NCBI GenBank assembly: GCA_030431055.1
Contig: JAUIJA010000012.1
Coordinates: 1-61,818 of the forward strand
DNA from: Bacteroidia bacterium
GTDB lineage: Bacteria > Bacteroidota > Bacteroidia > Flavobacteriales > Flavobacteriaceae
DNA: 61,818 nucleotides
Direction: 5' to 3'
The notes beneath the pieces were generated by a model. The model was not told the DNA's origin and made no database searches. It was given only the letters and a program-made list of their open reading frames with translations. The translations under genes were made by a program, and so were the position numbers. This document shows positions 1 to 61,818 of the stretch, piece by piece (within the stretch, counting starts at the first letter, position 1; every line of letters starts with the position of its first letter).

Positions 1-702
1 TTTGAAATGCGTGAAATTAAATTAGGCAATCAAATTGGTAATGAATATGAAGTCGTAGAAGGTTTATTTGTTGGAAATGAAATAGTGACTAACGGAACAT
101 TTACGGTTGATGCAGCAGCACAATTAAAAGGTAAAAAAAGTATGATGAATAAGCAAGGTGGCAAATCAATGACAGGTCACGAAGGACATTTAGGGATGGA
201 TAAGAATTTATCAAATACAGCAAATGAAAATACAAATATGAATGAACGCTTAAAAGTTTCGGAGAAATTTCAAGAGCAATTAAAGGAAGTTTACAATGAT
301 TATATCAATTTAAAGGATGCTTTAGTAAAAGAAAACTCAAAAGACGGTTCACAAAATGCATCATCTTTACTATCAAATTTAAGTAAGGTAGATATGAAAT
401 TGCTTAAAGAAGAAGTACATAATCATTGGATGACTATTGAAACTGAAATTAAATCTTCTGCAACTTCCATAGCTAGTTCAAAAAACATTAAAACGCAAAG
501 AAATCACTTTAAACATTTATCTTCACATTTCATAAATGCGATTCAACTTTTTGGTATCAATGAAAAGGTATATGTAGAATTTTGCCCTATGGCAGATAAT
601 AATAAAGGAGCGTATTGGTTAAGTCAAGAAGAAAAAATTCGAAATCCATATTTTGGTGATGCAATGCTGAAGTGTGGTGAAGTTAAACAAACAATAGAAT
701 AA
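1..702 (+). CDS. RND efflux periplasmic adaptor, C-terminal part (CusB-like) with DUF3347-like tail
   Basis: The frame is open from the first base, so the start lies outside the window. The first ~45 residues match the end of an HlyD/CusB-type adaptor (the VVEGLFVGNEIVTNG stretch is the usual membrane-proximal end). A linker rich in Met, His and Lys follows, then a helical domain of ~140 residues ending in a CPMA-containing segment with ALKCG-like wording (MLKCGEV), which resembles the DUF3347 copper-binding domain. Family knowledge: these adaptors link an inner-membrane RND pump to an outer-membrane channel and export Cu(I)/Ag(I). The HMA lipoprotein just downstream supports a copper/heavy-metal role. 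The metal is inferred. Confidence 0.8.
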   Translation, partial: FEMREIKLGNQIGNEYEVVEGLFVGNEIVTNGTFTVDAAAQLKGKKSMMNKQGGKSMTGHEGHLGMDKNLSNTANENTNMNERLKVSEKFQEQLKEVYNDYINLKDALVKENSKDGSQNASSLLSNLSKVDMKLLKEEVHNHWMTIETEIKSSATSIASSKNIKTQRNHFKHLSSHFINAIQLFGINEKVYVEFCPMADNNKGAYWLSQEEKIRNPYFGDAMLKCGEVKQTIE

Positions 703-734
703 ATAAATACATATAATAATTAAATTTTTAAACA

Positions 735-1175
735 ATGAAAAAGGTAATTTTAAGTGTAGCTATAATAGTAGCTATGGGGGTAATTAGTTGTAAAAATGAA
801 ACTAAAAAAGTTGAAGACACTACAACAACAGAAGTATCAAATGAAATTGCAATGACAGATTTGTCTTTTGGAGTAAGAGGGAACTGTGGTATGTGTAAAG
901 AAACAATTGAAGAAGCGGTTAATAGTGTTGATGGTGTTTCAGCTGCTAATTGGGATAAAGATAAGAAGAAAATTGATGTTTCATTTGATAGTTCAAAAAC
1001 TAATGAAATGGCAATACACAATGCAATTGCAGCTTCAGGGTATGATACAGAAAAAGTTGCGGGTAATGAAGAAGCATATAATAATTTACCAGGTTGTTGT
1101 CAATACGACCACGAAATGATGATGAATCAATCAGGTGAAATGAAATCAGAAGATCATTCAAATCATAATCACTAA
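735..1175 (+). CDS. heavy-metal-associated (HMA) domain lipoprotein
   Basis: A 146-residue protein with a lipoprotein signal (MKKVILSVAIIVAMGVISC, lipobox Cys at residue 19). An HMA fold covers about residues 42-110, with the metal-binding motif GNCGMCKETIE, a variant of GMxCxxC. The C-terminus is rich in Cys, His and Met (PGCCQYDHEMMM...HNH), giving extra soft-metal ligands. It follows the efflux adaptor by 32 bases in the same direction and is probably co-transcribed. It probably carries copper in the periplasm or on the membrane surface. An intrinsic terminator lies 57 bases after the stop. Fold and metal binding are well supported; the exact partner is inferred. Confidence 0.85.
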   Translation: MKKVILSVAIIVAMGVISCKNETKKVEDTTTTEVSNEIAMTDLSFGVRGNCGMCKETIEEAVNSVDGVSAANWDKDKKKIDVSFDSSKTNEMAIHNAIAASGYDTEKVAGNEEAYNNLPGCCQYDHEMMMNQSGEMKSEDHSNHNH

Positions 1176-1229
1176 AATGATGAAATATAAAATTTAAATT
1201 GTCAGCAAAACTGTCAGTTGAAAATAAAA

Positions 1230-1276
1230 AACCCTGTAAAAACAATGTATTACAGGGTTTTTTGTGGAGTCGGAGA
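1230..1276. repeat. attL: left direct repeat of the ssrA-integrated element
   Basis: This 47 bp block matches 24201-24247 with four mismatches; the last 27 bp (1250-1276) are identical. The repeat contains the terminator and the last ~12 bases of the tmRNA acceptor region (GGAGTCGGAGA on this strand is the reverse complement of the tmRNA 3' end). Beyond 1276 the two copies diverge, which marks the crossover limit. The integrase gene starts 142 bp inside. Confidence 0.85.
1232..1263 (+). terminator. intrinsic terminator inside attL
   Basis: The stem CCCTGTAA/TTACAGGG (1232-1239 with 1250-1257) is followed by six T. A near-identical hairpin occurs at 24203-24234 beside ssrA, so this is the ancestral ssrA/HMA shared terminator, duplicated by the insertion. 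Confidence 0.8.
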
Positions 1277-1351
1277 CTATTCTTAATAATATACTCAATT
1301 TACCTGTTAATAACTAAAAGTGTTTGTTTATAAAGGGTTTAGGTGATTTTG

Positions 1352-1359
1352 TATATTTG
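1352..1359 (+). promoter_or_regulatory. -7 box for the integrase
   Basis: TATATTTG matches the Bacteroidota -7 consensus TAnnTTTG and lies 59 bases before the integrase ATG. A TTTG at 1323 is a loose -33 candidate with a long spacer. Confidence 0.45.
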
Positions 1360-1395
1360 TGTATATATTAAAAAATATAAGGAAATATATTAAAA

Positions 1396-1416
1396 ACGTC
1401 CCCTAAAACGTCCCCT
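1396..1416 (+). repeat. subterminal direct repeat next to attL (possible recombinase arm site)
   Basis: Two tandem copies of ACGTCCCCT separated by AAA. The same 21-mer, with one base changed, occurs at 24171-24191, just inside attR. C-runs are rare in this AT-rich DNA. The pairing at both ends suggests arm-type binding sites for the integrase or its accessory factor. It ends two bases before the integrase start codon, so binding could also repress translation or transcription of the integrase. Confidence 0.6.
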
Positions 1417-1418
1417 AT

Positions 1419-2657
1419 ATGAAGTACACTTTTCAATTAAAAGAACCTAAGTCTAAAGATAGTACTTTAATTTATTTTGTAGTCTATTTTAGTGAGGAAA
1501 ATAAAAAATTCAAGTATTCTACTGGAGAAAAATTAAAACCAACTGAATGGGATTTTCTTAATAAAAAACCTCTTTTAAAAGGAAGTTCTAAATCAAAAAA
1601 TGCGCTAACGATTAACCAACAACTGAATAGGTATTCTGATTTGTATTTAGAAACTTATGCTCTTTATCAAAGAATTAATGAAGTTTTTAAGTCTAGTGAT
1701 TTAAAAAATGTTTTTGATGATGCTTTTAAAAAATCATTAAAAGGGAAAAATATTTTCTTTGATGCTTACGACCAATTTATGACTGAAAAAATAAAAGGTA
1801 AAGAATGGTCTCCTGCAACTATTAAGAGATATAAAAATATAAGGAACTTGTTAGTTGAGTTTGAAAAAAGCAAAAAGTATAAACTAACTTTTAGTAAAAT
1901 AAACAATACTTTTCATAGAGAATTTACTTCGTTTTGCATGGATGATTTAAAGCATATTAACAATACTTATGCTCGTAATCTAGGATTGTTTAAAACATTT
2001 ATGTTTTGGGCTTTAAAAAACAAATTTACTTTTAACAATACCTTCATGGAGTTTAAAAAAGTAGAAAGGGTAATTACTAATCAAGTTGCTTTGACAATAG
2101 AAGATTTACAGAATTTAATGCAACATGAATTTGAAAGTAAAAAATTAGAAAAAGTTAGGGATGTATTTGTTTTTGCTTGTGTCACAGGAATGAGATATGG
2201 AGAATTAAAATCAATATCTAAAAGTACTGTTTCAGAAACCGAAATTTTGCTTAAAGAAGATAAAGATACTAATAAACCAGCTCGTAATATTCCGCTTACT
2301 TCAATTGCGAAATTTATTTTAGAAAAGTATAATTATACTTTACCATTAATAGCTAACCAAAAACAAAATGAGTATTTGAAAGAAGTTTTTAAAGAGTTAG
2401 AGTATAATCAAACAGTTCAAAAAATTACCACTAGAGGAAAAGAAAATATAAAAGAAGATATTGAGTTTTACAATCGAATTAGTACTCATACCGCTCGAAG
2501 AACTTTTATTACAATGATGAAAAGGGAAGGCAAAAGTGATAAATTAATTGCTAAAATTACGGGGCATACTGATATGAAAACTTTAAATCAATACTACCAA
2601 GTTGATGATGCTCAAACCAAAGAAGCTATGGATGAAGTTTTTAATTTAAAATTGTAA
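1419..2657 (+). CDS. tyrosine recombinase (site-specific integrase)
   Basis: 412 residues, the usual length for Bacteroidota element integrases. The N-terminal half has an Arm-DNA-binding-like region (SKDSTLIYFVVYF...) and a SAM-like core-binding region around residues 105-200. The catalytic half shows Arg I in TGMRYGEL (~258), the HTARR box (~357) and the nucleophile Tyr in LNQYYQVDD (~391). It catalyses strand exchange between attP and the ssrA 3' end. It lies just inside attL and reads into the element. The next gene starts two bases after its stop, so the two are probably co-expressed. Confidence 0.93.
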   Translation: MKYTFQLKEPKSKDSTLIYFVVYFSEENKKFKYSTGEKLKPTEWDFLNKKPLLKGSSKSKNALTINQQLNRYSDLYLETYALYQRINEVFKSSDLKNVFDDAFKKSLKGKNIFFDAYDQFMTEKIKGKEWSPATIKRYKNIRNLLVEFEKSKKYKLTFSKINNTFHREFTSFCMDDLKHINNTYARNLGLFKTFMFWALKNKFTFNNTFMEFKKVERVITNQVALTIEDLQNLMQHEFESKKLEKVRDVFVFACVTGMRYGELKSISKSTVSETEILLKEDKDTNKPARNIPLTSIAKFILEKYNYTLPLIANQKQNEYLKEVFKELEYNQTVQKITTRGKENIKEDIEFYNRISTHTARRTFITMMKREGKSDKLIAKITGHTDMKTLNQYYQVDDAQTKEAMDEVFNLKL

Positions 2658-2659
2658 AG

Positions 2660-3799
2660 ATGGATGTAAAGCAAATAGAAAAGCACTTAAAAGTAGAAAA
2701 CCTTGAAGCTCATATCGTAGATTTAATTAAAAAAAGTAAAATTGAAGCAGAAAGAGAAGCAGATATAGTAATTCAAAAAATATTGGCAAAAATTGATGAG
2801 TTTAAATCAAATGCGGGATTACTTTCTGTTGGTATTATTTCTGACTTAGTTTATGTAAAAAAAATAATTTACAATAATGAAATTACAAATTTCAACTTTT
2901 ATATTCACAATTTTAAAGGAGGTTTTTCAAATATATATAATACAGAAAACAGCAACGATTATAATAATGAATTAGCAAAGTTTATAATTAAAACTATAGG
3001 CTCATTTGAAATTAATTGGCTTGTTTCGATCGGTAAATTTGAAAAACTTAAAATTGAAATTCCTTCATATTACTTAACGGAAAGCTTTTTAAATAGATTG
3101 CCAGATCTTTTTTTAACATTAAATAAATTAAATCTGATAAAGGATTTTACTTGGGATATTAATTCAATTGATGAAGGTATTACAAGTTTATTTAAAGAAT
3201 TAGTTATTAATTACGATGTTCAAATTCGAGATTTAGAATCCAAATTAAAATTTGAAAAGGAAAGACTTAATTTCAAAATTTCTTCTTTACAAGATAAGAT
3301 AGAGTCAAATGATAAAAATTTTATTAGAGAAATTGATGCTAAAGAATATGTAATTAATTTTCATAGGGATTACATTAAAAAGTATTTAGAAAATCAACCA
3401 ATTCCAATTTTTGAAACTTATTTTGGTGATAATGATCTTTTTTTAATGAATGTTTATAAATTCTTAGTTAAAAATCAATTATTAAAAGAAACAAGCTGGT
3501 CTTACTTTTATTGGCGTTCTATTATTGGGGATGATCAAATTATAAATTTAACCAGTAAAGGGAATTTAAAGTTTATAGGTAGAGTATTTTATAATTTACA
3601 AGACTTTTTACTACCAAAATATAAAAATGATTTTTATGAGTTTTTAATGAATAAATTTTATGTAAATGAAAAACCAATAAATCAGAATTTTTTTAAAAAT
3701 CACATGAGACCTATTTTTGATGAAACTTTATATCCAGATTTATTAAAAGTTGATACTTTTTTTGAGAAACAAAAGGATATTTATATGAAAACTGAATAA
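2660..3799 (+). CDS. conserved-looking hypothetical protein, coupled to the integrase
   Basis: 379 residues, not recognised. It has no signal peptide or membrane segment. A charged helical N-terminus (residues 1-50) is followed by a mixed region, then a predicted coiled coil at ~195-240 (DLESKLKFEKERLNFKISSL) and an aromatic-rich C-terminal domain. Lys, Asn and Ile dominate, as in the neighbouring element genes. Position directly behind the integrase and before a strong terminator suggests an element-maintenance or transfer-related role, but no motif proves it. Confidence 0.7.
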   Translation: MDVKQIEKHLKVENLEAHIVDLIKKSKIEAEREADIVIQKILAKIDEFKSNAGLLSVGIISDLVYVKKIIYNNEITNFNFYIHNFKGGFSNIYNTENSNDYNNELAKFIIKTIGSFEINWLVSIGKFEKLKIEIPSYYLTESFLNRLPDLFLTLNKLNLIKDFTWDINSIDEGITSLFKELVINYDVQIRDLESKLKFEKERLNFKISSLQDKIESNDKNFIREIDAKEYVINFHRDYIKKYLENQPIPIFETYFGDNDLFLMNVYKFLVKNQLLKETSWSYFYWRSIIGDDQIINLTSKGNLKFIGRVFYNLQDFLLPKYKNDFYEFLMNKFYVNEKPINQNFFKNHMRPIFDETLYPDLLKVDTFFEKQKDIYMKTE

Positions 3800-3847
3800 T
3801 AGACTAAATAGATTCTAATAATAGTGTAAAAGTTGCAATACTTTAAA

Positions 3848-3886
3848 AACGTAATTATCTAAAAATAAGATAGTTGCGTTTTTTTT
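3848..3886 (+). terminator. intrinsic terminator
   Basis: A 13 bp stem with G-U pairs (3848-3860 with 3868-3880), a 7-base loop and a run of eight T. It ends the integrase-hypothetical transcript. Confidence 0.8.
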
Positions 3887-3996
3887 GTTGTATAAAATAT
3901 TCTAGGAATAGTGTATGCTTAGAGTATATGTTTCAACCTAATTTTGAATTGTTCGAACGTCAAACAAAGTTTAACAATTTTAAAAAATTATTAGTC

Positions 3997-4284
3997 ATGG
4001 AGTTAATTATTACTACTAAAGAAAAATTAGAATCTTTAATAGATTCTTCAGTAAACAAAGCTGTAAAAAACCTTTACAATGAAAAAGTAGCTCAAAAAAG
4101 TAAAAAGAAGTATAAAACTATTAAAGAAACTTCAAAAGAATTAAGAGTGAGCATATTAACTGTTCGCAATTATATTAATAAAGGAATTCTAAAAAGCCAA
4201 AAAATTGGTTCTAGAGTTTTGATAAGTACAGAAAGCATTGAAAACGCCCTTAAAGAAGTTAAATCTTTAAAATATAAAAGGTAA
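3997..4284 (+). CDS. helix-turn-helix (excisionase/MerR-like) DNA-binding protein
   Basis: The frame is open further upstream, but the ATG at 3997 gives the 95-residue size typical of Bacteroidota element HTH proteins, and the extra N-terminal residues resemble nothing. After a helical leader, residues ~45-90 carry a winged-helix Helix_17-like motif (YKTIKETSKELRVSILTVRN, then YINKGILKSQKIGSRVLI). Such proteins act as excisionases or replication-control factors in integrative elements. It is followed at 10 bases by a small gene and then by the primase-helicase. Confidence 0.8.
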   Translation: MELIITTKEKLESLIDSSVNKAVKNLYNEKVAQKSKKKYKTIKETSKELRVSILTVRNYINKGILKSQKIGSRVLISTESIENALKEVKSLKYKR

Positions 4285-4294
4285 ATTTTTAGCA

Positions 4295-4624
4295 ATGCAA
4301 TCATCAGAAAATCAAAAAACGCAAATTATAATAAGTGATGTTTTACATCACTTGGAGATCTTAAAGTGTGCAACAAGGAGGTTGCAACTAGATTTTAATA
4401 GGGAAGAAGGGGTTTACCATTTCTGTGAAAAGTCCTTGAATAGACTAGAGTTACTAGAACAATTAACGCATCACACAAAATTGCAATTACCTATTTTAAT
4501 CGCATACGGTGTTAATAGTTTATTCATGCAAGACAAGAATTTAAGTATTGCCCATCTAAAGATTATTAATTCTAAAAGAAATTTTAACCCAGCAGCTATT
4601 GGCTATTTAACTATTAAATTATGA
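4295..4624 (+). CDS. small hypothetical protein upstream of the primase-helicase
   Basis: 109 residues, soluble, helical, with several Cys and His (LKCATRRLQLDF, LTHHTKL), but no zinc-finger spacing that I recognise. Its stop overlaps the start of the next gene (ATGA at 4621), which indicates translational coupling. It probably works with the replication protein, for example as a regulator or loader. Function unknown. Confidence 0.65.
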   Translation: MQSSENQKTQIIISDVLHHLEILKCATRRLQLDFNREEGVYHFCEKSLNRLELLEQLTHHTKLQLPILIAYGVNSLFMQDKNLSIAHLKIINSKRNFNPAAIGYLTIKL

Positions 4625-5841
4625 AAAATTTAAAAAATTATATACGAGTTGGAATAGACTACTTTAAAGAAGTTTACGTTCCAATGACAATTGAAAAATT
4701 GAAGACTTTACAAAAATGGAATAAACAAACCATTATTGATGACCACGGTAAAGATTCAATTGAAAAAATTGAAAAATACGATGGGTTTTGTTGCATTCCA
4801 TCACACGAAAATTTTCAACGAGTAATAAATGGTTTTTATAACCGATATGAACCGATTTCTTATGAATTGCAGCCAGGTAGTTGGCAAAACATTGAAAATT
4901 TATTAAATCATATTTTTCGTGAACATTACGAACTTGGGTTAGACTACTTGACAATTCTTTGGCAAAAACCAACTCAAGTATTACCGATACTTTGTTTGGT
5001 TAGTGAAGAACGTAATACAGGTAAAACTACTTTTCTTAACCTTTTAAAAAACATATTTGAAAACAATATGACTTTAAATACCAATCAAGATTTTAGAAGC
5101 CCATTTAATAGTGGTTGGGCTGGAAAATTAATTATTGGAGTTGACGAAGTTCTTTTAGACAAAAAAGAAGATAGTGAGCATATTAAAAATTTATCTACAG
5201 CTAAGTATTTCAAAGCTGAATCAAAAGGAAAGGATAAGCAAGAAATAGAGTTTTTTGGAAAATTCATATTATGTTCTAACAATGAAGAAAACTTCGTTAA
5301 AATTGAAGCAAATGAAATTCGATATTGGGTGAGGCAAATTCCAACATTAGGAGATGAAGTTAATCCGAGCATGATGGATTTATTAAGAAGCGAAGTTCCA
5401 GCATTTGCACATTATTTAAGTCAAAGAGAAATAGTATCGCCTATGAAAACTAGAATGTGGTTTACAAAGCAACAAATACATACTAAAGCTCTTGATGTTC
5501 TAATAAGAGGAAATAAAACTTCATTAGAAAAAGAACTTGAAGAAATGATTCAAGATGAATTTACAGTATTTGAAAAGCCTTTTTTATGTTATACGGCAAA
5601 AAACCTTGTTACTATGTTAAAAGCAAGAGGTTTTAATACTTCAAGTAATTATGTTTCTAAAATTTTAAACACGAAGTATAATCTGTTTTATGAAAAAAAC
5701 TCTAGTTACGAATGGTATCGTTCAGAAATATTTGATGAAAAGTCGGCAAACTTATCTGGATTTACAAGCGAAAAAGGAAGGTACTTTAAATTTGATAGAG
5801 AAATGTTTTTAAACAAGTTGAAAGTTGAAAAATCAAATTAA
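4621..5841 (+). CDS. primase-helicase family protein (SF3-like ATPase)
   Basis: 406 residues. Walker A is at ~130-138 (SEERNTGKTTF) and a Walker B-like IIGVDEV at ~170. SF3-type features follow (FILCSNNEENFV, like sensor 1, then an Arg-rich segment at ~245). A C-terminal winged-helix-like region follows (~300-400). This is the DUF5906/D5-type helicase found in Bacteroidota mobile elements, where it supports element replication. No separate primase active site is visible, so it may be helicase-only. The transcript ends at a strong terminator at 5887. Confidence 0.82.
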   Translation: MKNLKNYIRVGIDYFKEVYVPMTIEKLKTLQKWNKQTIIDDHGKDSIEKIEKYDGFCCIPSHENFQRVINGFYNRYEPISYELQPGSWQNIENLLNHIFREHYELGLDYLTILWQKPTQVLPILCLVSEERNTGKTTFLNLLKNIFENNMTLNTNQDFRSPFNSGWAGKLIIGVDEVLLDKKEDSEHIKNLSTAKYFKAESKGKDKQEIEFFGKFILCSNNEENFVKIEANEIRYWVRQIPTLGDEVNPSMMDLLRSEVPAFAHYLSQREIVSPMKTRMWFTKQQIHTKALDVLIRGNKTSLEKELEEMIQDEFTVFEKPFLCYTAKNLVTMLKARGFNTSSNYVSKILNTKYNLFYEKNSSYEWYRSEIFDEKSANLSGFTSEKGRYFKFDREMFLNKLKVEKSN

Positions 5842-5886
5842 ACTCTTTGGTTTATAGTTGATTAAGGTATAAACTAAATTTCAACA

Positions 5887-5940
5887 AACATTCAACAAAA
5901 CAAATACTAGTCATGTTTTGTTGAATGTTCTTTTTTTTTG
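5887..5940 (+). terminator. strong intrinsic terminator (16 bp perfect stem)
   Basis: 5887-5902 pairs perfectly with 5914-5929 around an 11-base loop, followed by CTTTTTTTTT. The 9-mer TTGAATGTT recurs directly after it (5938-5946 region), so part of the block could also be an iteron-like site, but terminator is the simpler reading. Confidence 0.85.
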
Positions 5941-6058
5941 AATGTTGAAACCATGTTGAGCTCTTGTTGCTTTCCTAAACCTTTATTATTACTATACTCA
6001 TTGTGAAAACAGCAACAATCAACATAAATTTTATATTGTATAAGCAGTTAGAATTTAC

Positions 6059-6066
6059 TAAGTTTG
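6059..6066 (+). promoter_or_regulatory. -7 box for the hsdM operon
   Basis: TAAGTTTG fits TAnnTTTG and lies 20 bases before the hsdM ATG. Confidence 0.5.
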
Positions 6067-6085
6067 GTAAAATTAATTTTTAGCC

Positions 6086-7654
6086 ATGTCTGAAGACCAA
6101 AAACGAGTATTAGAACAACAACTTTGGGGAATTGCCAACCTGTTAAGAGGCAAAATCAGTGCCGACGATTACCGCGATTACATTTTAGGATTCATCTTTT
6201 TCAAATACTTATCCGAAAAACAATATTTATACGCTAACGAATTGCTAGAAGGCGAAGAAGTAACCGATTACGCTAAAGTAACGGATACCGAAACTCTACA
6301 AGCGATTGAAGAAGAATCGTTGTTAAAGCTTGGGTATTTTTTAAAACCTACCGAACTATTTTCAGTAATTACTGCTAAAGGAAATGCCAATACCGAAGTG
6401 GCAAGCAATTATATCATCGATGATTTAAAAGCCGTTCTTAATCACATTGAGCAAAGTACTATGGGTACGGAAAGTGAAGACGATTTTAATGCCTTGTTTG
6501 AAGATTTAGATTTAAACTCTACTAAAATTGGTCGAACTCCAGATGCGCGAAACACGATTATTGTTCAAATATTGAACTTTTTAGATGAAATCGATTTTAA
6601 ACTAAAAGACATCGATTCAGATGTGTTGGGTGATGCTTACGAATATTTAATTGCAAAATTCGCGGCTGGTGCTGGTAAAAGTGCGGGCGAATTCTATACA
6701 CCACAACAAGTTTCTAAAATTTTAGCGCAAATTGTAACTACGGGTAAAACTAAAATCAAATCGGTGTATGATCCAACATGTGGTTCGGGTTCGTTGTTGT
6801 TACGAGTTTCAAAAGAAGTAGAAGTAAGCGAGTTTTACGGTCAAGAACAAAACCGTACAACCTATAACTTGGCACGTATGAACATGATTTTACACGATGT
6901 TCATTTTCGTCAATTCGATATACAAAACGACGATACTTTAGAAGAACCTAGACATATAGATAAACGTTTTGAAGCCGTAGTTGCTAATCCTCCTTTTTCA
7001 GCTAGATGGAAAAGTAACGATAATCCTCTAAATAGTACCGACGAGCGTTTTAGCCAATATGGAAAACTAGCACCTAAAACCAAAGCCGATTATGCGTTTA
7101 TAACTCACATGATTCACCAGCTTGCCGATAACGGAACTATGGCAACTGTTGTACCACATGGCGTGTTGTTTCGTGGTGCTGCCGAAGGCGTAATTCGCGA
7201 ATATTTAATTAAAGAACTCAATTACTTAGAAGCCGTTATTGGTTTACCAGCCAATATTTTTTACGGAACTTCTATACCTACGTGCATTTTGGTATTTAAA
7301 AAATGTCGAGAAAAAGACGAAAACATTTTATTTATTGATGCTAGTGGAGACGATAATTTTGTAAAAGAAGGCAACCAAAACGTATTGCGTAACCAAGATG
7401 TTGAAAAAATAATTACAACGTACCGCAACCGCGAAAGTATAGACAAATACAGTTATGTTGCAACACTAGACGAAATAAAAGAAAACGATTACAACCTGAA
7501 TATTCCTCGTTATGTAGATACGTTTGAAGAAGAAGAAGCGATAGATTTAGACCTTGTTACAACGGAGTTGTTGCAAATTGCAACCGATTTAAAAGCAAAT
7601 GAAACTACTATTGCCGACTATTGCAACCAACTAAATATTAAAACGCCTTTTTAA
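6086..7654 (+). CDS. hsdM: type I restriction-modification DNA methyltransferase (M subunit)
   Basis: 522 residues, full length. An N-terminal HsdM_N helical domain (LWGIANLLRGKISADDYRDY) precedes the N6-adenine methylase domain. The AdoMet motif DPTCGSGSLLL is at ~230 and the catalytic NPPF at ~302. With HsdS it methylates adenines in the target; with HsdR it forms the restriction complex. Codon use is richer in GC than that of the flanking element genes, as for hsdR, which suggests the RM genes came from a different source than the intervening toxin module. hsdS follows by two bases. Confidence 0.96.
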   Translation: MSEDQKRVLEQQLWGIANLLRGKISADDYRDYILGFIFFKYLSEKQYLYANELLEGEEVTDYAKVTDTETLQAIEEESLLKLGYFLKPTELFSVITAKGNANTEVASNYIIDDLKAVLNHIEQSTMGTESEDDFNALFEDLDLNSTKIGRTPDARNTIIVQILNFLDEIDFKLKDIDSDVLGDAYEYLIAKFAAGAGKSAGEFYTPQQVSKILAQIVTTGKTKIKSVYDPTCGSGSLLLRVSKEVEVSEFYGQEQNRTTYNLARMNMILHDVHFRQFDIQNDDTLEEPRHIDKRFEAVVANPPFSARWKSNDNPLNSTDERFSQYGKLAPKTKADYAFITHMIHQLADNGTMATVVPHGVLFRGAAEGVIREYLIKELNYLEAVIGLPANIFYGTSIPTCILVFKKCREKDENILFIDASGDDNFVKEGNQNVLRNQDVEKIITTYRNRESIDKYSYVATLDEIKENDYNLNIPRYVDTFEEEEAIDLDLVTTELLQIATDLKANETTIADYCNQLNIKTPF

Positions 7655-7656
7655 AT

Positions 7657-8808
7657 ATGGAAAAGTTAGTACCTAAACTACGTTTTCCTGAGTTTGATGG
7701 GAATTGGGAAAGAAATCAACTAGGAAAAGTTACGGAAATTAATCCGAAAAACGGTATTTTACCTGATAATTTTATTTACATAGATTTAGAAAGCGTAAAT
7801 AATGGAATTTTAGAAAAAGAAAATTATATATCAAAAGAAACTGCACCAAGTAGAGCTCAAAGAATATTAAAAAAAGATGATATACTATATCAAACTGTAA
7901 GACCTTACCAAAAAAATAATTTATATTTTGACAAAGGAACAGGTAATTATATTGCTTCTACAGGATATGCTCAATTAAGAACAAAAAAAAGTAGTAAATT
8001 TCTTTATCAGTTTTTACATACAGATAAATTTGTTTCTAGAGTATTATTACGTTGTACAGGAACAAGCTATCCTTCAATAAATTCTTCAGATTTGTCAGAA
8101 ATTCAAATTTCATTACCAAAACCCGAAGAACAACAAAAAATCGCTTCGTTTTTAACTTCGGTTGATGAACGTTTAACGCTTTTAGCCCAACAAAAAGAAA
8201 AACTAGAGTTGTACAAAAAAGGCGTAATGCAACAAATTTTCTCTCAAAAACTAAGGTTTAAGGACGAAAATGGGAATAATTACCCTGATTGGGAGGAGAA
8301 GAAAATTAAAGAAATTTTTGAAGTAACTAGAGGTTATGTTTTATCTGTAGGCAAAATGAAACAAGTTTCAGATGAAAAAAATATTTATCCAGTTTATTCT
8401 TCACAAACTAAAAATTTTGGTTTAACAGGTTACTATCATGAATACCTTTATGAAAATTCTCTAACTTGGACAACTGATGGTGCAAACGCTGGCGATGTTA
8501 ATTTTAGAAGAGGAAAGTTTTATTGTACAAATGTTTGTGGTGTATTGATTTCGAAAGAAGGCTTTGCAAATGAATTTACAGCTGCAATTTTAAATTCTGT
8601 TACGAAAAGATATGTTTCATATGTTGGTAATCCCAAATTAATGAACAATACAATGGCAGAAATTAAAATTAAATTTCCATGCCTCGAAGAACAGCAAAAA
8701 ATCGCATCATTTTTATCGGCAATCGATGTGCAAATTGAAGGTGTTAGTAAGAAAATAGCGCAAACCCAATTGTTTAAAAAAGGCTTGTTACAGCAAATGT
8801 TTGTTTAG
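7657..8808 (+). CDS. hsdS: type I restriction-modification specificity subunit (S subunit)
   Basis: 383 residues with the classic two-fold plan: target recognition domain 1 (~1-150), conserved helix EEQQKIASFLTSVDERL (~160), target recognition domain 2 (~205-345), and a second helix EEQQKIASFLSAIDVQIE (~350). The two repeated helices are the HsdM docking rods. Each recognition domain reads one half of a split DNA target. The recognition sequence cannot be told by eye. Base use is more AT-rich inside the recognition domains than in the helices, as expected for domains exchanged by recombination. Confidence 0.95.
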   Translation: MEKLVPKLRFPEFDGNWERNQLGKVTEINPKNGILPDNFIYIDLESVNNGILEKENYISKETAPSRAQRILKKDDILYQTVRPYQKNNLYFDKGTGNYIASTGYAQLRTKKSSKFLYQFLHTDKFVSRVLLRCTGTSYPSINSSDLSEIQISLPKPEEQQKIASFLTSVDERLTLLAQQKEKLELYKKGVMQQIFSQKLRFKDENGNNYPDWEEKKIKEIFEVTRGYVLSVGKMKQVSDEKNIYPVYSSQTKNFGLTGYYHEYLYENSLTWTTDGANAGDVNFRRGKFYCTNVCGVLISKEGFANEFTAAILNSVTKRYVSYVGNPKLMNNTMAEIKIKFPCLEEQQKIASFLSAIDVQIEGVSKKIAQTQLFKKGLLQQMFV

Positions 8809-8825
8809 GAAAAGTTAAAAAAATA

Positions 8826-8837
8826 AACCTATAGGTT
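8826..8837. promoter_or_regulatory. palindromic operator candidate before the toxin gene
   Basis: AACCTATAGGTT is a perfect 12 bp palindrome ending six bases before the toxin ATG. Antitoxins of the HigA/XRE type usually repress their own operon by binding such palindromes, so this is a likely autoregulation site. Confidence 0.5.
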
Positions 8838-8843
8838 GATTTT

Positions 8844-9368
8844 ATGAAAATAATAGATATATTTGCCAATGAAAAACTATACGCCTTTCAATATAATGGT
8901 GAAGATAATCATGAATTAGATAGATTATTAGAATTATGGACTAATCCTGAATATCTCGAAGAATTCTTAGATACAAACAGTAATGATTTACCAAGTAATA
9001 AAACGCCATACAAACTTTTCAATGAAATTCAAGATAACGCTGAAGAATTAGAAGATATTTTAATAGAAATTGCTGAAAGTGATAATAGACAGTTTCAAGA
9101 ATTTTTTAAAGCATTAGATAATAATGAATACAAAGTCTTAGAGTTGTCAAGACAAAAAGGAAGAAAAAATTATTTACGAATTTATGCCTTACGAATAGAT
9201 AAAAATTGTTTTGTAATAACAGGTGGAGCTATAAAATTCACTCATTTAATGCAAGACCGTCCTCACACTAATTATGAGTTGTTTAAAATTGAAAAGTGCA
9301 GACAATATTTAAAAGAAAATGATATTTATGATTCAGATTCTTTTTATGAATTTTTAAATCAAGACTAA
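8844..9368 (+). CDS. putative toxin of a toxin-antitoxin-chaperone module
   Basis: 174 residues, acidic and helical at the N-terminus (~1-95). The C-terminal segment (~105-160) has strands resembling a RelE/HigB-type fold: GRKNYLRIYALRIDKNCFVI then GGAIKFTHLM and an ELFKIEKCRQYL helix. It is longer than classic HigB (~110). Its stop overlaps the next ATG by one base (TAATG), which fits a toxin-antitoxin pair. Toxin function is inferred from this order (toxin, XRE antitoxin, SecB-like chaperone) and weak fold resemblance. If correct, it would be an mRNA-cleaving ribosome-dependent RNase. Confidence 0.65.
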   Translation: MKIIDIFANEKLYAFQYNGEDNHELDRLLELWTNPEYLEEFLDTNSNDLPSNKTPYKLFNEIQDNAEELEDILIEIAESDNRQFQEFFKALDNNEYKVLELSRQKGRKNYLRIYALRIDKNCFVITGGAIKFTHLMQDRPHTNYELFKIEKCRQYLKENDIYDSDSFYEFLNQD

Positions 9369-9829
9369 TGACAAACAAAAGGGAAAAGTTTTCAAAATTA
9401 GTATCAAACGAAAAATCAAACACACTTCAAAATTTAAAAGAACGTAAAAAAAACAGAGCAATGTTGCGCGAATCTAAAAACATTGCTTTCAAAGTTTTAT
9501 TGCGTATTAAAGAATTAGGTTGGAAACAAAAGGATTTAGCCGAAAAACTAGAGGTTACACCACAACAAATCACAAAAATTGTTAGTGGAAAAGAAAACCT
9601 AACCATTGATACTCTTGTAAAATTACAAGCTGTATTAGATATTCCATTGTTGTTTTCATATGCAGAGAATAAAATAAACGCTTTTGAAGACACTCATAAA
9701 GTAGAAATTAAGCAAGATTATGCAAAACCTGGTTTTACAATTTGTGTAACTCCAAATACTCCAAGTGTTGTAAAAATGACTACAGCTCAAAATAGTAATG
9801 GTTTTGATTATTATCCATTAGCACAATAA
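9368..9829 (+). CDS. XRE-family antitoxin with C-terminal chaperone-addiction-like tail
   Basis: 153 residues. The HTH_3 domain is at ~45-100 (RIKELGWKQKDLAEKLEVTP, then QQITKIVSGKENLTIDTLVK). A ~45-residue tail follows (KVEIKQDYAKPGFTICVTPN...). In known toxin-antitoxin-chaperone modules the antitoxin carries a C-terminal chaperone addiction (ChAD) segment that must be shielded by the SecB-like partner. This tail is in the right place and is rich in hydrophobic and beta-prone residues. The partner gene starts one base after its stop. Likely represses the operon through the palindrome at 8826. Confidence 0.8.
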   Translation: MTNKREKFSKLVSNEKSNTLQNLKERKKNRAMLRESKNIAFKVLLRIKELGWKQKDLAEKLEVTPQQITKIVSGKENLTIDTLVKLQAVLDIPLLFSYAENKINAFEDTHKVEIKQDYAKPGFTICVTPNTPSVVKMTTAQNSNGFDYYPLAQ

Positions 9830-9830
9830 C

Positions 9831-10259
9831 ATGGAAAAAAATATAGGATTCAAAATCTTTAGAATTAAAACCGAACAATTTGCAATAATTGAAGAAAATT
9901 TTGTAGAAAACTCTAATGCTTCAATTATTACTGATTTAGAATTTAAAGCTAATAAAGTAAATCATATTATTGGTGTTTATACTACATTCACCTATAAGTG
10001 TGAAGAAAAAGCTTTTTTAAAACTTGAAATTAGTTGTCATTTTGTAATAGCACCAGACTCTTGGGAAAAGTTACATGATAATAATATTATCTCTTTTCCA
10101 AAAGACTTTATGACGCATCTTGCAATGATGACTATTGGAACAGCTAGAGGTGTTTTACATAGCAAGACTGAGGAAACGAAATTTAATCAATTTTTGTTAC
10201 CAACAATAAATGTGCAAGAACTAGTAAAAGACAACGTCACTTTTACATTTGAAGATTAA
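9831..10259 (+). CDS. SecB-like chaperone of the toxin-antitoxin-chaperone module
   Basis: 142 residues, near the SecB size (~155). It shows the SecB-family layout: four beta strands (FKIFRIKTEQFAIIEENF; ANKVNHIIGVYTTFTYKC; AFLKLEISCHFVIAP), then the helix PKDFMTHLAMMTIGTARGVL and the C-terminal LLPTINVQELV. The segment TIGTARGVLHSKTE corresponds to the conserved TxxxxRGxLxxKT-like region of SecB proteins. Bacteroidota generally use few or no canonical SecB, so a SecB-like gene behind an antitoxin points to a TAC chaperone that keeps the antitoxin folded. The operon ends at the terminator at 10263. Confidence 0.82.
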   Translation: MEKNIGFKIFRIKTEQFAIIEENFVENSNASIITDLEFKANKVNHIIGVYTTFTYKCEEKAFLKLEISCHFVIAPDSWEKLHDNNIISFPKDFMTHLAMMTIGTARGVLHSKTEETKFNQFLLPTINVQELVKDNVTFTFED

Positions 10260-10262
10260 TTG

Positions 10263-10294
10263 AATGAGTGTAAACTAATTTTGCACTCATTTTT
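10263..10294 (+). terminator. terminator after the SecB-like gene, with a -7 box in its loop
   Basis: The stem AATGAGTG/CACTCATT (10263-10270 with 10284-10291) is followed by a T run. The loop contains TAATTTTG (10276-10283), a match to TAnnTTTG, 45 bases before hsdR. The site may both end the toxin module transcript and start hsdR transcription. Confidence 0.6.
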
Positions 10295-10327
10295 AAATGA
10301 ATGCACTTATTTTTCAATTTTTTGTAA

Positions 10328-13201
10328 ATGACATCACAACCCGAACAAATATTAGAAAACAATCTTGTTACACAATTAGTAAAACTCGGTTATAAAAAAG
10401 TCGAAATTAAAGACGAAACCGCTTTGTTGGCTAATTTAAAATTGCAACTAGAAGTTCATAATAAAGTTACCCTAACCGATAGTAGTTTTCAGCAAATTTT
10501 AAACTACATCAACAAAGGGAATATCTACGAACGTGCGCAAATTTTACGCGATCGTGTGCCGTATGTAGATGAAAACGGGGAAACCAAAACCATTGAGTTA
10601 ATCAATCAAATACACTGGTGTCAAAATCAATTCCAAGTTACCCAACAAGTAACGATGGAAGGAAAATATAAAAACCGTTACGATGTTACCATTTTAATCA
10701 ACGGTTTGCCTTTAGCACAAATAGAATTAAAACGTAGAGGTTTAGAATTAAAAGAAGCGTTTAACCAAATCAATCGTTACGAACGCCATTCGTTTTCGGC
10801 TGGTTATGGTTTGTTTCAGTTTGTGCAATTATTTGTTATTAGCAACGGAGTAAATACCAAGTATTTTGCCAATGCGCCTATTAAATCGCGTTCGTTTAAA
10901 CAAACCTTTTACTGGACAGACGAACAAAACAACCTTATCACACAACTAACCGATTTCACGGATATATTTTTAGAACCTTGTCATTTATCGAAAATGATAA
11001 CCAAGTACATTGTTTTAAACGAATCGTACAAGGTTTTGATGGTATTACGTCCGTATCAATTTTATGCAACGGAAGCCATAGTAGAGCGTGTAAAAACGAC
11101 AACTAAATTCGGTTACATTTGGCATACAACAGGTTCGGGAAAAACCTTAACTTCTTTTAAAACGGCTCAAATTTTAACCAATTTACCCGAAGTGTATAAA
11201 GTGGTTTTTGTAGTCGATAGAAAAGATTTAGATTACCAAACTACCAAAGAATTCAACAGTTTTTCCAAAGGAAGTATCGACGGAACAAACAATACCAATA
11301 CGTTAGTCAATCAATTAGCTGATAATACAAAACTAATTGTTACGACCATTCAAAAGCTGAATACTGCGATTTCTAAAAATCGATATTTAGACCGAGTTAC
11401 CCATTTACAAGACAAACGCATCGTTTTCATTTTCGACGAATGTCATCGTAGTCAGTTTGGAAAAACTCATGATGATATAAAAAACTTCTTCCAAGAAAGT
11501 CAGATGTTCGGTTTTACGGGAACTCCAATTTTTGAAGAAAATGCAGGTTCAAATGAATTTGGAAAGCGTACAACTGCTATGTTGTTTGATAAATGTTTGC
11601 ACAAATACGTAATTACGAACGCTATTAAAGATGGAAATGTATTAAAATTTGCAATCGAATATATAAGCACATTTAAAAAGAAAGATGAAATTTTCGATAT
11701 AGAAGTAGAAGCTATTGACGAAGCCGAAGTAATGGATGCTCCGCAACGTTTAAACAATATTGTCAACTACATCATTGCAAACCATAAACGTAAAACACAC
11801 GAAAAGAAATTTACTGCAATGTTTTGTGTATCAAGTGTTGAGAGTTTAATTAAATACTATCAACTATTCCACGAAAAGAAAATTGCAACTGACCACAACT
11901 TAAAAATTGCAACGATTTTTTCGTATGGAGCAAATGATCCTGATGCAGATGCAAAGGGTATTTTAGTCGACGATGAATTTATTGAAGAAAACCCAACAGA
12001 ATTAAGTTTAGCAGCAGAACCGAAATCGGAATATACAAGCAAACACAATCGTGAATATTTAGATGAGTTTATTGGGCATTACAATAAAGAATTCAATACC
12101 AATTATTCAACAAAAGACAGTCAGAGTTTTTACAACTATTATAACGATATTGCCAAGCGCGTAAAAAACAAAGACATCGATATTTTATTAGTTGTAAATA
12201 TGTTTTTGACTGGTTTTGATAGTAAAACCTTAAACACACTTTACGTTGATAAAAACTTAAAATATCATGGTTTAATTCAAGCCTACTCGCGAACAAACCG
12301 AATTTTAGACGAAGTAAAATCACAAGGAAATATTGTTTGTTTTAGAAATTTAAAACAAGCAACCGATGATGCCATTCAATTGTTTTCCAATTTAGATGCT
12401 AAGGAAACTATTCTAATGCAACCGTATGAAGATTACGTTGAGTTATTTAATGTAGCTTTTGCCGAGTTTATTAAAATAGCACCTACTGTTGATAGTGTTA
12501 ATGATTTTGTAACCGAAGAAGAAGAGTTAGAATTTGTAAAAGCCTTCAGAGAATTAATGCGTTTAAGAAACAAACTCGTTACGTTTACAGAATTTAGTTA
12601 TGATGATTTACAATTAGAAGAACAAGTATTTGAAGATTATAAAAGTAAATACTTAGACTTATACGATAAAACTAAAACAGATACACAATCTGAGAAAGTT
12701 TCGATTTTAGATGACATCGATTTTGAATTGGAATTAATCCATCGTGATGAAGTGAATGTAACTTACATCATGAAGCTTTTAGCCAAATTGAAAGAGGAAA
12801 CTTCTGAAGCTGAAATGGAGAAACAAAAACAAAAAATTCTGGACATTTTAGCTGGAGAAACGCAATTGCGAAGTAAACGAGAATTGATTGAGAAATTCAT
12901 CAACAATCATTTACCTCAAATAGAGGACACCGATTTAATAGAAGATACTTTTGACGATTACTTAAAAGAAGAACGTACAATTGCAATAAAAGAATTGAGC
13001 ACAGAAGAAAACCTTAACCAACAAGTTTTAGAAAAAGTTATTGGCGATTATTTGTTTACCAATAAAACTCCTTTACGTGATGAAATAATTGCAACAATGA
13101 ACCAACGACCAAGTTTAAAAGAACGTGCCACAACCGCAGAACGTATTACGAATAAAATTGTGCACTTCGTAGAAACGTTTATTAGTGGTTTTGCTGGTTA
13201 A
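10328..13201 (+). CDS. hsdR: type I restriction endonuclease (R subunit)
   Basis: 957 residues, full length. The N-terminal nuclease domain has the PD-(D/E)xK-type core (RYDVTILINGLPLAQIELKR, ~115-137). The SF2 translocase has Walker A HTTGSGKT (~267-274), the DEAD-type box DECHRS (~370), FGFTGTPIF (motif III, ~395) and later LVVNMFLTGFDSKTLN / AYSRTNRIL (motifs V-VI, ~620-655). A helical C-terminal region docks to the methylase. The complex pumps DNA and cuts at a distance when the target is unmethylated. It is separated from hsdM-hsdS by the toxin-antitoxin-chaperone genes. Confidence 0.95.
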   Translation: MTSQPEQILENNLVTQLVKLGYKKVEIKDETALLANLKLQLEVHNKVTLTDSSFQQILNYINKGNIYERAQILRDRVPYVDENGETKTIELINQIHWCQNQFQVTQQVTMEGKYKNRYDVTILINGLPLAQIELKRRGLELKEAFNQINRYERHSFSAGYGLFQFVQLFVISNGVNTKYFANAPIKSRSFKQTFYWTDEQNNLITQLTDFTDIFLEPCHLSKMITKYIVLNESYKVLMVLRPYQFYATEAIVERVKTTTKFGYIWHTTGSGKTLTSFKTAQILTNLPEVYKVVFVVDRKDLDYQTTKEFNSFSKGSIDGTNNTNTLVNQLADNTKLIVTTIQKLNTAISKNRYLDRVTHLQDKRIVFIFDECHRSQFGKTHDDIKNFFQESQMFGFTGTPIFEENAGSNEFGKRTTAMLFDKCLHKYVITNAIKDGNVLKFAIEYISTFKKKDEIFDIEVEAIDEAEVMDAPQRLNNIVNYIIANHKRKTHEKKFTAMFCVSSVESLIKYYQLFHEKKIATDHNLKIATIFSYGANDPDADAKGILVDDEFIEENPTELSLAAEPKSEYTSKHNREYLDEFIGHYNKEFNTNYSTKDSQSFYNYYNDIAKRVKNKDIDILLVVNMFLTGFDSKTLNTLYVDKNLKYHGLIQAYSRTNRILDEVKSQGNIVCFRNLKQATDDAIQLFSNLDAKETILMQPYEDYVELFNVAFAEFIKIAPTVDSVNDFVTEEEELEFVKAFRELMRLRNKLVTFTEFSYDDLQLEEQVFEDYKSKYLDLYDKTKTDTQSEKVSILDDIDFELELIHRDEVNVTYIMKLLAKLKEETSEAEMEKQKQKILDILAGETQLRSKRELIEKFINNHLPQIEDTDLIEDTFDDYLKEERTIAIKELSTEENLNQQVLEKVIGDYLFTNKTPLRDEIIATMNQRPSLKERATTAERITNKIVHFVETFISGFAG

Positions 13202-13263
13202 AAAAGTAGTTACAACGAAATTCTATGAAAATTACAACGTTGTTGTTGCGGATTTTTGGAAGG

Positions 13264-13415
13264 TGAACGTAACGTAACACTTGTTTGTTTTTATTGTTTT
13301 TTCACGGTAAATAACGTAATTGAACGTAATCGGAACGTAACGTTTAAACGTAAAATGAACGAAAAAGCACGTAACGTTTAAACGTGAATAAACGTATCGT
13401 TTAAACGTTAAATAA
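13264..13415. repeat. cluster of AACGT-type repeats with three ACGTTTAAACGT palindromes
   Basis: The 434 bp gap 13202-13635 has no gene. It holds about a dozen AACGT words. The 12 bp palindrome ACGTTTAAACGT occurs at 13340-13351 and 13374-13385, with a one-base variant at 13397-13408. Two of the copies are preceded by the same GTA. Such clusters are typical of multimer protein-binding sites (iterons, partition or repressor sites). The right part of the gap (13483-13595) ends in GTTACCAGCA, the first cassette boundary described at 15311. Confidence 0.65.
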
Positions 13416-13635
13416 ATTGTTTATTTCAGCAAATAAAGTTTTTAAGTGTTATAAATATTTAGTAGTTTTGGATAAAGTTATATTATTTGAAGTGCAATGC
13501 GCAGAAAAAAATATATTTTTATAACAAATTAACTTTAAATACATTAACAAAATTACTCTTGTAATCGTGTTGCGTATATATAAGAGTTACCAGCAATATT
13601 ACCGCAAAAACGTCTAACATCAAAAATTAAAAAAA

Positions 13636-14400
13636 ATGAAATTAAGTAAATTATTAGTATTGAGTTTAGCTTTATTATTAACAAGTTGTATGGCATACTT
13701 AAATAAGAATGCAAACCCATATTATTTCGGAATGAAAATAGTTGACGGAACTAAATATAAAAAAACAAAATCAGTCGGTACTTATGATTATACTGAAAAT
13801 AACGCAGAATATTTTTTTAAAAGAGGATATGTAGTAAAAGCAAAATCAGCATTTCGTAATACATTTGTTCATATGTCTTGGGCTGAACTTGCAGCTAAAC
13901 AAATGGGGTCAGATGTTATGCTTTGTAAAAGAGATTATGTTGGAACTGCATCAGGCACAAGCGTTATTCCTTGGTATGTTCCAGGAGAAACTTACACGGT
14001 AAATTCAAGAACAAGTGGAAGTATTAGTGCTAATGGTTATGGGAGTTCAATGGTTGTTGGAAGTAATGGTTATGCAATTGGTAGTTCTTCATCATCTGCC
14101 TACGGTACTTACAATTCAAATACTACAACTACTATACAAGGTCCAGGTAGGTATGATTATTATTCTGTGCCATATTCTTACAATTATTATGACCAATACG
14201 CTTTGTTTTTGGTTAAAAAATATTATTGGTCAGATAGAGACTTTTCATATTACAGTGATAAGAAATTTAAAAATTTCGTTGGCTACATCAAAGCTGGTGA
14301 ATGGTTTGAATTAGCTGAAAAAAGTGGAAAATATCGAAGAATTATTTATGGAGGAAATTCTTATTATGTAAATAGAGATGATAAAATTAAATGTTACTAA
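13636..14400 (+). CDS. hypothetical lipoprotein (cassette A)
   Basis: 254 residues, with the lipoprotein signal MKLSKLLVLSLALLLTSC. The mature part has a low-complexity Gly/Ser/Tyr stretch (~130-160, SGSISANGYGSSMVVGSNGY) and a C-terminal region rich in Tyr and Lys (DRDFSYYSDKKFKNF). It is likely on the inner or outer membrane surface. No domain was recognised. It is the first gene after the boundary GTTACCAGCA at 13586, so it is read here as cargo of an integron-like cassette. Confidence 0.7.
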   Translation: MKLSKLLVLSLALLLTSCMAYLNKNANPYYFGMKIVDGTKYKKTKSVGTYDYTENNAEYFFKRGYVVKAKSAFRNTFVHMSWAELAAKQMGSDVMLCKRDYVGTASGTSVIPWYVPGETYTVNSRTSGSISANGYGSSMVVGSNGYAIGSSSSSAYGTYNSNTTTTIQGPGRYDYYSVPYSYNYYDQYALFLVKKYYWSDRDFSYYSDKKFKNFVGYIKAGEWFELAEKSGKYRRIIYGGNSYYVNRDDKIKCY

Positions 14401-14547
14401 TTAAATATTACTGGTTTTGTTAGATTTCAAGTTAAGTGCTAGAATTGAAGTTTTCTTAACTTTTGGTCAGTTAATAACTCAAAACTAAATATTATTAAAT
14501 CTGTAACTTCGTAAACTACCCTAACTTCGCCAACAATATTATAAAAA
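14401..14547. repeat. possible degenerate attC-like spacer between the two cassette A genes
   Basis: The gap between the two genes has weak inverted similarity (TACTGGTTTTGTTAG near 14410 against the reverse complement of CCCTAACTTCGCCAACA near 14530). No clean terminal boundary is visible, so cassette A may be two fused cassettes. Confidence 0.3.
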
Positions 14548-15306
14548 ATGAAAGTGCATTATTATAAATACTTACCAATTAGTAGATTAAGCTATTTAGA
14601 AGATGAACTTCTAAGGTTTACTCAACCAGGAGATTTAAATGACCCATTTGAATGTTTGCCCAAAAAACCATCTATAGAAGAATTTGACAACCTTATTAAT
14701 TCATTAATTCCAGAGAATTCAAATAAAGTAATACAAAAAGAAATTAAAGCTAAATATGATTCTAAATATTTGGATGAACTTTATAAAACCCAAGTCGAAA
14801 AAGTAAATGAGGATATTGGTATTTTTTCTTTATCTAAAAATTGGAAAAGTTCTCTTATGTGGGCTCATTACACAGAATCTCATAAAGGATTTTGTGTAGG
14901 TTTTGATTCTAAAAATAATTTCTTTAAAAATTATTTAAACGATGATAAAAAAATGTTCAAAACAATAATTGAAGTTAAATATTCTGAAGAAAGAGTTGAA
15001 ATTCCAATGATTTTAGGTCAAAAACAAGATTATTACGAACCTTATGTAACTAAAAGTATAGAATGGAAATATGAGGAAGAAATTAGAATGTTAACAGATC
15101 TAAAATCAAGAGAAACTTTTAAAGAATGCAAACCTTACAATATATATTTATTTAAAGTTCCACATTCTGCAATAAGTGAAATAATTTTAGGTGCAAATAT
15201 AAAAACCGAAAATGAGAATTTTATAAGAAATTTTGCAGAAAAAAACAATGTAAAAGTATTTAAATCAATGATTTCCAAAACAACTTTTGCAATGGAAAGA
15301 GAATAA
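14548..15306 (+). CDS. DUF2971 domain-containing protein (cassette A)
   Basis: 252 residues with the DUF2971 signature. The N-terminal YYKYLPISRLSYLEDELLRF and TQPGDLNDPFEC come first, then ISLSK-like FSLSKNWKSSLMWAHYTESH and GFCVGFD. Near the C-terminus KSIEWKYEEEIRML is the conserved WxxExExR-type element. Cytosolic, no membrane segment. DUF2971 genes are common in defence islands and cassette arrays; the biochemical activity is not known to me. It ends four bases before the palindromic boundary site at 15311. Confidence 0.85.
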   Translation: MKVHYYKYLPISRLSYLEDELLRFTQPGDLNDPFECLPKKPSIEEFDNLINSLIPENSNKVIQKEIKAKYDSKYLDELYKTQVEKVNEDIGIFSLSKNWKSSLMWAHYTESHKGFCVGFDSKNNFFKNYLNDDKKMFKTIIEVKYSEERVEIPMILGQKQDYYEPYVTKSIEWKYEEEIRMLTDLKSRETFKECKPYNIYLFKVPHSAISEIILGANIKTENENFIRNFAEKNNVKVFKSMISKTTFAMERE

Positions 15307-15310
15307 ATAC

Positions 15311-15450
15311 TGCTGGTAACACAGGTTTTGCAAGATTGCGGGTTTTAGGCTTAATTTAAAGTTGGTTTCGTATCTTTGAGTTCAGGGTTAAACCGAAAGT
15401 TTCGGCTTCTTTAGTCCGCAACCTCGCAAAGCCTGGGAACGTTAGGCGTC
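15311..15450. repeat. attC-like recombination site 1 (end of cassette A)
   Basis: A 140 bp imperfect palindrome. It opens with TGCTGGTAAC, the exact reverse complement of GTTACCAGCA that opens the cassette at 13586. It closes with GTTAGGCGTC (15441-15450), which matches the integron core GTTRRRY and opens the next cassette. The arms 15320-15342 and 15415-15437 are complementary with a few mismatches. The centre has the perfect hairpin CCGAAAGTTTCGG (15393-15405). Confidence 0.7.
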
Positions 15451-15574
15451 ATTCTTTGTAACCGCCGAAGAAACTGCTTGATAAAAACCCATCTTTTGTA
15501 ACCTTTTTATTTCAGACAAACTCTAATGTTATATTAGCCGATATTGGTTTAAATAATTTTAAAATTAAAAAGAA

Positions 15575-15958
15575 ATGGAAAGTACAAATTTACAACAAGC
15601 AATCAAACCAACATTCAATTTACTAAAACTCACTTTTGGATTAGTTCCTATTGTTGCAGGATTAGATAAATTTACAAATTTATTAACCAATTGGGAACAA
15701 TATATCAATCCAAGTATTGGAGGAATGCTACCATTTTCAGGACATACGTTTATGATGATAGTTGGTGTTATTGAAATTGTAGCGGGAATAATTGTCTTGA
15801 AAAAAACAGAAATTGGTGGTTATATTGTTGCCGCTTGGTTAACATTAATTGCATTAACTCTTTTGGGAAGTTTCAGTTCTGTCGATGTTGCCGTTCGTGA
15901 CCTTGTAATGGCGATTTCAGCATTTTCTATGGCAAGAATAGCTAAATTTGTAGCCTAA
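15575..15958 (+). CDS. DoxX-like integral membrane protein (cassette B)
   Basis: 127 residues with four predicted membrane segments (LLKLTFGLVPIVAGL; HTFMMIVGVIEIVAGIIVL; GGYIVAAWLTLIALTLLG; LVMAISAFSMARIA). It matches small DoxX-like proteins, which are quinone- or redox-linked membrane proteins of unclear reaction. It is the first of three co-directional genes in the cassette, followed at 20 bases by a sigma factor. No own promoter box is obvious. Confidence 0.75.
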   Translation: MESTNLQQAIKPTFNLLKLTFGLVPIVAGLDKFTNLLTNWEQYINPSIGGMLPFSGHTFMMIVGVIEIVAGIIVLKKTEIGGYIVAAWLTLIALTLLGSFSSVDVAVRDLVMAISAFSMARIAKFVA

Positions 15959-15978
15959 ATAACCAACAAAAAGCATCA

Positions 15979-16635
15979 ATGAAAGCATTTGAGCAATACA
16001 CCGATTTAGAAATTGTACAAAAAATAGTTGCAGGAGAAGCAAAATTGTTTGAAATTATAATTCGTAGAAACAATCCGTCATTATATAAAGTTGGTCGTTC
16101 GTACAATTACAACCACGAAGACACACAAGATTTAATGCAAGATACTTACATTGATGCTTTTACCAGTTTATCAAAGTTTGAAAATCGTTCGACATTCAAA
16201 ACTTGGATTATAAAAATAATGCTCAATAATTGTTATAAAAAACAACAAAAATGGAGTTCAAAAAACATAATTACAGCCGAGATAAACGAAAAATCGACAC
16301 CAATGTATTCAAATAATCAAAATACAGATACCGGCAAAACGGTTATGAATAAAGAGTTGAATTATGTTATCGAAAATGCATTGCAACAAATTCCAATAGA
16401 TTACAGAATGGTTTTTTCCTTACGAGAAGTCAATGGATTAAATGTTTTAGAAACTGCCGATGCTTTGAATATTAGTGAAGCCAATGTTAAAGTAAGATTA
16501 AATAGAGCTAAATCTATGTTGCGAAAAGAAGTTGAAAAATCTTATTCCACTGAAGATATTTTTGAATTTAATCTAATTTATTGCGACAGAATGGTAGAAA
16601 ATGTGATGAGTAAATTAAAAAAAGATAAAGTATGA
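15979..16635 (+). CDS. ECF-type RNA polymerase sigma factor (cassette B)
   Basis: 218 residues. Region 2 (~25-95) shows the YNYNHEDTQDLMQDTYIDAF core, binding -10/-7-type DNA and core polymerase. Region 4 (~130-185) has IPIDYRMVFSLREVNGLNVL and an HTH with ISEANVKVRLNRAKSMLRKE. Compact sigma-70 family member of group IV. No anti-sigma gene is seen, and the C-terminal 25 residues after region 4 are extra. Its stop overlaps the folE start (ATGA at 16632), so the products are translated together. It may activate its own cassette genes or host genes. Confidence 0.9.
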   Translation: MKAFEQYTDLEIVQKIVAGEAKLFEIIIRRNNPSLYKVGRSYNYNHEDTQDLMQDTYIDAFTSLSKFENRSTFKTWIIKIMLNNCYKKQQKWSSKNIITAEINEKSTPMYSNNQNTDTGKTVMNKELNYVIENALQQIPIDYRMVFSLREVNGLNVLETADALNISEANVKVRLNRAKSMLRKEVEKSYSTEDIFEFNLIYCDRMVENVMSKLKKDKV

Positions 16636-17282
16636 ATCCAATTCCAATAGATTTAATAGGCGAAGACCATATTGGAACTTCATTAGAAACACCAATGCGA
16701 GCAAATGCATTTGAGATAAATGACGAAAAGAAAATTGAATTGATTGAAAACCATTTTAAAGAAATAATGCATATTTTAGGTCTTGATTTAAATGATGATA
16801 GTTTAAGCGGAACTCCATTTAGAGTAGCAAAAATGTATGTTAAAGAAGTTTTTAGTGGTTTAAATCCTGTAAATAAACCAGAAACCAAACTATTTGAAAA
16901 CAAGTATGAATATAATGAAATGCTAATAGAAAAAGATATCACATTATATTCTTATTGTGAACATCATTTTGTGCCAATTATTGGAAAAGTACACGTTGCT
17001 TACATTTCAAATGGGCAAGTTATTGGCTTGTCAAAAATAAATCGTCTTGTACAATATTATGCTAAACGACCACAAGTTCAAGAAAGATTAACCAACCAAA
17101 TTGCCGAAGGACTAAAAGAAGCGTTGGAATCTGATGATGTTGCTGTAATAATTGATGCAACACATCTTTGTGTTTCTTCAAGAGGTATTAAAGACACGAA
17201 AACAAGCACAATAACAGCTCACTACTCGGGCAAACTTCAGGACGAAAAAACAAAGACGGAATTTATTTCTTTGACAAAATAA
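16632..17282 (+). CDS. folE: GTP cyclohydrolase I (cassette B)
   Basis: 216 residues, the usual length. Zinc ligands appear in YSYCEHHFVPIIGK (~110-123) and in HLCVSSRGIKD (~178). Further conserved parts are IGLSKINRLV and AKRPQVQERLT. It converts GTP to dihydroneopterin triphosphate, the first step of folate and pterin synthesis. A cassette copy beside a sigma factor and a DoxX-like protein suggests a supplementary enzyme for pterin or folate supply, or resistance to folate stress. The enzyme identity is firm; the biological reason is inference. Confidence 0.93.
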   Translation: MNPIPIDLIGEDHIGTSLETPMRANAFEINDEKKIELIENHFKEIMHILGLDLNDDSLSGTPFRVAKMYVKEVFSGLNPVNKPETKLFENKYEYNEMLIEKDITLYSYCEHHFVPIIGKVHVAYISNGQVIGLSKINRLVQYYAKRPQVQERLTNQIAEGLKEALESDDVAVIIDATHLCVSSRGIKDTKTSTITAHYSGKLQDEKTKTEFISLTK

Positions 17283-17305
17283 AATAATGCAAAAAAAGAA
17301 GAACG

Positions 17306-17446
17306 AACGCCTAACAGCAGTTACAAGAAATTGCTAGGCTAAGGATTTATCAGAATTGGTAATTATTGAAGCAAAGTTTTGTCTATATTTGTAACTGACA
17401 GTGAATGAAATACGCAACTTCTTGTAGCTGCGAAACGTTGTGTGCA
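17306..17446. repeat. attC-like recombination site 2 (end of cassette B)
   Basis: A 141 bp imperfect palindrome. It opens with ACGCCTAAC (17307-17315), the exact complement of the cassette B opening GTTAGGCGT. It closes with GTTGTGTGCA (17437-17446), which opens cassette C. The arms 17316-17334 and 17414-17432 pair at 16 of 19 positions. The strand-asymmetric mismatches are of the kind expected if a folded single strand is the substrate. Confidence 0.72.
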
Positions 17447-17520
17447 ATTAAAACTTTACAACTAACCTTTCATCTTTGCAATTTCGGTATAGTTTTGGAT
17501 TACACAATTGAAACTTTCCA

Positions 17521-18072
17521 ATGAAAAATTATATAAAAATCATAATACTAGCATTCGTATTAAATTCCTGTGGAAAAGCCATAAGTACTATTGCTGTTGA
17601 GGACAGATTGGAACATACTGAAACCTTAAAACTTAATAAAGGCGATAAAATAAAATTTTGGACAAAAATAAAATATAAGTATGAAAATGCTATGGAGATA
17701 GGCTATTCTGTGAAAATTTATAAGGATGGTGAATTTTATACACAATATAATTATAACCCATTAAATACAAATCCAAGATATTTATCTTCTGATGAAAGAT
17801 GGATTATTTCAAAAAAGAGAAATCCAGATTGGATAAGACATAATGAAAATCGCTTTACAATATTTGGATGGAAAAAAAATGAAGATGAACGAGAAGATCA
17901 TCAAAAACAGAAACATATTATAAAATATGGAATCAAGAAAAATGTAAAAGGAAAAAATAATCCAATTTTTACTGTTAAAGAAAATGGTTTGTATACTTTT
18001 AAAGCAAAACTAAATATTGATACTGAAAATTCATTTAAGATAATTAAGGCCAAAATAATTTTAAGAAAGTAA
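17521..18072 (+). CDS. hypothetical lipoprotein (cassette C)
   Basis: 183 residues, with a lipoprotein signal (MKNYIKIIILAFVLNSC; Cys17). The mature part is predicted to be mostly beta: KFWTKIKYKYENAMEIGYSV, then a Lys/Arg/Asp-rich loop (~100-140) and a closing strand pair (NGLYTFKAKLNI). The fold resembles a single beta-sandwich domain, but I recognise no family. It is the only gene of its cassette (17437-18242), which is a typical integron size of ~0.8 kb. Confidence 0.7.
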   Translation: MKNYIKIIILAFVLNSCGKAISTIAVEDRLEHTETLKLNKGDKIKFWTKIKYKYENAMEIGYSVKIYKDGEFYTQYNYNPLNTNPRYLSSDERWIISKKRNPDWIRHNENRFTIFGWKKNEDEREDHQKQKHIIKYGIKKNVKGKNNPIFTVKENGLYTFKAKLNIDTENSFKIIKAKIILRK

Positions 18073-18114
18073 ATACTCAGACTAAAAATTAAAAAATGCT
18101 TACTTAGAATAAAC

Positions 18115-18252
18115 TGCACACAACAACGTGTATAATTCATTGCTAGTTATAGCTAACTTACGAAAGTCCTCGCGGACTTTCTATCTGTGATTTATTTGCT
18201 AACTTTAGTGCTTAAACACGCAACGAAATCATACACAATCACGTTACCAGCA
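18115..18252. repeat. attC-like recombination site 3 (end of cassette C)
   Basis: A 138 bp imperfect palindrome. It opens with TGCACACAAC (18115-18124), the exact 10-base complement of the cassette C opening GTTGTGTGCA. It closes with GTTACCAGCA (18243-18252), the same boundary as at 13586. The arms 18128-18143 and 18220-18236 pair with one bulge. The centre carries the hairpin GAAAGTCC-TCGC-GGACTTTC. Confidence 0.72.
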
Positions 18253-18283
18253 ATTTTGGCAAACAACACTAAATATAGATTAT

Positions 18284-18559
18284 ATGAAATTTAAAGTTGG
18301 AGAAAACGTAAAAATAATAATTGAGAATAAAATTTATAACCTAATTGTTATTAAATCTAAAACCGAAGAAATTACAGATGAAAACATCGGTAAAGTAATT
18401 GCAAAGAGCAATATCAAAAATATTAAAAATAAAGCTTCAAGCATTGATTTAGGAAATTTCGATTATTTACTTGTTCATCCTTATCCTAGCCCACATCCTA
18501 TTGATCTTGAAAATCCTAAATTTGAACTTGCTTTTGAAGATGATTTAACAGACAATTAA
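18284..18559 (+). CDS. small hypothetical protein (cassette D)
   Basis: 91 residues, soluble, with an N-terminal beta-rich half (FKVGENVKIIIENKIYNLIV, similar in outline to an SH3-like or KOW-like barrel) and an acidic C-terminus. A Pro-rich turn (HPYPSPHP) lies at ~66-73. No family was recognised. It begins 32 bases after the boundary at 18243, as the first genes of the other cassettes do at 50-134 bases. No matching closing site was found downstream, so this cassette has probably decayed. Confidence 0.6.
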   Translation: MKFKVGENVKIIIENKIYNLIVIKSKTEEITDENIGKVIAKSNIKNIKNKASSIDLGNFDYLLVHPYPSPHPIDLENPKFELAFEDDLTDN

Positions 18560-18602
18560 TATTATATATCATGAAAAGAATTATGACATAAGTATTGGGA
18601 AT

Positions 18603-18701
18603 ATGTATCTAATTGTTTTGTATCCTAATTATGGGAACTATTATAAAGTCGAAGTTCCGTATTTAAAGAAAGAAATTGAATATATATTACAAACTGTTTG
18701 A
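18603..18701 (+). CDS. possible 32-residue ORF or gene remnant
   Basis: The frame is open from 18549 and has an ATG at 18603. The protein reads as ordinary coding sequence (LYPNYGNYYKVEVPYLKKEI). It could be a small gene or the 3' end of a lost cassette gene. Weak support. Confidence 0.25.
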   Translation: MYLIVLYPNYGNYYKVEVPYLKKEIEYILQTV

Positions 18702-18713
18702 AAATAAACGTGA

Positions 18714-18824
18714 TATAACAATATATATTAAAAGTAGCAGTTTAGTCGCTGAAACAAAAGATAAATATTGAAATAAACGATTGTTATAGTCTAGCAGTTA
18801 AGTGAGTATAAACCTGCTACTTTT
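18714..18824. repeat. two interleaved inverted repeats (pseudoknot-like layout)
   Basis: TATAACAAT at 18714-18722 pairs with 18780-18788. AAAAGTAGCAG at 18730-18740 pairs with 18814-18824 over 11 perfect bases. The order a-b-a'-b' cannot form two nested hairpins, but could form a pseudoknot or alternative structures. AAATAAACG precedes both left-hand and right-hand parts. It may be a decayed cassette end or a structured RNA. The rest of the 18560-18887 gap holds only the small ORF above. Confidence 0.5.
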
Positions 18825-18887
18825 CATATACAAATAAAGTTTTACAAAATTATACTCAATATACTTGAAAAAATAATAACGCTAAAA

Positions 18888-19292
18888 ATGACTTTGAATT
18901 TCCAAAAGCAAATAGACGAAATGACTGAAAAGGCTGTTTCTGAATTTAAAAAAGCAGAATTTAAAGAAAGAACAAATGAATCTCGATTTAATGCAGTTGG
19001 AAATATCTATTTTCTGTTTTCAAATAATGAACTAAAATATATTGGGCAGAGACAAGCAAGTGGAATTAAAACTCGACTTGATCAACATCTATTCGGAAAA
19101 TCATATTCAGTCGATGAGAGAGGAAAACAAAATGGGACAATATCCAAATGGAATTTAGTGAAACAATAAATTGATAATGGAAAAAAAATTAGTTTCAAAA
19201 CAATACTCATTGAGCCAGACAATTTAAGAACAACAATTGAGTTAGAATTAATAAAGAAACTAAATCCTGAATGGAATATACAAGGAAAATAA
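18888..19292 (+). pseudogene. GIY-YIG nuclease-like gene interrupted by an in-frame stop
   Basis: Translation from 18888 gives a GIY-YIG domain start (VGNIYFLFSNNELKYIGQ, then the Arg in IKTRLDQH), but a TAA occurs at 19167. The same frame continues for another 40 codons with the missing part of the fold: KTILIEPDNLRTTIELELI, containing the metal-binding Glu, then KKLNPEWN. A single point mutation (CAA TAA ATT) therefore splits an otherwise intact ~134-residue endonuclease-like protein. Readthrough would restore it; otherwise the first 93 residues lack the catalytic Glu. Confidence 0.7.
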
Positions 19293-19411
19293 CTTTGCTC
19301 AATAATGTATATAAAAGATAAGCTACACAGAAAAAATGACAAACAATTTTAAAATTGGTGTTTCGAAATTATCTACTTTGCAAATTCTTAACGTTAATAA
19401 ATAATGAACAT

Positions 19412-19861
19412 ATGAACATTAAATTTTTAATTCTATTCTTAAGTACAGTTTTCATAAAGAATTCATATAGTCAAAACCTTGAATATGTTCCTACAAAAAC
19501 TTTTTATATAAACATGGTTAAATCTGAATCTGACGAAAAGTTTACTAATGTTGTTGAGCCTTTTGAAATAGAAGTCAAAACGAATTCTGTAAATATCGGA
19601 GATAATTTTGATTTAAAAATTACAAATCGTGAATATAGGAAGAATGGCAAGTGGAATATAACTGAATTAACTGTAGATGACCCTGCAACAAAATATAAAA
19701 TTTGTAAAATTTTATTAGCCATAGATAATAAAGACAACTTTATGATTGCTACCAATTCTTGTGAATTAAATAATAACGGGAAACCTGTAATGATTATGTC
19801 TTTTATTAACTCAAAAGAAATAGCTTGGTATGAATTATGGAGAAGTTACAGAAACGAATAA
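19412..19861 (+). CDS. hypothetical secreted protein
   Basis: 149 residues from the ATG at 19412, which gives a clean signal peptide (MNIKFLILFLSTVFIKNSYS, cleavage near SYS-QN). The longer upstream frame lacks a good start. The mature protein is probably an all-beta domain (FEIEVKTNSVNIGDNFDLKI, then ELTVDDPATKYKICKILLAI) of a lipocalin-like or small immunity-type size. No family was recognised. It is flanked by degraded genes on both sides, so it may be the surviving gene of a decayed cassette. Confidence 0.65.
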   Translation: MNIKFLILFLSTVFIKNSYSQNLEYVPTKTFYINMVKSESDEKFTNVVEPFEIEVKTNSVNIGDNFDLKITNREYRKNGKWNITELTVDDPATKYKICKILLAIDNKDNFMIATNSCELNNNGKPVMIMSFINSKEIAWYELWRSYRNE

Positions 19862-19866
19862 CAACG

Positions 19867-20029
19867 ATGAAAATAAAATATATTTTAATATTTAAGAGTA
19901 TCAGTGTTTTTAAACTCATGTAAAGCAACTGTATTTCCAGTTTCACTTGTACGTTAAGAGCTAGAAGAATATTTAATTAAAAAATACAAACCTTTACTAA
20001 ACAGAAAGGATAATAAAAAAGAGAATTAA
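19867..20029 (+). pseudogene. fused remnants: lipoprotein start and GIY-YIG C-terminus
   Basis: MKIKYILIFKSISVF begins at 19867 and, after a frameshift, continues as LNSCKATVFPVS, a lipobox-like sequence. From 19958 ELEEYLIKKYKPLLNRKDN is typical of the end of a GIY-YIG domain (Glu and Asn conserved). Neither is a complete gene. The 19862-20047 gap thus holds debris of two older genes. Confidence 0.4.
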
Positions 20030-20047
20030 TTTTAAAATATTTAATCT

Positions 20048-20395
20048 ATGCCATTTGTAAATTTTAATTTTAAAAAAGATTTTGAAGAAATCGTTAAGGC
20101 AGGTTTAAGTCCAGCACAATTTAAATTACTTAATGAGTTATTTAGAAAACATAATGTTGATGAAGATCAATTATATTACATAATGCATAAACATCAGGAA
20201 GCATTAGGTTTTAATATTGGGGATAGAGTTTTATATGTTGGTTATACACATTTAAGACCAAACCAAACAGAATTTGATGTTTATGAAGTAGTTTCAATTC
20301 ATTTAGATTGTCTAACAGATATTTCAATAAAACCAGTAAATGGGGGAGAATCAAAAAGAGTTTACCACAGTGATTTAATTAAAATCGAACAATAA
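20048..20395 (+). CDS. small hypothetical protein
   Basis: 115 residues. A helical N-terminal half (LSPAQFKLLNELFRKHNVDE) is followed by a beta-rich half that looks like an SH3/Tudor-type barrel (GFNIGDRVLYVGYTHLRPNQ, then FDVYEVVSIHLDCL, ISIKPVNGG). The fold is reminiscent of small nucleic-acid-binding or YopX-type proteins, but this is only a resemblance. It is directly followed by the first of the twin hairpins, which could serve as its terminator. Confidence 0.65.
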   Translation: MPFVNFNFKKDFEEIVKAGLSPAQFKLLNELFRKHNVDEDQLYYIMHKHQEALGFNIGDRVLYVGYTHLRPNQTEFDVYEVVSIHLDCLTDISIKPVNGGESKRVYHSDLIKIEQ

Positions 20396-20398
20396 AAA

Positions 20399-20456
20399 AA
20401 AGCGATTTAATCCTTTCACACAGGCTACAATTGCCGTAGGTGGAATAAATCGCTTT
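20399..20456. ncRNA. structured repeat, copy 1 of twin hairpins
   Basis: An 11 bp stem, AAAGCGATTTA (20399-20409) with TAAATCGCTTT (20446-20456), encloses a loop containing CACACAGGCTACAATTGCC (20417-20435) and GTAGG. The same 19-base core occurs in copy 2, while the outer stem has a different sequence but is again perfectly paired. This is the pattern of selection on structure. No family was recognised. Confidence 0.5.
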
Positions 20457-20515
20457 AAAAATCTCAATTAACTTACATTCTAAAATTCTTGTAAGCAATC
20501 AATGATTTTTTATAA

Positions 20516-20563
20516 AATTTAATCCTTACACACAGGCTACAATTGCCATAGGGGGATTAAATT
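20516..20563. ncRNA. structured repeat, copy 2 of twin hairpins
   Basis: A 10 bp stem, AATTTAATCC (20516-20525) with GGATTAAATT (20554-20563), encloses the same 19-base core (20529-20547) as copy 1, 112 bp downstream. Inside the loop GGC/GCC and CTA/TAG can pair further. The region between the SOS operon and the small gene 20048 otherwise holds nothing recognisable. Confidence 0.5.
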
Positions 20564-20630
20564 CTAATACAAATTTACGAAAAAATTATTGATGTTAATA
20601 AAAAAAACTGAATATAAATTTTATCCTTAC

Positions 20631-20638
20631 TAACTTTG
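20631..20638 (+). promoter_or_regulatory. -7 box for the SOS/mutagenesis operon
   Basis: TAACTTTG matches TAnnTTTG and ends only six bases before the ATG at 20645. Transcription would start at or next to the start codon, so the mRNA would be leaderless or nearly so. No clear SOS-box palindrome was found. Confidence 0.5.
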
Positions 20639-20644
20639 TATAAA

Positions 20645-21136
20645 ATGAAAATTATGGGATTTGAATTAGATAATGATGTAATAATAGTATGTAAAAACTC
20701 ATTGCAACTATCAGAAAGTAAGGAGCTTATGAGTTTTTTAGAAACAAGCTTATCTAGAAGTATATCAATATACGATAATGTTCCTAATGACAATGCTTGT
20801 GAATGTTTACTTTATGTAGGTGATGATGATTCTAATTATCATCATGTTTTAGAACATGGAGAAACGGCAATAATTTTTAATAAGAACTTTATTAAAGCAG
20901 AGCATCCTTTTGAAGTCGTTGGATTTGACTATATCAAAGAAGAACACGAGAATAATAGGCTTAAAGAAAGCGATTACTTTAAAGGTTTATTTGAAGAGTT
21001 AAAAAAGCTAAATGTAGAATGTGTTTATATTTCAGATTCTTGTACAAGTATAAATACAGAAAAAAATAATTCATGGGAAGAATTGCATTCTAGTATTATC
21101 AGATTAGATAAGTACGTTGAAATATCATTACTATAA
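20645..21136 (+). CDS. hypothetical protein, first gene of the SOS operon
   Basis: 163 residues from the ATG at 20645 (a TTG nine bases earlier lies inside the promoter box and was rejected). Mixed alpha/beta, soluble, acidic. Notable segments are ICKNSLQLS-like text at the start, CECLLYVGDDDSNYHHVLEH in the middle and CVYISDSCTSINTEKNN late. No family was recognised. Its stop overlaps the umuD start by one base (TAATG), so it belongs to the mutagenesis operon, perhaps as a regulator or polymerase-associated factor. Confidence 0.65.
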   Translation: MKIMGFELDNDVIIVCKNSLQLSESKELMSFLETSLSRSISIYDNVPNDNACECLLYVGDDDSNYHHVLEHGETAIIFNKNFIKAEHPFEVVGFDYIKEEHENNRLKESDYFKGLFEELKKLNVECVYISDSCTSINTEKNNSWEELHSSIIRLDKYVEISLL

Positions 21137-21591
21137 TGAAAGTAAAAACATTATATACTACTAAAAACTTGGAGTTCTTTATTCCTGATTATTCAACTGA
21201 TTTAGAATTACCATTTGCTGATACTGGAATCAAGGCAGGATTTCCTTCTCCTGCTGATGATTTTTTAGAATTAAGCATTGACTTAAATAAGGAATATATA
21301 AAGAATAAGGAAACCACTTTTTATGCAAAAGTAAAAGGTGATTCCATGAAGAATGCTGGTATTTTTGATGGTGACTTACTTATTATAGATAAAAGCTTAG
21401 AGCCTCAAAACGATAAAATAGCTATTTGCCAAATTGATGGAGAGTTTACAGTTAAAAGAATAAAGATTGATAATAAAGAGAAAATCGTTTGGCTTATAGC
21501 AGAAAATGAAGATTATCCACCAATAAAAGTAACTCCAGAAAATGAATTTTTGATTTGGGGTATAGTAGTAGCTTCAATAAAAAGACATTAA
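21136..21591 (+). CDS. umuD: UmuD-like S24 peptidase
   Basis: 151 residues, the normal size. The Ala-Gly self-cleavage site is in GIKAGFPSPADDF (~33-35). The catalytic Ser is in VKGDSMKNAGIFDGDLLI (~70) and the catalytic Lys in EFTVKRIKI (~107). On RecA-filament contact it cuts off its N-terminus and then joins UmuC as the active translesion polymerase. The umuC gene starts two bases after its stop. The LexA-type DNA-binding domain is absent, which fits UmuD rather than LexA. Confidence 0.93.
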   Translation: MKVKTLYTTKNLEFFIPDYSTDLELPFADTGIKAGFPSPADDFLELSIDLNKEYIKNKETTFYAKVKGDSMKNAGIFDGDLLIIDKSLEPQNDKIAICQIDGEFTVKRIKIDNKEKIVWLIAENEDYPPIKVTPENEFLIWGIVVASIKRH

Positions 21592-21592
21592 A

Positions 21593-22852
21593 ATGTACGC
21601 TTTAGTTGATTGTAATAACTTTTACGCCTCTTGTCAAAGAGTGTTTGAACCTCATTTATTAGGTAAGCCTATTGTGGTATTATCTAATAATGATGGTTGT
21701 GTTATTGCAAGAAGTAATGAAGCAAAAGCATTGGGAATTCCTATGGGAGCTCCAGCATTTGAATATAAGAAGCTTTTTGAAAATAATAATGTTTATGTGT
21801 ATTCTTCAAATTATGCCTTATATGGAGATATGAGCAGTAGAGTTATGAATCTGCTTTCTAAGTTTACTCCTGACATTGAAATTTATAGTATAGATGAAGC
21901 TTTTTTAAAATTTGATGGATTTAAGTATGTTGATTTAAACGAGTATGGACTTCAAATAAAAAAAACTGTGACTAAAGGCACAGGTATTCCAATTAGTGTA
22001 GGATTTGCACCAACTAAAGCACTTTCAAAAGTAGCCAATAAAATTGCTAAAAAATTCCCTGAGAAGACAAATGGTGTTTATGTTATCGATAATGATGAGA
22101 AACGATTAAAAGCATTAAAATGGTTGCCAATAGAAGATGTATGGGGAATAGGAAGAAAGCATGCAAAAAGGCTTAAAAATAGAAACGTATTTAATGCTTA
22201 TCAATTTACCAAGTTAACTGATGAATGGGTAAGAAAAGAAATGGCAGTTGTTGGTTTACGCCTTAAACATGAATTAGAAGGTAAGCCAACTCTAGATTTA
22301 GAAACTCCTAAATCTAAAAAAATGATAGCAACTACAAGGTCATTTGAAACTATGTACACTAAATATGATGAGCTTGCAGAAAGAATATCAACTTTTACAG
22401 TTTCCTGTTCCGAAAAGTTAAGAAAACAAAATAGTCATTGTAACATGATTATGGTTTTCTTGCACACTAACTACTTTAGAAAAGATTTACCTCAATATTC
22501 AAGAAACATTGTTATCAAAACCGATTTTCCTACAAACTCAACTATTGAATTAACAAAGTGTGCAAAGTCAGGATTAAAAGCTATATTTGAAGAAGGCTAT
22601 CATTATAAAAAAGCTGGTGTTATAGTTATGGGGCTAACTCCAAACAACAAAACACAATTAGCATTATTTAATAGCGCAAATCCTAAACATCAACCCTTAA
22701 TGAGTGTTGTAGATAGATTAAATACTTGCTATGGGACTAATAAGGTTAAATTTGGTAATCAATCATTAGGAAGGCAATGGAAAATGAAACAGGAGAAACT
22801 TTCGCCTAGATTTTCAACCAACTTAAAGGATGTAATAGAAATAGTATTATGA
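21593..22852 (+). CDS. umuC: UmuC-like Y-family DNA polymerase (Pol V catalytic subunit)
   Basis: 419 residues. It opens with ALVDCNNFYASCQRVFEP (metal-binding Asp), followed by NNDGCVIARSNEAKALGIPM and the catalytic SIDEAFLKFDG (~100). A helix-hairpin-helix-like DVWGIGRKHAKRLK is at ~185 and the little-finger domain at ~245-350. The last ~50 residues are the DUF4113-like UmuC tail (SVVDRLNTCYGTNKVKFGNQ). It performs error-prone translesion synthesis. Mobile elements often carry it, giving the host mutability under DNA damage. Next gene overlaps its end by four bases (ATGA). Confidence 0.95.
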   Translation: MYALVDCNNFYASCQRVFEPHLLGKPIVVLSNNDGCVIARSNEAKALGIPMGAPAFEYKKLFENNNVYVYSSNYALYGDMSSRVMNLLSKFTPDIEIYSIDEAFLKFDGFKYVDLNEYGLQIKKTVTKGTGIPISVGFAPTKALSKVANKIAKKFPEKTNGVYVIDNDEKRLKALKWLPIEDVWGIGRKHAKRLKNRNVFNAYQFTKLTDEWVRKEMAVVGLRLKHELEGKPTLDLETPKSKKMIATTRSFETMYTKYDELAERISTFTVSCSEKLRKQNSHCNMIMVFLHTNYFRKDLPQYSRNIVIKTDFPTNSTIELTKCAKSGLKAIFEEGYHYKKAGVIVMGLTPNNKTQLALFNSANPKHQPLMSVVDRLNTCYGTNKVKFGNQSLGRQWKMKQEKLSPRFSTNLKDVIEIVL

Positions 22853-23517
22853 TTAAGTTTTTTTATTTTTTTTTAATTTTTTGTACACTACAATCAGTTA
22901 ATTCTCAGACCACTGAAGAGTTAGATAAAATGTATCAAAGAGTTAAGTATTTAGAACAGAAAGAGGATGAAGCTCAAAGGTATATTTTTGGTACTAGAGA
23001 TTATATTACAAATTTAATAATAGACAACTTTAACAGTTTAGGAAGTGAAAATTATAAGGATTTATTAAATAAGGAGAAGTTTCTTTGGTATCGAGTTGAT
23101 AGAAATTTAGAATACTATAAAGGTAATTATGTAAGATTTTTAAGAGAGAACCACAAATCTCTTTTAGATTATAAAAATCAAATGTTATCTTTTATAAAAT
23201 CTAAATTACCTACTAAAACATCATGTAAAGAAGCTGTTAAATATGTTAAAAATAATTTTAAGCTTTTACAGGTTAAGGATAGGTATGAATTAGAATCAAA
23301 TTGGCTAAAAAAAGTATCATTGTATTATGATGAAAAAAATGATAAAAATATTGTTATAGCTGAGATGTATATCGACAACAAATTCAATGAATATATTTTT
23401 TGTTCAATAGACTATAAGCTATGGAATGATTTTGCTATTGGTGGATTTAATCTTCCAAAATCATATGGTGAAAGATTCTGGAGAACTATCATGGATATGA
23501 AATGTAACTGTGAATAA
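22849..23517 (+). CDS. hypothetical secreted protein in the SOS operon
   Basis: 222 residues with a signal peptide (MIKFFYFFLIFCTLQSVNSQ). The mature part is helical and charged (QRVKYLEQKEDEAQRYIFGT, YKDLLNKEKFLWYRVDRNLE), with two closing Cys (MKCNCE) and a third at ~125. A lysozyme-inhibitor-like or LPP-type helical bundle (DUF1311 style) is possible but not proven. It overlaps umuC by ATGA, so it is translated with the polymerase, an odd partner for a periplasmic protein. Confidence 0.65.
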   Translation: MIKFFYFFLIFCTLQSVNSQTTEELDKMYQRVKYLEQKEDEAQRYIFGTRDYITNLIIDNFNSLGSENYKDLLNKEKFLWYRVDRNLEYYKGNYVRFLRENHKSLLDYKNQMLSFIKSKLPTKTSCKEAVKYVKNNFKLLQVKDRYELESNWLKKVSLYYDEKNDKNIVIAEMYIDNKFNEYIFCSIDYKLWNDFAIGGFNLPKSYGERFWRTIMDMKCNCE

Positions 23518-23518
23518 A

Positions 23519-24160
23519 ATGTGCTTCCATTCTAAACAAACTAAACTTGCTCTTGAAGTAGAAAACAGATTCAATGCTAAAATTGACAGACCTAGTGAAT
23601 TTAAGAGTCAGGAGCATATTAATGGTTTCGATTTTCCTAAAACCCCTGTTGTTATAGATGATAAACCAGAAATAATAACCCACTTCAATTGGGGATTAAT
23701 TCCAAGTTGGGCTAAAGATGAAGATATAAGAAAGTTTACCTTAAATGCTAAGATTGAAACTTTAGACGAAAAACCTTCTTTTAAAAATTCCGCTAATAAA
23801 AGATGTTTAGTAATTGCAAATGGATTTTATGAATGGCAATGGTTAGATAGCAAAGGTAAAAACAAACAGAAGTATGAAATTGGTATTGGTAATGATGAAC
23901 TTTTTGCTTTTGCAGGAATCTATTCGGAATGGATTAATCAAATTACTGGAGAGATTGTAAACAGTTATGCAATTGTAACTACAGAAGCAAATCCTTTAAT
24001 GGCAGAAATTCATAATATAAAAAAAAGAATGCCTGTAATACTTAAACAGGAAGATGAATCTAAATGGTTAAATCATTCACCCTATCAAGAAATTGCGTTT
24101 CCGTATCAGGTAAATTTGAAAGCAATTGTAAAAGATGAAACAAGTAATTTATTGTTTTAG
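23519..24160 (+). CDS. SRAP-domain protein (YedK/HMCES-like abasic-site shield)
   Basis: 213 residues from the ATG at 23519. This start is required because Cys2 is the residue that cross-links to abasic sites (MCFHSKQTK). Other conserved parts are WGLIPSWAKDE, FTLNAKIETLDEKPSFK, CLVIANGFYEWQW (catalytic Glu), AFAGIYSEW and HNIKKRMPVIL with its His. It forms a thiazolidine bond with AP sites in single-stranded DNA, protecting them during replication. Its place behind umuDC gives a compact DNA-damage tolerance operon. Last gene before attR. Confidence 0.93.
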   Translation: MCFHSKQTKLALEVENRFNAKIDRPSEFKSQEHINGFDFPKTPVVIDDKPEIITHFNWGLIPSWAKDEDIRKFTLNAKIETLDEKPSFKNSANKRCLVIANGFYEWQWLDSKGKNKQKYEIGIGNDELFAFAGIYSEWINQITGEIVNSYAIVTTEANPLMAEIHNIKKRMPVILKQEDESKWLNHSPYQEIAFPYQVNLKAIVKDETSNLLF

Positions 24161-24170
24161 AAAGTTATAA

Positions 24171-24191
24171 ACATCCCCTAAAACGTCCCCT
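24171..24191 (+). repeat. subterminal direct repeat next to attR
   Basis: Copy of the 21-mer at 1396-1416 with one change (ACATCCCCTAAAACGTCCCCT). It lies 10 bp inside attR in the same orientation as the left copy. Confidence 0.6.
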
Positions 24192-24200
24192 AAAAAAATA

Positions 24201-24247
24201 AACCCTGTAAAATCAATACTTTACAGGGTTTTTTGTGGAGTCGGAGA
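24201..24247. repeat. attR: right direct repeat of the integrated element
   Basis: Same 47 bp as attL. It includes a terminator hairpin (24203-24234; stem CCCTGTAA/TTACAGGG) and the last 12 bases of the tmRNA gene. Beyond 24247 the rest of ssrA follows without interruption, so this end regenerates the functional gene. Confidence 0.85.
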
Positions 24248-24630
24248 GAATCGAACTCTCGTCCAAACAAGCAATCGAAGAGCTTTCTACACGCTTAGTC
24301 TTCATTTAAATTTTCGACTAAAAGCTAGACTGAAAACCGTCACTTTTAGCTTAGCTTTACATTTTCAAAACGGATTTAAAGCTTTACCGTTTCTAGGTTT
24401 ACTTTTACGGTTTTCCTAAATCAAACGCCATAAACCAAGGCTGTTGAGGAAAATCTAGCTTTTCGTCCTTGACGAAACTAGGCAAATCTTACTATGATTC
24501 AGATTAAGCAGCTAAAGCGTAATTATTTTCGCCGTTTAAAAAGTTGTACCATTGATATTTACGAGCCAACAATACAATGCTCGACGTGCTTACCGTTCAA
24601 TTTCACTCGCTGTCAAAACCAGTCGACCCC
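24236..24630 (-). ncRNA. ssrA: transfer-messenger RNA (tmRNA)
   Basis: About 395 nt. The 5' GGGGTCG (complement at 24624-24630) pairs with CGACTCC at the 3' end (24237-24243), including one G-U. The T-arm with GTTCGATTC is at 24243-24260. The tag reading frame (24504-24533, complement) encodes GENNYALAA and a stop, the Bacteroidota form. CCA is not encoded. It rescues stalled ribosomes and tags their products for proteolysis. The integrated element uses its 3' end as the attachment site without damaging it. Confidence 0.95.
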
Positions 24631-24744
24631 TTATGAAATTTACTTTTACAATATAAATTCAGTATTTATAGTGCAAAATCTGAGCCAAAATTACATTTAA
24701 TAGTTTATATATAAAAATATGTCGGAATTTTTTACTTAAAATAG

Positions 24745-24752
24745 TATATTTG
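24745..24752 (+). promoter_or_regulatory. -7 box for the 24779 dehydrogenase gene
   Basis: TATATTTG matches TAnnTTTG, 26 bases before the ATG. The GTG that starts at its last base was therefore not taken as the start codon. Confidence 0.5.
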
Positions 24753-24778
24753 TGAACCTTTATAAACTACCTAAAAAA

Positions 24779-25984
24779 ATGAAATTCGGAATTATTAAAG
24801 AACGTAAAACGCCACCAGATAGACGTGTTGTTTTTTCTCCAGATGAACTTGTGGAATTAAAAAATCAATTTCCAAATGCGGAAATTAAGGTTGAGAGTTC
24901 TGATATTAGGATTTTTACAGATGAAGATTACAAATCTAAAGGATTTGAAGTTTCTGATAATATGACTGATTGCGATGTGCTTTTAGGTGTAAAAGAAGTG
25001 CCAATTTCAGCTTTGATTCCGAATAAAAAATATTTCTTCTTTTCGCATACTATAAAGAAACAATCGTATAACCGAGATTTACTTAATGCTATTCTCGATA
25101 AAAATATAGAGTTATATGACCACGAAACTATAGTAAATGAAAAGAATCATAGATTAATTGGTTTCGGACGTTACGCAGGAATTGTTGGTGCATATAACGG
25201 AATTCGTGCTTTCGGATTGAAATATGATTTATTCAATATTGCGAAAGCAGAAGCGTTGCCAAATCAAAAAGCATTGATTGAGCGTTTGCGTAAAAATCGA
25301 TTACCAAATATTAAAATTGTTTTAACGGGTAGAGGTAAAGTTGCATACGGAGCAAAAGAAATGTTAGATGCAATGCAATTGAAAGAAGTTTCGGTTGAGG
25401 ATTATTTGAATAAAAATTATGACCAACCTGTTTACACTTTTATTGACGTGCATGATTATAATAAACGTATAGATGGGAAGCCATTTGATAAAAAAGAATT
25501 TTATTCAAATCCAGAAGGTTATGTGTCAGATTTTGAGCGTTTTTCTGAGGTTTCAGATATGTTAATTACCGGACATTTCTATGGAAATAATGCGCCTATT
25601 ATTTTAAGCAAAGAAATGTTACAATCTCCAAAATGTAAATTGAAAGTTGTAGCCGATGTTTCTTGTGATATTGATGGACCAATAGCTTGTACATTACGAC
25701 CTAGTACAATTGCTGATCCTGTTTATGGTTACTTACCGAAAGAACATAAAGAAGTAGCTTTTGATCATCCTTCTGCAGTTACAGTTATGGCAGTTGATAA
25801 TTTACCATGTGAATTACCAAAAGATGCAAGTGAAGGTTTTGGAAAAGTGTTTTTAGAAAATGTTATTCCGGCATTTTTTAACGATGATGCTGACGGTGTT
25901 TTGGCTCGTGCTAAAATGACTGAAAATGGCAAACTAACTTCAAGATTCGCTTACTTGCAAGATTATGTTGATGGAAAAGAATAG
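24779..25984 (+). CDS. NAD(P)-dependent oxidoreductase of the alanine/saccharopine dehydrogenase type
   Basis: 401 residues from the ATG at 24779. The N-terminal AlaDH/PNT-like domain has KERKTPPDRRVVFSPDE, then SSDIRIFTDEDYKSKGFEV. The Rossmann part carries IKIVLTGRGKVAYGAKEML (~180). Later VVADVSCDIDGPIACTLRPS and FDHPSAVTVMAVDNLPCELP are typical of saccharopine or lysine-ketoglutarate reductase proteins of Bacteroidota. Substrate is not settled by sequence; lysine catabolism is the family's usual role. Terminator at 26008. Confidence 0.82.
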   Translation: MKFGIIKERKTPPDRRVVFSPDELVELKNQFPNAEIKVESSDIRIFTDEDYKSKGFEVSDNMTDCDVLLGVKEVPISALIPNKKYFFFSHTIKKQSYNRDLLNAILDKNIELYDHETIVNEKNHRLIGFGRYAGIVGAYNGIRAFGLKYDLFNIAKAEALPNQKALIERLRKNRLPNIKIVLTGRGKVAYGAKEMLDAMQLKEVSVEDYLNKNYDQPVYTFIDVHDYNKRIDGKPFDKKEFYSNPEGYVSDFERFSEVSDMLITGHFYGNNAPIILSKEMLQSPKCKLKVVADVSCDIDGPIACTLRPSTIADPVYGYLPKEHKEVAFDHPSAVTVMAVDNLPCELPKDASEGFGKVFLENVIPAFFNDDADGVLARAKMTENGKLTSRFAYLQDYVDGKE

Positions 25985-26007
25985 GAATATGTCTAGATAA
26001 AAATAAA

Positions 26008-26039
26008 AATCCCGATTTGTTAAGAATCGGGATTTTTTA
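26008..26039. terminator. bidirectional terminator
   Basis: AATCCCGATT/AATCGGGATT stem with T run on both sides. It lies between convergent genes 24779 (+) and 26057 (-). Confidence 0.85.
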
Positions 26040-26056
26040 TTGAATGATTTATTTAT

Positions 26057-26386
26057 TTAATTCCAAAGGGTTCCGTCTAATCCTAAAACAGTTCCAATCC
26101 AAATGAAAAATACAAAAACTAGAATACTTGATAGAATAAGCAATAGTTTTATAAAACTATTTTTAATAGAAAATGTATTTATCATATAACATGAAGCACC
26201 ACCAAACGCTCCCATTATTGGGGTTATAATCAATGGTCTAACATACCAATATTCGCCCCACTCAGGTTTGGGTTCGTTAACACTTAAAATAATAAATCCA
26301 ATAAATGCAAGAGCAACTGCAAAACCAAAGGAAATCATTATAATTAAGTTCTTTTTATTAAACGATTCGTTATTTACTTTTTTCAT
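26057..26386 (-). CDS. small membrane protein in the creD operon
   Basis: 109 residues from the ATG at 26386 (a longer frame would overlap creD by 38 bases and adds an unlikely leader). Three membrane segments are visible: IIMISFGFAVALAFIGFIIL, LIITPIMGAFGGASCYMI and LLLILSSILVFVFFIWIGTV. Function unknown. It follows creD by 16 bases in the same direction. Confidence 0.65.
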   Translation of the reverse strand: MKKVNNESFNKKNLIIMISFGFAVALAFIGFIILSVNEPKPEWGEYWYVRPLIITPIMGAFGGASCYMINTFSIKNSFIKLLLILSSILVFVFFIWIGTVLGLDGTLWN

Positions 26387-26402
26387 AATTTTTGATTTTG
26401 AG

Positions 26403-27758
26403 TTATGAGTTTGTATTCCAATCAATTTTTCTAGAAACATACATTACTGCTCCTAAAATTAAGAATAAACCAACACTTCCTACCAACAGAGCATAATCTT
26501 CCAACTGAATAATTACAAAAATAAAGCTGTATAATACAGTTAGTGCTAAACTAATAAACAACGGAAACTTCTTGCTTTTTAGTACCGAAATTGAATATAA
26601 AAATAACATTATGATTACCGAACTTGATGCAATAGCATAAGCAATTGTAAAACTTGAATGTTCTGTGATTGAAATTAATAATGTATAAAACATAATTAAA
26701 GCTAAACCAATCATCGTGTATTGAAAAATATGAATGTTCACTTTACTTATAGTTTGGATTAAAAAGAAAATCAAAAATGTTAAACCAATTACCAAAAACC
26801 CATATTTTGATGCGCGTTCGCTTTGTTGATATTGATCAACAGTTTCAATGAGTTTTACGCCGTATGAATAAGAAGAAATATTCGGTAATTTTTCTGAATA
26901 TTGTTGTGCAAATGGACGGTTTACGTGAATTAATTTCCAATCAGCGTGAAAATTTTTATTCGTAATTGTTTTCGAAGTGTCAATTGGCGCATAATTTCCA
27001 ATGAATGAAGGCGAACCCCAATTTGCATCTACACTTGTTTTAGTTGTTTTTCCTATCGGAATAAATTCAACTGAATTACTTCCGTTATATTGAATGTCAA
27101 AATTGAACTGAATTTCTTCATTTTGAACTAGATTGAAAGTTTTCGTTTCTAAAACATCAAAATAATTATCATCATCACCTGAAGTTTCTAAGGCTAATTT
27201 TTTTCCATTCAAATTAATGAATAAGTCACTTTTAATACTTTTTAAATCGGTTGTTTTTATTAGAATGCTAGCTTTTTCCCAAAGTATATTTTCAGGTTTA
27301 ATGCCAAGTTTTTCAAAATCTAATTCTTTAAAAATTCCAGTAGAATTTACAGTTGCTTTAAAGACAATAGGTTTGTATAATCCTAATTTTAATCCGTCAA
27401 CTTTATCTACTTTAGTAGTATGATTTAAAGTAGTAGGGAAGAAGTACGCATTTTGAGTATAAGAATACTTTTTAATGGTTTTTTTCTTTGTTTTTTCGTC
27501 AATTTCTTCGGTTTCTCTAAATGTTTTATACGGAATTTTTAAAATTGGCCCCATTAAATGTACGTTTTCGCCCCAAGAGTTGGTTACTTTTTGAGTAGCT
27601 TCTACTTTTCGTTGCGAACGTTCTTGAATTAAATCTTGAACTAAGGCTAACGGAATTAACAATACTAATGTTAGAATTCCTACCATAATCATTTTTGCAG
27701 TATTGGTTTGAAAAAATGAAAATGAAGTTTTGTTTTTGTTTTGCATTGGATTTTCCAT
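26403..27758 (-). CDS. creD: inner-membrane protein CreD
   Basis: 451 residues. A first membrane segment is at ~18-38 (MIMVGILTLVLLIPLALVQD). A large periplasmic domain (~40-300) has the CreD-type VTNSWGENVHLMGPILKIPY and GSPSFIGNYAP. Five C-terminal membrane segments follow (~320-445, with YGFLVIGLTFLIFFLIQ and IGLALIMFYTLLISITEHSS). CreD is linked to envelope stress, colicin tolerance and beta-lactam response in other bacteria. Here it is under the small winged-helix regulator of the same operon instead of a CreBC two-component system. Confidence 0.92.
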   Translation of the reverse strand: MENPMQNKNKTSFSFFQTNTAKMIMVGILTLVLLIPLALVQDLIQERSQRKVEATQKVTNSWGENVHLMGPILKIPYKTFRETEEIDEKTKKKTIKKYSYTQNAYFFPTTLNHTTKVDKVDGLKLGLYKPIVFKATVNSTGIFKELDFEKLGIKPENILWEKASILIKTTDLKSIKSDLFINLNGKKLALETSGDDDNYFDVLETKTFNLVQNEEIQFNFDIQYNGSNSVEFIPIGKTTKTSVDANWGSPSFIGNYAPIDTSKTITNKNFHADWKLIHVNRPFAQQYSEKLPNISSYSYGVKLIETVDQYQQSERASKYGFLVIGLTFLIFFLIQTISKVNIHIFQYTMIGLALIMFYTLLISITEHSSFTIAYAIASSSVIIMLFLYSISVLKSKKFPLFISLALTVLYSFIFVIIQLEDYALLVGSVGLFLILGAVMYVSRKIDWNTNS

Positions 27759-27759
27759 G

Positions 27760-28074
27760 TTAAAATTGGTTTAAATGATTGATAATGATATATAAATACA
27801 ATATTGAAATAGGTATGTTACTTAATACAATTGCGATTTCTGTAACTATATTTTTGTGATTTGTTGGTTCACGAGATAATCGATATAGCAACACTAAAAA
27901 TGAAATTCCGTTTACAATTCCTGCAATAATGATGTAAATTAATCCGCTTATTACTACTTCATCTTCCTTTGGGAAAAGAAAGAAGCAAAGAAAAAACAAT
28001 GTACCAATGAGATAACTAATCACTGCAAATTGTGACGAAATAGGTAATTGTTTAAATTTTTCAAAATCACTCAT
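27760..28074 (-). CDS. small membrane protein in the creD operon
   Basis: 104 residues with three predicted membrane segments (FAVISYLIGTLFFLCFFLF; ISGLIYIIIAGIVNGISFLV; ISILYLYIIINHLNQF). Function unknown. It ends one base before creD, so the two are translated together. A palindromic element identical in layout to that before 29059 lies directly upstream of its ATG. Confidence 0.65.
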   Translation of the reverse strand: MSDFEKFKQLPISSQFAVISYLIGTLFFLCFFLFPKEDEVVISGLIYIIIAGIVNGISFLVLLYRLSREPTNHKNIVTEIAIVLSNIPISILYLYIIINHLNQF

Positions 28075-28095
28075 AAAGTACTTTGTTTTTCAAAG
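28073..28095 (-). promoter_or_regulatory. palindromic operator candidate in the creD operon (copy 2)
   Basis: On the minus strand CTTTG-AAAAA-CAAAG is followed by TACTTTAT and the ATG of 28074. The same design occurs at 29060-29082 with the loop reversed (TTTTT). Likely binding site for the winged-helix regulator encoded between them. Confidence 0.55.
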
Positions 28096-28115
28096 TTAGT
28101 TGGTAAAAAAATATA

Positions 28116-28412
28116 TTATTCTCCTTGTATTAATTTTTCTAAAGCATCGATATGTTCCTTGAATGCCTGTTTTCCAGATTTAGTAGCAATGTATCGTGTG
28201 TTTGGTTTTCTTCCAATAAATTGCTTTTCGACTAGGATGTAATTCTCATTTTCTAAAGCTTTAGCATGACTTGCCAAATTTCCATCAGTCACGCCCAAAA
28301 CTTCCTTTAAAGTTTTAAAATCAGCATATTCATTAACCATTAACACCGACATAATTCCTAAACGAATTCGGTGATCAAAAGCTTTGTTTATATTTTGAAT
28401 GATGTTTTTCAT
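28116..28412 (-). CDS. winged-helix transcriptional regulator of the creD operon
   Basis: 98 residues, matching the HTH_34/ArsR-like family of small winged-helix proteins: LGIMSVLMVNEYADFKTLKE, then GVTDGNLASHAKALENENYI and VEKQFIGRKPNTRYIATKSG. It binds DNA as a dimer and usually represses its own operon. In Bacteroidota such regulators commonly sit beside creD. The duplicated CTTTG-N5-CAAAG elements at 28073 and 29060 are the probable operators. Confidence 0.85.
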   Translation of the reverse strand: MKNIIQNINKAFDHRIRLGIMSVLMVNEYADFKTLKEVLGVTDGNLASHAKALENENYILVEKQFIGRKPNTRYIATKSGKQAFKEHIDALEKLIQGE

Positions 28413-28450
28413 TGCTTATTGCTTAATGCTTTTGGCATAAAGCTTTAAAT

Positions 28451-29059
28451 TTACTCTCTATCATATTTATAATACATAATGCTTCCGTATAAAATATGCG
28501 CAACACCAAAGCCTAAAACCCAAAACCAAAGTCCGTAACCCGAAAATTCGACTGCTAATAAACCTAAAATGATTTCGGTAATACCAAGATAACGAACATC
28601 GCGTAAAGTATATTTACTTGCACTAAAACAAGCCAATCCATAAAAGAGTAGGGTAATGGGAGCAATTAATCCGTAATATCCATTTCGTAATAATAGTATA
28701 GCAAAAATTCCACCAGCTATTAACGGAATTGCAAAATTGATAAGTAAACGTTTTGAAGAACTATTCCATACATTTTCATTAGTTTTCTTAGCTTTTTTAA
28801 TGGTTAATAAGTATGCTGTACCCAAAGACAACATTAAAGTTATAAAAGCTGTAAGTAGGATTAACTTGAACGTTAAACTTTCTAAGGTAATAAATTGATA
28901 AGTATGATTATTAATGAGATAATTTACAATTAACGCACCAATAATTGCATAAATTCCTGCTAGAATACCAGATAATCCACTCAATGAGAAAAATTGAGTT
29001 GAACGATTCATAATATCCTTTATTTCTTTAATGTCGTTTAGATACTTACTTGCTTCCAT
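28451..29059 (-). CDS. membrane protein, first gene of the creD operon
   Basis: 202 residues from the ATG at 29059; the 28 residues before it in the open frame are encoded by promoter and operator sequence. Six membrane segments are visible (for example LSGILAGIYAIIGALIVNYL; LILLTAFITLMLSLGTAYLL; IPLIAGGIFAILLLRNGYYG; FWVLGFGVAHILYGSIMYY). N-terminal EIKDIMNRSTQFFSLSGLSG is conserved in Bacteroidota homologues of unknown function. It begins the operon 29059-26057. Confidence 0.75.
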   Translation of the reverse strand: MEASKYLNDIKEIKDIMNRSTQFFSLSGLSGILAGIYAIIGALIVNYLINNHTYQFITLESLTFKLILLTAFITLMLSLGTAYLLTIKKAKKTNENVWNSSSKRLLINFAIPLIAGGIFAILLLRNGYYGLIAPITLLFYGLACFSASKYTLRDVRYLGITEIILGLLAVEFSGYGLWFWVLGFGVAHILYGSIMYYKYDRE

Positions 29060-29082
29060 ATAAAGTACTTTGAAAAACAAAG
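29060..29082 (-). promoter_or_regulatory. palindromic operator candidate in the creD operon (copy 1)
   Basis: On the minus strand CTTTG-TTTTT-CAAAG is followed by TACTTTAT and the ATG. It matches copy 2 at 18 of 23 positions; all five differences are in the loop. Confidence 0.55.
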
Positions 29083-29132
29083 TAAATAATAAAATTTGTT
29101 TCAAACAACTAAAAATGAAAATATTTTTGAAT

Positions 29133-29158
29133 AAAAAAAGCATTCGTAGTGAATGCTT
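29133..29158 (-). terminator. terminator of the 29182 gene
   Basis: AGCATTC/GAATGCT stem (29139-29145 with 29151-29157); on the minus strand it is followed by seven T. Confidence 0.75.
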
Positions 29159-29181
29159 ATCTTATTATTTATTTTAAAAAA

Positions 29182-30030
29182 TTAAATTCTGAAAATTCCT
29201 CCTATAGCAAAAACAGTTTGAGCAAACCAAAAACTTTGTTCGGCATGATCAGCACTATCACTGGTAGTTCTAATGTCATTCATGTTAATGTATCCGCCTT
29301 TAAGTTCGGTTTGAATGAAAAAGTATTTGAAAAAGGTTAAATTTAAACCAGCTTTAGCCGAAAGTCCGTAACCCGAAATATGAAATTCATCATATCTATC
29401 TTTTCCTAAAAGTGTTGTGTTAGTTTTTGGATATAATAACCCAACGCCCAAACCTTCGGTTACATTTATTTGAAGTTTATCGGTATTAAGTGTTTTACTA
29501 AATAGCGTTGTGATATCATCAACTCTTGAAAATTCAGTATTTACATAATTTAATCCATCAGTATGTTCAAACATAAGAAAATCTTCGTCTAAAGTTAATT
29601 CATTCGAGCTAGGATTTTCATTATATGTTCCTTGGTTTGGATAATATCCAGAATATTTAACTCTTTTGTCTTGGTACATTACATATTTCATATGATCAAC
29701 TCCAATAGAAATATTATAATGATCGCTTATAAAATATCCAATGCGTAAGTTCGTTTGAGGAATTGTCATACGCGCTGGATTAATGTAATCACAATGCCAA
29801 CCTTTAGGCTTATCGTGAGCTTCTACATCATATAATGTGAAATCGTAATCATTTCCTTTAAAATGAATATCTGATTTTGAATAAGATTCTCTATTTCCTC
29901 CCCAGAAGATATAAAACTTCCCTTTGTTATGTGCTGTGTATTTTTCAGGATTTTCAACGGTTTCTTGAGAAAAGGTGTACTGTGAAAAAACACAAAAAGT
30001 TAGTACAACCACTAAAAATGATTGTTTCAT
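29182..30030 (-). CDS. putative outer-membrane beta-barrel protein
   Basis: 282 residues with a signal peptide (MKQSFLVVVLTFCVFSQYTF, cleavage near TFS-QE). Alternating-residue strands dominate (TNLRIGYFISDHYNISIGVD, INVTEGLGVGLLY, FHISGYGLSAKAGLNLTFFK), and the protein ends in a Phe-containing strand (FAIGGIFRI), as in barrel proteins. Probably an eight- to ten-stranded barrel of unknown substrate. It is followed by its own terminator and preceded by kdsA, 23 bases upstream in the same direction. Confidence 0.72.
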   Translation of the reverse strand: MKQSFLVVVLTFCVFSQYTFSQETVENPEKYTAHNKGKFYIFWGGNRESYSKSDIHFKGNDYDFTLYDVEAHDKPKGWHCDYINPARMTIPQTNLRIGYFISDHYNISIGVDHMKYVMYQDKRVKYSGYYPNQGTYNENPSSNELTLDEDFLMFEHTDGLNYVNTEFSRVDDITTLFSKTLNTDKLQINVTEGLGVGLLYPKTNTTLLGKDRYDEFHISGYGLSAKAGLNLTFFKYFFIQTELKGGYINMNDIRTTSDSADHAEQSFWFAQTVFAIGGIFRI

Positions 30031-30053
30031 TAAAATGAAATTTGGGACAAATA

Positions 30054-30872
30054 TTAAAATTGATTTACAGTTTTTCTGATAGCAACAAGTTTCTTCATAA
30101 GATTTTCAAAATAGTCTAAATGAAGCATATTTGCACCGTCACTTTTTGCATTTGCAGGATCAAAGTGTGTTTCGATAAAAATTCCATCAACACCTACGGC
30201 AATCCCAGCTTTTGCGATAGTTTCAATCATATCTGGTCTTCCTCCAGTAACACCATGTGACTGATTAGGTTGTTGTAATGAATGTGTTACATCTAAAACA
30301 GTTGTTGCTTGTTCTTGCATAGTAGGAATTCCACGGAAATCTACTATCATATCTTGATAACCAAACATCGTTCCTCTATCGGTAACCATTACATTTTGAT
30401 TATTGCTATCTAAAACTTTTTGAACGGCATGTTTCATGCTTTCCGGACTCATAAATTGTCCTTTCTTCAAGTTTACTGTTTTTCCAGTATTTGCTGCAGC
30501 AACAACTAAATCGGTTTGGCGAACTAAAAACGCAGGAATTTGAAGAATATCTACATATTCTGCAGCTTTTGGCGCATCTTCATTAGTATGAATATCAGTA
30601 ACTGTTGGTACACCAAATTCTTTTGAAACTTTAGCTAAAATTTTTAATGCTTTTTCGTCGCCAATTCCCGTAAAGCTATCAACTCTTGAACGGTTTGCTT
30701 TTTTAAACGATCCTTTAAATACGTAAGGAATTTCTAATTTATCAGTAATCGAAACTAGTTTTTCAGCAATACGCATTGCCATTTCTTCTCCTTCAATAGC
30801 ACATGGGCCAGCTAAAAGAAAAAAGTTATCACTTTCGGTATGTTTTATTTGCGGAATATTTTTTAAATCCAT
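30054..30872 (-). CDS. kdsA: 3-deoxy-8-phosphooctulonate synthase
   Basis: 272 residues, full length. Conserved parts: FLLAGPCAIEGEEMAMRIAE at the N-terminus, YVFKGSFKKANRSR (~50-65), SFTGIGDEKALKIL, VTDRGTMFGYQDMIVDFRG (~165) and GGRPDMIETIAKAGIAVGVD. It joins phosphoenolpyruvate with arabinose 5-phosphate to give KDO-8-phosphate for lipopolysaccharide. The Asn in KANRS suggests the metal-independent class. A -7 box CAAAGATA (complement TATCTTTG, 30889-30896) lies just upstream. Confidence 0.96.
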   Translation of the reverse strand: MDLKNIPQIKHTESDNFFLLAGPCAIEGEEMAMRIAEKLVSITDKLEIPYVFKGSFKKANRSRVDSFTGIGDEKALKILAKVSKEFGVPTVTDIHTNEDAPKAAEYVDILQIPAFLVRQTDLVVAAANTGKTVNLKKGQFMSPESMKHAVQKVLDSNNQNVMVTDRGTMFGYQDMIVDFRGIPTMQEQATTVLDVTHSLQQPNQSHGVTGGRPDMIETIAKAGIAVGVDGIFIETHFDPANAKSDGANMLHLDYFENLMKKLVAIRKTVNQF

Positions 30873-30948
30873 GATTTTAATTTGATGGCAAAGATACTAA
30901 CATTTAGCTTTTTAAAGAAGATACTTTTGTTACAAAAATTGAAACTTA

Positions 30949-31395
30949 CTAGCTTTTCTTTATTGTAAAACCATTCGGACACATAATTTTACCTTTTTCG
31001 TAAATGTTTATATAGAGTTTAACTTTTTTATTACTGTCAAATGTTACTTCGTAAATTCCAATAGTTCCGGCGCCCATCGTATTATGTGTTGTTGGGAACG
31101 GACAACAAACGTCAATTTTTTTATAATCGGTTATTTTGCTTCCGTTTTTACCTTCCAAACCGTTAAAAAAGTAACTTACGTATAATTCTTCTTGTCGTTC
31201 TAAAATTAACCCAATGTTGATAGGATAATCTGCGTCATAGCCGTATTTACTATCATTAGCATATTCTGTGATTACAAAAGCGCGATTTTTCACAGGTGGT
31301 TTTACAGCTGTATTATCAACGTTTTTTAAAGTCGATTTTGTGCTTGTACAGCTAACAAAAGCTATTAATGAAATAAGTAAATAGAAAAACTTCAT
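30949..31395 (-). CDS. hypothetical lipoprotein
   Basis: 148 residues, with a lipobox (FYLLISLIAFVSC). A short Thr/Ser/Lys-rich linker precedes a beta-rich domain (RAFVITEYANDSKYGYDADY, KVKLYINIYEKGKIMCPNGF). Two further Cys pairs could bind metal or form a disulphide (DVCCPFPTTHN; IMCP). No family was recognised. Two bases separate it from the downstream end of 31398, so the two are one operon. Confidence 0.65.
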   Translation of the reverse strand: MKFFYLLISLIAFVSCTSTKSTLKNVDNTAVKPPVKNRAFVITEYANDSKYGYDADYPINIGLILERQEELYVSYFFNGLEGKNGSKITDYKKIDVCCPFPTTHNTMGAGTIGIYEVTFDSNKKVKLYINIYEKGKIMCPNGFTIKKS

Positions 31396-31397
31396 AA

Positions 31398-31859
31398 TTA
31401 TTTTGTTTTAATAAAATAACTCATAATTGCTGCAAGAACTACGCCAAATGATAATTTATCGAAAATGTTATTTTTAATAAAAATAGGTAAATTATAATTC
31501 AATTGTGCTAAATCTTTATTGTCACTCTGTTCAATTGCCGTTTTAAAAAAATCAGGCGAAATAATATTAAAAGTAAGCATAACTACAACTGTTGTTGTTA
31601 CGGTTAACAATAATGTTAAAACTATTCCGCTAGCAAAGCCTTGTTTCCATTCCATTTCGTTATTAAAAATTGTTTTTTTCTTATTTCTAATTGCGAAGTA
31701 AAAAAGTACAACTAAAAATGGAATAAAAAGTAAATTAAATAAAGGTTCTTGTAATGCTTTTTCAGAATGAAATCCGAATTGTTTTTCAATAATCATCCAA
31801 ATTAGATAAGCAAGACTAAGAATAGTAGCCCATTTAATTTCTATTGCGTATTTATTCAT
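31398..31859 (-). CDS. DUF4199 family membrane protein
   Basis: 153 residues with four membrane segments (IKWATILSLAYLIWMII; LLFIPFLVVLFYFAIRN; FASGIVLTLLLTVTTTVVVM; LSFGVVLAAIMSYFIKTK). The layout EWKQGFASGIVLTLL is typical of DUF4199 proteins of Bacteroidota. Function unknown. The promoter box TATCTTTG (complement at 31878-31885) is 19 bases upstream. Confidence 0.75.
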   Translation of the reverse strand: MNKYAIEIKWATILSLAYLIWMIIEKQFGFHSEKALQEPLFNLLFIPFLVVLFYFAIRNKKKTIFNNEMEWKQGFASGIVLTLLLTVTTTVVVMLTFNIISPDFFKTAIEQSDNKDLAQLNYNLPIFIKNNIFDKLSFGVVLAAIMSYFIKTK

Positions 31860-31877
31860 AACGTATAATTAGTGGTT

Positions 31878-31931
31878 CAAAGATACTATTTTTAAGGCAA
31901 TTGTATAAGCGTTTTGGTATGTGTATATTTG
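31878..31931. promoter_or_regulatory. divergent -7 boxes for 31859 (-) and 31956 (+)
   Basis: CAAAGATA (31878-31885; TATCTTTG on the minus strand) and TATATTTG (31924-31931, plus strand) both fit TAnnTTTG and face away from each other. Confidence 0.55.
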
Positions 31932-31955
31932 CGCCACTAACTAATAAAATATTTA

Positions 31956-32516
31956 ATGGAACTAATTACAGGTACTTGGCATTGGTCAATTTCAGGTTTT
32001 TTAATAGGAATGATAATGTTAGTATTAATTTACTTTGGAAAATCATTCGGAATGTCATCTAATCTTAGAACACTTTGTTCAATGGCTGGAGCCGGAAAAT
32101 ATGCTGATTTTTTTAAATTCGATTGGCGCGAACAAAAATGGAATCTTGCAGTTGTATTAGGAACAATTTTAGGTGGTTTTGTAGCATTTAATTTTTTATC
32201 AGATAGTTCAATTGTAACACTAAATCCAAAAACTGTTGAAGCTATTGCAGGTTTTGGAATTGATGCACCAAACGGAAAGTTGGTTCCAGATGCATTATTT
32301 GGAAGCGAAATATTTTCATCTGTAAAAGGGATTTTATTATTGTTTTTAGGTGGAATTTTAATTGGTTTTGGTACACGTTATGCTGGTGGATGTACTTCTG
32401 GACATGCAATTTCTGGTTTGAGTAATTTTCAAATTCCATCTTTAATTGCAGTAATTGGTTTTTTTATTGGCGGACTTGTAATGGTTAATGTGTTTTATCC
32501 TTTAATTTTTAAATAA
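31956..32516 (+). CDS. YeeE/YedE sulphur transporter family, first half
   Basis: 186 residues with five membrane segments. The signature YAGGCTSGHAISGLSNFQI (~145-163) includes the conserved Cys that relays thiosulphate in TsuA-type channels. A shorter partner follows one base after its stop and has the second signature, so the full transporter is split in two chains, as often in Bacteroidota. Role: uptake of thiosulphate or a similar sulphur species through the inner membrane. Confidence 0.88.
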   Translation: MELITGTWHWSISGFLIGMIMLVLIYFGKSFGMSSNLRTLCSMAGAGKYADFFKFDWREQKWNLAVVLGTILGGFVAFNFLSDSSIVTLNPKTVEAIAGFGIDAPNGKLVPDALFGSEIFSSVKGILLLFLGGILIGFGTRYAGGCTSGHAISGLSNFQIPSLIAVIGFFIGGLVMVNVFYPLIFK

Positions 32517-32517
32517 G

Positions 32518-32931
32518 ATGAAGTTATTACGTTTTTTAATTACAGGATTTGTTTTCGGAATTGTACTTACAAAATCGGAAGCTGTTTCATGGTATAGAAT
32601 TGTTGAAATGTTCCGATTTGAATCGTTTCACATGTTTGGTATAATTATGACTGCAATTGCAACAGGAGTAATTGGTATACAAATTATAAAAAAGAGAAAG
32701 ATTAAAGATTATAAAGGTTTTAAAATTGAATTCATTCCAAAAGAAAGAGGAATTACACGCTATATTTTAGGAGGAACAGCTTTTGGTTTAGGTTGGGGAT
32801 TAGTTGGCGCTTGTCCTGGACCAATATTCATACTACTAGGAACAGGAACTTTTACAATAGTAATTGTATTGTTAGGAGCTTTACTTGGAACTTTTATTTA
32901 TGGAATTTTAAAAGACAAATTACCGCATTAA
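32518..32931 (+). CDS. YeeE/YedE sulphur transporter family, second half
   Basis: 137 residues with four membrane segments. It carries the second signature GGTAFGLGWGLVGACPGPIF (~88-107) with the conserved Cys. It forms the other half of the transporter with the preceding gene. In Bacteroidota these two genes often lie near rhodanese or persulphide genes; here a metal-binding HMA protein follows instead, with its own promoter. Confidence 0.88.
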   Translation: MKLLRFLITGFVFGIVLTKSEAVSWYRIVEMFRFESFHMFGIIMTAIATGVIGIQIIKKRKIKDYKGFKIEFIPKERGITRYILGGTAFGLGWGLVGACPGPIFILLGTGTFTIVIVLLGALLGTFIYGILKDKLPH

Positions 32932-32958
32932 AGTCTTGTTAAGTAACTTTTGTTACGC

Positions 32959-32987
32959 TTTGAACGGTTTTAAATTTTGTATCTTTG
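32959..32987 (+). promoter_or_regulatory. full consensus promoter for the HMA gene
   Basis: TTTG (32959-32962), a 17-base spacer and TATCTTTG (32980-32987) match the Bacteroidota -33/-7 consensus. The ATG is 20 bases downstream. Confidence 0.7.
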
Positions 32988-33007
32988 GTTTATAAAATTT
33001 AATTAAA

Positions 33008-33277
33008 ATGAATACAACAATTTATATACAAAATTTAAAATGCGGTGGCTGTGCTAATACAGTAACTAAAAATTTAACTACAATCGATAATATTACTGAT
33101 GTTGAAGTAAATGTAGATGAAAGTTCAGTTACTTTTAATTATGACAATGAAGATGCATTAAATAGAGTTAAAGAAACCTTACAAAAATTAGGTTATCCAG
33201 AAGATGGCGAAGCCAATTCGTTAACGGCAAAAGCAAAATCTTATGTGAGTTGCGCCGTAGGAAAAATGACAAAATAA
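33008..33277 (+). CDS. HMA-domain metallochaperone
   Basis: 89 residues, no signal peptide, so cytosolic. The HMA fold occupies residues 1-66, with the metal site LKCGGCANTV (CxxC). The tail (AKAKSYVSCAVGKM) adds one more Cys. It resembles CopZ-type copper chaperones that hand Cu(I) to a P-type ATPase. No such ATPase is in the window. It has its own promoter and a shared terminator. Confidence 0.85.
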   Translation: MNTTIYIQNLKCGGCANTVTKNLTTIDNITDVEVNVDESSVTFNYDNEDALNRVKETLQKLGYPEDGEANSLTAKAKSYVSCAVGKMTK

Positions 33278-33291
33278 GATATAAATAAAAA

Positions 33292-33320
33292 AAACCGAAA
33301 CTAAAAGTTTCGGTTTTTTT
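33292..33320. terminator. bidirectional terminator
   Basis: AAACCGAAACT/AGTTTCGGTTT stem with T runs on both sides, between convergent genes 33008 (+) and clpS (-). Confidence 0.85.
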
Positions 33321-33323
33321 TAT

Positions 33324-33599
33324 TTACTGAATTTCTGCGCTAAGTCCGGCATCGAGTAATGCTGAACATTGTGGTTTTAATTCATCATATTCGCCAGTTT
33401 TAACCGTACATTTTCCTTTGTAATGTACTAAAAGTGCACATTGTTCGGCTTGTAAAAATTCATGGTTACAAACTCGAACAAGCGTTTCTATAACGTGATC
33501 AAAAGTATTTACATCATCATTAAATAGAATAATTTCGTTGTTTAAACCAACTTGCTCTTCTACTAAAACTTCTTCTTGTACTTTTTCTATCGTGCTCAT
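33324..33599 (-). CDS. clpS: ATP-dependent Clp protease adaptor ClpS
   Basis: 91 residues. The core EIILFNDDVNTFDHVIETLV (~23-42) has the NDD motif that binds the N-degron amino group, then CNHEFLQAEQCALLVHYKGK and VKTGEYDEL. It delivers N-end-rule substrates to ClpAP or ClpCP. A -7 box (TAAATTTG on the minus strand, 33619-33626) overlaps the end of prmA, so it has its own promoter. Confidence 0.95.
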   Translation of the reverse strand: MSTIEKVQEEVLVEEQVGLNNEIILFNDDVNTFDHVIETLVRVCNHEFLQAEQCALLVHYKGKCTVKTGEYDELKPQCSALLDAGLSAEIQ

Positions 33600-33623
33600 T
33601 TTGTGAGTTTTAATTAGTCAAAT

Positions 33624-34463
33624 TTAAGAATTTTTCGTGTATTTTAATGACATCCAATTATTTCTAACAATTTCTTTTTCAAAAGTTAAACCTTTTGAAG
33701 TGCAACTTTCATTTATGGCGTCAAAATCTTCTGTGTAAAATCCGCTTAAAAATATAATTCCGTTGTTATTTAAACAGTCAACATACGATTGCATATCATT
33801 TAACAAAATATTTCTATTAATATTAGCAATAATTACATCGTATTTTTTTCCTTTTAGCAATTCAGCATCGCCTTCATAAACGGTAATTTCGTTACAATTA
33901 TTACGTTCTGCATTTTCAATGGAATTCAAATAACACCAATTATCGATATCTATTGCATCAATAGGTTTTGCGCCTTTCATTTCAGCTAAAATTGCCAAAA
34001 TTGCTGTTCCGCAACCCATATCTAATGTTTTTTTGTCTTTTACATCAGTTTCTAAAAGATGTTGAATAATCATGTGTGTTGTTTCATGATGTCCAGTTCC
34101 AAAACTCATTTTTGGTTCAATAACAATTTCAAATTCAGCGTTAGATTTTTCATGAAAAGGCGCACGAACATAACATTTTCCATCAACATCAATTGGCGAA
34201 AAGTTTTTTTCCCATTCTTCGTTCCAATTTACCTGCTCAATATTTTCAATGGTATGTGAAATTTTAAATTCAGGATTTTGAAGAATATAGATATTCTCTA
34301 AAATATTTTCGTTCCATAAATCCTTTTGAATATAAGCTGAAAGTCCGTTTTCTATTTCGATAAAACTTTCAAAATCTAATTCACCAAGTTCAGCAAGTAA
34401 AATTTCAGTTCCAGGTTCTTTTGGCTCAATACTAAAATGGTAACCAATATATTCGTTTGACAT
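33624..34463 (-). CDS. prmA: ribosomal protein L11 methyltransferase
   Basis: 279 residues. The N-terminal L11-binding domain (~1-100) contains VNWNEEWEKNFSPIDVDGKC. The methylase domain has KMSFGTGHHETTHMIIQHLL (~130), LDMGCGTAILAILAEMKG (AdoMet site, ~150) and VIIANINRNILLNDM. It trimethylates lysines and the N-terminus of L11. A minus-strand TAACTTTG (34478-34485) just upstream is its probable -7 box. Confidence 0.94.
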   Translation of the reverse strand: MSNEYIGYHFSIEPKEPGTEILLAELGELDFESFIEIENGLSAYIQKDLWNENILENIYILQNPEFKISHTIENIEQVNWNEEWEKNFSPIDVDGKCYVRAPFHEKSNAEFEIVIEPKMSFGTGHHETTHMIIQHLLETDVKDKKTLDMGCGTAILAILAEMKGAKPIDAIDIDNWCYLNSIENAERNNCNEITVYEGDAELLKGKKYDVIIANINRNILLNDMQSYVDCLNNNGIIFLSGFYTEDFDAINESCTSKGLTFEKEIVRNNWMSLKYTKNS

Positions 34464-34557
34464 ATTTTAATTTTTTACAAAGTTAAACAAAGATTAGATT
34501 TATGGTTTAAATATTTTATTTTTGCACTTAATTTAACAATAACAGCACAACACAACA

Positions 34558-35778
34558 ATGAAATCATTTTTTTCAATATTTTTTACAGTATTATTTTTCT
34601 CAATCGGTTTTTCTCAAACGAATAATGATTCAATAAAAAACAACGATTTAAAATTAGCAGGTTTGCCTTATTACAGTTATGGAAAAGGCTTAGGAATTAC
34701 TTCTGCAGATAGTTTATTTAAGTTGAATATTCGTTTTAGAATGCAAAATCGGGTGACTTATATTCAAGAAGAAGATTTAGACAATCGTTATGAAGCTCAA
34801 ATAAGACGTTTGCGTTTGCGTTTAGATGGTTATGTTTGGGATCCAAAATTTTTATATGTTATTCAATTGTCATTTGCACCAGGTGATGTGGGTCAAGTTC
34901 ATGAAGGCGACAATATTAATATAATTAGAGATGCGGTTTTTTATTACCGACCAAATAAACATTGGAACTTTTTATTCGGACAAACAAAATTGCCTGGAAA
35001 TCGTCAACGCGTAAATTCGTCTGGAGCTTTACAATTGACAGATAGAACAATAAATAACGCAAGATTTACAATAGATAGAGATTTTGGTTTTCAAGCTTAT
35101 TATATAAACGAAAAAGAAAAATCCTTTTCATATACAGTAAAAACAGCGGTTTCTACGGGAGAAGGAAGAAACTGGACAAAAACTTCAGATGATGGCGTAG
35201 CACTTACAGGAAAAATCGAGATTATGCCGTTTGGAGCTTTTAAAAATAATGGAATGTATTTTGAAGGCGATTTAGCAAGAGAACAAAGTCCGAAGTTAAT
35301 GCTTTCTGGAGCTTTCCAACAAAACAATAATGCGATTAGAACTCGCGGGCAACTAGGTGATGAATTATTTGAATCTAGAACCTTACGTTCTTACTTTTTA
35401 GATGCAATTTTAAAATATAAAGGTTGGGCTTTCATGTCGGCTTATATGCAAAGAGATGCAAAAGATTTGGTAACTTATAATCCAGAAAACATTACAGAAT
35501 ATAATTATGTTTACGCTGGAAAGGGAATGGATTATCAATTAAGTTATGTTTTTAAAAATGATTTTGAACTTACAGGAAGATTTTCAAATCAATTTGTAGA
35601 TGAAGAAATTAAACCTTTCACTCCAGATTTAAAACAATACAGTTTAGGAGTAACAAAATATATAAGGGAACACGCATTTAAGTTGCAAGCCGAATTAACT
35701 TTTGACGAAAAGGAATATTATGCAGGCAATGTTCAAAATAATTGGTATTTACGTTTGCAGTTAGAAATAGGAATTTAA
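34558..35778 (+). CDS. porin of the phosphate-selective OprO/OprP type
   Basis: 406 residues with a signal peptide (MKSFFSIFFTVLFFSIGFSQ). It is a beta-barrel with LRLRLDGYVWDPKFLYVIQL, FAPGDVGQVHEG, FLFGQTKLPGNRQRVNSSGA and the closing strand WYLRLQLEIGI. It matches the phosphate-selective porin O/P family, which in Bacteroidota are general anion or small-solute channels. Phosphate specificity cannot be claimed. The -7 box TATTTTTG is at 34517-34524. Confidence 0.88.
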   Translation: MKSFFSIFFTVLFFSIGFSQTNNDSIKNNDLKLAGLPYYSYGKGLGITSADSLFKLNIRFRMQNRVTYIQEEDLDNRYEAQIRRLRLRLDGYVWDPKFLYVIQLSFAPGDVGQVHEGDNINIIRDAVFYYRPNKHWNFLFGQTKLPGNRQRVNSSGALQLTDRTINNARFTIDRDFGFQAYYINEKEKSFSYTVKTAVSTGEGRNWTKTSDDGVALTGKIEIMPFGAFKNNGMYFEGDLAREQSPKLMLSGAFQQNNNAIRTRGQLGDELFESRTLRSYFLDAILKYKGWAFMSAYMQRDAKDLVTYNPENITEYNYVYAGKGMDYQLSYVFKNDFELTGRFSNQFVDEEIKPFTPDLKQYSLGVTKYIREHAFKLQAELTFDEKEYYAGNVQNNWYLRLQLEIGI

Positions 35779-35824
35779 AAAATATCCAATTCAATTAACT
35801 ACCTTTGTGGCATATTTTTACATT

Positions 35825-36652
35825 ATGTTGCAAATAGGTCAATACAATACACTACAAGTTTTACGAAATACAAAAGTTGGTTTGTTCTTAGGAGATGAAG
35901 AACACGATGTTTTATTACCTAATAAATATGTTCCAAAAGAATATTTTATAGGAGATGAAATGACGGTTTTTATCTATTTAGATCATGAAGAAAGACCAGT
36001 TGCTACAACTTTAAAACCGTATGTAAAGCTAAATGAATTTGCGCATTTAAAAGTAAACCATGTTAATAAATTTGGCGCTTTTTTAGATTGGGGTTTAGAA
36101 AAAGATTTATTTGTTCCGTTTAAAGAACAAGCCACAAAAATGGAAGTAGATAAACGTTATTTAGTCTACATGTATTTAGATGAGCAAACGAATCGTTTAG
36201 TTGGTACAAGTAAAGTAAATAAATATTTTTCTGAAGAAATTCCTGATTTTGAACCAAATGAAGAAGTTTCGGTTATGATTTCACATTTTACCCATTTAGG
36301 AGTGAATGTTATTATCGAAAATAAATACAAAGGTTTAGTTTTTGCAGATGAAGTTTTCAAAGATTTAAAATTAGGAACTAAAACAAAAGCTTACATAAAG
36401 CAAGTTCGTCCAGACGGAAAAATTGATTTGACTTTTAAGAAAATTGGAGTAGAAGCAATCGATGACGATGCACAGTTAATTTTAAACGAATTGAAAGCAA
36501 ATAATGGTTATTTAGGTTTACACGATAAAAGTCATCCAGAAGAAATAAAATCGGTTTTACAAATGAGTAAAAAAGCATTTAAAAAAGCCGTTGGAAATTT
36601 ATATAGACAACGATTAATCGATATTAGAGAAAACGGAATATCATTATTATAA
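35825..36652 (+). CDS. S1-domain RNA-binding protein of the CvfB type
   Basis: 275 residues from the ATG at 35825 (the in-frame GTG at 35807 overlaps the -7 box TACCTTTG at 35800-35807). It contains three S1-like repeats (for example VNHVNKFGAFLDWGLEKDLF at ~75 and GVNVIIENKYKGLVFADEVF at ~160) and a C-terminal winged helix (MSKKAFKKAVGNLYRQRLID). This is the architecture of CvfB, an RNA-binding regulator of virulence and translation in Gram-positive bacteria. Confidence 0.88.
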   Translation: MLQIGQYNTLQVLRNTKVGLFLGDEEHDVLLPNKYVPKEYFIGDEMTVFIYLDHEERPVATTLKPYVKLNEFAHLKVNHVNKFGAFLDWGLEKDLFVPFKEQATKMEVDKRYLVYMYLDEQTNRLVGTSKVNKYFSEEIPDFEPNEEVSVMISHFTHLGVNVIIENKYKGLVFADEVFKDLKLGTKTKAYIKQVRPDGKIDLTFKKIGVEAIDDDAQLILNELKANNGYLGLHDKSHPEEIKSVLQMSKKAFKKAVGNLYRQRLIDIRENGISLL

Positions 36653-36664
36653 CAAGCTCAAGCT

Positions 36665-36695
36665 AAACCTACAATTTTATTGTAGGTTTTTTTTT
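36665..36695 (+). terminator. intrinsic terminator
   Basis: AAACCTACAA/TTGTAGGTTT stem (36665-36674 with 36680-36689) with a run of nine T. Confidence 0.85.
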
Positions 36696-36707
36696 AATAA
36701 TTACAAC

Positions 36708-37682
36708 ATGCCATTTTTAGAAAATAACACATATAATTCACAAGTTCCGTTTTTGCATAAAAATGCGCATTTCTCTACAATTTATGCTGGAAAATTTAAA
36801 AAGTTTAAATCGCCAAAATATAATCGTGAAGAAATAGATTTAGCAGATGGCGATTTTTTAGAAATTGATTTTAATTTAAAAAACAAGTCAAAAAAAGCGG
36901 TTATTCTTTGTCACGGATTAGAAGGAAATTCACAGCGAACCTATATTAATAGTTGTGCGACTTTGTTTTTAGAGAATGATTATTCAATTTTTGCTTGGAA
37001 TAATAGAACGTGCAGTGGAAAAATGAACAGATTACCAAAACTTTATCATCATGCTTCCATTGAAGATTTAGATTCGGTTGTAAAGTTTGCATTGAATAAA
37101 GGAATAGAACAAGTTTATTTAATTGGTTTTTCAATGGGTGGCGCTCAGGTTTTAAATTATTTAGGTAGAATTGATGAAATCGATAGTAGAGTAAAAGCTG
37201 GTGTTTCTGTTTCTGTTCCAATTGAAATTAAAGCAAGTGCAGATTCTCTAAAAAAAGGTTTCAATAAAGTTTATATGTACAATTTTTTAATTGGTTTAAA
37301 ACAAAAATTGAAAATAAAGGCAAGTCAATTTCCTGAAATTATTCAAATTGATAAGGTAAAACAAATTAGAGATTTTGATTTCCTTGATGATAACTTTACT
37401 GCACCATTACATGGATTTACTGACCGACATGATTATTATTTCAAAGTTTCGCCAGCAAGAAGTTTAGCAAATGTTACACATCCAGTTTTAATATTAAATT
37501 CTTATGATGATCCGTTTTTAGGTGAAGGTTGTTTTCCAATAGATTTTGCTAAGGAAAATAAAGTTGTGCATTTAGAAACTGTCAACTATGGTGGACATTG
37601 TGCTTTTCCGTTAAAAGATTCTGAATATTCTTATGCAGAAATAAGAGCTTTAGAATTTATTAAGTCAAATTTTCAGGATTAA
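36708..37682 (+). CDS. YheT-type alpha/beta hydrolase
   Basis: 324 residues. KAVILCHGLEGNSQRTYINS (oxyanion loop, ~65) and VYLIGFSMGGAQVLNYLG carry the nucleophile elbow GFSMGG (Ser ~141). Asp and His of the triad are likely in LNSYDDPFLG (~262) and YGGHCAFP (~292). It matches the COG0429 family of hydrolases related to EMB8/ABHD1-3 esterases. Substrate unknown. It starts 55 bases after the previous stop, beyond a terminator, so it is a separate unit. Confidence 0.88.
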   Translation: MPFLENNTYNSQVPFLHKNAHFSTIYAGKFKKFKSPKYNREEIDLADGDFLEIDFNLKNKSKKAVILCHGLEGNSQRTYINSCATLFLENDYSIFAWNNRTCSGKMNRLPKLYHHASIEDLDSVVKFALNKGIEQVYLIGFSMGGAQVLNYLGRIDEIDSRVKAGVSVSVPIEIKASADSLKKGFNKVYMYNFLIGLKQKLKIKASQFPEIIQIDKVKQIRDFDFLDDNFTAPLHGFTDRHDYYFKVSPARSLANVTHPVLILNSYDDPFLGEGCFPIDFAKENKVVHLETVNYGGHCAFPLKDSEYSYAEIRALEFIKSNFQD

Positions 37683-37737
37683 AAATCAATTTTCATAACT
37701 GAACGTTAAATTAAATTTTAAATTTAAAATATTTTCA

Positions 37738-37756
37738 TACATTTGTATATACAAAT
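37738..37756. promoter_or_regulatory. promoter with overlapping 16 bp palindrome (MarR-type operator candidate)
   Basis: TACATTTG (37738-37745) fits the -7 consensus. ATTTGTATATACAAAT (37741-37756) is a perfect palindrome covering its downstream half, so a bound dimer would block transcription. The shape TTGTA-N2-TACAA is typical of MarR/DUF24-type operators. No regulator gene is adjacent. Confidence 0.55.
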
Positions 37757-37812
37757 ATCAATTAAAAGTGAATTGAAAAAACTTTTTAAAATTACTAATT
37801 GGAGGAGGAGCA

Positions 37813-38646
37813 ATGATAACAACAAATCAATTTTATAGTTGGGGAAAAGATTTAAATGAAGCTGAAAGTTTAATGCCAGTTTTATTCATTGGACATGGTT
37901 CGCCCATGAATGCAATCGAAGATAATGAGTTTTCACAACGTTGGCAGAAAATGGGACAAGAAATTCCACAACCAAAAGCTGTAGTCGTTATTTCTGTACA
38001 TTGGTTAACAAGAGGTACATTTGTAACAGCAATGAATCAACCAAAAACTATTCATGATTTTGGAGGTTTTCCACAAGCGTTGTTCGATGTCCAATATCCA
38101 GCACCTGGAAATCCAGAATTAGCTTTTGAAATTCAAAATATGATTACAAACCCAGCAGTTGAATTAGATCACGATTGGGGTTTAGATCACGGTTCTTGGT
38201 CGGTTGTGAAGCACATGTATCCAAATGCTAATATTCCTGTTTTACAGTTAAGTATCGATTATTATAAACCAGCAAAATATCATTATGAATTGGCTAAACA
38301 ATTATTAAATCTACGTAAAAAAGGTGTTTTAATCATTGGTAGTGGAAACATGGTTCATAATTTGCGAATGATTGCTTGGGATAAGATGAACGTAGATAAT
38401 TATGGTTACGATTGGGCAATTGAAATGAATGATATTTTTAAAAATAAAATTTTAAATAAAGACCATAAAGCGTTATTTGAATATGAAAAATTAAATAGCG
38501 CTGCTAAATTAGCGATACCAACTCCAGATCATTATTATCCATTAATTTACAGTTTGGCATTGCAGACTGATAACGATACAATTGAGTTTTTTAATGACAA
38601 ATTTGTAGGAGGCTCATTAACAATGACTTCAGTGAAAATAGGTTAA
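37813..38646 (+). CDS. ygiD: YgiD-type 4,5-DOPA extradiol dioxygenase (LigB superfamily)
   Basis: 277 residues. Metal ligands and catalytic residues are visible in FIGHGSPMNAI (His ~28), VISVHWLTRG (His ~70), LDHDWGLDHGSWSVVKHMYP (~120-139) and HYYPLIYSLAL. It cleaves catechol-type rings such as DOPA; the physiological substrate in Flavobacteria is unknown. It is preceded by GGAGGAGGAG, a strong Shine-Dalgarno-like sequence that is unusual for this phylum. The gene has its own palindrome-controlled promoter. Confidence 0.9.
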   Translation: MITTNQFYSWGKDLNEAESLMPVLFIGHGSPMNAIEDNEFSQRWQKMGQEIPQPKAVVVISVHWLTRGTFVTAMNQPKTIHDFGGFPQALFDVQYPAPGNPELAFEIQNMITNPAVELDHDWGLDHGSWSVVKHMYPNANIPVLQLSIDYYKPAKYHYELAKQLLNLRKKGVLIIGSGNMVHNLRMIAWDKMNVDNYGYDWAIEMNDIFKNKILNKDHKALFEYEKLNSAAKLAIPTPDHYYPLIYSLALQTDNDTIEFFNDKFVGGSLTMTSVKIG

Positions 38647-38648
38647 TC

Positions 38649-39806
38649 TTATTCAATTTCAAAAGGATAATTGCCAAATAGACTCGAAAGACTTTTCGCT
38701 TGATATACTTTTTTAGTGTACTTGTTTGACAACACAATAATAGTTATTTTTTCGTCTTTTAGCGTAATATATGAAGTTGTGTTTCCATGCCACCAACCGT
38801 TGTGGTAAAACATTGTTTTATCATTTTCCCACTCGAATAAACGAATTCCTAATCCATAGTTTTTTATACCAGGTTTTTCGTAACTATAACCTTTAAAAAT
38901 TTCTTTACGAAGTTCTTCGGAAAAGAATTTATTAGAATAGGTTGCCAAGTCAAATTTTAATAAATCTTGTGGAGTAGAATAAATATTTTTACCACCATAT
39001 ACAAAATCTAAAAAGTCAAACGGAATTTTGTCCCAATCACTCTTGTAAGATTGACTTATAGAATCTATTTGATTTCTATTTTCAAGCACAAACGTATTGT
39101 TCATTTGAAGCGGTTCAAATAAATGATTTTTCATTGCTTGAGCATATGTTTGTCCTGAGATTTTTTCTATTAACGAAGCTAATAAGGCATAATTCGTATT
39201 ACAATAACTAAATTTAGTATCGGTTTTAAAGTCTAAATCAATTTTCTTTGAATTTAAAATTTCTAAAACATCTTGATTTGTTAAATCTTTAGATTTGTCC
39301 CAAATACTGTCACTATCAGTAAAATAAGCGTAATTGCGCAATCCACTTCTATGGTTTAAAAGTGTTCGAATTGTAACCTCTTCAAAAGGAAATTCTGGAA
39401 AATGCTTTTGAAAAGTATCGTCTAAATTTATTTTTCCTTCATTTGCAAATCGTAAAACAACAGCCGCAGTCAAAACTTTACTAATAGAAGCTAGATGTAA
39501 CGGAGTTTTATCTGAAATTTTTTCTTTGTTTCTGTAGTTTGAAAAACCTTGATAATCTTCAAGAATAATTTGTCCGTTTTTAGCAACTAAAAATCCGCCA
39601 CTAAATTCATCTAGGTTAATTCTGTTTTCATAGAACTTATCAATTTCACTTTTATAACGTTTAATTTCTTCGCTACTTAATTTTTCAAAATTAACTTTAA
39701 ATGGATTTTCTTCAATTGGTTTTGTAATTTGAGCTTTTTTAGGTTCGTTTTTGCAAGAAAATAAGGTTAGTAAAAGCGTTATAAGTAAAATTGATTTTTT
39801 AAACAT
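38649..39806 (-). CDS. serine hydrolase of the beta-lactamase (class C/PBP) family, lipoprotein
   Basis: 385 residues with a lipobox (KSILLITLLLTLFSC). The SxxK motif is in LHLASISKVLTA (~109-112), the YxN motif in SYCNTNYALL (~202) and the third motif as FYHNGWWHGN (HxG-like, ~335). Such proteins are peptidases or esterases acting in the periplasm. Use as a true beta-lactamase is doubtful, because class C enzymes have KTG as the third motif. It overlaps the 39799 gene by eight bases. Confidence 0.88.
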   Translation of the reverse strand: MFKKSILLITLLLTLFSCKNEPKKAQITKPIEENPFKVNFEKLSSEEIKRYKSEIDKFYENRINLDEFSGGFLVAKNGQIILEDYQGFSNYRNKEKISDKTPLHLASISKVLTAAVVLRFANEGKINLDDTFQKHFPEFPFEEVTIRTLLNHRSGLRNYAYFTDSDSIWDKSKDLTNQDVLEILNSKKIDLDFKTDTKFSYCNTNYALLASLIEKISGQTYAQAMKNHLFEPLQMNNTFVLENRNQIDSISQSYKSDWDKIPFDFLDFVYGGKNIYSTPQDLLKFDLATYSNKFFSEELRKEIFKGYSYEKPGIKNYGLGIRLFEWENDKTMFYHNGWWHGNTTSYITLKDEKITIIVLSNKYTKKVYQAKSLSSLFGNYPFEIE

Positions 39807-40251
39807 TAGTAGGAATTACAATATTTGGGTTTATTTTTAATAATTCAGTTAAAAACTTGTCGGCATTTTTAGGCGAAATGTAAATATCATCAAATTGATT
39901 ATAGAAAATAATTATTCCTTTGTCACTTAAGGAGAGTTTCCATAATGAAGGAATTATTAAACCATTGTGAAATTCAATGCGCTTAATTTTTTTAATTTGA
40001 ATTTTCTTTTTAAAAGGCCCTGATTTACAAATGAGTAAACTATCGTTTTTAATTTTATAAAAAGTTTTAGAAATTATCCAGCATAATAAAGCTAAACTCA
40101 AAATGTTAATTGTTAGTACTATTAATTTAGCTTGCCAATTTCCAGTCATATTAGCATCAAAAAACACAGGAATTGTACTTGCCACAATAATTAACATCAC
40201 TACAGCAATTAAAATTTTATTTTTTTGACTAAACTCGGAAGTAAACTTCAT
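39799..40251 (-). CDS. small membrane protein with PH-like domain
   Basis: 150 residues. Two membrane segments (ILIAVVMLIIVASTIPVFF; LIVLTINILSLALLCWII) precede a domain with LLICKSGPFKKKIQIKKIKR and DDIYISPKNADKFLTELLKI, which resembles PH domain-like DUF proteins (bPH) of Bacteroidota. Function unknown. It overlaps the serine hydrolase by eight bases and starts at the stop of the C1 peptidase, so 41370-38649 forms one transcription unit. Confidence 0.7.
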   Translation of the reverse strand: MKFTSEFSQKNKILIAVVMLIIVASTIPVFFDANMTGNWQAKLIVLTINILSLALLCWIISKTFYKIKNDSLLICKSGPFKKKIQIKKIKRIEFHNGLIIPSLWKLSLSDKGIIIFYNQFDDIYISPKNADKFLTELLKINPNIVIPTNV

Positions 40252-41370
40252 CTAGAGACTTAATTTCTTCTTTACTCTTTTGTTTAATGCATCTTTATGA
40301 AGTAAAACCGAAATAGCTTTTGCTTTCATATATGCAACACTCATATAAACATAGCCGCCATTTTTAACGCGTTTTTCATCTGTACCCCAAGAGTTTTTTA
40401 CTTTGTAATATACATTTCCTTTTTGGTCTACAAGTTTACCAACAATATGCATTAAGTGATCATCAGTTGTATTGAAGTTTTCAAACTCTTGTTGGCGATA
40501 TTCTTGAGTTATTTTTTTCTCTTCAATAATTTCGGCTAAACCTGTTTTTTTATCATCTTCATTTTCAGGAATAAAAGCAACTCCATATTTTGCAGAAAAC
40601 GTTGGTTCTGAAACATCAGCATCTAAAGCTAAAGTGTATCCATTTTGTAAAGCTTCGTCTATAACAGCAATGAATTGATCTAAAGGTAAATTATATAAAC
40701 TTCCATTTGAAAAATTATCAGGAATATTTAAAATAAATTTTTCATAAAACGGAGCTTGCGTAAAACTCGTTACAGTTACATAATCTTTCGGATTAATCTT
40801 TGTCATTTTCATAAATGACATTGGCGAAAACTCTTTTCCTTCGTATTCAAATTTTTCTGGAATTTCACCTAAATAAATATCTAAAATGCTCGAAACAGCT
40901 TCTTTCCATTTTGGCGATAATGATTTTCCAGGATTGTCGATATATGTTTTCAACATCGAATTTAAAACCATTTCCATTTCAGAGTGATTGTGCTTCTTTT
41001 CATCTTCTGAAAGTCCAGTAAAAACTGAAACTGGAACTAAACCATAATCAGCTGCGCTATTAATAACATCGTGAGATAAACCACCTTGACTAAATTGTGC
41101 TTTTCCTTGCCGCATTACAAAGTTTTCAGCTTTTTTAGGATAGGTTGTGCGCACTTGGTACATTTCTGAAAGGTCAATATGTTTGCCTGTTAATCGAATA
41201 ATTTCCGATTCTAAAAATGAAGAAGTAGAATAACTCCAACAAGTTCCTGTCTGATCTTGAGAAATTACAGGTAAATGTTCTAAATTGATTGTTTCTTTAA
41301 ATTCATAGTTTTGTGCATTGATAGTCAAAAAATTAGCGACTAAAGCAGCAGCAAAAAATATATTTTTCAT
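40252..41370 (-). CDS. C1 peptidase (bleomycin hydrolase/aminopeptidase C-like), secreted
   Basis: 372 residues from the ATG at 41370, which gives a good signal peptide (MKNIFFAAALVANFLTINAQ). The catalytic Cys is in QDQTGTCWSYSTSSFLESEI (~38), the His in DDHLMHIVGKL (~310) and the Asn in KVKNSWGTDEKRV (~330), the order of papain-like cysteine peptidases of the PepC/BLMH group. It is probably periplasmic. It is the first gene of the unit ending in the serine hydrolase. Confidence 0.88.
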   Translation of the reverse strand: MKNIFFAAALVANFLTINAQNYEFKETINLEHLPVISQDQTGTCWSYSTSSFLESEIIRLTGKHIDLSEMYQVRTTYPKKAENFVMRQGKAQFSQGGLSHDVINSAADYGLVPVSVFTGLSEDEKKHNHSEMEMVLNSMLKTYIDNPGKSLSPKWKEAVSSILDIYLGEIPEKFEYEGKEFSPMSFMKMTKINPKDYVTVTSFTQAPFYEKFILNIPDNFSNGSLYNLPLDQFIAVIDEALQNGYTLALDADVSEPTFSAKYGVAFIPENEDDKKTGLAEIIEEKKITQEYRQQEFENFNTTDDHLMHIVGKLVDQKGNVYYKVKNSWGTDEKRVKNGGYVYMSVAYMKAKAISVLLHKDALNKRVKKKLSL

Positions 41371-41439
41371 ATTGAAATCCTTTGATTTTCCTGCAATATA
41401 AAACAAAAAATGCGTTATTTTTACTGAAAATTTAGAATT

Positions 41440-42279
41440 ATGAGTAAAATAAATTGGAAAACTGTAAAAGAATACAGCGATATAACTTATAAAAAATGCG
41501 ATGGTGTTGCACGTATTGCATTTAACCGACCAGACGTTAGAAATGCGTTCCGTCCAAGAACAACTTCAGAGCTTTTAGACGCTTTTAAAGATGCGCATGA
41601 AGATACTTCAATAGGAGTGGTTTTATTATCTGCAGAAGGTCCTTCATCTAAAGACGGAATTTGGTCTTTTTGTAGTGGAGGTGACCAAAAAGCACGTGGA
41701 AAACAAGGTTATGTAGGAGAAGATGGTTACCATCGCTTAAACATTTTAGAAGTGCAACGTTTAATTCGCTTTATGCCAAAAGCAGTAATTGCAGTGGTTC
41801 CTGGTTGGGCCGTTGGTGGCGGACATAGTTTGCATGTCGTTTGCGATTTAACTTTAGCAAGTAAAGAACACGCTATTTTTAAACAAACAGATGCTGATGT
41901 TACTAGTTTTGATGGTGGATATGGTTCGGCATATTTAGCTAAAATGGTTGGACAAAAGAAAGCGCGTGAAATTTTCTTTTTAGGTAGAAATTACTCAGCT
42001 CAAGAAGCATACGAAATGGGAATGGTAAATGCTGTTATTCCTCATGATGAATTAGAAGATACAGCTTACCAATGGGCGCAAGAAATTTTAGAAAAATCAC
42101 CTATTTCTATTAAAATGTTGAAGTTTGCCATGAACTTAACTGATGATGGAATGGTTGGCCAACAAGTATTTGCTGGTGAAGCTACACGTTTAGCTTATAT
42201 GAGTGATGAAGCCATTGAAGGTAGAAATGCATTCTTAGAAAAACGTAAGCCTAATTTTGAGAAAAAATACATTCCATAG
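41440..42279 (+). CDS. menB: 1,4-dihydroxy-2-naphthoyl-CoA synthase
   Basis: 279 residues of the crotonase fold. Key parts: FNRPDVRNAFRPRTTSELLD, WSFCSGGDQKARGKQGYVGE (oxyanion hole), VIAVVPGWAVGGGHSLHVVC and DADVTSFDGGYGSAYLAKMV. It closes the second ring in menaquinone synthesis. It opens a men cluster with menA and menC, separated by an unknown membrane protein and a metal-dependent hydrolase. Identification is firm from the MenB-specific SFDGGYGS segment. Confidence 0.96.
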   Translation: MSKINWKTVKEYSDITYKKCDGVARIAFNRPDVRNAFRPRTTSELLDAFKDAHEDTSIGVVLLSAEGPSSKDGIWSFCSGGDQKARGKQGYVGEDGYHRLNILEVQRLIRFMPKAVIAVVPGWAVGGGHSLHVVCDLTLASKEHAIFKQTDADVTSFDGGYGSAYLAKMVGQKKAREIFFLGRNYSAQEAYEMGMVNAVIPHDELEDTAYQWAQEILEKSPISIKMLKFAMNLTDDGMVGQQVFAGEATRLAYMSDEAIEGRNAFLEKRKPNFEKKYIP

Positions 42280-42283
42280 ATTT

Positions 42284-42664
42284 ATGGAAGTTGTAGCTTT
42301 TTTAATTACAATCTTATTTGGAATTTTTCTAACATATGTTGGTTTTTTAATGTTCTTCAAGCCTGAAAAAGTAAGAGAACTTATTGGCAAAGCTGGAAGT
42401 ACATATAAAATTAATTTTTTAGAATTGATTCCAAGGTTAATTATAGGAATTGCTTTAATAGTAGTGAAAACAGAATTCGAATTAATTTATAATTATTGTG
42501 GGTTTTTTCTTGTTTTTTCAGCTATTATAATAATGCTTTTGCCTTTAAAAATACATAATGGATTTTCTAAAAAAGCTGCTGATTTTTTAAAACCAATTTA
42601 TTTAAAATTTATTGCTCCAATTTCTGTCTTTATTGGAATATTGGTTATTTATGGTATTATTTAA
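42284..42664 (+). CDS. small membrane protein between menB and menA
   Basis: 126 residues from the ATG at 42284, five bases after menB. It has four membrane segments (VVAFLITILFGIFLTYVGFL; LIPRLIIGIALIVV; LIYNYCGFFLVFSAIIIMLL; LKFIAPISVFIGILVIYGII). Function unknown. Its stop comes one base before the menA start, so it is co-translated with the menaquinone genes. It may be unrelated cargo or an accessory to MenA in the membrane. Confidence 0.7.
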   Translation: MEVVAFLITILFGIFLTYVGFLMFFKPEKVRELIGKAGSTYKINFLELIPRLIIGIALIVVKTEFELIYNYCGFFLVFSAIIIMLLPLKIHNGFSKKAADFLKPIYLKFIAPISVFIGILVIYGII

Positions 42665-42665
42665 C

Positions 42666-43562
42666 ATGAGTATTAAACCTTGGATTCAAGCTGCGCGTTT
42701 GCGAACATTACCCTTATCCGTTTCTGGAATAATAATGGGAAGCGCTTATGCGTATTATCAAAATACATTTAACGGAACCATTTTTGGTTTAGCGATTTTA
42801 ACTACGTTATTGTTCCAAATTTTATCCAATTATGCAAACGATTATGGCGATGGCGTAAAAGGAACGGATGCAAATAGAATAGGGGAAAAGCGTTTGGTTG
42901 CGGCTGGAGTTATTACTTCCCAACAAATGAAAAAAGCGGTTATTCTATTTTCGGTTTTATCGCTTTTAAGTGCTTTAGCATTAATTTATGTTGCTTTCGG
43001 AAAGGAGAACTTCGCTCTTAGTGTAATTTTTATTTTATTAGGAATTGGTTCAATTGGAGCTGCAATCAAATATACTGTTGGAAGTAACGCTTACGGTTAC
43101 AGTGGAATGGGCGATTTGTTTGTCTTTATTTTCTTTGGTTTGGTGAGCGTTGTTGGTTCAAACTTTTTGTATTCTCATTTTATCGATTGGAAAATATTTC
43201 TTCCAGCTATATCAATTGGTTTACTGAGCGTTGCAGTTTTAAACCTTAACAACATGCGTGATATTGAAAACGATAAAGTTGCAGGTAAAAATACTTTGGT
43301 AGTGAAAATGGGCTTACAAAAAGCTAAAATATACCAACATTTCTTAGTGATTTTGCCTTTTGTTTTAATGCTAATTTTGTCAAAACAAATAGACGTTTTA
43401 CTATCGGCAAATAATGTTGTTTTAGTTTATCTACTTTTTCATTTGTTAAACGTGAGAAAAGCAACAAAATACGAAGACTTTGATCCAGAATTAAAAAAGG
43501 TTGCCTTAAGCACATTTGCTTTAAGTCTATTATTTTGGTTAACTTTAATTTTTATTAGCTAA
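42666..43562 (+). CDS. menA: 1,4-dihydroxy-2-naphthoate polyprenyltransferase
   Basis: 298 residues from the ATG at 42666 (MSIKPWIQAARLRTLPLSVS). A UbiA-family membrane enzyme with about eight helices. The first Asp-rich motif is NYANDYGDGVKGTDANR (~57-73) and the second NNMRDIENDKVAGKNTL (~190-206). It attaches the isoprenoid tail to dihydroxynaphthoate. Part of the menB-menA-menC cluster. Confidence 0.95.
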   Translation: MSIKPWIQAARLRTLPLSVSGIIMGSAYAYYQNTFNGTIFGLAILTTLLFQILSNYANDYGDGVKGTDANRIGEKRLVAAGVITSQQMKKAVILFSVLSLLSALALIYVAFGKENFALSVIFILLGIGSIGAAIKYTVGSNAYGYSGMGDLFVFIFFGLVSVVGSNFLYSHFIDWKIFLPAISIGLLSVAVLNLNNMRDIENDKVAGKNTLVVKMGLQKAKIYQHFLVILPFVLMLILSKQIDVLLSANNVVLVYLLFHLLNVRKATKYEDFDPELKKVALSTFALSLLFWLTLIFIS

Positions 43563-43592
43563 TTCTTTTTACTAACAACTAATTACTAAATT

Positions 43593-44270
43593 ATGAAAAT
43601 TACATTTTACGGGCACGCTTGTTTAGGAATTCAAATTGAAGATGTAAATATCTTAGTTGATCCATTTATAACAGGAAACGAAAAAGCGTCACATATTAAT
43701 ATTGATGAAATAAAAGCTGATTATATCTTATTAACACATGCACACCAAGATCATATTTTAGATGTGGAAGCAATTGCAAAAAGAACTGATGCCGTGATTG
43801 TATCTAATTTTGAAATTGCATCGCATTACGGAAACAAAGGATTTCAATTTCATCCTATGAATCACGGCGGAAGTTGGGATTTCGAATTCGGAACAGTTAA
43901 ATATGTAAATGCAATTCATACATCATCTTTTCCAGATGGGAGTTATGGCGGACAACCAGGCGGATTTGTAATTGAAAGCGAACATAAAAATATTTACATT
44001 GCTGGAGATACAGCGCTTACAATGGATATGAAATTAATTCCATTACGTACAAAATTAGACTTAGCAATTTTACCTATTGGAAGCAATTTTACAATGGATG
44101 TTGACGATGCAATTATCGCTTCAGATTTTGTACAATGCGATAAAGTTTTGGGTTATCATTTTGATACGTTTGGTTATATCGAAATCAATCATGAAGAAGC
44201 AAAACGTAAATTCTTTGATAAAAACAAAGATTTAATGTTGTTAGAAATTGGAGAATCAATAGAGTTGTAG
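43593..44270 (+). CDS. metal-dependent hydrolase of the MBL fold (UPF0173 type)
   Basis: 225 residues. The metallo-beta-lactamase signature LLTHAHQDHILD (~49-60, HxHxDH-like) and further ligands AIHTSSF (His ~107), IAGDTALT (Asp ~135) and GYHFDTFG (His ~187) are present. Belongs to the YtkL/UPF0173 family, which contains hydrolases of unknown substrate. Located between menA and menC, so it may be a thioesterase of the pathway (for example for DHNA-CoA), but this is only suggested by position. Confidence 0.88.
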   Translation: MKITFYGHACLGIQIEDVNILVDPFITGNEKASHINIDEIKADYILLTHAHQDHILDVEAIAKRTDAVIVSNFEIASHYGNKGFQFHPMNHGGSWDFEFGTVKYVNAIHTSSFPDGSYGGQPGGFVIESEHKNIYIAGDTALTMDMKLIPLRTKLDLAILPIGSNFTMDVDDAIIASDFVQCDKVLGYHFDTFGYIEINHEEAKRKFFDKNKDLMLLEIGESIEL

Positions 44271-44288
44271 TTTATAAATTTAAAGTTT

Positions 44289-44351
44289 GTCATCTCGAGC
44301 GGAGTCGAGAGATTAGACAAAGTATTACATCTCGACTCCGCTCGATGTGAC
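44289..44351. repeat. REP-like palindromic element in the men cluster
   Basis: The arms 44289-44310 and 44330-44351 are inverted copies (20 of 22 bases) of a sequence around CTCGAGCGGAGTCGAGA, around a 19-base loop. GC content is far above its surroundings. Such elements are scattered in many Flavobacterium genomes. It ends eight bases before the menC ATG, so it may affect menC expression. Confidence 0.75.
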
Positions 44352-44358
44352 ATTAAAT

Positions 44359-45393
44359 ATGAAAGCTACCTACAAAAAATACATTTTAAACTTTAAAAGA
44401 CCAAGTGGAACTTCTCGAGGAATATTAACTGAGAAAGAAACTTGGTTTTTGATTTTAGAAGAAAACGGAAAAACCGGAATAGGTGAGTGTGGAATTCTTC
44501 GAACACTTTCTATTGATGATCGACCTGATTATGAAGAAAAACTAAAATGGGTTTGCGAGAATATTCATTTAGGAAAAGATAAACTTTGGGATGAATTAAT
44601 CGAGTTTCCTTCGATTCAATTTGGTGTAGAAATGGCTTTTCTTTCGTTAGCTTCAAAATCTCCTTTTGAATTGTTTCCAAGTGAGTTTACACAAGGTAAA
44701 GAATCAATGGAAATAAACGGTTTGGTTTGGATGGGTGAACAAGCGTTTATGAAACAACAAATTGAAGAAAAATTAGCTCAAGGTTTCCGTTGTATAAAAT
44801 TGAAAATTGGTGCTATAGATTTCCAAAAAGAATTAGAACTTTTACGTTTTATTCGTCAGAATTTTGATGAAAAAACTATTGAAATTCGTGTAGATGCAAA
44901 CGGCGCTTTTGGTTCAAATGAAGCTTCAAATAAATTGATTCAATTGTCTGATTATAAATTACATAGTATTGAACAGCCTATTCAAAAAAACAACACTGAC
45001 AACATGTCAGAACTGTGTAAAAGTACTCCTTTTCCTATTGCTTTGGATGAAGAGCTAATTGGCGTTTTCGGCATGGAAAATAAAGAGGAATTATTAGCAA
45101 AAATTCGACCACAATACATCATTTTGAAGCCAAGTTTAATAGGTGGTTTTAAAGGAACTTTAGAATGGATTTCGATTGCTGAAAAACTAAATATTGGTTG
45201 GTGGATTACATCGGCTTTAGAAAGTAATATTGGATTAAATGCCATCACTCAATTTACATTTACTTTGAATAATCCAATGCCTCAAGGTTTAGGAACAGGA
45301 GGTTTATATAACAATAATTTTGATTGTCCTTTGTATATTGAAAACGGAAGAATTCATTATAATCCAAATTTAAATTGGGATTTTAGTATATAA
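44359..45393 (+). CDS. menC: o-succinylbenzoate synthase
   Basis: 344 residues from the ATG at 44359 (the earlier GTG is inside the REP element). Enolase superfamily, MLE type. Catalytic Lys pair: FRCIKLKIGAIDFQ (~150) and YIILKPSLIGGF (~255). Metal ligands: VDANGAFG (Asp ~180), SIEQPI (Glu ~205), ALDEELIG (Asp/Glu ~230). It dehydrates SHCHC to o-succinylbenzoate in menaquinone synthesis. It completes the menB-menA-menC set in this cluster. Confidence 0.93.
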   Translation: MKATYKKYILNFKRPSGTSRGILTEKETWFLILEENGKTGIGECGILRTLSIDDRPDYEEKLKWVCENIHLGKDKLWDELIEFPSIQFGVEMAFLSLASKSPFELFPSEFTQGKESMEINGLVWMGEQAFMKQQIEEKLAQGFRCIKLKIGAIDFQKELELLRFIRQNFDEKTIEIRVDANGAFGSNEASNKLIQLSDYKLHSIEQPIQKNNTDNMSELCKSTPFPIALDEELIGVFGMENKEELLAKIRPQYIILKPSLIGGFKGTLEWISIAEKLNIGWWITSALESNIGLNAITQFTFTLNNPMPQGLGTGGLYNNNFDCPLYIENGRIHYNPNLNWDFSI

Positions 45394-45394
45394 A

Positions 45395-45420
45395 AAAAGC
45401 AACTCATTTGAGTTGCTTTT
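45395..45420. terminator. bidirectional terminator
   Basis: AAAAGCAACTCA/TGAGTTGCTTTT stem with T runs on both sides, between convergent menC (+) and the lipoprotein (-). Confidence 0.88.
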
Positions 45421-45446
45421 TTTATAACGCATTGTAAAGTTATTAC

Positions 45447-45680
45447 TTATTTTCCTTTTTCATCTTTTGCATCAATATTAATTTCAGTTTTAGAATCTCC
45501 ATCATTTGTTGAAAACTCTACTCCATCAGAGCTAACACTTAGTGAAGTTCCTTCTTGATCTTCTTCTTGTGCTTGAGCTTCTTGCTCAACTACAACGGTT
45601 TTACTTTCTTCTTTTGTTTCTTTACACGATACAATTCCTAACGTGGCAATTGTAGCAATAATTAAAGTTAATTTTTTCAT
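45447..45680 (-). CDS. small acidic lipoprotein
   Basis: 77 residues: lipobox (LIIATIATLGIVSC), then a Glu/Gln/Ser-rich region with no fold (QEAQAQEEDQEGTSLSVSSD). Probably surface-attached and disordered. It is followed by the menC terminator on the other strand. Function unknown. Confidence 0.65.
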   Translation of the reverse strand: MKKLTLIIATIATLGIVSCKETKEESKTVVVEQEAQAQEEDQEGTSLSVSSDGVEFSTNDGDSKTEINIDAKDEKGK

Positions 45681-45830
45681 GACTATTTGTTTTTAATTTC
45701 AGTTGCAAGTTACGTTCACATGCTAAAAATCATGTTATACAATTTTTTAAAACGATTATATAATTTTAATATTAACACTTTACATCTTAAATTTGCAAAG
45801 TAAAATTTGTTTAAGATTTCTGGTTTAAAC

Positions 45831-45863
45831 AACTTTAGACTTTTAACTTTAGACTTTTAACTT
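45831..45863 (+). repeat. 14 bp tandem repeat (two copies plus part) before miaE
   Basis: AACTTTAGACTTTT occurs twice in tandem, followed by AACTT, seven bases before the miaE ATG. The 45681-45869 gap otherwise holds nothing clear. Confidence 0.6.
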
Positions 45864-45869
45864 AAATAT

Positions 45870-46457
45870 ATGTTTCGTTTAAAATTACCTACAGATCCAC
45901 GTTGGGCAAATGTAGCCGAAGGCAATTTAGAAGAGATTTTATCAGATCACGCTTGGTGCGAACAAAAAGCAGCGACTAATGCGATTAATTTAATTATCCA
46001 AAATTCTGAAAAGCCAGATTTGGTTGAAGAAATGTTGAAAATTTCTATTGAAGAAATGGAGCATTTTAAAATGGTTCACGATATTATTTTAGAGCGCGGT
46101 TATGAATTCAAACGTGAGCGTAAAGACGATTACGTTAATGAGTTAATGAAATACCTAAAGCAAAATCAAGATGGTTCTCGCGAATCAGGTTTAATCGAGC
46201 GTTTACTTTTCGCTGCGATGATTGAAGCACGTAGTTGCGAACGCTTTAGAGTGTTAAGTGAAAACATTAAGGACCAAGATTTAGCCAAATTTTACCGCGA
46301 TTTAATGGAAAGCGAAGCCAATCATTATACAACTTTTATAAGTTTTGCTCGCAAGTATGCTGGAAATATTGATGTTGACAAACGCTGGAATGAATGGCTA
46401 GAAGCCGAAGCTAAAATTATTCAAGGCTACGGAAAGAAGGAAACAATTCATGGGTAG
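45870..46457 (+). CDS. miaE: tRNA-(ms2io6A)-hydroxylase
   Basis: 195 residues of the ferritin-like di-iron fold. Conserved: PTDPRWANVAEGNLEEILSD at the N-terminus, DHAWCEQKAATNAINLI, ISIEEMEHFKMVHDIILERG (ExxH motif, ~70), MIEARSCERFRVLSENI (~118) and LMESEANHYTTFISFARKY (ExxH, ~150). It hydroxylates the isopentenyl group of ms2i6A37 in tRNA using O2 and iron. Identification is firm. Confidence 0.93.
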   Translation: MFRLKLPTDPRWANVAEGNLEEILSDHAWCEQKAATNAINLIIQNSEKPDLVEEMLKISIEEMEHFKMVHDIILERGYEFKRERKDDYVNELMKYLKQNQDGSRESGLIERLLFAAMIEARSCERFRVLSENIKDQDLAKFYRDLMESEANHYTTFISFARKYAGNIDVDKRWNEWLEAEAKIIQGYGKKETIHG

Positions 46458-46553
46458 TTTTTTAGTTTTCAGTCTTAATTAAAAATTGTTAAGCTGAATT
46501 TATTTTAGCTTAAGCTTAATAGTTAAAAAAGTTTGCAGTAATATTAAATAAAA

Positions 46554-47003
46554 ATGATACTAGAAAACACTTTTTTTGAAATATCAGATAGCGGAGATTT
46601 TATCCGAATTGAATTAATTAGTTATTGTCATACAAATGCGGAATTAGATTGGGATAAAAATTGGATAATCGGATTTGTAAAAGTAAAAGCCGGAGCATTT
46701 TCTGGAGAATTTAAAACAGATTTTATGACTGTCGATTTTGTAAGTTTCAAAAACGAACTAGTAAAGCTTTATGAGAAACTAAATGGAATTGCAACATTTC
46801 ATACTTTGGAAAGTCAAGTGGAAATTAAAATTATTGGAGATGGAATAGGACATTTAAAAGCTAAATGCGAAGTAATGGATTACGCAGGAACAGGAAATAA
46901 GTTAGTATTTGAAATTGATTTTGACCAAACTTATATTCCGAAAATATTAAACCAACTTGATGAAATTATTAACAAATTTCCTAAAATTGGAGAACTAAAA
47001 TAA
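46554..47003 (+). CDS. WapI-like immunity-type protein
   Basis: 149 residues, soluble. It has the layout LDWDKNWIIGFVKVKAGAFS, then KNELVKLYEKLNGIATFHTL and a closing FDQTYIPKILNQL, as in WapI-type immunity proteins of Bacteroidota. No toxin gene is adjacent (MiaE upstream, glycosyltransferase downstream on the other strand), so it would be an orphan immunity gene. The family assignment is moderate. The 47004-47169 gap holds no recognisable feature. Confidence 0.6.
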   Translation: MILENTFFEISDSGDFIRIELISYCHTNAELDWDKNWIIGFVKVKAGAFSGEFKTDFMTVDFVSFKNELVKLYEKLNGIATFHTLESQVEIKIIGDGIGHLKAKCEVMDYAGTGNKLVFEIDFDQTYIPKILNQLDEIINKFPKIGELK

Positions 47004-47169
47004 AACTCTATTACTAATAAGTTGTTAGTAATGAATAAGTTAGTAGTATTCCTAAAACTTAACGAATTTTCTAAAATTAGTCTATATATGTTATGGCTTA
47101 GTATTGAAATTACGCCACTACTTTTAGTAGCCAAACGATTTGAATGACAAATTTGCCCACTGTGACTGC

Positions 47170-48393
47170 TTACTGAATACTATTTTTAAGTTCAATCCAC
47201 TTACTCATAAACTTTGTGCTTTGCATTGATTGATGATTAAAAACTTGGCCTAAAAAGTTTTGTTGGCGATGTTCTTTTAAATTATTCAACAAGTACTCAA
47301 TTTTCTCGGAAAATTCCTTTTGGAATAAATCAGTATTAAATTTATTTTCTAAAATCGTATACCCTTTTTGTTGATTTTCATTCCAAAGATTTTCATCGGA
47401 ATATAATTGAATAGCTTTTGCAACAAAATCATTTTCATCATCAGTAATACAGCCATTCCATAATGAATCAAACTGCATGGCTTCAGCACCAATTGTTGAG
47501 GTAACATTTGGTAAACCAAATTGCATACTTTCTAATAATTTTCCTTTTAGTCCAGCACCAAATGGAATAGGAGCCAATAACACTCTCGCATTTCTAAAAA
47601 CTTCTCCAACAGAATTCGCTCTTCCTTTTATTAAAAAGCCTTCTTTTTCATTATGCAATTGGAATACTTTATCCGTAGCATAAGCGCCATAAATATGCAA
47701 TTCAGCTTCAGGAAGTTCTTTTTTAATCGATTTCCAGAGTTTTTTTAGTTGTAAAACTGTTTGCCAATTCGGTTCATGTAAAAAGTTACCAATACTTACA
47801 AAATGCTTCCTTTCTGAAAATTTAGGTTGGTTTGAATTAATTTCATCAACTAAGAAAGGTAAATAATGTAAAATAGAAGCATCAACTTTAAAAGTTTGAG
47901 TTAACAACTCCATTTCATATTCTGAAATTATCAAACTCAAATCACAACGGTAAATACTGGCTAATTCACGTTTAAAAATATCCGAAATATAATCTTTAAA
48001 AACTAATTCTCGATTTTGTTTAAAAGCAATTGCTCTTGCTTTGCGTAAAAAATGTAAATCTTCGGTATCTAAAACTGTTAGCGCATTTGGACAAACTTCT
48101 TTTACACGCCAACCGTATTGTTCTTCCGTCATGAATCGATCGTAGAGAACTACATCGGGTTGTAATAAAGCAATTTGCTCATTAAAACTTTCGCTGTTCA
48201 ATTCAATTGATTCTGTTACAATGTTTAGTTGTTGTAAATCGAAAGAAAAATCGGTTTTTGCTGCCGAACATAAAAATGTAATCTTGAAGTTTTGCTTTTG
48301 GAACAAATCAATTAACTGCAACATTCTACTTCCAGCAGCAGTTGAATTTGGTTCTGGCCAAACCGTTCCAATGATTACAAGGTGTTTTTGCAT
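47170..48393 (-). CDS. glycosyltransferase, GT4-like
   Basis: 407 residues with two Rossmann-like halves. The N-terminal half has TVWPEPNSTAAGSRMLQLID and VVLYDRFMTEEQYGWRVKEV. The C-terminal half has HFVSIGNFLHEPNWQTVLQL, HIYGAYATDKV and VRVLLAPIPFGAGLKGKLLE followed by GLPNVTSTIGAEAM, the GT4 nucleotide-sugar signature (acidic residue in the ExxxxxE region). Acceptor unknown. The -7 box TATATTTG (complement at 48398-48405) ends only four bases before the ATG, so the transcript is nearly leaderless. Confidence 0.82.
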   Translation of the reverse strand: MQKHLVIIGTVWPEPNSTAAGSRMLQLIDLFQKQNFKITFLCSAAKTDFSFDLQQLNIVTESIELNSESFNEQIALLQPDVVLYDRFMTEEQYGWRVKEVCPNALTVLDTEDLHFLRKARAIAFKQNRELVFKDYISDIFKRELASIYRCDLSLIISEYEMELLTQTFKVDASILHYLPFLVDEINSNQPKFSERKHFVSIGNFLHEPNWQTVLQLKKLWKSIKKELPEAELHIYGAYATDKVFQLHNEKEGFLIKGRANSVGEVFRNARVLLAPIPFGAGLKGKLLESMQFGLPNVTSTIGAEAMQFDSLWNGCITDDENDFVAKAIQLYSDENLWNENQQKGYTILENKFNTDLFQKEFSEKIEYLLNNLKEHRQQNFLGQVFNHQSMQSTKFMSKWIELKNSIQ

Positions 48394-48397
48394 AGAA

Positions 48398-48405
48398 CAA
48401 ATATA
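48398..48405 (-). promoter_or_regulatory. -7 box for the glycosyltransferase
   Basis: CAAATATA on the plus strand is TATATTTG on the minus strand. It lies immediately before the start codon. Confidence 0.55.
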
Positions 48406-48410
48406 ATTTT

Positions 48411-48526
48411 AAAAAGTAAAAAGTAAAAAGTAAATTTGTATTAACAACAAACAACAAACAACAAACAACAAACAACAAACAACAAACAACAAACAACAAA
48501 CAACAAACAACAAACAATAAACAATG
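48411..48526. repeat. two heptanucleotide tandem repeats around the NUDIX promoter
   Basis: AAAAAGT occurs three times (48411-48431). AACAACA occurs ten times exactly (48443-48512), followed by AACAATA and AACAATG, where the ATG is the start codon of the NUDIX gene (48524). The -7 box TAAATTTG (48431-48438) lies between them. The tract therefore forms almost the whole 5' leader. Confidence 0.85.
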
Positions 48527-49036
48527 TCTATATTTAAGTTTTGTCCCAATTGTAAGTCTGAAAATGTTGAGCATCCAAACAATGTTCGGTTTTTATGTCA
48601 CGATTGTAATTTTACGTATTATCATAATATAGCAGCAGCGGTTGCGATTGTTTTTACTTTTGAAGACAAGATTTTATTTACAGTGCGTAATGTTGATCCC
48701 GATAAAGGAAAATGGGATTTACCGGGTGGATTTATAGATCCGGGAGAAAATGCTGAAGAAGCAGCTTGTAGAGAAATTAGGGAAGAGTTGGGAATAGAAG
48801 TAAAACCAAATGATTTGAAATATATAACTACTTCGCCGAACAACTATTTATACAAAAATGTTCCGTATAGAACGATGGATGTTTTTTACGAATGTGCTTT
48901 GAATACTGATGTAATTTCTATTACTGCTGAAGATGAAATTCAGGATTTAATTTGGGTAAAACGTTCAGAAATTGACGTAAAACAAATTGGGTTTGTTTCG
49001 ATACGAAAAGTAATTGGTGAAAACTATCTTAAATAA
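48524..49036 (+). CDS. NUDIX hydrolase with N-terminal zinc ribbon
   Basis: 170 residues. The zinc ribbon is at residues 4-30 (FCPNCKSENV ... LCHDCNF). The Nudix box GGFIDPGENAEEAACREIRE followed by ELGIEV (~67-92) fits GX5EX7REUXEEXGU. Family members with this ribbon hydrolyse NAD(H) or related nucleotide diphosphates (NudC-like). Substrate not proven. The gene has the heptamer repeat as its leader and no Shine-Dalgarno sequence. Confidence 0.9.
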   Translation: MSIFKFCPNCKSENVEHPNNVRFLCHDCNFTYYHNIAAAVAIVFTFEDKILFTVRNVDPDKGKWDLPGGFIDPGENAEEAACREIREELGIEVKPNDLKYITTSPNNYLYKNVPYRTMDVFYECALNTDVISITAEDEIQDLIWVKRSEIDVKQIGFVSIRKVIGENYLK

Positions 49037-49039
49037 AGT

Positions 49040-49240
49040 TTAGTTACTTTTCATTTCACGAATAATCTTATTGGTTCTTCTATCAGCATACATTCTATTA
49101 AGAGCAGTTACTGCCCAAATAAATGCAGGAATCCATCCGATAATAGTTATTTGAAGTAACAGACAAATAATTCCAGACAAGATTTTGCCTTGTAGCATTA
49201 AACTTAGCCAAGGAAAGAAAAAAGCAATAACGTAACGCAT
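49040..49240 (-). CDS. small Pmp3/YqaE-like membrane protein
   Basis: 66 residues with two membrane segments (YVIAFFFPWLSLMLQGKIL; IICLLLQITIIGWIPAFIWA) and a positively charged tail. It matches the outline of the YqaE/Pmp3 family of stress-induced membrane peptides. It is convergent with the NUDIX gene, three bases apart. Confidence 0.75.
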   Translation of the reverse strand: MRYVIAFFFPWLSLMLQGKILSGIICLLLQITIIGWIPAFIWAVTALNRMYADRRTNKIIREMKSN

Positions 49241-49300
49241 CTTTATTTTTTATAGATTAGTAGAAAAATTTATAAAAAGTTACACTTATTTTAATTGAAA

Positions 49301-49852
49301 ATGAATCATTACATATATTGTTTAGAATCGGTTGAAGATGTTGAAGTAGAAAAAGAAAGCACTGTATTAAACTCATTAGAAGCATTGGCTTCACAATACA
49401 GAATTACAAATGTTTATAAAACGTGTGATAGTATAGAAAATTTTGAAGAAAGTTTAAGTACGCTATTGTATGAAGATAAGAATTTTAAAGATTATGCAAT
49501 AATTTATCTAGTTTTTGAGGGAAAAGAAAATCAAATAACAATAGGGAATTATTATTTTACTTTTGAGGAAATTGCAGAACTTTTTGAAGGAAAATTAGAT
49601 GGAAAAATTATTCATTTTGCTAATACTTTTAAACTCGATTTAGAAGAAGAAACATTTCAATATTTTCTTGATGTAACAGGAGCAAAGGCTATTTCTGGTT
49701 ATGGAAATAGAGTGCCAATTATGAGTGCAATATTGGATAATTTATATTTTTCAATAAATGAAACAGAAGATGATATTATAAATGTGGTTGAAATACTTTT
49801 TAAAAAACAATATGCACTAAGTAATAGTTTAGGTTTTAGATTGTATTATTAA
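49301..49852 (+). CDS. DUF6642-like protein of unknown function
   Basis: 183 residues from the ATG at 49301 (an upstream in-frame TTG was not used). Alpha/beta, soluble, acidic, no membrane part. Segments: HYIYCLESVEDVEVEKESTV, FKDYAIIYLVFEGKENQITI, GKIIHFANTFKLDLEEETFQ and VTGAKAISGYGNRVPIMSAI. The arrangement around ISGYGNRVP resembles the caspase/CHAT-like part of DUF6642 proteins, but a catalytic dyad is not evident. Terminator at 49857. Confidence 0.6.
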   Translation: MNHYIYCLESVEDVEVEKESTVLNSLEALASQYRITNVYKTCDSIENFEESLSTLLYEDKNFKDYAIIYLVFEGKENQITIGNYYFTFEEIAELFEGKLDGKIIHFANTFKLDLEEETFQYFLDVTGAKAISGYGNRVPIMSAILDNLYFSINETEDDIINVVEILFKKQYALSNSLGFRLYY

Positions 49853-49856
49853 AGCA

Positions 49857-49880
49857 AAAAACTCGCCTAAGCGAGTTTTT
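49857..49880. terminator. bidirectional terminator
   Basis: AAAAACTCGC/GCGAGTTTTT stem, four-base loop, with A/T runs on both sides. Confidence 0.85.
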
Positions 49881-49924
49881 AAATTAAAATCAACCTTATA
49901 AAAAATATGAAACTTATTTTTTTG

Positions 49925-50614
49925 TTAGTTTATAACTTTAAGAGTTTGCATGTTTTCATCGCACATTTGCGCTTCAACTATTTGATTGTTAAAAATTTCT
50001 TTGCTCATCATATCTTTATAAGCTTTCAAAACGATTGTATATGCTTCATTATTTTCATAACCAGCTTTAACTACCATTTTGTAAACCAAAGTGTCATTAC
50101 GCTGATCTAATTGAACAGTCATAGCTGTTTCTTTTTCGTCTTTTGTTAAAAAATCGGCAAGACTTTGTACTTGTTTTTCAGTTACATTTTTAGTGTATAA
50201 TACTTGAAGATTTCCTTTTTCAATTAAGGCAGGAACGTCTGATGCTTTAAAAGATCTTAATGTTTCAAATGAATCATCACATAATTGAAAATCAACAGGT
50301 TGTTCAAATTGTTGAGAAAGATTACGCGTAAAACTTTCGAACATTGTTTCATTTTGAGGATTATAAGCTGAACCTTTGCTTGTAACCATTCTAAAAGTTA
50401 AATTACCAGTATTTTCATCTTTAACTAGTTGAACCGATTTTCTATTACCATCTGTAAAACCTTCAGCTTGTAAGTAAACGCCTAATTTTTCTGCTTGTTC
50501 TTTTGTAACACCATCTTTGTAGTAAACTTCTGTTCCGTTAAATTCGATTTTTTCTCCATAGTTAGAACATGCAGTCAAAAAAGTTAACACGAATAAGTAA
50601 ATTAGTTTTTTCAT
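49925..50614 (-). CDS. hypothetical lipoprotein
   Basis: 229 residues, with lipobox LIYLFVLTFLTAC. Two similar halves are apparent: EVYYKDGVTKEQAEKLGVYL (~28) and VLYTKNVTEKQVQSLADFLT (~130), each followed by a strand pair and a Cys-ending DFQLCDDSFETL or EAQMCDENMQTL. So the protein is an internal duplication of an ~100-residue unit, probably a periplasmic or outer-membrane binding domain. No family was recognised. Confidence 0.68.
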   Translation of the reverse strand: MKKLIYLFVLTFLTACSNYGEKIEFNGTEVYYKDGVTKEQAEKLGVYLQAEGFTDGNRKSVQLVKDENTGNLTFRMVTSKGSAYNPQNETMFESFTRNLSQQFEQPVDFQLCDDSFETLRSFKASDVPALIEKGNLQVLYTKNVTEKQVQSLADFLTKDEKETAMTVQLDQRNDTLVYKMVVKAGYENNEAYTIVLKAYKDMMSKEIFNNQIVEAQMCDENMQTLKVIN

Positions 50615-50640
50615 TTTGTTTTAGTTTATTTGATTTTATT

Positions 50641-51150
50641 CTATTGTTTATTTTGTAAAAGTTGTTTTGAAAATAGTATAACAATTAAAAGTCCTATTAA
50701 CGATAGAGTTATTGAAAACCAACGTGTTCCATTAAAGTCTTTGTGAGTGCTATTTAAATTAAATCTATCAGTAGTTAAGCTAGGAAGTTCATTGTTTGAA
50801 GACTTATAATAATCAATACTGTCTCCTTCTTTATGTGGAACAATGTTTTTTAAATCATAAGTATTTACGCTCCATGTTTCATTAAGTGTGTCAATAGAAG
50901 CGCCAGATTTTATTATATAACGATACACTAATTTATGAGAACTTTTATCGTAGTTAACGTTTATTTTAGTGTTTTCGATTAATGAAACTTCAGTTACAAC
51001 ACCTTTTGTATAATTATAACTATCTAAATCATTTTTTATTAATTGATTGATATCACCTGAATGCAATAATAAATTTATTCCAGGTATAATCATATAATAT
51101 ATAATGATAGGAATAGCAATAATTTTTATTATACGTGTGGTTCTACTCAC
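50641..51150 (-). CDS. DUF3592-like membrane protein
   Basis: 169 residues. An N-terminal membrane segment (IIKIIAIPIIIYYMIIPGIN), an extracytoplasmic beta domain (YTKGVVTEVSLIENTKINVN, HKLVYRYIIKSGASIDT) and a C-terminal membrane segment (WFSITLSLIGLLIVILFSKQ). The layout with GxVTEV and YxYxxxG is that of DUF3592 proteins. It is followed by the lipoprotein above (26 bases), so both form one operon. Confidence 0.65.
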   Translation of the reverse strand: MSRTTRIIKIIAIPIIIYYMIIPGINLLLHSGDINQLIKNDLDSYNYTKGVVTEVSLIENTKINVNYDKSSHKLVYRYIIKSGASIDTLNETWSVNTYDLKNIVPHKEGDSIDYYKSSNNELPSLTTDRFNLNSTHKDFNGTRWFSITLSLIGLLIVILFSKQLLQNKQ

Positions 51151-51269
51151 TTTGTTTATTTGAAATATTACTTTCGCAATTTACTATTGTATAAAAAGTG
51201 AGACAATACGCTAAATGCCGTATTATTTTATTTGGAATTTTTTTAAAAAGTGAAGTCTAAAAATAAAAA

Positions 51270-51302
51270 AACGCAACTACCTTGTATTCAGGTAATTGCG
51301 TT
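51270..51302 (-). terminator. terminator at the left border of the second element
   Basis: AACGCAACTACCT/AGGTAATTGCGTT stem (51270-51282 with 51290-51302, one mismatch). The T run (seven) is on the minus strand, so it ends a transcript arriving from the right, but no minus-strand gene is there now. This fits a tRNA terminator left behind by an insertion. Confidence 0.7.
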
Positions 51303-51325
51303 TTGCTTTCTGTGAACTCGACAGA
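51303..51325 (-). repeat. possible attL: 3' remnant of a tRNA gene
   Basis: On the minus strand the sequence reads CTGTCGAGTTCACAGAAAG. CTGT looks like the 3' half of a T-stem, CGAGTTC like a 7-base acceptor strand and the following A like a discriminator base. The 5' part of the tRNA is missing. This matches the usual left-over of integration into a tRNA 3' end. The partner copy would be outside the window. Confidence 0.4.
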
Positions 51326-51329
51326 ACAA

Positions 51330-51398
51330 ATGTCGAACCTTTTTGAGGAAGATATGAAGAAAATGATGGACTTAGCGGAGTATTTAAAAGCAGCTTAA
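51330..51398 (+). pseudogene. 22-codon ORF, probable gene fragment
   Basis: ATG to TAA; the protein ends in DLAEYLKAA, which looks like the tail of a longer protein. It begins immediately inside the proposed border. An imperfect palindrome with GGGGGAGA and TCTCCC (51410-51435) follows. The 51151-51582 gap otherwise has only the border structures and the promoter at 51495. Confidence 0.35.
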
Positions 51399-51494
51399 CA
51401 GCAAATTCGGGGGAGATAAAAATATTTCTCCCGACATTTTGTTTAATTGTAAAATTTGTGTAAGCAAAATTGCAATTATTTGGAAAAAAAGTGC

Positions 51495-51502
51495 TAAATT
51501 TG
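51495..51502 (+). promoter_or_regulatory. -7 box for the Hsp70/kinase-AAA cluster
   Basis: TAAATTTG fits TAnnTTTG, 80 bases before the first ATG of the cluster. A TTTG lies at 51479-51482, but the spacer is short (12). Confidence 0.45.
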
Positions 51503-51582
51503 GGTTTTAAAATTTAAAACCACGAAAAGGTTAAGTCTAACTTTAGTTTTGCTTTACCGAGGATATAATTTGGAATGCACTT

Positions 51583-53283
51583 ATGAAGCTTATACATGAA
51601 AATCCATATAGAATTGCAGGCATCTTATCCAATGCTACTGAAAGAGAACTCCAAAGACAGCAAAGTAAGATTAAGAAGTTTGCGAAGATTGGCAGAGAAG
51701 CAGATTCAGAGTTAGATTTTAATTTTTTAAATCCGGTAAGTCGTTCAGAGGAAAATGTAAATAAAGCGTTTTCAAACATAGAGCAAAACGGAGATAAAGT
51801 TTCAAATTCTCTGTTTTGGTTTATTAAATCTAACCCTTTTGATGAGACAGCTTTGAACTATTTGATTAATGGTGACAAAGAAAAAGCTCTAGAAATATGG
51901 GAGAAAGTAACAAATGGTAAAGAAATAACCGCTAAGAACTTCTCATGCTTTAATAACATAGGAACATTAAAGCTTTTGGGTTCCAATCGGTCAGAAATTG
52001 CTGATGGAATTTCTTTAAAGTTTAAACTACTTGATTCAGATAGTTTTGCCGATTTTGTTCATTCCGTAGCAGATCAAACCTATTCTATTGACAACAAGAA
52101 ACAAGCAGAAAAACTGGTCGATACACTTTTATCGCAACTTAATGGGAAATATACTTTAGCCAGTACAGCTAAGCTTTTCAGTGGATGTAATTCAGAAACG
52201 AAAAAGTACATCTCTAAGAAGTTTACTGAAAAGCCTATTCACAACTTAGAAGCTCGAATAGAAAGTGCCAAAAGCAGAAGAAAACAAGACAAATTCAAAG
52301 CTTATGATTTTGGTTTAAAGTTATTTGTTGATAGTAAGGAAGACTTAGCTTCTATAAAATCCATGTTGGGAGCAAGTGATCTGAAATTCAAAATGATTGC
52401 AGATAACCTTGCTAAAGAAATTATGCAATGTGGTATTGATTATTTTCAGGCATGGAAGGATTCAAAAGATCCAAGTAATGAAGGATTGAAGCTTCTTAAA
52501 TATGCTGATTCGATAGCAATTGGCTCTCAAACAAAGGATAGAATTAGAGAGAATATCGAAGGCATGGAAGAATGGGCTCAATCTGCTCCTATAAAAGAAG
52601 ACCTTGAATACATTACAAATAAGCTAAGTAATTTCCAAAACCAATCAGACACTATAAGTAATGCTAAATCATTGGTTAGTGGATGTAAATACAAATTGCA
52701 GTCAATTAGGGGTGTTCTTGGCTCCGATGATGAACTCTATTTAGGGATTAGCAGTGCAGTTGTCGGAAATGCACTAGGTATGTTGATAGAAGTTGTAAAT
52801 GAAGCTCAAAGTGGATTAGAATATAACCGCTCGAAACTTCTACTCCTTCCTGGGGTTGTTTCTGATGCAGTTGAAGTAATAAACATGTTGGATGCGTTAG
52901 ATATGAACTATGAAACAAGAAGAAGGTTCAATGACAACAAATCCACTATTAAAGGCATGAATACTCAATTAGAAACTGTGCGAAGGCAAATGAGGTCTGC
53001 TTCAAGTTCTAGTTACAGTTCTTCTAGCAGTAGTTCATCTTCAAGTGGCGGTTGTTATATCGCAACAATGGCTTATGGAGACTACGACCATCCACAGGTT
53101 CTTGAATTACGGAAATTTAGAGATGAGTTTCTAGATAAGTTCTATCTAGGAAAACAGTTCATTAAGTTTTACTATAAGTACTCACCTAAACTTGTTGAAA
53201 AACTTGAAAATAAACAGAGCATAAATAATGCTATCCGTAGATCATTGGATCAATTTGTAAAGCTTATTAAGAAAAAGAAATAA
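51583..53283 (+). CDS. J-like N-terminus / CFI-box C-terminus protein, first gene of the Hsp70 cluster
   Basis: 566 residues. The N-terminus (NPYRIAGILSNATERELQRQ, ~7-26) has the look of a DnaJ-type helix-turn (YxxLGxxxxAtxxEI) but no HPD tripeptide, so it would not stimulate Hsp70 in the classic way. A long helical region follows (~60-465). A serine-rich linker (~470-488) leads to the CFI-box: CYIATMAYGDYDHPQVLELR (~491-510), then FRDEFLDKFYLGKQFIKFYY. CFI-box domains are C-terminal modules of unknown role in large stress proteins. The next gene starts at the last base of its stop. It probably delivers clients to the Hsp70. Confidence 0.75.
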   Translation: MKLIHENPYRIAGILSNATERELQRQQSKIKKFAKIGREADSELDFNFLNPVSRSEENVNKAFSNIEQNGDKVSNSLFWFIKSNPFDETALNYLINGDKEKALEIWEKVTNGKEITAKNFSCFNNIGTLKLLGSNRSEIADGISLKFKLLDSDSFADFVHSVADQTYSIDNKKQAEKLVDTLLSQLNGKYTLASTAKLFSGCNSETKKYISKKFTEKPIHNLEARIESAKSRRKQDKFKAYDFGLKLFVDSKEDLASIKSMLGASDLKFKMIADNLAKEIMQCGIDYFQAWKDSKDPSNEGLKLLKYADSIAIGSQTKDRIRENIEGMEEWAQSAPIKEDLEYITNKLSNFQNQSDTISNAKSLVSGCKYKLQSIRGVLGSDDELYLGISSAVVGNALGMLIEVVNEAQSGLEYNRSKLLLLPGVVSDAVEVINMLDALDMNYETRRRFNDNKSTIKGMNTQLETVRRQMRSASSSSYSSSSSSSSSSGGCYIATMAYGDYDHPQVLELRKFRDEFLDKFYLGKQFIKFYYKYSPKLVEKLENKQSINNAIRRSLDQFVKLIKKKK

Positions 53284-54224
53284 TGAAAAAAGTAATACTA
53301 GGAACAATTATAGGTTTATCGTCATTTGTAGCCGTGGCTCAAAGTGACAGCTTGATAAACGTAGAGGTAACATCTCTTAAACAGCAATTAAAAGAACAAT
53401 CAATTGAAATCGAAAAGTTAAGTGATAAGTACCAAGCTCAAAGGAATTCATTGATTGAAAAAGGTAATGCTATTTCTAAACTCAATCAGGAAAACCAGTC
53501 CTTAAAAGGAAAACTTGATAGTGTTTCTAATATCGTAAGCACCAATGGAAATAATATTGTTGCTATTTCTAAGGACTTAGGTACGAAAATTCAGGAAACC
53601 GGAGATATTGCTGATAGCAAAATTTCCGCTTTAAATAGTGATGTAGATAAAAACAGATTGTACTGGATAATTGGTACGCTAGCTACTTTACTAATTGGCG
53701 GTGTTATTTTTTGGCTTCTTGGGAAAAGAATTACTTCGAGTAAAACCGATGTTGAATCGCAAATAAACAACACAAAGAAATCACTTGAAGAAGAAAGTAT
53801 CAAATTGGATAGTAAGCTTGTTGAAGTTTTAGAGTCCCAATTGAAAATACAACAAGCAGAATCAAGTTCAACTCCATCAAGCTCTACCCCTGAAAAGGAA
53901 GATCATTCGTTGGCAATTAAAGTTGCTGATGAAATAGTACGAATGGAGAGATACATCTCTAGAATTGATCCAGGAACCAAAGGATTGAAGCCATTAGTGA
54001 AAGGAGTAGAAAAACTACACGATAATTTAAAATCTAAAGGATACTCAATAGAGGTTTTACTAAACAAGGACTATGAGGAAAGAATGAATATTGACGTAAT
54101 CACCTTCAAAGAGGATGAGGCATTACAAGAAGGAAGAAAGATAATTACAAGAATAATAAAACCGCAAGTCAACTTTAATGGAGTTCTTATTCAACGAGCT
54201 CAGGTTGATGTATCACAGAATTAA
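53283..54224 (+). CDS. membrane-anchored coiled-coil protein with GrpE-like C-terminus
   Basis: 313 residues. Signal-like N-terminus (MKKVILGTIIGLSSFVAVAQ), a periplasmic-side coiled coil (~25-100), a membrane helix (LYWIIGTLATLLIGGVIFWL, ~127-146), then a cytoplasmic coiled coil (~155-190), a Ser/Thr/Pro linker and a C-terminal domain (~205-313). That domain ends in ITRIIKPQVNFNGVLIQRAQ, similar to the beta wing of GrpE nucleotide exchange factors (KPGYxxxxRVIRPAxVxV-type). If right, it ties the Hsp70 to the membrane and recycles its nucleotide. GrpE assignment is an inference from position and this tail. Confidence 0.65.
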   Translation: MKKVILGTIIGLSSFVAVAQSDSLINVEVTSLKQQLKEQSIEIEKLSDKYQAQRNSLIEKGNAISKLNQENQSLKGKLDSVSNIVSTNGNNIVAISKDLGTKIQETGDIADSKISALNSDVDKNRLYWIIGTLATLLIGGVIFWLLGKRITSSKTDVESQINNTKKSLEEESIKLDSKLVEVLESQLKIQQAESSSTPSSSTPEKEDHSLAIKVADEIVRMERYISRIDPGTKGLKPLVKGVEKLHDNLKSKGYSIEVLLNKDYEERMNIDVITFKEDEALQEGRKIITRIIKPQVNFNGVLIQRAQVDVSQN

Positions 54225-54234
54225 AAAAATTAAT

Positions 54235-56766
54235 ATGGCACGGATAAAAATTGATTACGGAATAGATTTAGGAACAACAAACTCTGCTATCTCAAGAATG
54301 GAACAAGGAGAAAGCAAGATTATTAAAGCATTAGATACGCAAAAAGACACAACACCTTCTTGTGTTGCTTTTAATCGCAAAGGAAATATTTTAATTGGTG
54401 ATTCTGCATATGCTTCATATCGTTCCGAAAGTGTTAAGGTAATGTCAAAAGGTAAGAGCCTTAATTCCTTTGTAGAATTCAAAAGAACTATGGGTACCGA
54501 TAAAACTTATCACTGTCCGAATATATCAAAAGATTTATCTTCTGAAGAATTATCCGCTGAAGTTCTTAAAAGGCTGAAAGAATATGTTAATGACGAAAAT
54601 ATCAATGCAGCTGTTATAACCGTTCCTGCCGCTTTTAAGAATAACCAAATTGACGCAACAAGAAAAGCTGCGAAGCTTGCAGGATTTGACCATGTAGAAG
54701 TTTTACAAGAGCCAGTTGCAGCATCTATGGCTTATGGTTTAGATAGTTCTAACAAAGATGGTTTTTGGCTTGTTTTTGATTACGGAGGGGGAACTTTTGA
54801 TGCAGCTTTATTGAAAGTTGAAGAAGGTATCATGAAGGTAATTGATACCGAAGGGGATAATTACCTCGGAGGTAAAAACTTAGATTATGCAATTGTTGAT
54901 CAATTGATTATCCCACATATTAAGGAGAACTTCGAAATTGATGAAATATTAAGTGATGACAACAAGAAGACTGAATACAGAGGAGCTTTAAAATTTTATG
55001 CCGAAGAAATAAAGAATAACCTATCATTCAACCCTTCACATAATGTTTATGAAGCACCTGGAGATTGCGGAGAAGATGATAATGGTGAGGAAATAGAGAT
55101 AGATTTAACCGTCACTCAGGATCAGTTAAAAGAAGTGTTAGCTCCAGTTTACCAAAAGGCGATTGATTGTGCAGTAGCACTTTTAAGTAGAAATAATTTA
55201 CAAGGCTCTTCTTTAGATTCTCTAATTCTAGTAGGTGGACCAACATTATCTCCTATAGTTAGAGAAATGTTGGAAAAGCAAATCTGCAAGCCAGACACAA
55301 GTGTTGATCCTATGACAGTGGTTTCAACTGGAGCTGCATTATACGCTTCTACCGTAGATTTATCAGATGAAATAATTGATAACCAGAGAGACCGTACGAA
55401 AATACAACTTGAGCTGCATTTTGATTCTTCAACTATTGACAATGAAACAATGGGAATTGTCAAAATATTAGAAGATAAGACTGATGGAACTATTCCAGAG
55501 AAAGTTTTTGCTGAAATAAAAAGAGGTGACAATGCTTGGGCAAGTGGAAAAGTAGAGATAAATGCAATAGGAGTGCCAGTTGATATACAATTGCAAGAAG
55601 ACAAGACAAACATGTTTGATGTCACACTATATGATGATAAAGGAAATCTTCTTGAATGCGAACCAAATTCATTCAATGTAATACAAGGATCAGTTGTTGG
55701 TTCTGCAACATTACCTTACAATGTAGGTATTGAAATTCAAGACATTAACTCTGGCAAGATTGTGTTTAGAACTATTGAAGGTTTGGAAAAAAACAAATCA
55801 TTACCTGCAACTGGAACTAAGAATGGTCTAAAAACCGCAAGACAAATTAGACCAGGTATGGAAAGTGACTATTTAGAGATTTCAATTTTCCAAGGAGAGC
55901 ATGGAGCCGAAGATACAAGAGCAATCCATAACCATCATGTTAATACAATTTATATTACTGGTAATGACTTCCCTTCACTACTTCCTGAAAATAGTGATGT
56001 AGATATTACCCTTAACATTGATAAATCTCAAAAAGTAACCGGTAAAGCATTCTTCCCTTATTTGGAGTTCGAATATGAGTTTGAATGTGAAACAAAAATA
56101 GATTCAGTTCAATCTGCATGGTTAGACAATGAATTTAAGAAAGGTTTATCAAGTGTAAACGAGCTTAAAAGAAAAGGAATCAGTTCAGAGGAACTGGATA
56201 AAGCAGAAAAGGAAATTCAGGAAGGTAAAAAACTTTTTGAAAGTTCTAAAGATGATACAGATACTAAACAGCAAGCTCTTTCCAATTTAAGAAAATCACT
56301 AAAAGTGGTTGATAAATTGCTTGGAGATAGAGAGTGGCCTGAGTTAGAAAAGGAATTAAAGGAGGCTTTCCACAATCTAGAAGAGATCAATCGAGAAAAA
56401 GGAAATGAGCAAACAACTCAGATAGTTAATAAAATAAAACCTGATGTTGAGCAAGCTATTAGAGATAAGGATAGTAAAAACACTCCTCAGCTTATTGAAA
56501 TAATTAATCATTTGGCATTTGAATTAGAGAAGCTTGAGCACGCTATGGGATTGATATACAGCTTCGATAGAGATTTTGATTCAATTCAATGGAAAGATAG
56601 AAACGCAGCAAGAAGTCTTCTTAACAGAGGAAAGCAGATTATTGTTGAGAATCCGAGCTTCGATAGTTTAAGACCAATTTGTGCAGATTTATTACAAAAC
56701 TCAGGCTTAACTGATGATTTGGATTCAAATCAAAACGAGAGTGCTAAAGGAATTTTAAGGGGATAA
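54235..56766 (+). CDS. Hsp70-family chaperone with long C-terminal extension
   Basis: 843 residues from the ATG at 54235 (upstream frame lies over the previous gene). The nucleotide-binding domain has YGIDLGTTNSAIS (~8-20), VITVPAAFKNNQIDATRKAA (~128-147), VFDYGGGTFDAALL (~180-193) and LVGGPTLSPIVREML (~332-346). A substrate-binding-like beta domain follows (~390-560). The C-terminal ~250 residues are helical and exceed DnaK (~640 in total). This is not the housekeeping DnaK: the beta domain is divergent and there is no EEVD-like or Gly-rich tail. It is the core of the cluster. Confidence 0.9.
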   Translation: MARIKIDYGIDLGTTNSAISRMEQGESKIIKALDTQKDTTPSCVAFNRKGNILIGDSAYASYRSESVKVMSKGKSLNSFVEFKRTMGTDKTYHCPNISKDLSSEELSAEVLKRLKEYVNDENINAAVITVPAAFKNNQIDATRKAAKLAGFDHVEVLQEPVAASMAYGLDSSNKDGFWLVFDYGGGTFDAALLKVEEGIMKVIDTEGDNYLGGKNLDYAIVDQLIIPHIKENFEIDEILSDDNKKTEYRGALKFYAEEIKNNLSFNPSHNVYEAPGDCGEDDNGEEIEIDLTVTQDQLKEVLAPVYQKAIDCAVALLSRNNLQGSSLDSLILVGGPTLSPIVREMLEKQICKPDTSVDPMTVVSTGAALYASTVDLSDEIIDNQRDRTKIQLELHFDSSTIDNETMGIVKILEDKTDGTIPEKVFAEIKRGDNAWASGKVEINAIGVPVDIQLQEDKTNMFDVTLYDDKGNLLECEPNSFNVIQGSVVGSATLPYNVGIEIQDINSGKIVFRTIEGLEKNKSLPATGTKNGLKTARQIRPGMESDYLEISIFQGEHGAEDTRAIHNHHVNTIYITGNDFPSLLPENSDVDITLNIDKSQKVTGKAFFPYLEFEYEFECETKIDSVQSAWLDNEFKKGLSSVNELKRKGISSEELDKAEKEIQEGKKLFESSKDDTDTKQQALSNLRKSLKVVDKLLGDREWPELEKELKEAFHNLEEINREKGNEQTTQIVNKIKPDVEQAIRDKDSKNTPQLIEIINHLAFELEKLEHAMGLIYSFDRDFDSIQWKDRNAARSLLNRGKQIIVENPSFDSLRPICADLLQNSGLTDDLDSNQNESAKGILRG

Positions 56767-58548
56767 ATGGGTTCTAATTCACACATATTAAAAAAAGGTG
56801 AACTTATTGATGATAAGTACCAAATAGCTTTCTTTCTAAAAAAAGGGAGCTATGCTGAAACTTATCGTGTCAAAGGAAATGACGGAAAAACAAAACTATT
56901 AAAGCTATTCATATACTCTCAGCTAGATAGAACACAGTTCACGAATTCCGGTACACCTTTAGAAATTGATGTTTTAAAATCAATAAAACATCCTAATGTG
57001 GTGAAGTATCATGATTCGGGAGAACTCATCATTGAAAATCAAAAATATGGCTATGTGATTCTCGACTTTATTAGTGGGGAAACTCTCGCTGATAAAATGA
57101 AACGAGAGGATACTCTGAATCAATACGAGGCGAAGGATATTATTCTAGGTGTTTTAAATGGATTAAATCATCTACATAGTATAGATAGACCTTTGATTCA
57201 TAATGATATTACGAATCTTAACGTAATGCTCGATCTTTCAGGTAAAGTTCCTGTTCCAAAACTAATTGATTTCGGGTATGCTAGGTGGATAGATCAAGCA
57301 ACAAATGATTTTTTAAAGGAAGGGCTAAATCCTTTTTATCAATCAAATGAAGCTTTCAATAAAGTTTTCTCAGTTCAAAGCGACATTTTTTCTGTTGGAG
57401 CTCTTTACTATCACTTACTATTTGGAATGCCACCTTGGTTCGTGGAACTTTCCAAGTTTAAATCTGACAGAATAAAAATAGAAGATGCCATCATTGAAGA
57501 AAGACAAAAGAAATTAAGTTTCCCTGATTCTGATGTAATAGTTGATGAAACTATTCTAAAGGTTATCTCTAAGGCTCTTCAACCAAAAGCAGAAAATAGA
57601 TTCAAAAACGTAAAAGAATTTATCAAAGCGGTAAATGGCGAACTAGAAATTCAGCTTTCTGAAACTACCGAATCCGAGTTAATTGTTAAACCTAAAAAAG
57701 TTAAGCAAGGCAAAGGATTTTCGTCAATTGCAGGAATGCAGGACTTAAAAGATTTAATCAAACTTGATGTTATTGATGCTCTTAATGAGAAGGAAAAATA
57801 TGCTGAGTACGGTTTAACTATACCCAATGGCATGTTACTCTATGGTCCTCCGGGTTGTGGTAAAACATTTTTTGCAGAAAAGATGGCAGAGGAAATTGGG
57901 TTTAATTTTTACCAAATAAAGCCATCTGACATTCAAAGTAAGTGGGTTAACGCCTCCCAAGAGAATATCAAAAAGCTTTTTGATGAAGCAAGGGAAAATG
58001 CTCCTAGCGTTATTTTTATTGATGAGCTAGATGCGATGGTGCCAAATAGGGACAGTTCAGGGATCAATCACATGAACACCAGTGCTGTCAATGAATTTCT
58101 TGCTCAAATGAATAATGTTGGAGAGGATGGTGTATTTATAATTGGTGCGACTAACCGACCTAACTCAATTGATCCAGCAATATTAAGAGCAGGAAGATTA
58201 GATAAGCACATCTATCTCCCCCCTCCTGATCATGAAGCTAGAAAACTAATGTTTGAGCTTTATCTAAAGAAACGACCAACTGAGGTTGGACTTAATTATT
58301 CTGAGTTAGCAACGATAACAGAAAATTATGTTTCGAGTGATATTAAATTTTTATGCGATGAAGCATCTCGAAGAGCTCTTAAAACAAAATCGAGAATAAC
58401 TTGGGAGATTCTTTCATCCACAATCAAAGATAATAGACCGTCTATTTCTCTTAAAGAACTTCACAGCTATGAGGCTATAAAGGCAAAAATGGAAGGTCAA
58501 AATTCAACCAGTAGCGAACGACCTAGAATAGGTTTTAAAAGAAATTAA
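56767..58548 (+). CDS. Ser/Thr protein kinase fused to a Cdc48/FtsH-type AAA+ ATPase
   Basis: 593 residues. Kinase half (~10-290): glycine loop LKKGSYAET (~25), Lys46 in KLLKLFI, catalytic loop IHNDITNLNVML (His145, Asp147, Asn152), and DFG at 168-170 in KLIDFGYARW. Residue 149 is Thr where Lys is usual. AAA+ half (~320-530): Walker A GPPGCGKT (360-367), Walker B VIFIDE (415-420), second region of homology GATNRPNSIDP and arginine-finger AGRLDKHIYLP. I know no standard bacterial protein with this order. It suggests an unfoldase switched by phosphorylation. Confidence 0.92.
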   Translation: MGSNSHILKKGELIDDKYQIAFFLKKGSYAETYRVKGNDGKTKLLKLFIYSQLDRTQFTNSGTPLEIDVLKSIKHPNVVKYHDSGELIIENQKYGYVILDFISGETLADKMKREDTLNQYEAKDIILGVLNGLNHLHSIDRPLIHNDITNLNVMLDLSGKVPVPKLIDFGYARWIDQATNDFLKEGLNPFYQSNEAFNKVFSVQSDIFSVGALYYHLLFGMPPWFVELSKFKSDRIKIEDAIIEERQKKLSFPDSDVIVDETILKVISKALQPKAENRFKNVKEFIKAVNGELEIQLSETTESELIVKPKKVKQGKGFSSIAGMQDLKDLIKLDVIDALNEKEKYAEYGLTIPNGMLLYGPPGCGKTFFAEKMAEEIGFNFYQIKPSDIQSKWVNASQENIKKLFDEARENAPSVIFIDELDAMVPNRDSSGINHMNTSAVNEFLAQMNNVGEDGVFIIGATNRPNSIDPAILRAGRLDKHIYLPPPDHEARKLMFELYLKKRPTEVGLNYSELATITENYVSSDIKFLCDEASRRALKTKSRITWEILSSTIKDNRPSISLKELHSYEAIKAKMEGQNSTSSERPRIGFKRN

Positions 58549-58549
58549 T

Positions 58550-59095
58550 ATGGAACAAATGAGCTTTAATAAATTATTGCTAAAAACTGCCTTCTCTTGT
58601 ATGGCTTGTGATGGTGATATTGATAAACGAGAAGTTGTGTTAATTAAAAGTATGCACAATGATCGGAAAGTGTTTGGGGATATTGATATTGAGAAGGAGT
58701 TAGATGAATTATTGCTGTCAATCAATCATGATGGTCAAAAGTTTTTAAAAGGATTTTTTAATGAGCTTACAGCAAATGAGCTTACCGAAGAGGAAGAACT
58801 AAAACTAATAGAAGCTGCGATTGACACAATAAAAGCAGATGAAAAAGTTGAGTATAGTGAAATCAAATTTTTCAAGGTTATTAGAAGTAAACTCAAAATT
58901 GAAAACGATCCAATTCTTGAAATTCATCCAGACTTCGAAGAATATTTAGAACAAGATATTATCAGCGATTCTTATTTGGCGAGATTACAAGACGACTTTT
59001 TTGATACACATACATCTAAGCAATTTGAATTGATTAGCTCTATTGATGACAATGTGTTAAAGAATCTCAAAGAAGAAGATGGCGAGCAAGAATAA
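58550..59095 (+). CDS. TerB-like protein
   Basis: 181 residues, all-helical and acidic. The N-terminal part has the TerB pattern FSCMACDGDIDKREVVLIKS (D-G-x-I-D-xx-E motif, ~15-34) and a second DTIKADEKVEYSEIKFFKVI (~98). TerB proteins occur in tellurite-resistance and phage-defence loci and interact with membrane or kinase partners. It starts one base after the kinase-AAA stop and overlaps the next gene by 17 bases, so the genes are tightly coupled. Confidence 0.8.
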   Translation: MEQMSFNKLLLKTAFSCMACDGDIDKREVVLIKSMHNDRKVFGDIDIEKELDELLLSINHDGQKFLKGFFNELTANELTEEEELKLIEAAIDTIKADEKVEYSEIKFFKVIRSKLKIENDPILEIHPDFEEYLEQDIISDSYLARLQDDFFDTHTSKQFELISSIDDNVLKNLKEEDGEQE

Positions 59096-59396
59096 ATATG
59101 TAAAAATTGCTCTTGCGGTTTTATTCCTTCTGTGTTTAGCCGACTTCCCTTATGGTTTTTATCAATTGGTAAGATTCATTGGCTCAATTGGACTAGGTTA
59201 TTTAGCTTACTCTGCCTATCAACAAGAAAACAAAGTTGATTTAATAGTTTTTGGTGCGTTAGCATTATTATTTCAGCCATTTGCAAAAATCACTTTAGGA
59301 AGAGAGTTATGGAATATTATAGATGTTGGAGCTGCTATTTATCTGTTTATTTCTGTAATTAATTCAAAAGGCAAATCTAAAAAAGAAACATTTTAA
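59079..59396 (+). CDS. small membrane protein of the DUF6804 type
   Basis: 105 residues with three to four membrane segments (IALAVLFLLCLADFPYGFYQ; RFIGSIGLGYLAYSAY; LIVFGALALLFQPFAKITL; NIIDVGAAIYLFISVI). The phrase FQPFAKITLGRELWNIIDV resembles DUF6804 proteins. It overlaps the TerB-like gene by 17 bases and the next gene by one base. It may anchor the complex in the membrane. Confidence 0.75.
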   Translation: MASKNKYVKIALAVLFLLCLADFPYGFYQLVRFIGSIGLGYLAYSAYQQENKVDLIVFGALALLFQPFAKITLGRELWNIIDVGAAIYLFISVINSKGKSKKETF

Positions 59397-60277
59397 TGGA
59401 AATAAGAGATGATAATGGGCAGATGAAAATAATATATCATCCTGAAGGTGATATTAATAAATTTGAGCCTATTGATAATTCTGAATTGAAAAAATTTGCA
59501 ATAGATATTTTGTCAACAGAATATAAAACCAGAGGGGTAGAAATACTTTCAATAAATTATAGTAATAATTTCTCAGAACCTAATATAATTAAGAGATCTA
59601 AAGGGTATCCAGATGTTGCTTATTTTGTTCTTGCCACTTTAACCAATGAAGCCTTAGATATTGATTTTTCTAAATTCACAAATATTTCAACCCGATTAGT
59701 TGAGAAAGGTATTATACCTAGGGTTGCTGTTGCATCTTTTTGGTGTTATCGTGGTTTTGGAGAAAAAGCTTACAAGGGTGGCGATTATTCAGTAAAATTT
59801 GATTTTATAACTCTAATTGATGACAACAATGAACTCAATAGTTCTGAGAATCTAAATATTGAAGAACTAACTCAAAAATTTCTTTTGGCATGGAATGAAT
59901 TAGATGTCTCAATAATATCTCCTTATTTAAGCAAAAACTTTCTGTATTCATCTTCATGGGTATTTGATGAACTTCCTTCGAGATATGAGTATTTATTGTA
60001 TTTAGAAGGCAAGTTTAATACTCTAAGGAATTCAAATATTAATCCTGATGTGGTTATTAATTATCTCAATGGAAAGCCTGTTTTATTTTTTAATCAAAAT
60101 GGAGAAATAGGAGTATTAGAATTATGGCAACAGAATGGTTTATTGGTGCGGGGAAAAATGTATCCATATAAAGAAGAAATCAGCAAAGAATTTGAAATAG
60201 ATAGTGCAAAAAAGAAAAATGGTTCTCTAATAAATAAATTAATCCAATTCCTAAAAGGCGATGAGCAAAAGAATTGA
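59396..60277 (+). CDS. hypothetical protein with NTF2-like C-terminal domain
   Basis: 293 residues, soluble. The N-terminal domain (~1-150) is alpha/beta and unrecognised (DINKFEPIDNSELKKFAIDI, VAVASFWCYRGFGEKAYKGG). The C-terminal domain (~155-270) has the NTF2/SnoaL layout: EELTQKFLLAWNELDVSIIS, PYLSKNFLYSS, RYEYLLYLEGKFNTLRN. Such domains bind small ligands or act as scaffolds. It overlaps the next gene by 17 bases. No further match. Confidence 0.65.
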   Translation: MEIRDDNGQMKIIYHPEGDINKFEPIDNSELKKFAIDILSTEYKTRGVEILSINYSNNFSEPNIIKRSKGYPDVAYFVLATLTNEALDIDFSKFTNISTRLVEKGIIPRVAVASFWCYRGFGEKAYKGGDYSVKFDFITLIDDNNELNSSENLNIEELTQKFLLAWNELDVSIISPYLSKNFLYSSSWVFDELPSRYEYLLYLEGKFNTLRNSNINPDVVINYLNGKPVLFFNQNGEIGVLELWQQNGLLVRGKMYPYKEEISKEFEIDSAKKKNGSLINKLIQFLKGDEQKN

Positions 60278-60797
60278 AGCCAAAATAACTTGCCCAAGGT
60301 GTAAACATCAGTTTGATTACACATTGTTTCGTTCAATTTGGGGAGAATACCCTGAGAACAGAGAACTGGTAATGTCAGATAAAATCAATGTTGCCAAATG
60401 TCCATCTTGCGGTGATTCAACAAAGTTGGTTTTCCCATTTATTTACACAAATGCAAAACAACATTTTGCTGTATGGTGGGAACCTGAATATGATCCTCAA
60501 ATAGACAAGGATAGTGCAGGTTATGCTAATATGTTGGGTGAAGGAAATTATTTAGCTACCGCTCCAAGAGTTCGTGATTGGGATGAGTTTAAAGAAACAA
60601 TTCTAAAATTTGAACGAGGCGAATTAAAAGGAAAGCCAGGAACAATGAGTTCCGGAATGGAAGGTCAAATGAAAGGCTTTTTGAAAGATCTTGAAAAGAA
60701 GAATAAAAAACAAAATAGTGGCTGCCTAGGAATGGTAGCTGCAATTATTACCGTTGCAGGAGGTTTGGGATATACATTATTTCAAATCATACTTTAA
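60261..60797 (+). CDS. CpXC-domain zinc protein with C-terminal membrane anchor
   Basis: 178 residues. Zinc-binding CPRCKHQF (~10) and KCPSCGDSTK (~46) form the CpXC fold, which also includes FPFIYTNAKQHFAVWWEPEY. A Lys/Gly-rich linker (~130-150) leads to a tail-anchor helix (CLGMVAAIITVAGGLGYTLF). It is a cytosolic domain held at the membrane. It is encoded in the TerB-containing cluster, where CpXC and TerB genes have been noted together in other stress or defence loci. Function unknown. Confidence 0.82.
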   Translation: MSKRIEAKITCPRCKHQFDYTLFRSIWGEYPENRELVMSDKINVAKCPSCGDSTKLVFPFIYTNAKQHFAVWWEPEYDPQIDKDSAGYANMLGEGNYLATAPRVRDWDEFKETILKFERGELKGKPGTMSSGMEGQMKGFLKDLEKKNKKQNSGCLGMVAAIITVAGGLGYTLFQIIL

Positions 60798-60824
60798 AAA
60801 TTAAGTTTTACTTAAAATAAACGA

Positions 60825-61109
60825 ATGAGTTCGTACCGAGATAGGGCAAGTGAATCAGGCGATTTCAAAGAGAAAAGCTTGATAAGTCATAAGTTCATCA
60901 AAGCAGTAGAATACCTGATAGAAAATGAAGTTATTTCAAGTAAAAAGGAGATTTCGGATAAATATGGATATAGCAAATCCTTGATTACGCTAATATCACA
61001 AGGTTATCAGGACGTTCCTATTGGATTGCTTCATGACTTTATTCATGATTATCATCTTAATCCTGATTTCTTCTTTGGACTAGAAGAAAACATCTACTTA
61101 GATAAATAA
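60825..61109 (+). CDS. small helix-turn-helix protein
   Basis: 94 residues. Helical throughout, with ISSKKEISDKYGYSKSLITL (~37-56) as a likely HTH, then ISQGYQDVPIGLLHDFIHDY. A Cro/CI-like or XRE-like repressor of the cluster is plausible, but a repressor at the 3' end of the operon is uncommon. Its last 16 bases overlap the end of the phage-like gene on the opposite strand. Confidence 0.7.
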   Translation: MSSYRDRASESGDFKEKSLISHKFIKAVEYLIENEVISSKKEISDKYGYSKSLITLISQGYQDVPIGLLHDFIHDYHLNPDFFFGLEENIYLDK

Positions 61110-61270
61110 TTCCTTACCGCCTCCTTCAATTCAACATTACCAGTTGGAGAATCGAGGTCTGAATAATGGAAAATTACAAAAGGTTGGGCTTGTCCGTCTT
61201 TTTGGTAACGGACACCAATCATTTTTTGACCGTTATTTTCCTGAATAGATAGCTTTAGTATTTCAATCAT
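61094..61270 (-). CDS. small phage-associated protein
   Basis: 58 residues from the ATG at 61270 (the longer frame overlaps the next gene more). A single small alpha/beta unit: IEILKLSIQENNGQKMIGVR, then QPFVIFHYSDLDSPTGNVEL. No family recognised. It follows a virion-type gene with a 10-base gap in the same direction, so it is probably part of the phage structural operon. Confidence 0.55.
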   Translation of the reverse strand: MIEILKLSIQENNGQKMIGVRYQKDGQAQPFVIFHYSDLDSPTGNVELKEAVRNYLSK

Positions 61271-61280
61271 AGCAGTTCGT

Positions 61281-61748
61281 TTAATAAACTTCCGGTACAC
61301 CTCCCGATAAAAGGGCTTTTACAGTTCCTAAAATTGCATTGGGTTTTGATTCTAATGCTTTGGCAAAAGTGCCCGGCCAGGACGATGATGAAGCATAACC
61401 TCTTCCATGAACATCACCGGTATAAATGTTGTCGCCAATATTTACAGGAAAAACAGTCATTTTAATATCCGCAATACCTGATATTTGAATGGTTACCAAT
61501 TGACCTATTCCACCACCAGTTTTCACTACGCCTATAACATCTTCGCTGTAATACAAATTGGTAGTCGTTACTGACAAAGGATTGTTTTTCTCAATGATTA
61601 CCACATCACCGGGTTCTAAAATCTGAGCTGAACGGTTGGTTAGTTGAATTTCACTACCTCCAGTTCCACCTCCCGGATCCGTTCCACCGGTTTGCTCAAC
61701 GATGGTTTGACTTGCTTTTACAAAACGTTGTTTATTGATATACCTCAT
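61281..61748 (-). CDS. putative phage virion protein (DUF2190/head-decoration-like)
   Basis: 155 residues. A Gly/Thr-rich linker (TGGTDPGGGTGGSE, ~21-34) precedes a beta-rich domain: LTNRSAQILEPGDVVIIEKN, SEDVIGVVKTGGGIGQLVTI, FPVNIGDNIYTGDVHGRGYA and AKALESKPNAILGTVKALLS. The GDxIYTGD/ATGxAxxA/GxVxALL arrangement is that of capsid-stabilising or tail-fibre-associated phage proteins. GC content rises here compared with the chromosome. It overlaps the upstream gene by ATGA. Confidence 0.6.
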   Translation of the reverse strand: MRYINKQRFVKASQTIVEQTGGTDPGGGTGGSEIQLTNRSAQILEPGDVVIIEKNNPLSVTTTNLYYSEDVIGVVKTGGGIGQLVTIQISGIADIKMTVFPVNIGDNIYTGDVHGRGYASSSSWPGTFAKALESKPNAILGTVKALLSGGVPEVY

Positions 61749-61818
61749 GCGTTCTGTGGAGATTGATAGTATTGCACTCTTAAAACATGGCTTTTTCCTG
61801 CCTCAATTCCGATAGCTC
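61745..61818 (-). CDS. partial phage gene at the window edge (C-terminus only)
   Basis: Twenty-three codons ending ...SHVLRVQYYQSPQNA and a TGA that overlaps the next ATG (ATGA on the minus strand). The overlap supports a co-translated phage structural gene. The rest lies outside the window. Confidence 0.45.
   Translation of the reverse strand, partial: AIGIEAGKSHVLRVQYYQSPQNA

What the first reader, a model, noticed from the sequence alone, without database searches (positions are those of the whole stretch)
51583..61109. Nine-gene Hsp70 / kinase-AAA+ / TerB / CpXC cluster, possibly an undescribed system
Nine genes in one direction, most overlapping or within two bases, combine parts not normally found together: a J-like/CFI-box protein, a membrane-anchored protein with GrpE-like tail, a divergent 843-residue Hsp70, a protein kinase fused to an AAA+ unfoldase, a TerB-like protein, a DUF6804-like membrane protein, an NTF2-like protein, a tail-anchored CpXC zinc protein and an HTH protein. 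These cover client capture, nucleotide exchange, unfolding, signalling and membrane attachment. It reads as a self-contained chaperone machine at the membrane. Placed in a prophage-like element next to virion genes, an anti-phage or stress role is likely but unproven.
Basis: partly seen in the sequence, partly recalled or inferred. Interest (0 to 1): 0.93.

Follow-up and report, generated by a model that had tools for sequence, protein, structure and literature searches.

The report
Membrane-anchored Hsp70 immune machine
This is a set of five to six neighbouring genes, found together in whole or in part in 24 DNA stretches from Bacteroidota bacteria and likely passed between species, that encodes an Hsp70 chaperone, a predicted membrane-spanning partner and an AAA+ motor that would pull proteins apart; in seven of those stretches it sits beside antivirus-type genes, and it likely works as an undescribed antivirus system.

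Summary
g1-g5 (often with g6, DUF6804) is a conserved operon, found whole or in part in 24 Bacteroidota loci. In 395 sampled genomes of the phylum, full-length kinase-AAA (g4) and strong g2 matches occur in exactly the same 6. g7-g9 were found in none of the other 23 loci. g2 is predicted to span the membrane and carry a GrpE-like inner domain (12 best Foldseek matches are GrpE; sequence profiles do not show it). g3 is an Hsp70 with its ATP-site motifs intact. g4 joins a kinase-like domain, which lost the catalytic Asp in 17 of 22 cluster members (not in the window), to an intact AAA+ motor ending in an IGF motif like the one ClpX uses on ClpP. Seven clusters lie beside BREX, Type I R-M, Gabija, AbiV or TIR/patatin genes; in the last, TIR and patatin genes stand where g4-g5 would be. 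The window's own cluster has no such neighbour, and a bulk control shows only weak enrichment. A defence role is likely but untested; the prophage setting is unsupported. Closest kind: the HSP70/GrpE theme of GAP1-N2 conflict systems.

The parts
51583..53283 (+). g1: all-helical protein with a J-like N-terminus (no HPD) and a CFI-box-CTERM
   Evidence: NCBIfam CFI-box E 1.4e-21; model; homologues in first place of the operon
53053..53259 (+). CFI-box-CTERM of g1 (residues 491-559), the place where 7 of 13 homologues have a hydrophobic TM-like tail
53283..54224 (+). g2: predicted membrane-spanning GrpE-like protein
53667..53723 (+). TM-like stretch of g2 (residues 129-147); such a stretch is in 23 of 23 cluster copies
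   Evidence: hydropathy
53895..54218 (+). GrpE-like C-terminal domain of g2 (residues 205-312)
   Evidence: Foldseek and VIA-align
54235..56766 (+). g3: Hsp70, 843 aa (longest ORF starts at 54178)
   Evidence: Pfam E 2.3e-64; ATP-site motifs invariant in 13 rows; insert of about 110 residues before the SBD-like part
56767..58548 (+). g4: kinase-like domain fused to AAA+
56842..57606 (+). kinase-like domain of g4 (residues 26-280); HND and DFG kept here
57832..58221 (+). AAA+ domain of g4 (residues 356-485), Walker A/B, sensor and Arg-finger residues kept
58528..58536 (+). IGF motif in the C-terminal tail of g4 (residues 588-590)
58550..59095 (+). g5: TerB-like protein
   Evidence: Pfam E 0.05; alignment; homologue in 18 of 24 loci
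59079..59396 (+). g6: DUF6804 membrane protein, optional part (10 of 24 loci)
   Evidence: Pfam E 2.1e-34
59396..60277 (+). g7: unknown, very rare; in the same gene run but not a conserved part
   Evidence: 3 homologues; no match in the other loci
60261..60797 (+). g8: CpXC protein with a TM-like tail; not a conserved part
60825..61109 (+). g9: small protein, HTH reading not confirmed; not a conserved part

Best explanation
Genes g1-g5 (often with g6) form a conserved operon, likely spread by horizontal transfer, for an Hsp70 machine predicted to sit at the membrane, and it likely defends the cell against phages by recognising infection-altered proteins and passing them to its AAA+ motor, which would unfold them. 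Shown by the calls: conserved order and co-occurrence; ATP-site motifs of Hsp70 and AAA+ kept; patchy distribution at odds with host kinship; antivirus-type genes directly beside seven of 24 loci; one natural variant (L231) in which g1-g2-g3 stand between TIR and patatin genes without g4 or g5. Predicted from models or hydropathy: g2 spans the membrane with a coiled coil on one side and a GrpE-like nucleotide-exchange domain on the other (cytoplasmic side assumed); g1 is a J-like, often tail-anchored adaptor. Inferred and untested: a signal at the envelope acts through g2 on the Hsp70 cycle; clients gathered by g1 and g3 go to the g4 ring; the mostly degenerate kinase domain is a docking or switch module; the IGF tail of g4 may recruit host ClpP so that the client is destroyed; g1-g3 is a sensing chassis and g4-g5 an exchangeable output module.
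For: Operon in 24 loci and co-occurrence in the same 6 of 395 genomes (g1 long matches in these 6 and G413). Near-congruent g3 and g4 trees with Flavobacterium members scattered among other families. GrpE-like fold of g2 and PF01025 annotated on the g2 homologue P0204. Hsp70 and AAA+ motifs kept. IGF tail in 20 of 22 cluster g4 and 110 of 120 listed homologues against 11 of 1637 other proteins; host ClpP. Neighbours: BrxL/PglZ, HsdM, GajA/GajB, HsdR, HsdM/HsdS, AbiV HEPN, TIR, patatin, TIR+TPR-S. Same chromosomal site holds a C5 DNA methyltransferase or an integrase in relatives. Precedent for the DnaJ/DnaK cycle in phage sensing: bNACHT25 (PMC12169576, abstract and passages); TerB in the Shango system (PMC10250203, passages).
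Against: No experiment. The window's own cluster has no defence gene beside it. A random control of 87 proteins also gave 100 PADLOC families, against 201 in 119 neighbour proteins, so bulk enrichment is weak. g2 is not GrpE by sequence profile, and unrelated helical bundles reach equal or higher VIA Z (1naf 9.4). g1 lacks HPD. Kinase-AAA proteins of the same architecture occur alone in gut Bacteroidales (L035-L043, L048), so g4 does not always need the chaperone part. No protease in the operon; ClpP docking rests on a three-residue motif. PADLOC does not list the two TIR proteins of L231 or the AbiV protein of L220.
Confidence: 0.5

Rival explanations
1. It is an accessory envelope-stress or proteostasis system, not an immune system: a membrane-bound Hsp70/AAA+ pair that extracts or disaggregates damaged membrane proteins, like a second DnaK-ClpB pair.
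For: All main parts are chaperone-like; membrane features; SH3-domain and signal-sequence proteins next to some clusters (for L222).
Against: Rare and patchy (6 of 395), moves between families, direct antivirus-type neighbours in seven loci and the TIR/patatin variant.
Confidence: 0.25
2. It is an abortive-infection switch: Hsp70 occupancy is guarded, and activation makes g4-g5 (or TIR/patatin in L231) harm or kill the infected cell.
For: TIR and patatin genes in L231; bNACHT25 precedent of chaperone-dependent sensing.
Against: No toxic enzyme domain is recognised among the window's nine proteins; the AAA+ motor more directly suggests unfolding of clients.
Confidence: 0.15
3. It is cargo of a prophage, serving the phage (for example capsid folding or exclusion of rival phages).
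For: A weak cement-like protein at 61281-61748 near the contig end.
Against: That match is below the Pfam cut-off; it and g9 match nothing in the phage records; no phage record covers 80% of g3 or g4; two viral-contig scans confirmed no relative of g4 or g2 (pattern-based); the left flank is chromosomal.
Confidence: 0.07

Closest known systems
GAP1-N2 GTPase-centric conflict systems, HSP70/GrpE theme (Kaur et al. 2020, PMC7159879; passages and section 29 read)
   Same: HSP70 with GrpE, DnaJ or TPR partner, membrane and SH3 features; some also have a second HSP70 without the peptide-binding domain, as L030 seems to (506 aa)
   Different: No GTPase, GAP1 or FNIII among the window's nine proteins; adds a kinase-AAA+ fusion and TerB; found here in Bacteroidota, whereas that theme is described mainly in actinobacteria and firmicutes
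DnaK-DnaJ-GrpE with ClpB (bi-chaperone disaggregase; recalled)
   Same: Hsp70, GrpE-like factor, J-like adaptor, AAA+ motor
   Different: GrpE-like part on a membrane protein, no HPD, one AAA+ domain of CDC48/FtsH type
Shango (PMC10250203, passages)
   Same: TerB-like protein with an ATPase, in defence hotspots
   Different: Shango has a helicase and no Hsp70 part
Type III-A CoCoNuTs (PMC11090510, passages)
   Same: Hsp70-like domains and kinases (TerY-P) in defence operons
   Different: No McrB GTPase, nuclease or VWA among the nine proteins
ClpX and its IGF loop (PMC8745299, passages)
   Same: (L/I/V)-G-F motif on an AAA+ motor
   Different: Here at the C-terminal end rather than in a loop; ClpP binding untested

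Membership tests
GAP1-N2 HSP70/GrpE conflict systems | TRAFAC GTPase with GAP1 and FNIII components | tested here: not met
   Pfam scan of the nine proteins, E<=1, shows none; neighbours of other loci only partly scanned
GAP1-N2 HSP70/GrpE conflict systems | HSP70 gene with a GrpE gene | tested here: inconclusive
   HSP70 met; GrpE by predicted fold only, not by sequence
DnaK-type Hsp70 system | Hsp70 ATP-site motifs | tested here: met
   Invariant in 13 of 13 rows; residue roles recalled
DnaK-type Hsp70 system | J domain with HPD | tested here: not met
   No HPD in the N-terminus of 13 of 13 g1 rows; hhalign probability 19%
DnaK-type Hsp70 system | GrpE nucleotide-exchange factor | tested here: inconclusive
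   12 best Foldseek matches are GrpE; no profile match
Active protein kinase | VAIK Lys, HRD Asp, DFG Asp | tested here: met
   All three in the window's g4; HRD Asp lost in 17 of 22 cluster members
Active protein kinase | Lys two residues after the HRD Asp | tested here: not met
   Thr in the window; 8 Thr, 3 Asn, 1 Glu, 1 Leu in 13 rows
AAA+ ATPase | Walker A, Walker B, sensor and Arg fingers | tested here: met
   13 of 13 cluster rows
ClpP-docking unfoldase | (L/I/V)-G-(F/L) motif | tested here: met
   IGF in the window's g4 tail
ClpP-docking unfoldase | Binds ClpP | not testable with these tools
   Host has ClpP; no binding data
Catalogued defence systems (PADLOC 2.0.0) | Whole-system match | tested here: not met
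   Only generic matches of g4 (IetA, mad6, PD-T4-6) and weak ones of g3 and g8
Anti-phage defence (function) | Reduces phage replication | not testable with these tools
   Needs plaque assays
Prophage cargo | Lies within a prophage | tested here: inconclusive
   Contig ends at 61818; one weak cement-like match

The most novel reading that the evidence does not exclude
A new class of chaperone-gated bacterial immunity: a receptor that spans the membrane and works as a nucleotide-exchange factor, so that an envelope signal of infection directly turns on an immune Hsp70, which loads clients into a plug-in output module; in the window that module is a kinase-like AAA+ ring that recruits host ClpP by its C-terminal IGF tail, and in another strain it is TIR and patatin enzymes.
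Probability: 0.25. Interest if true: 0.93.

Novelty: new variant of a known kind. Interest (0 to 1): 0.79.

Why it matters
If true, bacteria use Hsp70 itself as part of an immune sensor or executor, with a predicted transmembrane GrpE-like protein as the input, a design I know from nowhere else (recall). It would tie protein quality control to antivirus defence, make the role of TerB and CFI-box proteins testable, and give large uncharacterised families a place: at least 1745 g2-like proteins at E<=1e-15 and 7893 g4-like ones at E<=1e-60 (these may include the standalone type).

Tried and rejected
Prophage cargo: no supporting phage match. Nine-gene unit: dropped, g7-g9 not found in the other loci. 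g2 as GrpE by sequence: hhalign and hmmsearch against 20 GrpE of relatives gave nothing; the predicted fold and one annotated homologue support it. g1 as a J protein by fold: no Foldseek match at E<=0.001; VIA rows cover residues 83-474, so the N-terminus stays untested by fold. Defence enrichment by bulk PADLOC counts: weak once a control was run (201 families in 119 neighbour proteins, 100 in 87 control proteins; each table shows only 25 families; the control held Cas1, AbiE and Type II R-M matches). I gave 119 of 129 neighbour proteins and 87 of 88 control proteins. Scanned singly with PADLOC: 30 proteins, of which 10 had matches; not every neighbour was scanned singly, and ThsB1, PglX, PDC-S02 and PDC-S09 matches were not traced to loci. 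Swapping of g3 against g4 between clusters: identities hinted at it, but the trees agree in most small clades, so not claimed. Loci left out of the 24: L027 (contig ends in g1) and L221 (second contig of G272 with a g2-like ORF). Tail counts use slightly different patterns; standalone proteins end in IGF in 6 of 9 and IGY in 2 of 9. Novelty: 10 paper searches showed no paper on this operon; bioRxiv and most subscription papers are not held. 'CFI-box' alone: 0 papers. PMC13092281 main text: 0 occurrences of Hsp70, DnaK, TerB, chaperone, GrpE, DnaJ.
Full report
What is there. Nine + strand ORFs lie at 51583-61109. Pfam, NCBIfam and PADLOC scans identify a CFI-box-CTERM protein (g1), an Hsp70 (g3), a kinase-AAA+ fusion (g4), a weakly TerB-like protein (g5), DUF6804 (g6) and CpXC (g8). 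g2, g7 and g9 have no convincing family match. The left flank is chromosomal (menC-like, miaE, glycosyltransferase, NUDIX, DUF6642). The contig ends at 61818. The genus is probably Flavobacterium: F. omnivorum protein P0001 lies on a contig of 85017 bases, the length of the contig of G199, a same-genus genome.

The conserved unit. A tblastn of g3 against plasmids found Haliscomenobacter hydrossis pHALHY02, which carries g1-g5 in the same order at 36, 38, 49, 52 and 46% identity. Genome scans brought more loci. Over 24 loci, g1-g2-g3 stand in order on one strand in 23, g4 is present in 22, g5 in 18 and g6 in 10. The exceptions are contig ends (L028, L225, L229, L230), a reordered locus without g2 on its contig (L029), a decaying one (L228: g1 in three pieces, no g5) and the variant L231. 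The g2-g3 junction lies between -47 and +24 bases in 23 of 23. Seven loci (L030, L031, L032, L220, L227, L228, L229) have extra genes between g3 and g4, a slot for variable cargo. g7, g8 and g9 were not found in the other loci.

Co-occurrence and spread. In 395 genomes of the phylum, full-length g4 occurs in 6 (a seventh match covers AAA only). g2 reaches E<=1e-25 in the same 6; the best matches of the other 67 of 73 genomes are at E>=3e-9 and mostly cover the N-terminal coiled-coil part. Long g1 matches are in the same 6 plus G413, whose contig ends inside g1; the other 13 of 20 match only the C-terminal part. Among 60 relatives only the window's own genome has a long g1 match. g2 is in 11 of 378 genomes of the genus, 2 of 164 of the order of G401 and 1 of 4 of the order of G070, own or centre genomes included. 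In quick trees of 22 loci, g3 and g4 agree in most small clades, while Flavobacterium members fall into several clades beside other families (long branches for L028 and L029). So the operon is mostly inherited as a unit and likely passes horizontally. It is scarce on mobile elements held here: one plasmid record with 80% coverage of g3 and of g1, no phage record with 80% coverage of g3 or g4, nothing confirmed in two viral-contig scans.

The IGF tail. g4 has a GF motif preceded by I, V, F, L or M near its C-terminus in 20 of 22 cluster members and 110 of 120 listed homologues, against 11 of 1637 other proteins in my loci. Clp ATPases dock on ClpP through a loop with (L/I/V)-G-(F/L) (PMC8745299, passages); the host has a ClpP. 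Docking on ClpP is a specific untested proposal; binding to a partner of the operon is an equal rival.

Defence setting. Nearest or next-nearest genes are BrxL and PglZ in L003, HsdM in L025 and GajA/GajB in L033, HsdR in L034, HsdM/HsdS in L227 and an AbiV HEPN protein in L220. L231 has a TIR protein 3 bases before g1, and patatin and TIR+TPR-S proteins after g3, with no g4 or g5 in the 20 kb held. Looser: SspC about 4.4 kb from the cluster of L224, a PDC-S02/REase-like match 3 kb from L222 and a candidate PDC-S60 match next to L028. Against: the window's own cluster has no such neighbour (its nearest R-M genes are about 38 kb away), a random control was also rich in PADLOC matches, and PADLOC lists neither the TIR proteins nor AbiV. 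The case rests on direct adjacency and on L231. At the window's chromosomal site (glycosyltransferase/NUDIX), relative G023 has a C5 DNA methyltransferase and G012 an integrase, which suggests a hotspot for exchangeable islands.

Mechanism. I commit to a sensing chassis (membrane g2, adaptor g1, Hsp70 g3) with an exchangeable output module (g4-g5 here, TIR/patatin in L231). In the window type the output would be unfolding of infection-exposed proteins, perhaps with ClpP. Precedent for the DnaJ/DnaK cycle in phage sensing: bNACHT25 (PMC12169576, abstract and passages). All functional steps are inferred.

Known kinds. Nearest is the HSP70/GrpE theme of GAP1-N2 systems (PMC7159879, section 29), which also knows a second HSP70 without peptide-binding domain (L030 has a 506-residue one) and SH3 domains (L222). 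Its GTPase, GAP1 and FNIII parts are missing among the nine proteins, so this is not a member; it may work like one. Hence 'new variant of a known kind'.

Noticed in passing
L231:7200-16579: Variant operon: TIR (with FGE-sulfatase domain), g1-, g2- and g3-like genes, a 106-aa ORF, patatin, a 195-aa ORF, TIR with TPR-S; no kinase-AAA or TerB in the 20 kb held.
   Followed up: partly
window:1419-24630: Likely integrated element beside tmRNA (24235-24630): by eye a tyrosine recombinase at 1419, Type I R-M genes at 6086-13201 and UmuDC-like genes at 21136-22852.
   Followed up: no
L035-L040, L042, L043, L048: Standalone kinase-AAA proteins in gut Bacteroidales with HRD Asp kept; IGF near the end in 6 of 9 and IGY in 2 of 9.
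   Followed up: partly
L030:8457-9977 and L220:11718-14030: Second Hsp70 inside the operon: 506 aa matching the NBD only, and 770 aa.
   Followed up: no
L242 and L243 (relatives G012, G023): Same chromosomal site beside glycosyltransferase and NUDIX holds an integrase with small genes, or a C5 DNA methyltransferase with a large unknown pair: a likely hotspot.
   Followed up: partly
window:54235-56766 and other g3: Several Hsp70 copies end in LRG, LG or IG (7 of 13 printed tails end in G), perhaps a docking tail like EEVD (recall).
   Followed up: no
L222:6255-6797; L030:12272-13480: SH3-type proteins with signal-like N-termini beside some clusters (Pfam SH3_3 for L222; L030 by eye).
   Followed up: no
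window:46554-47003: WapI-like immunity protein (Pfam PF24716, E 6.1e-28).
   Followed up: no
window:38649-39806: Protein matching phrog_382, minor tail protein with lysin activity (E 1.2e-49), in otherwise chromosomal surroundings.
   Followed up: no
window:59396-60277: g7 has only 3 homologues at E<=0.001 among 5.8 billion proteins, one 91% identical on a 620-kb contig.
   Followed up: partly
P0134: Siansivirga zeaxanthinifaciens carries a g2 89% identical to the window's, against 44% or less in the first 10 other loci aligned: probably a recent transfer.
   Followed up: no
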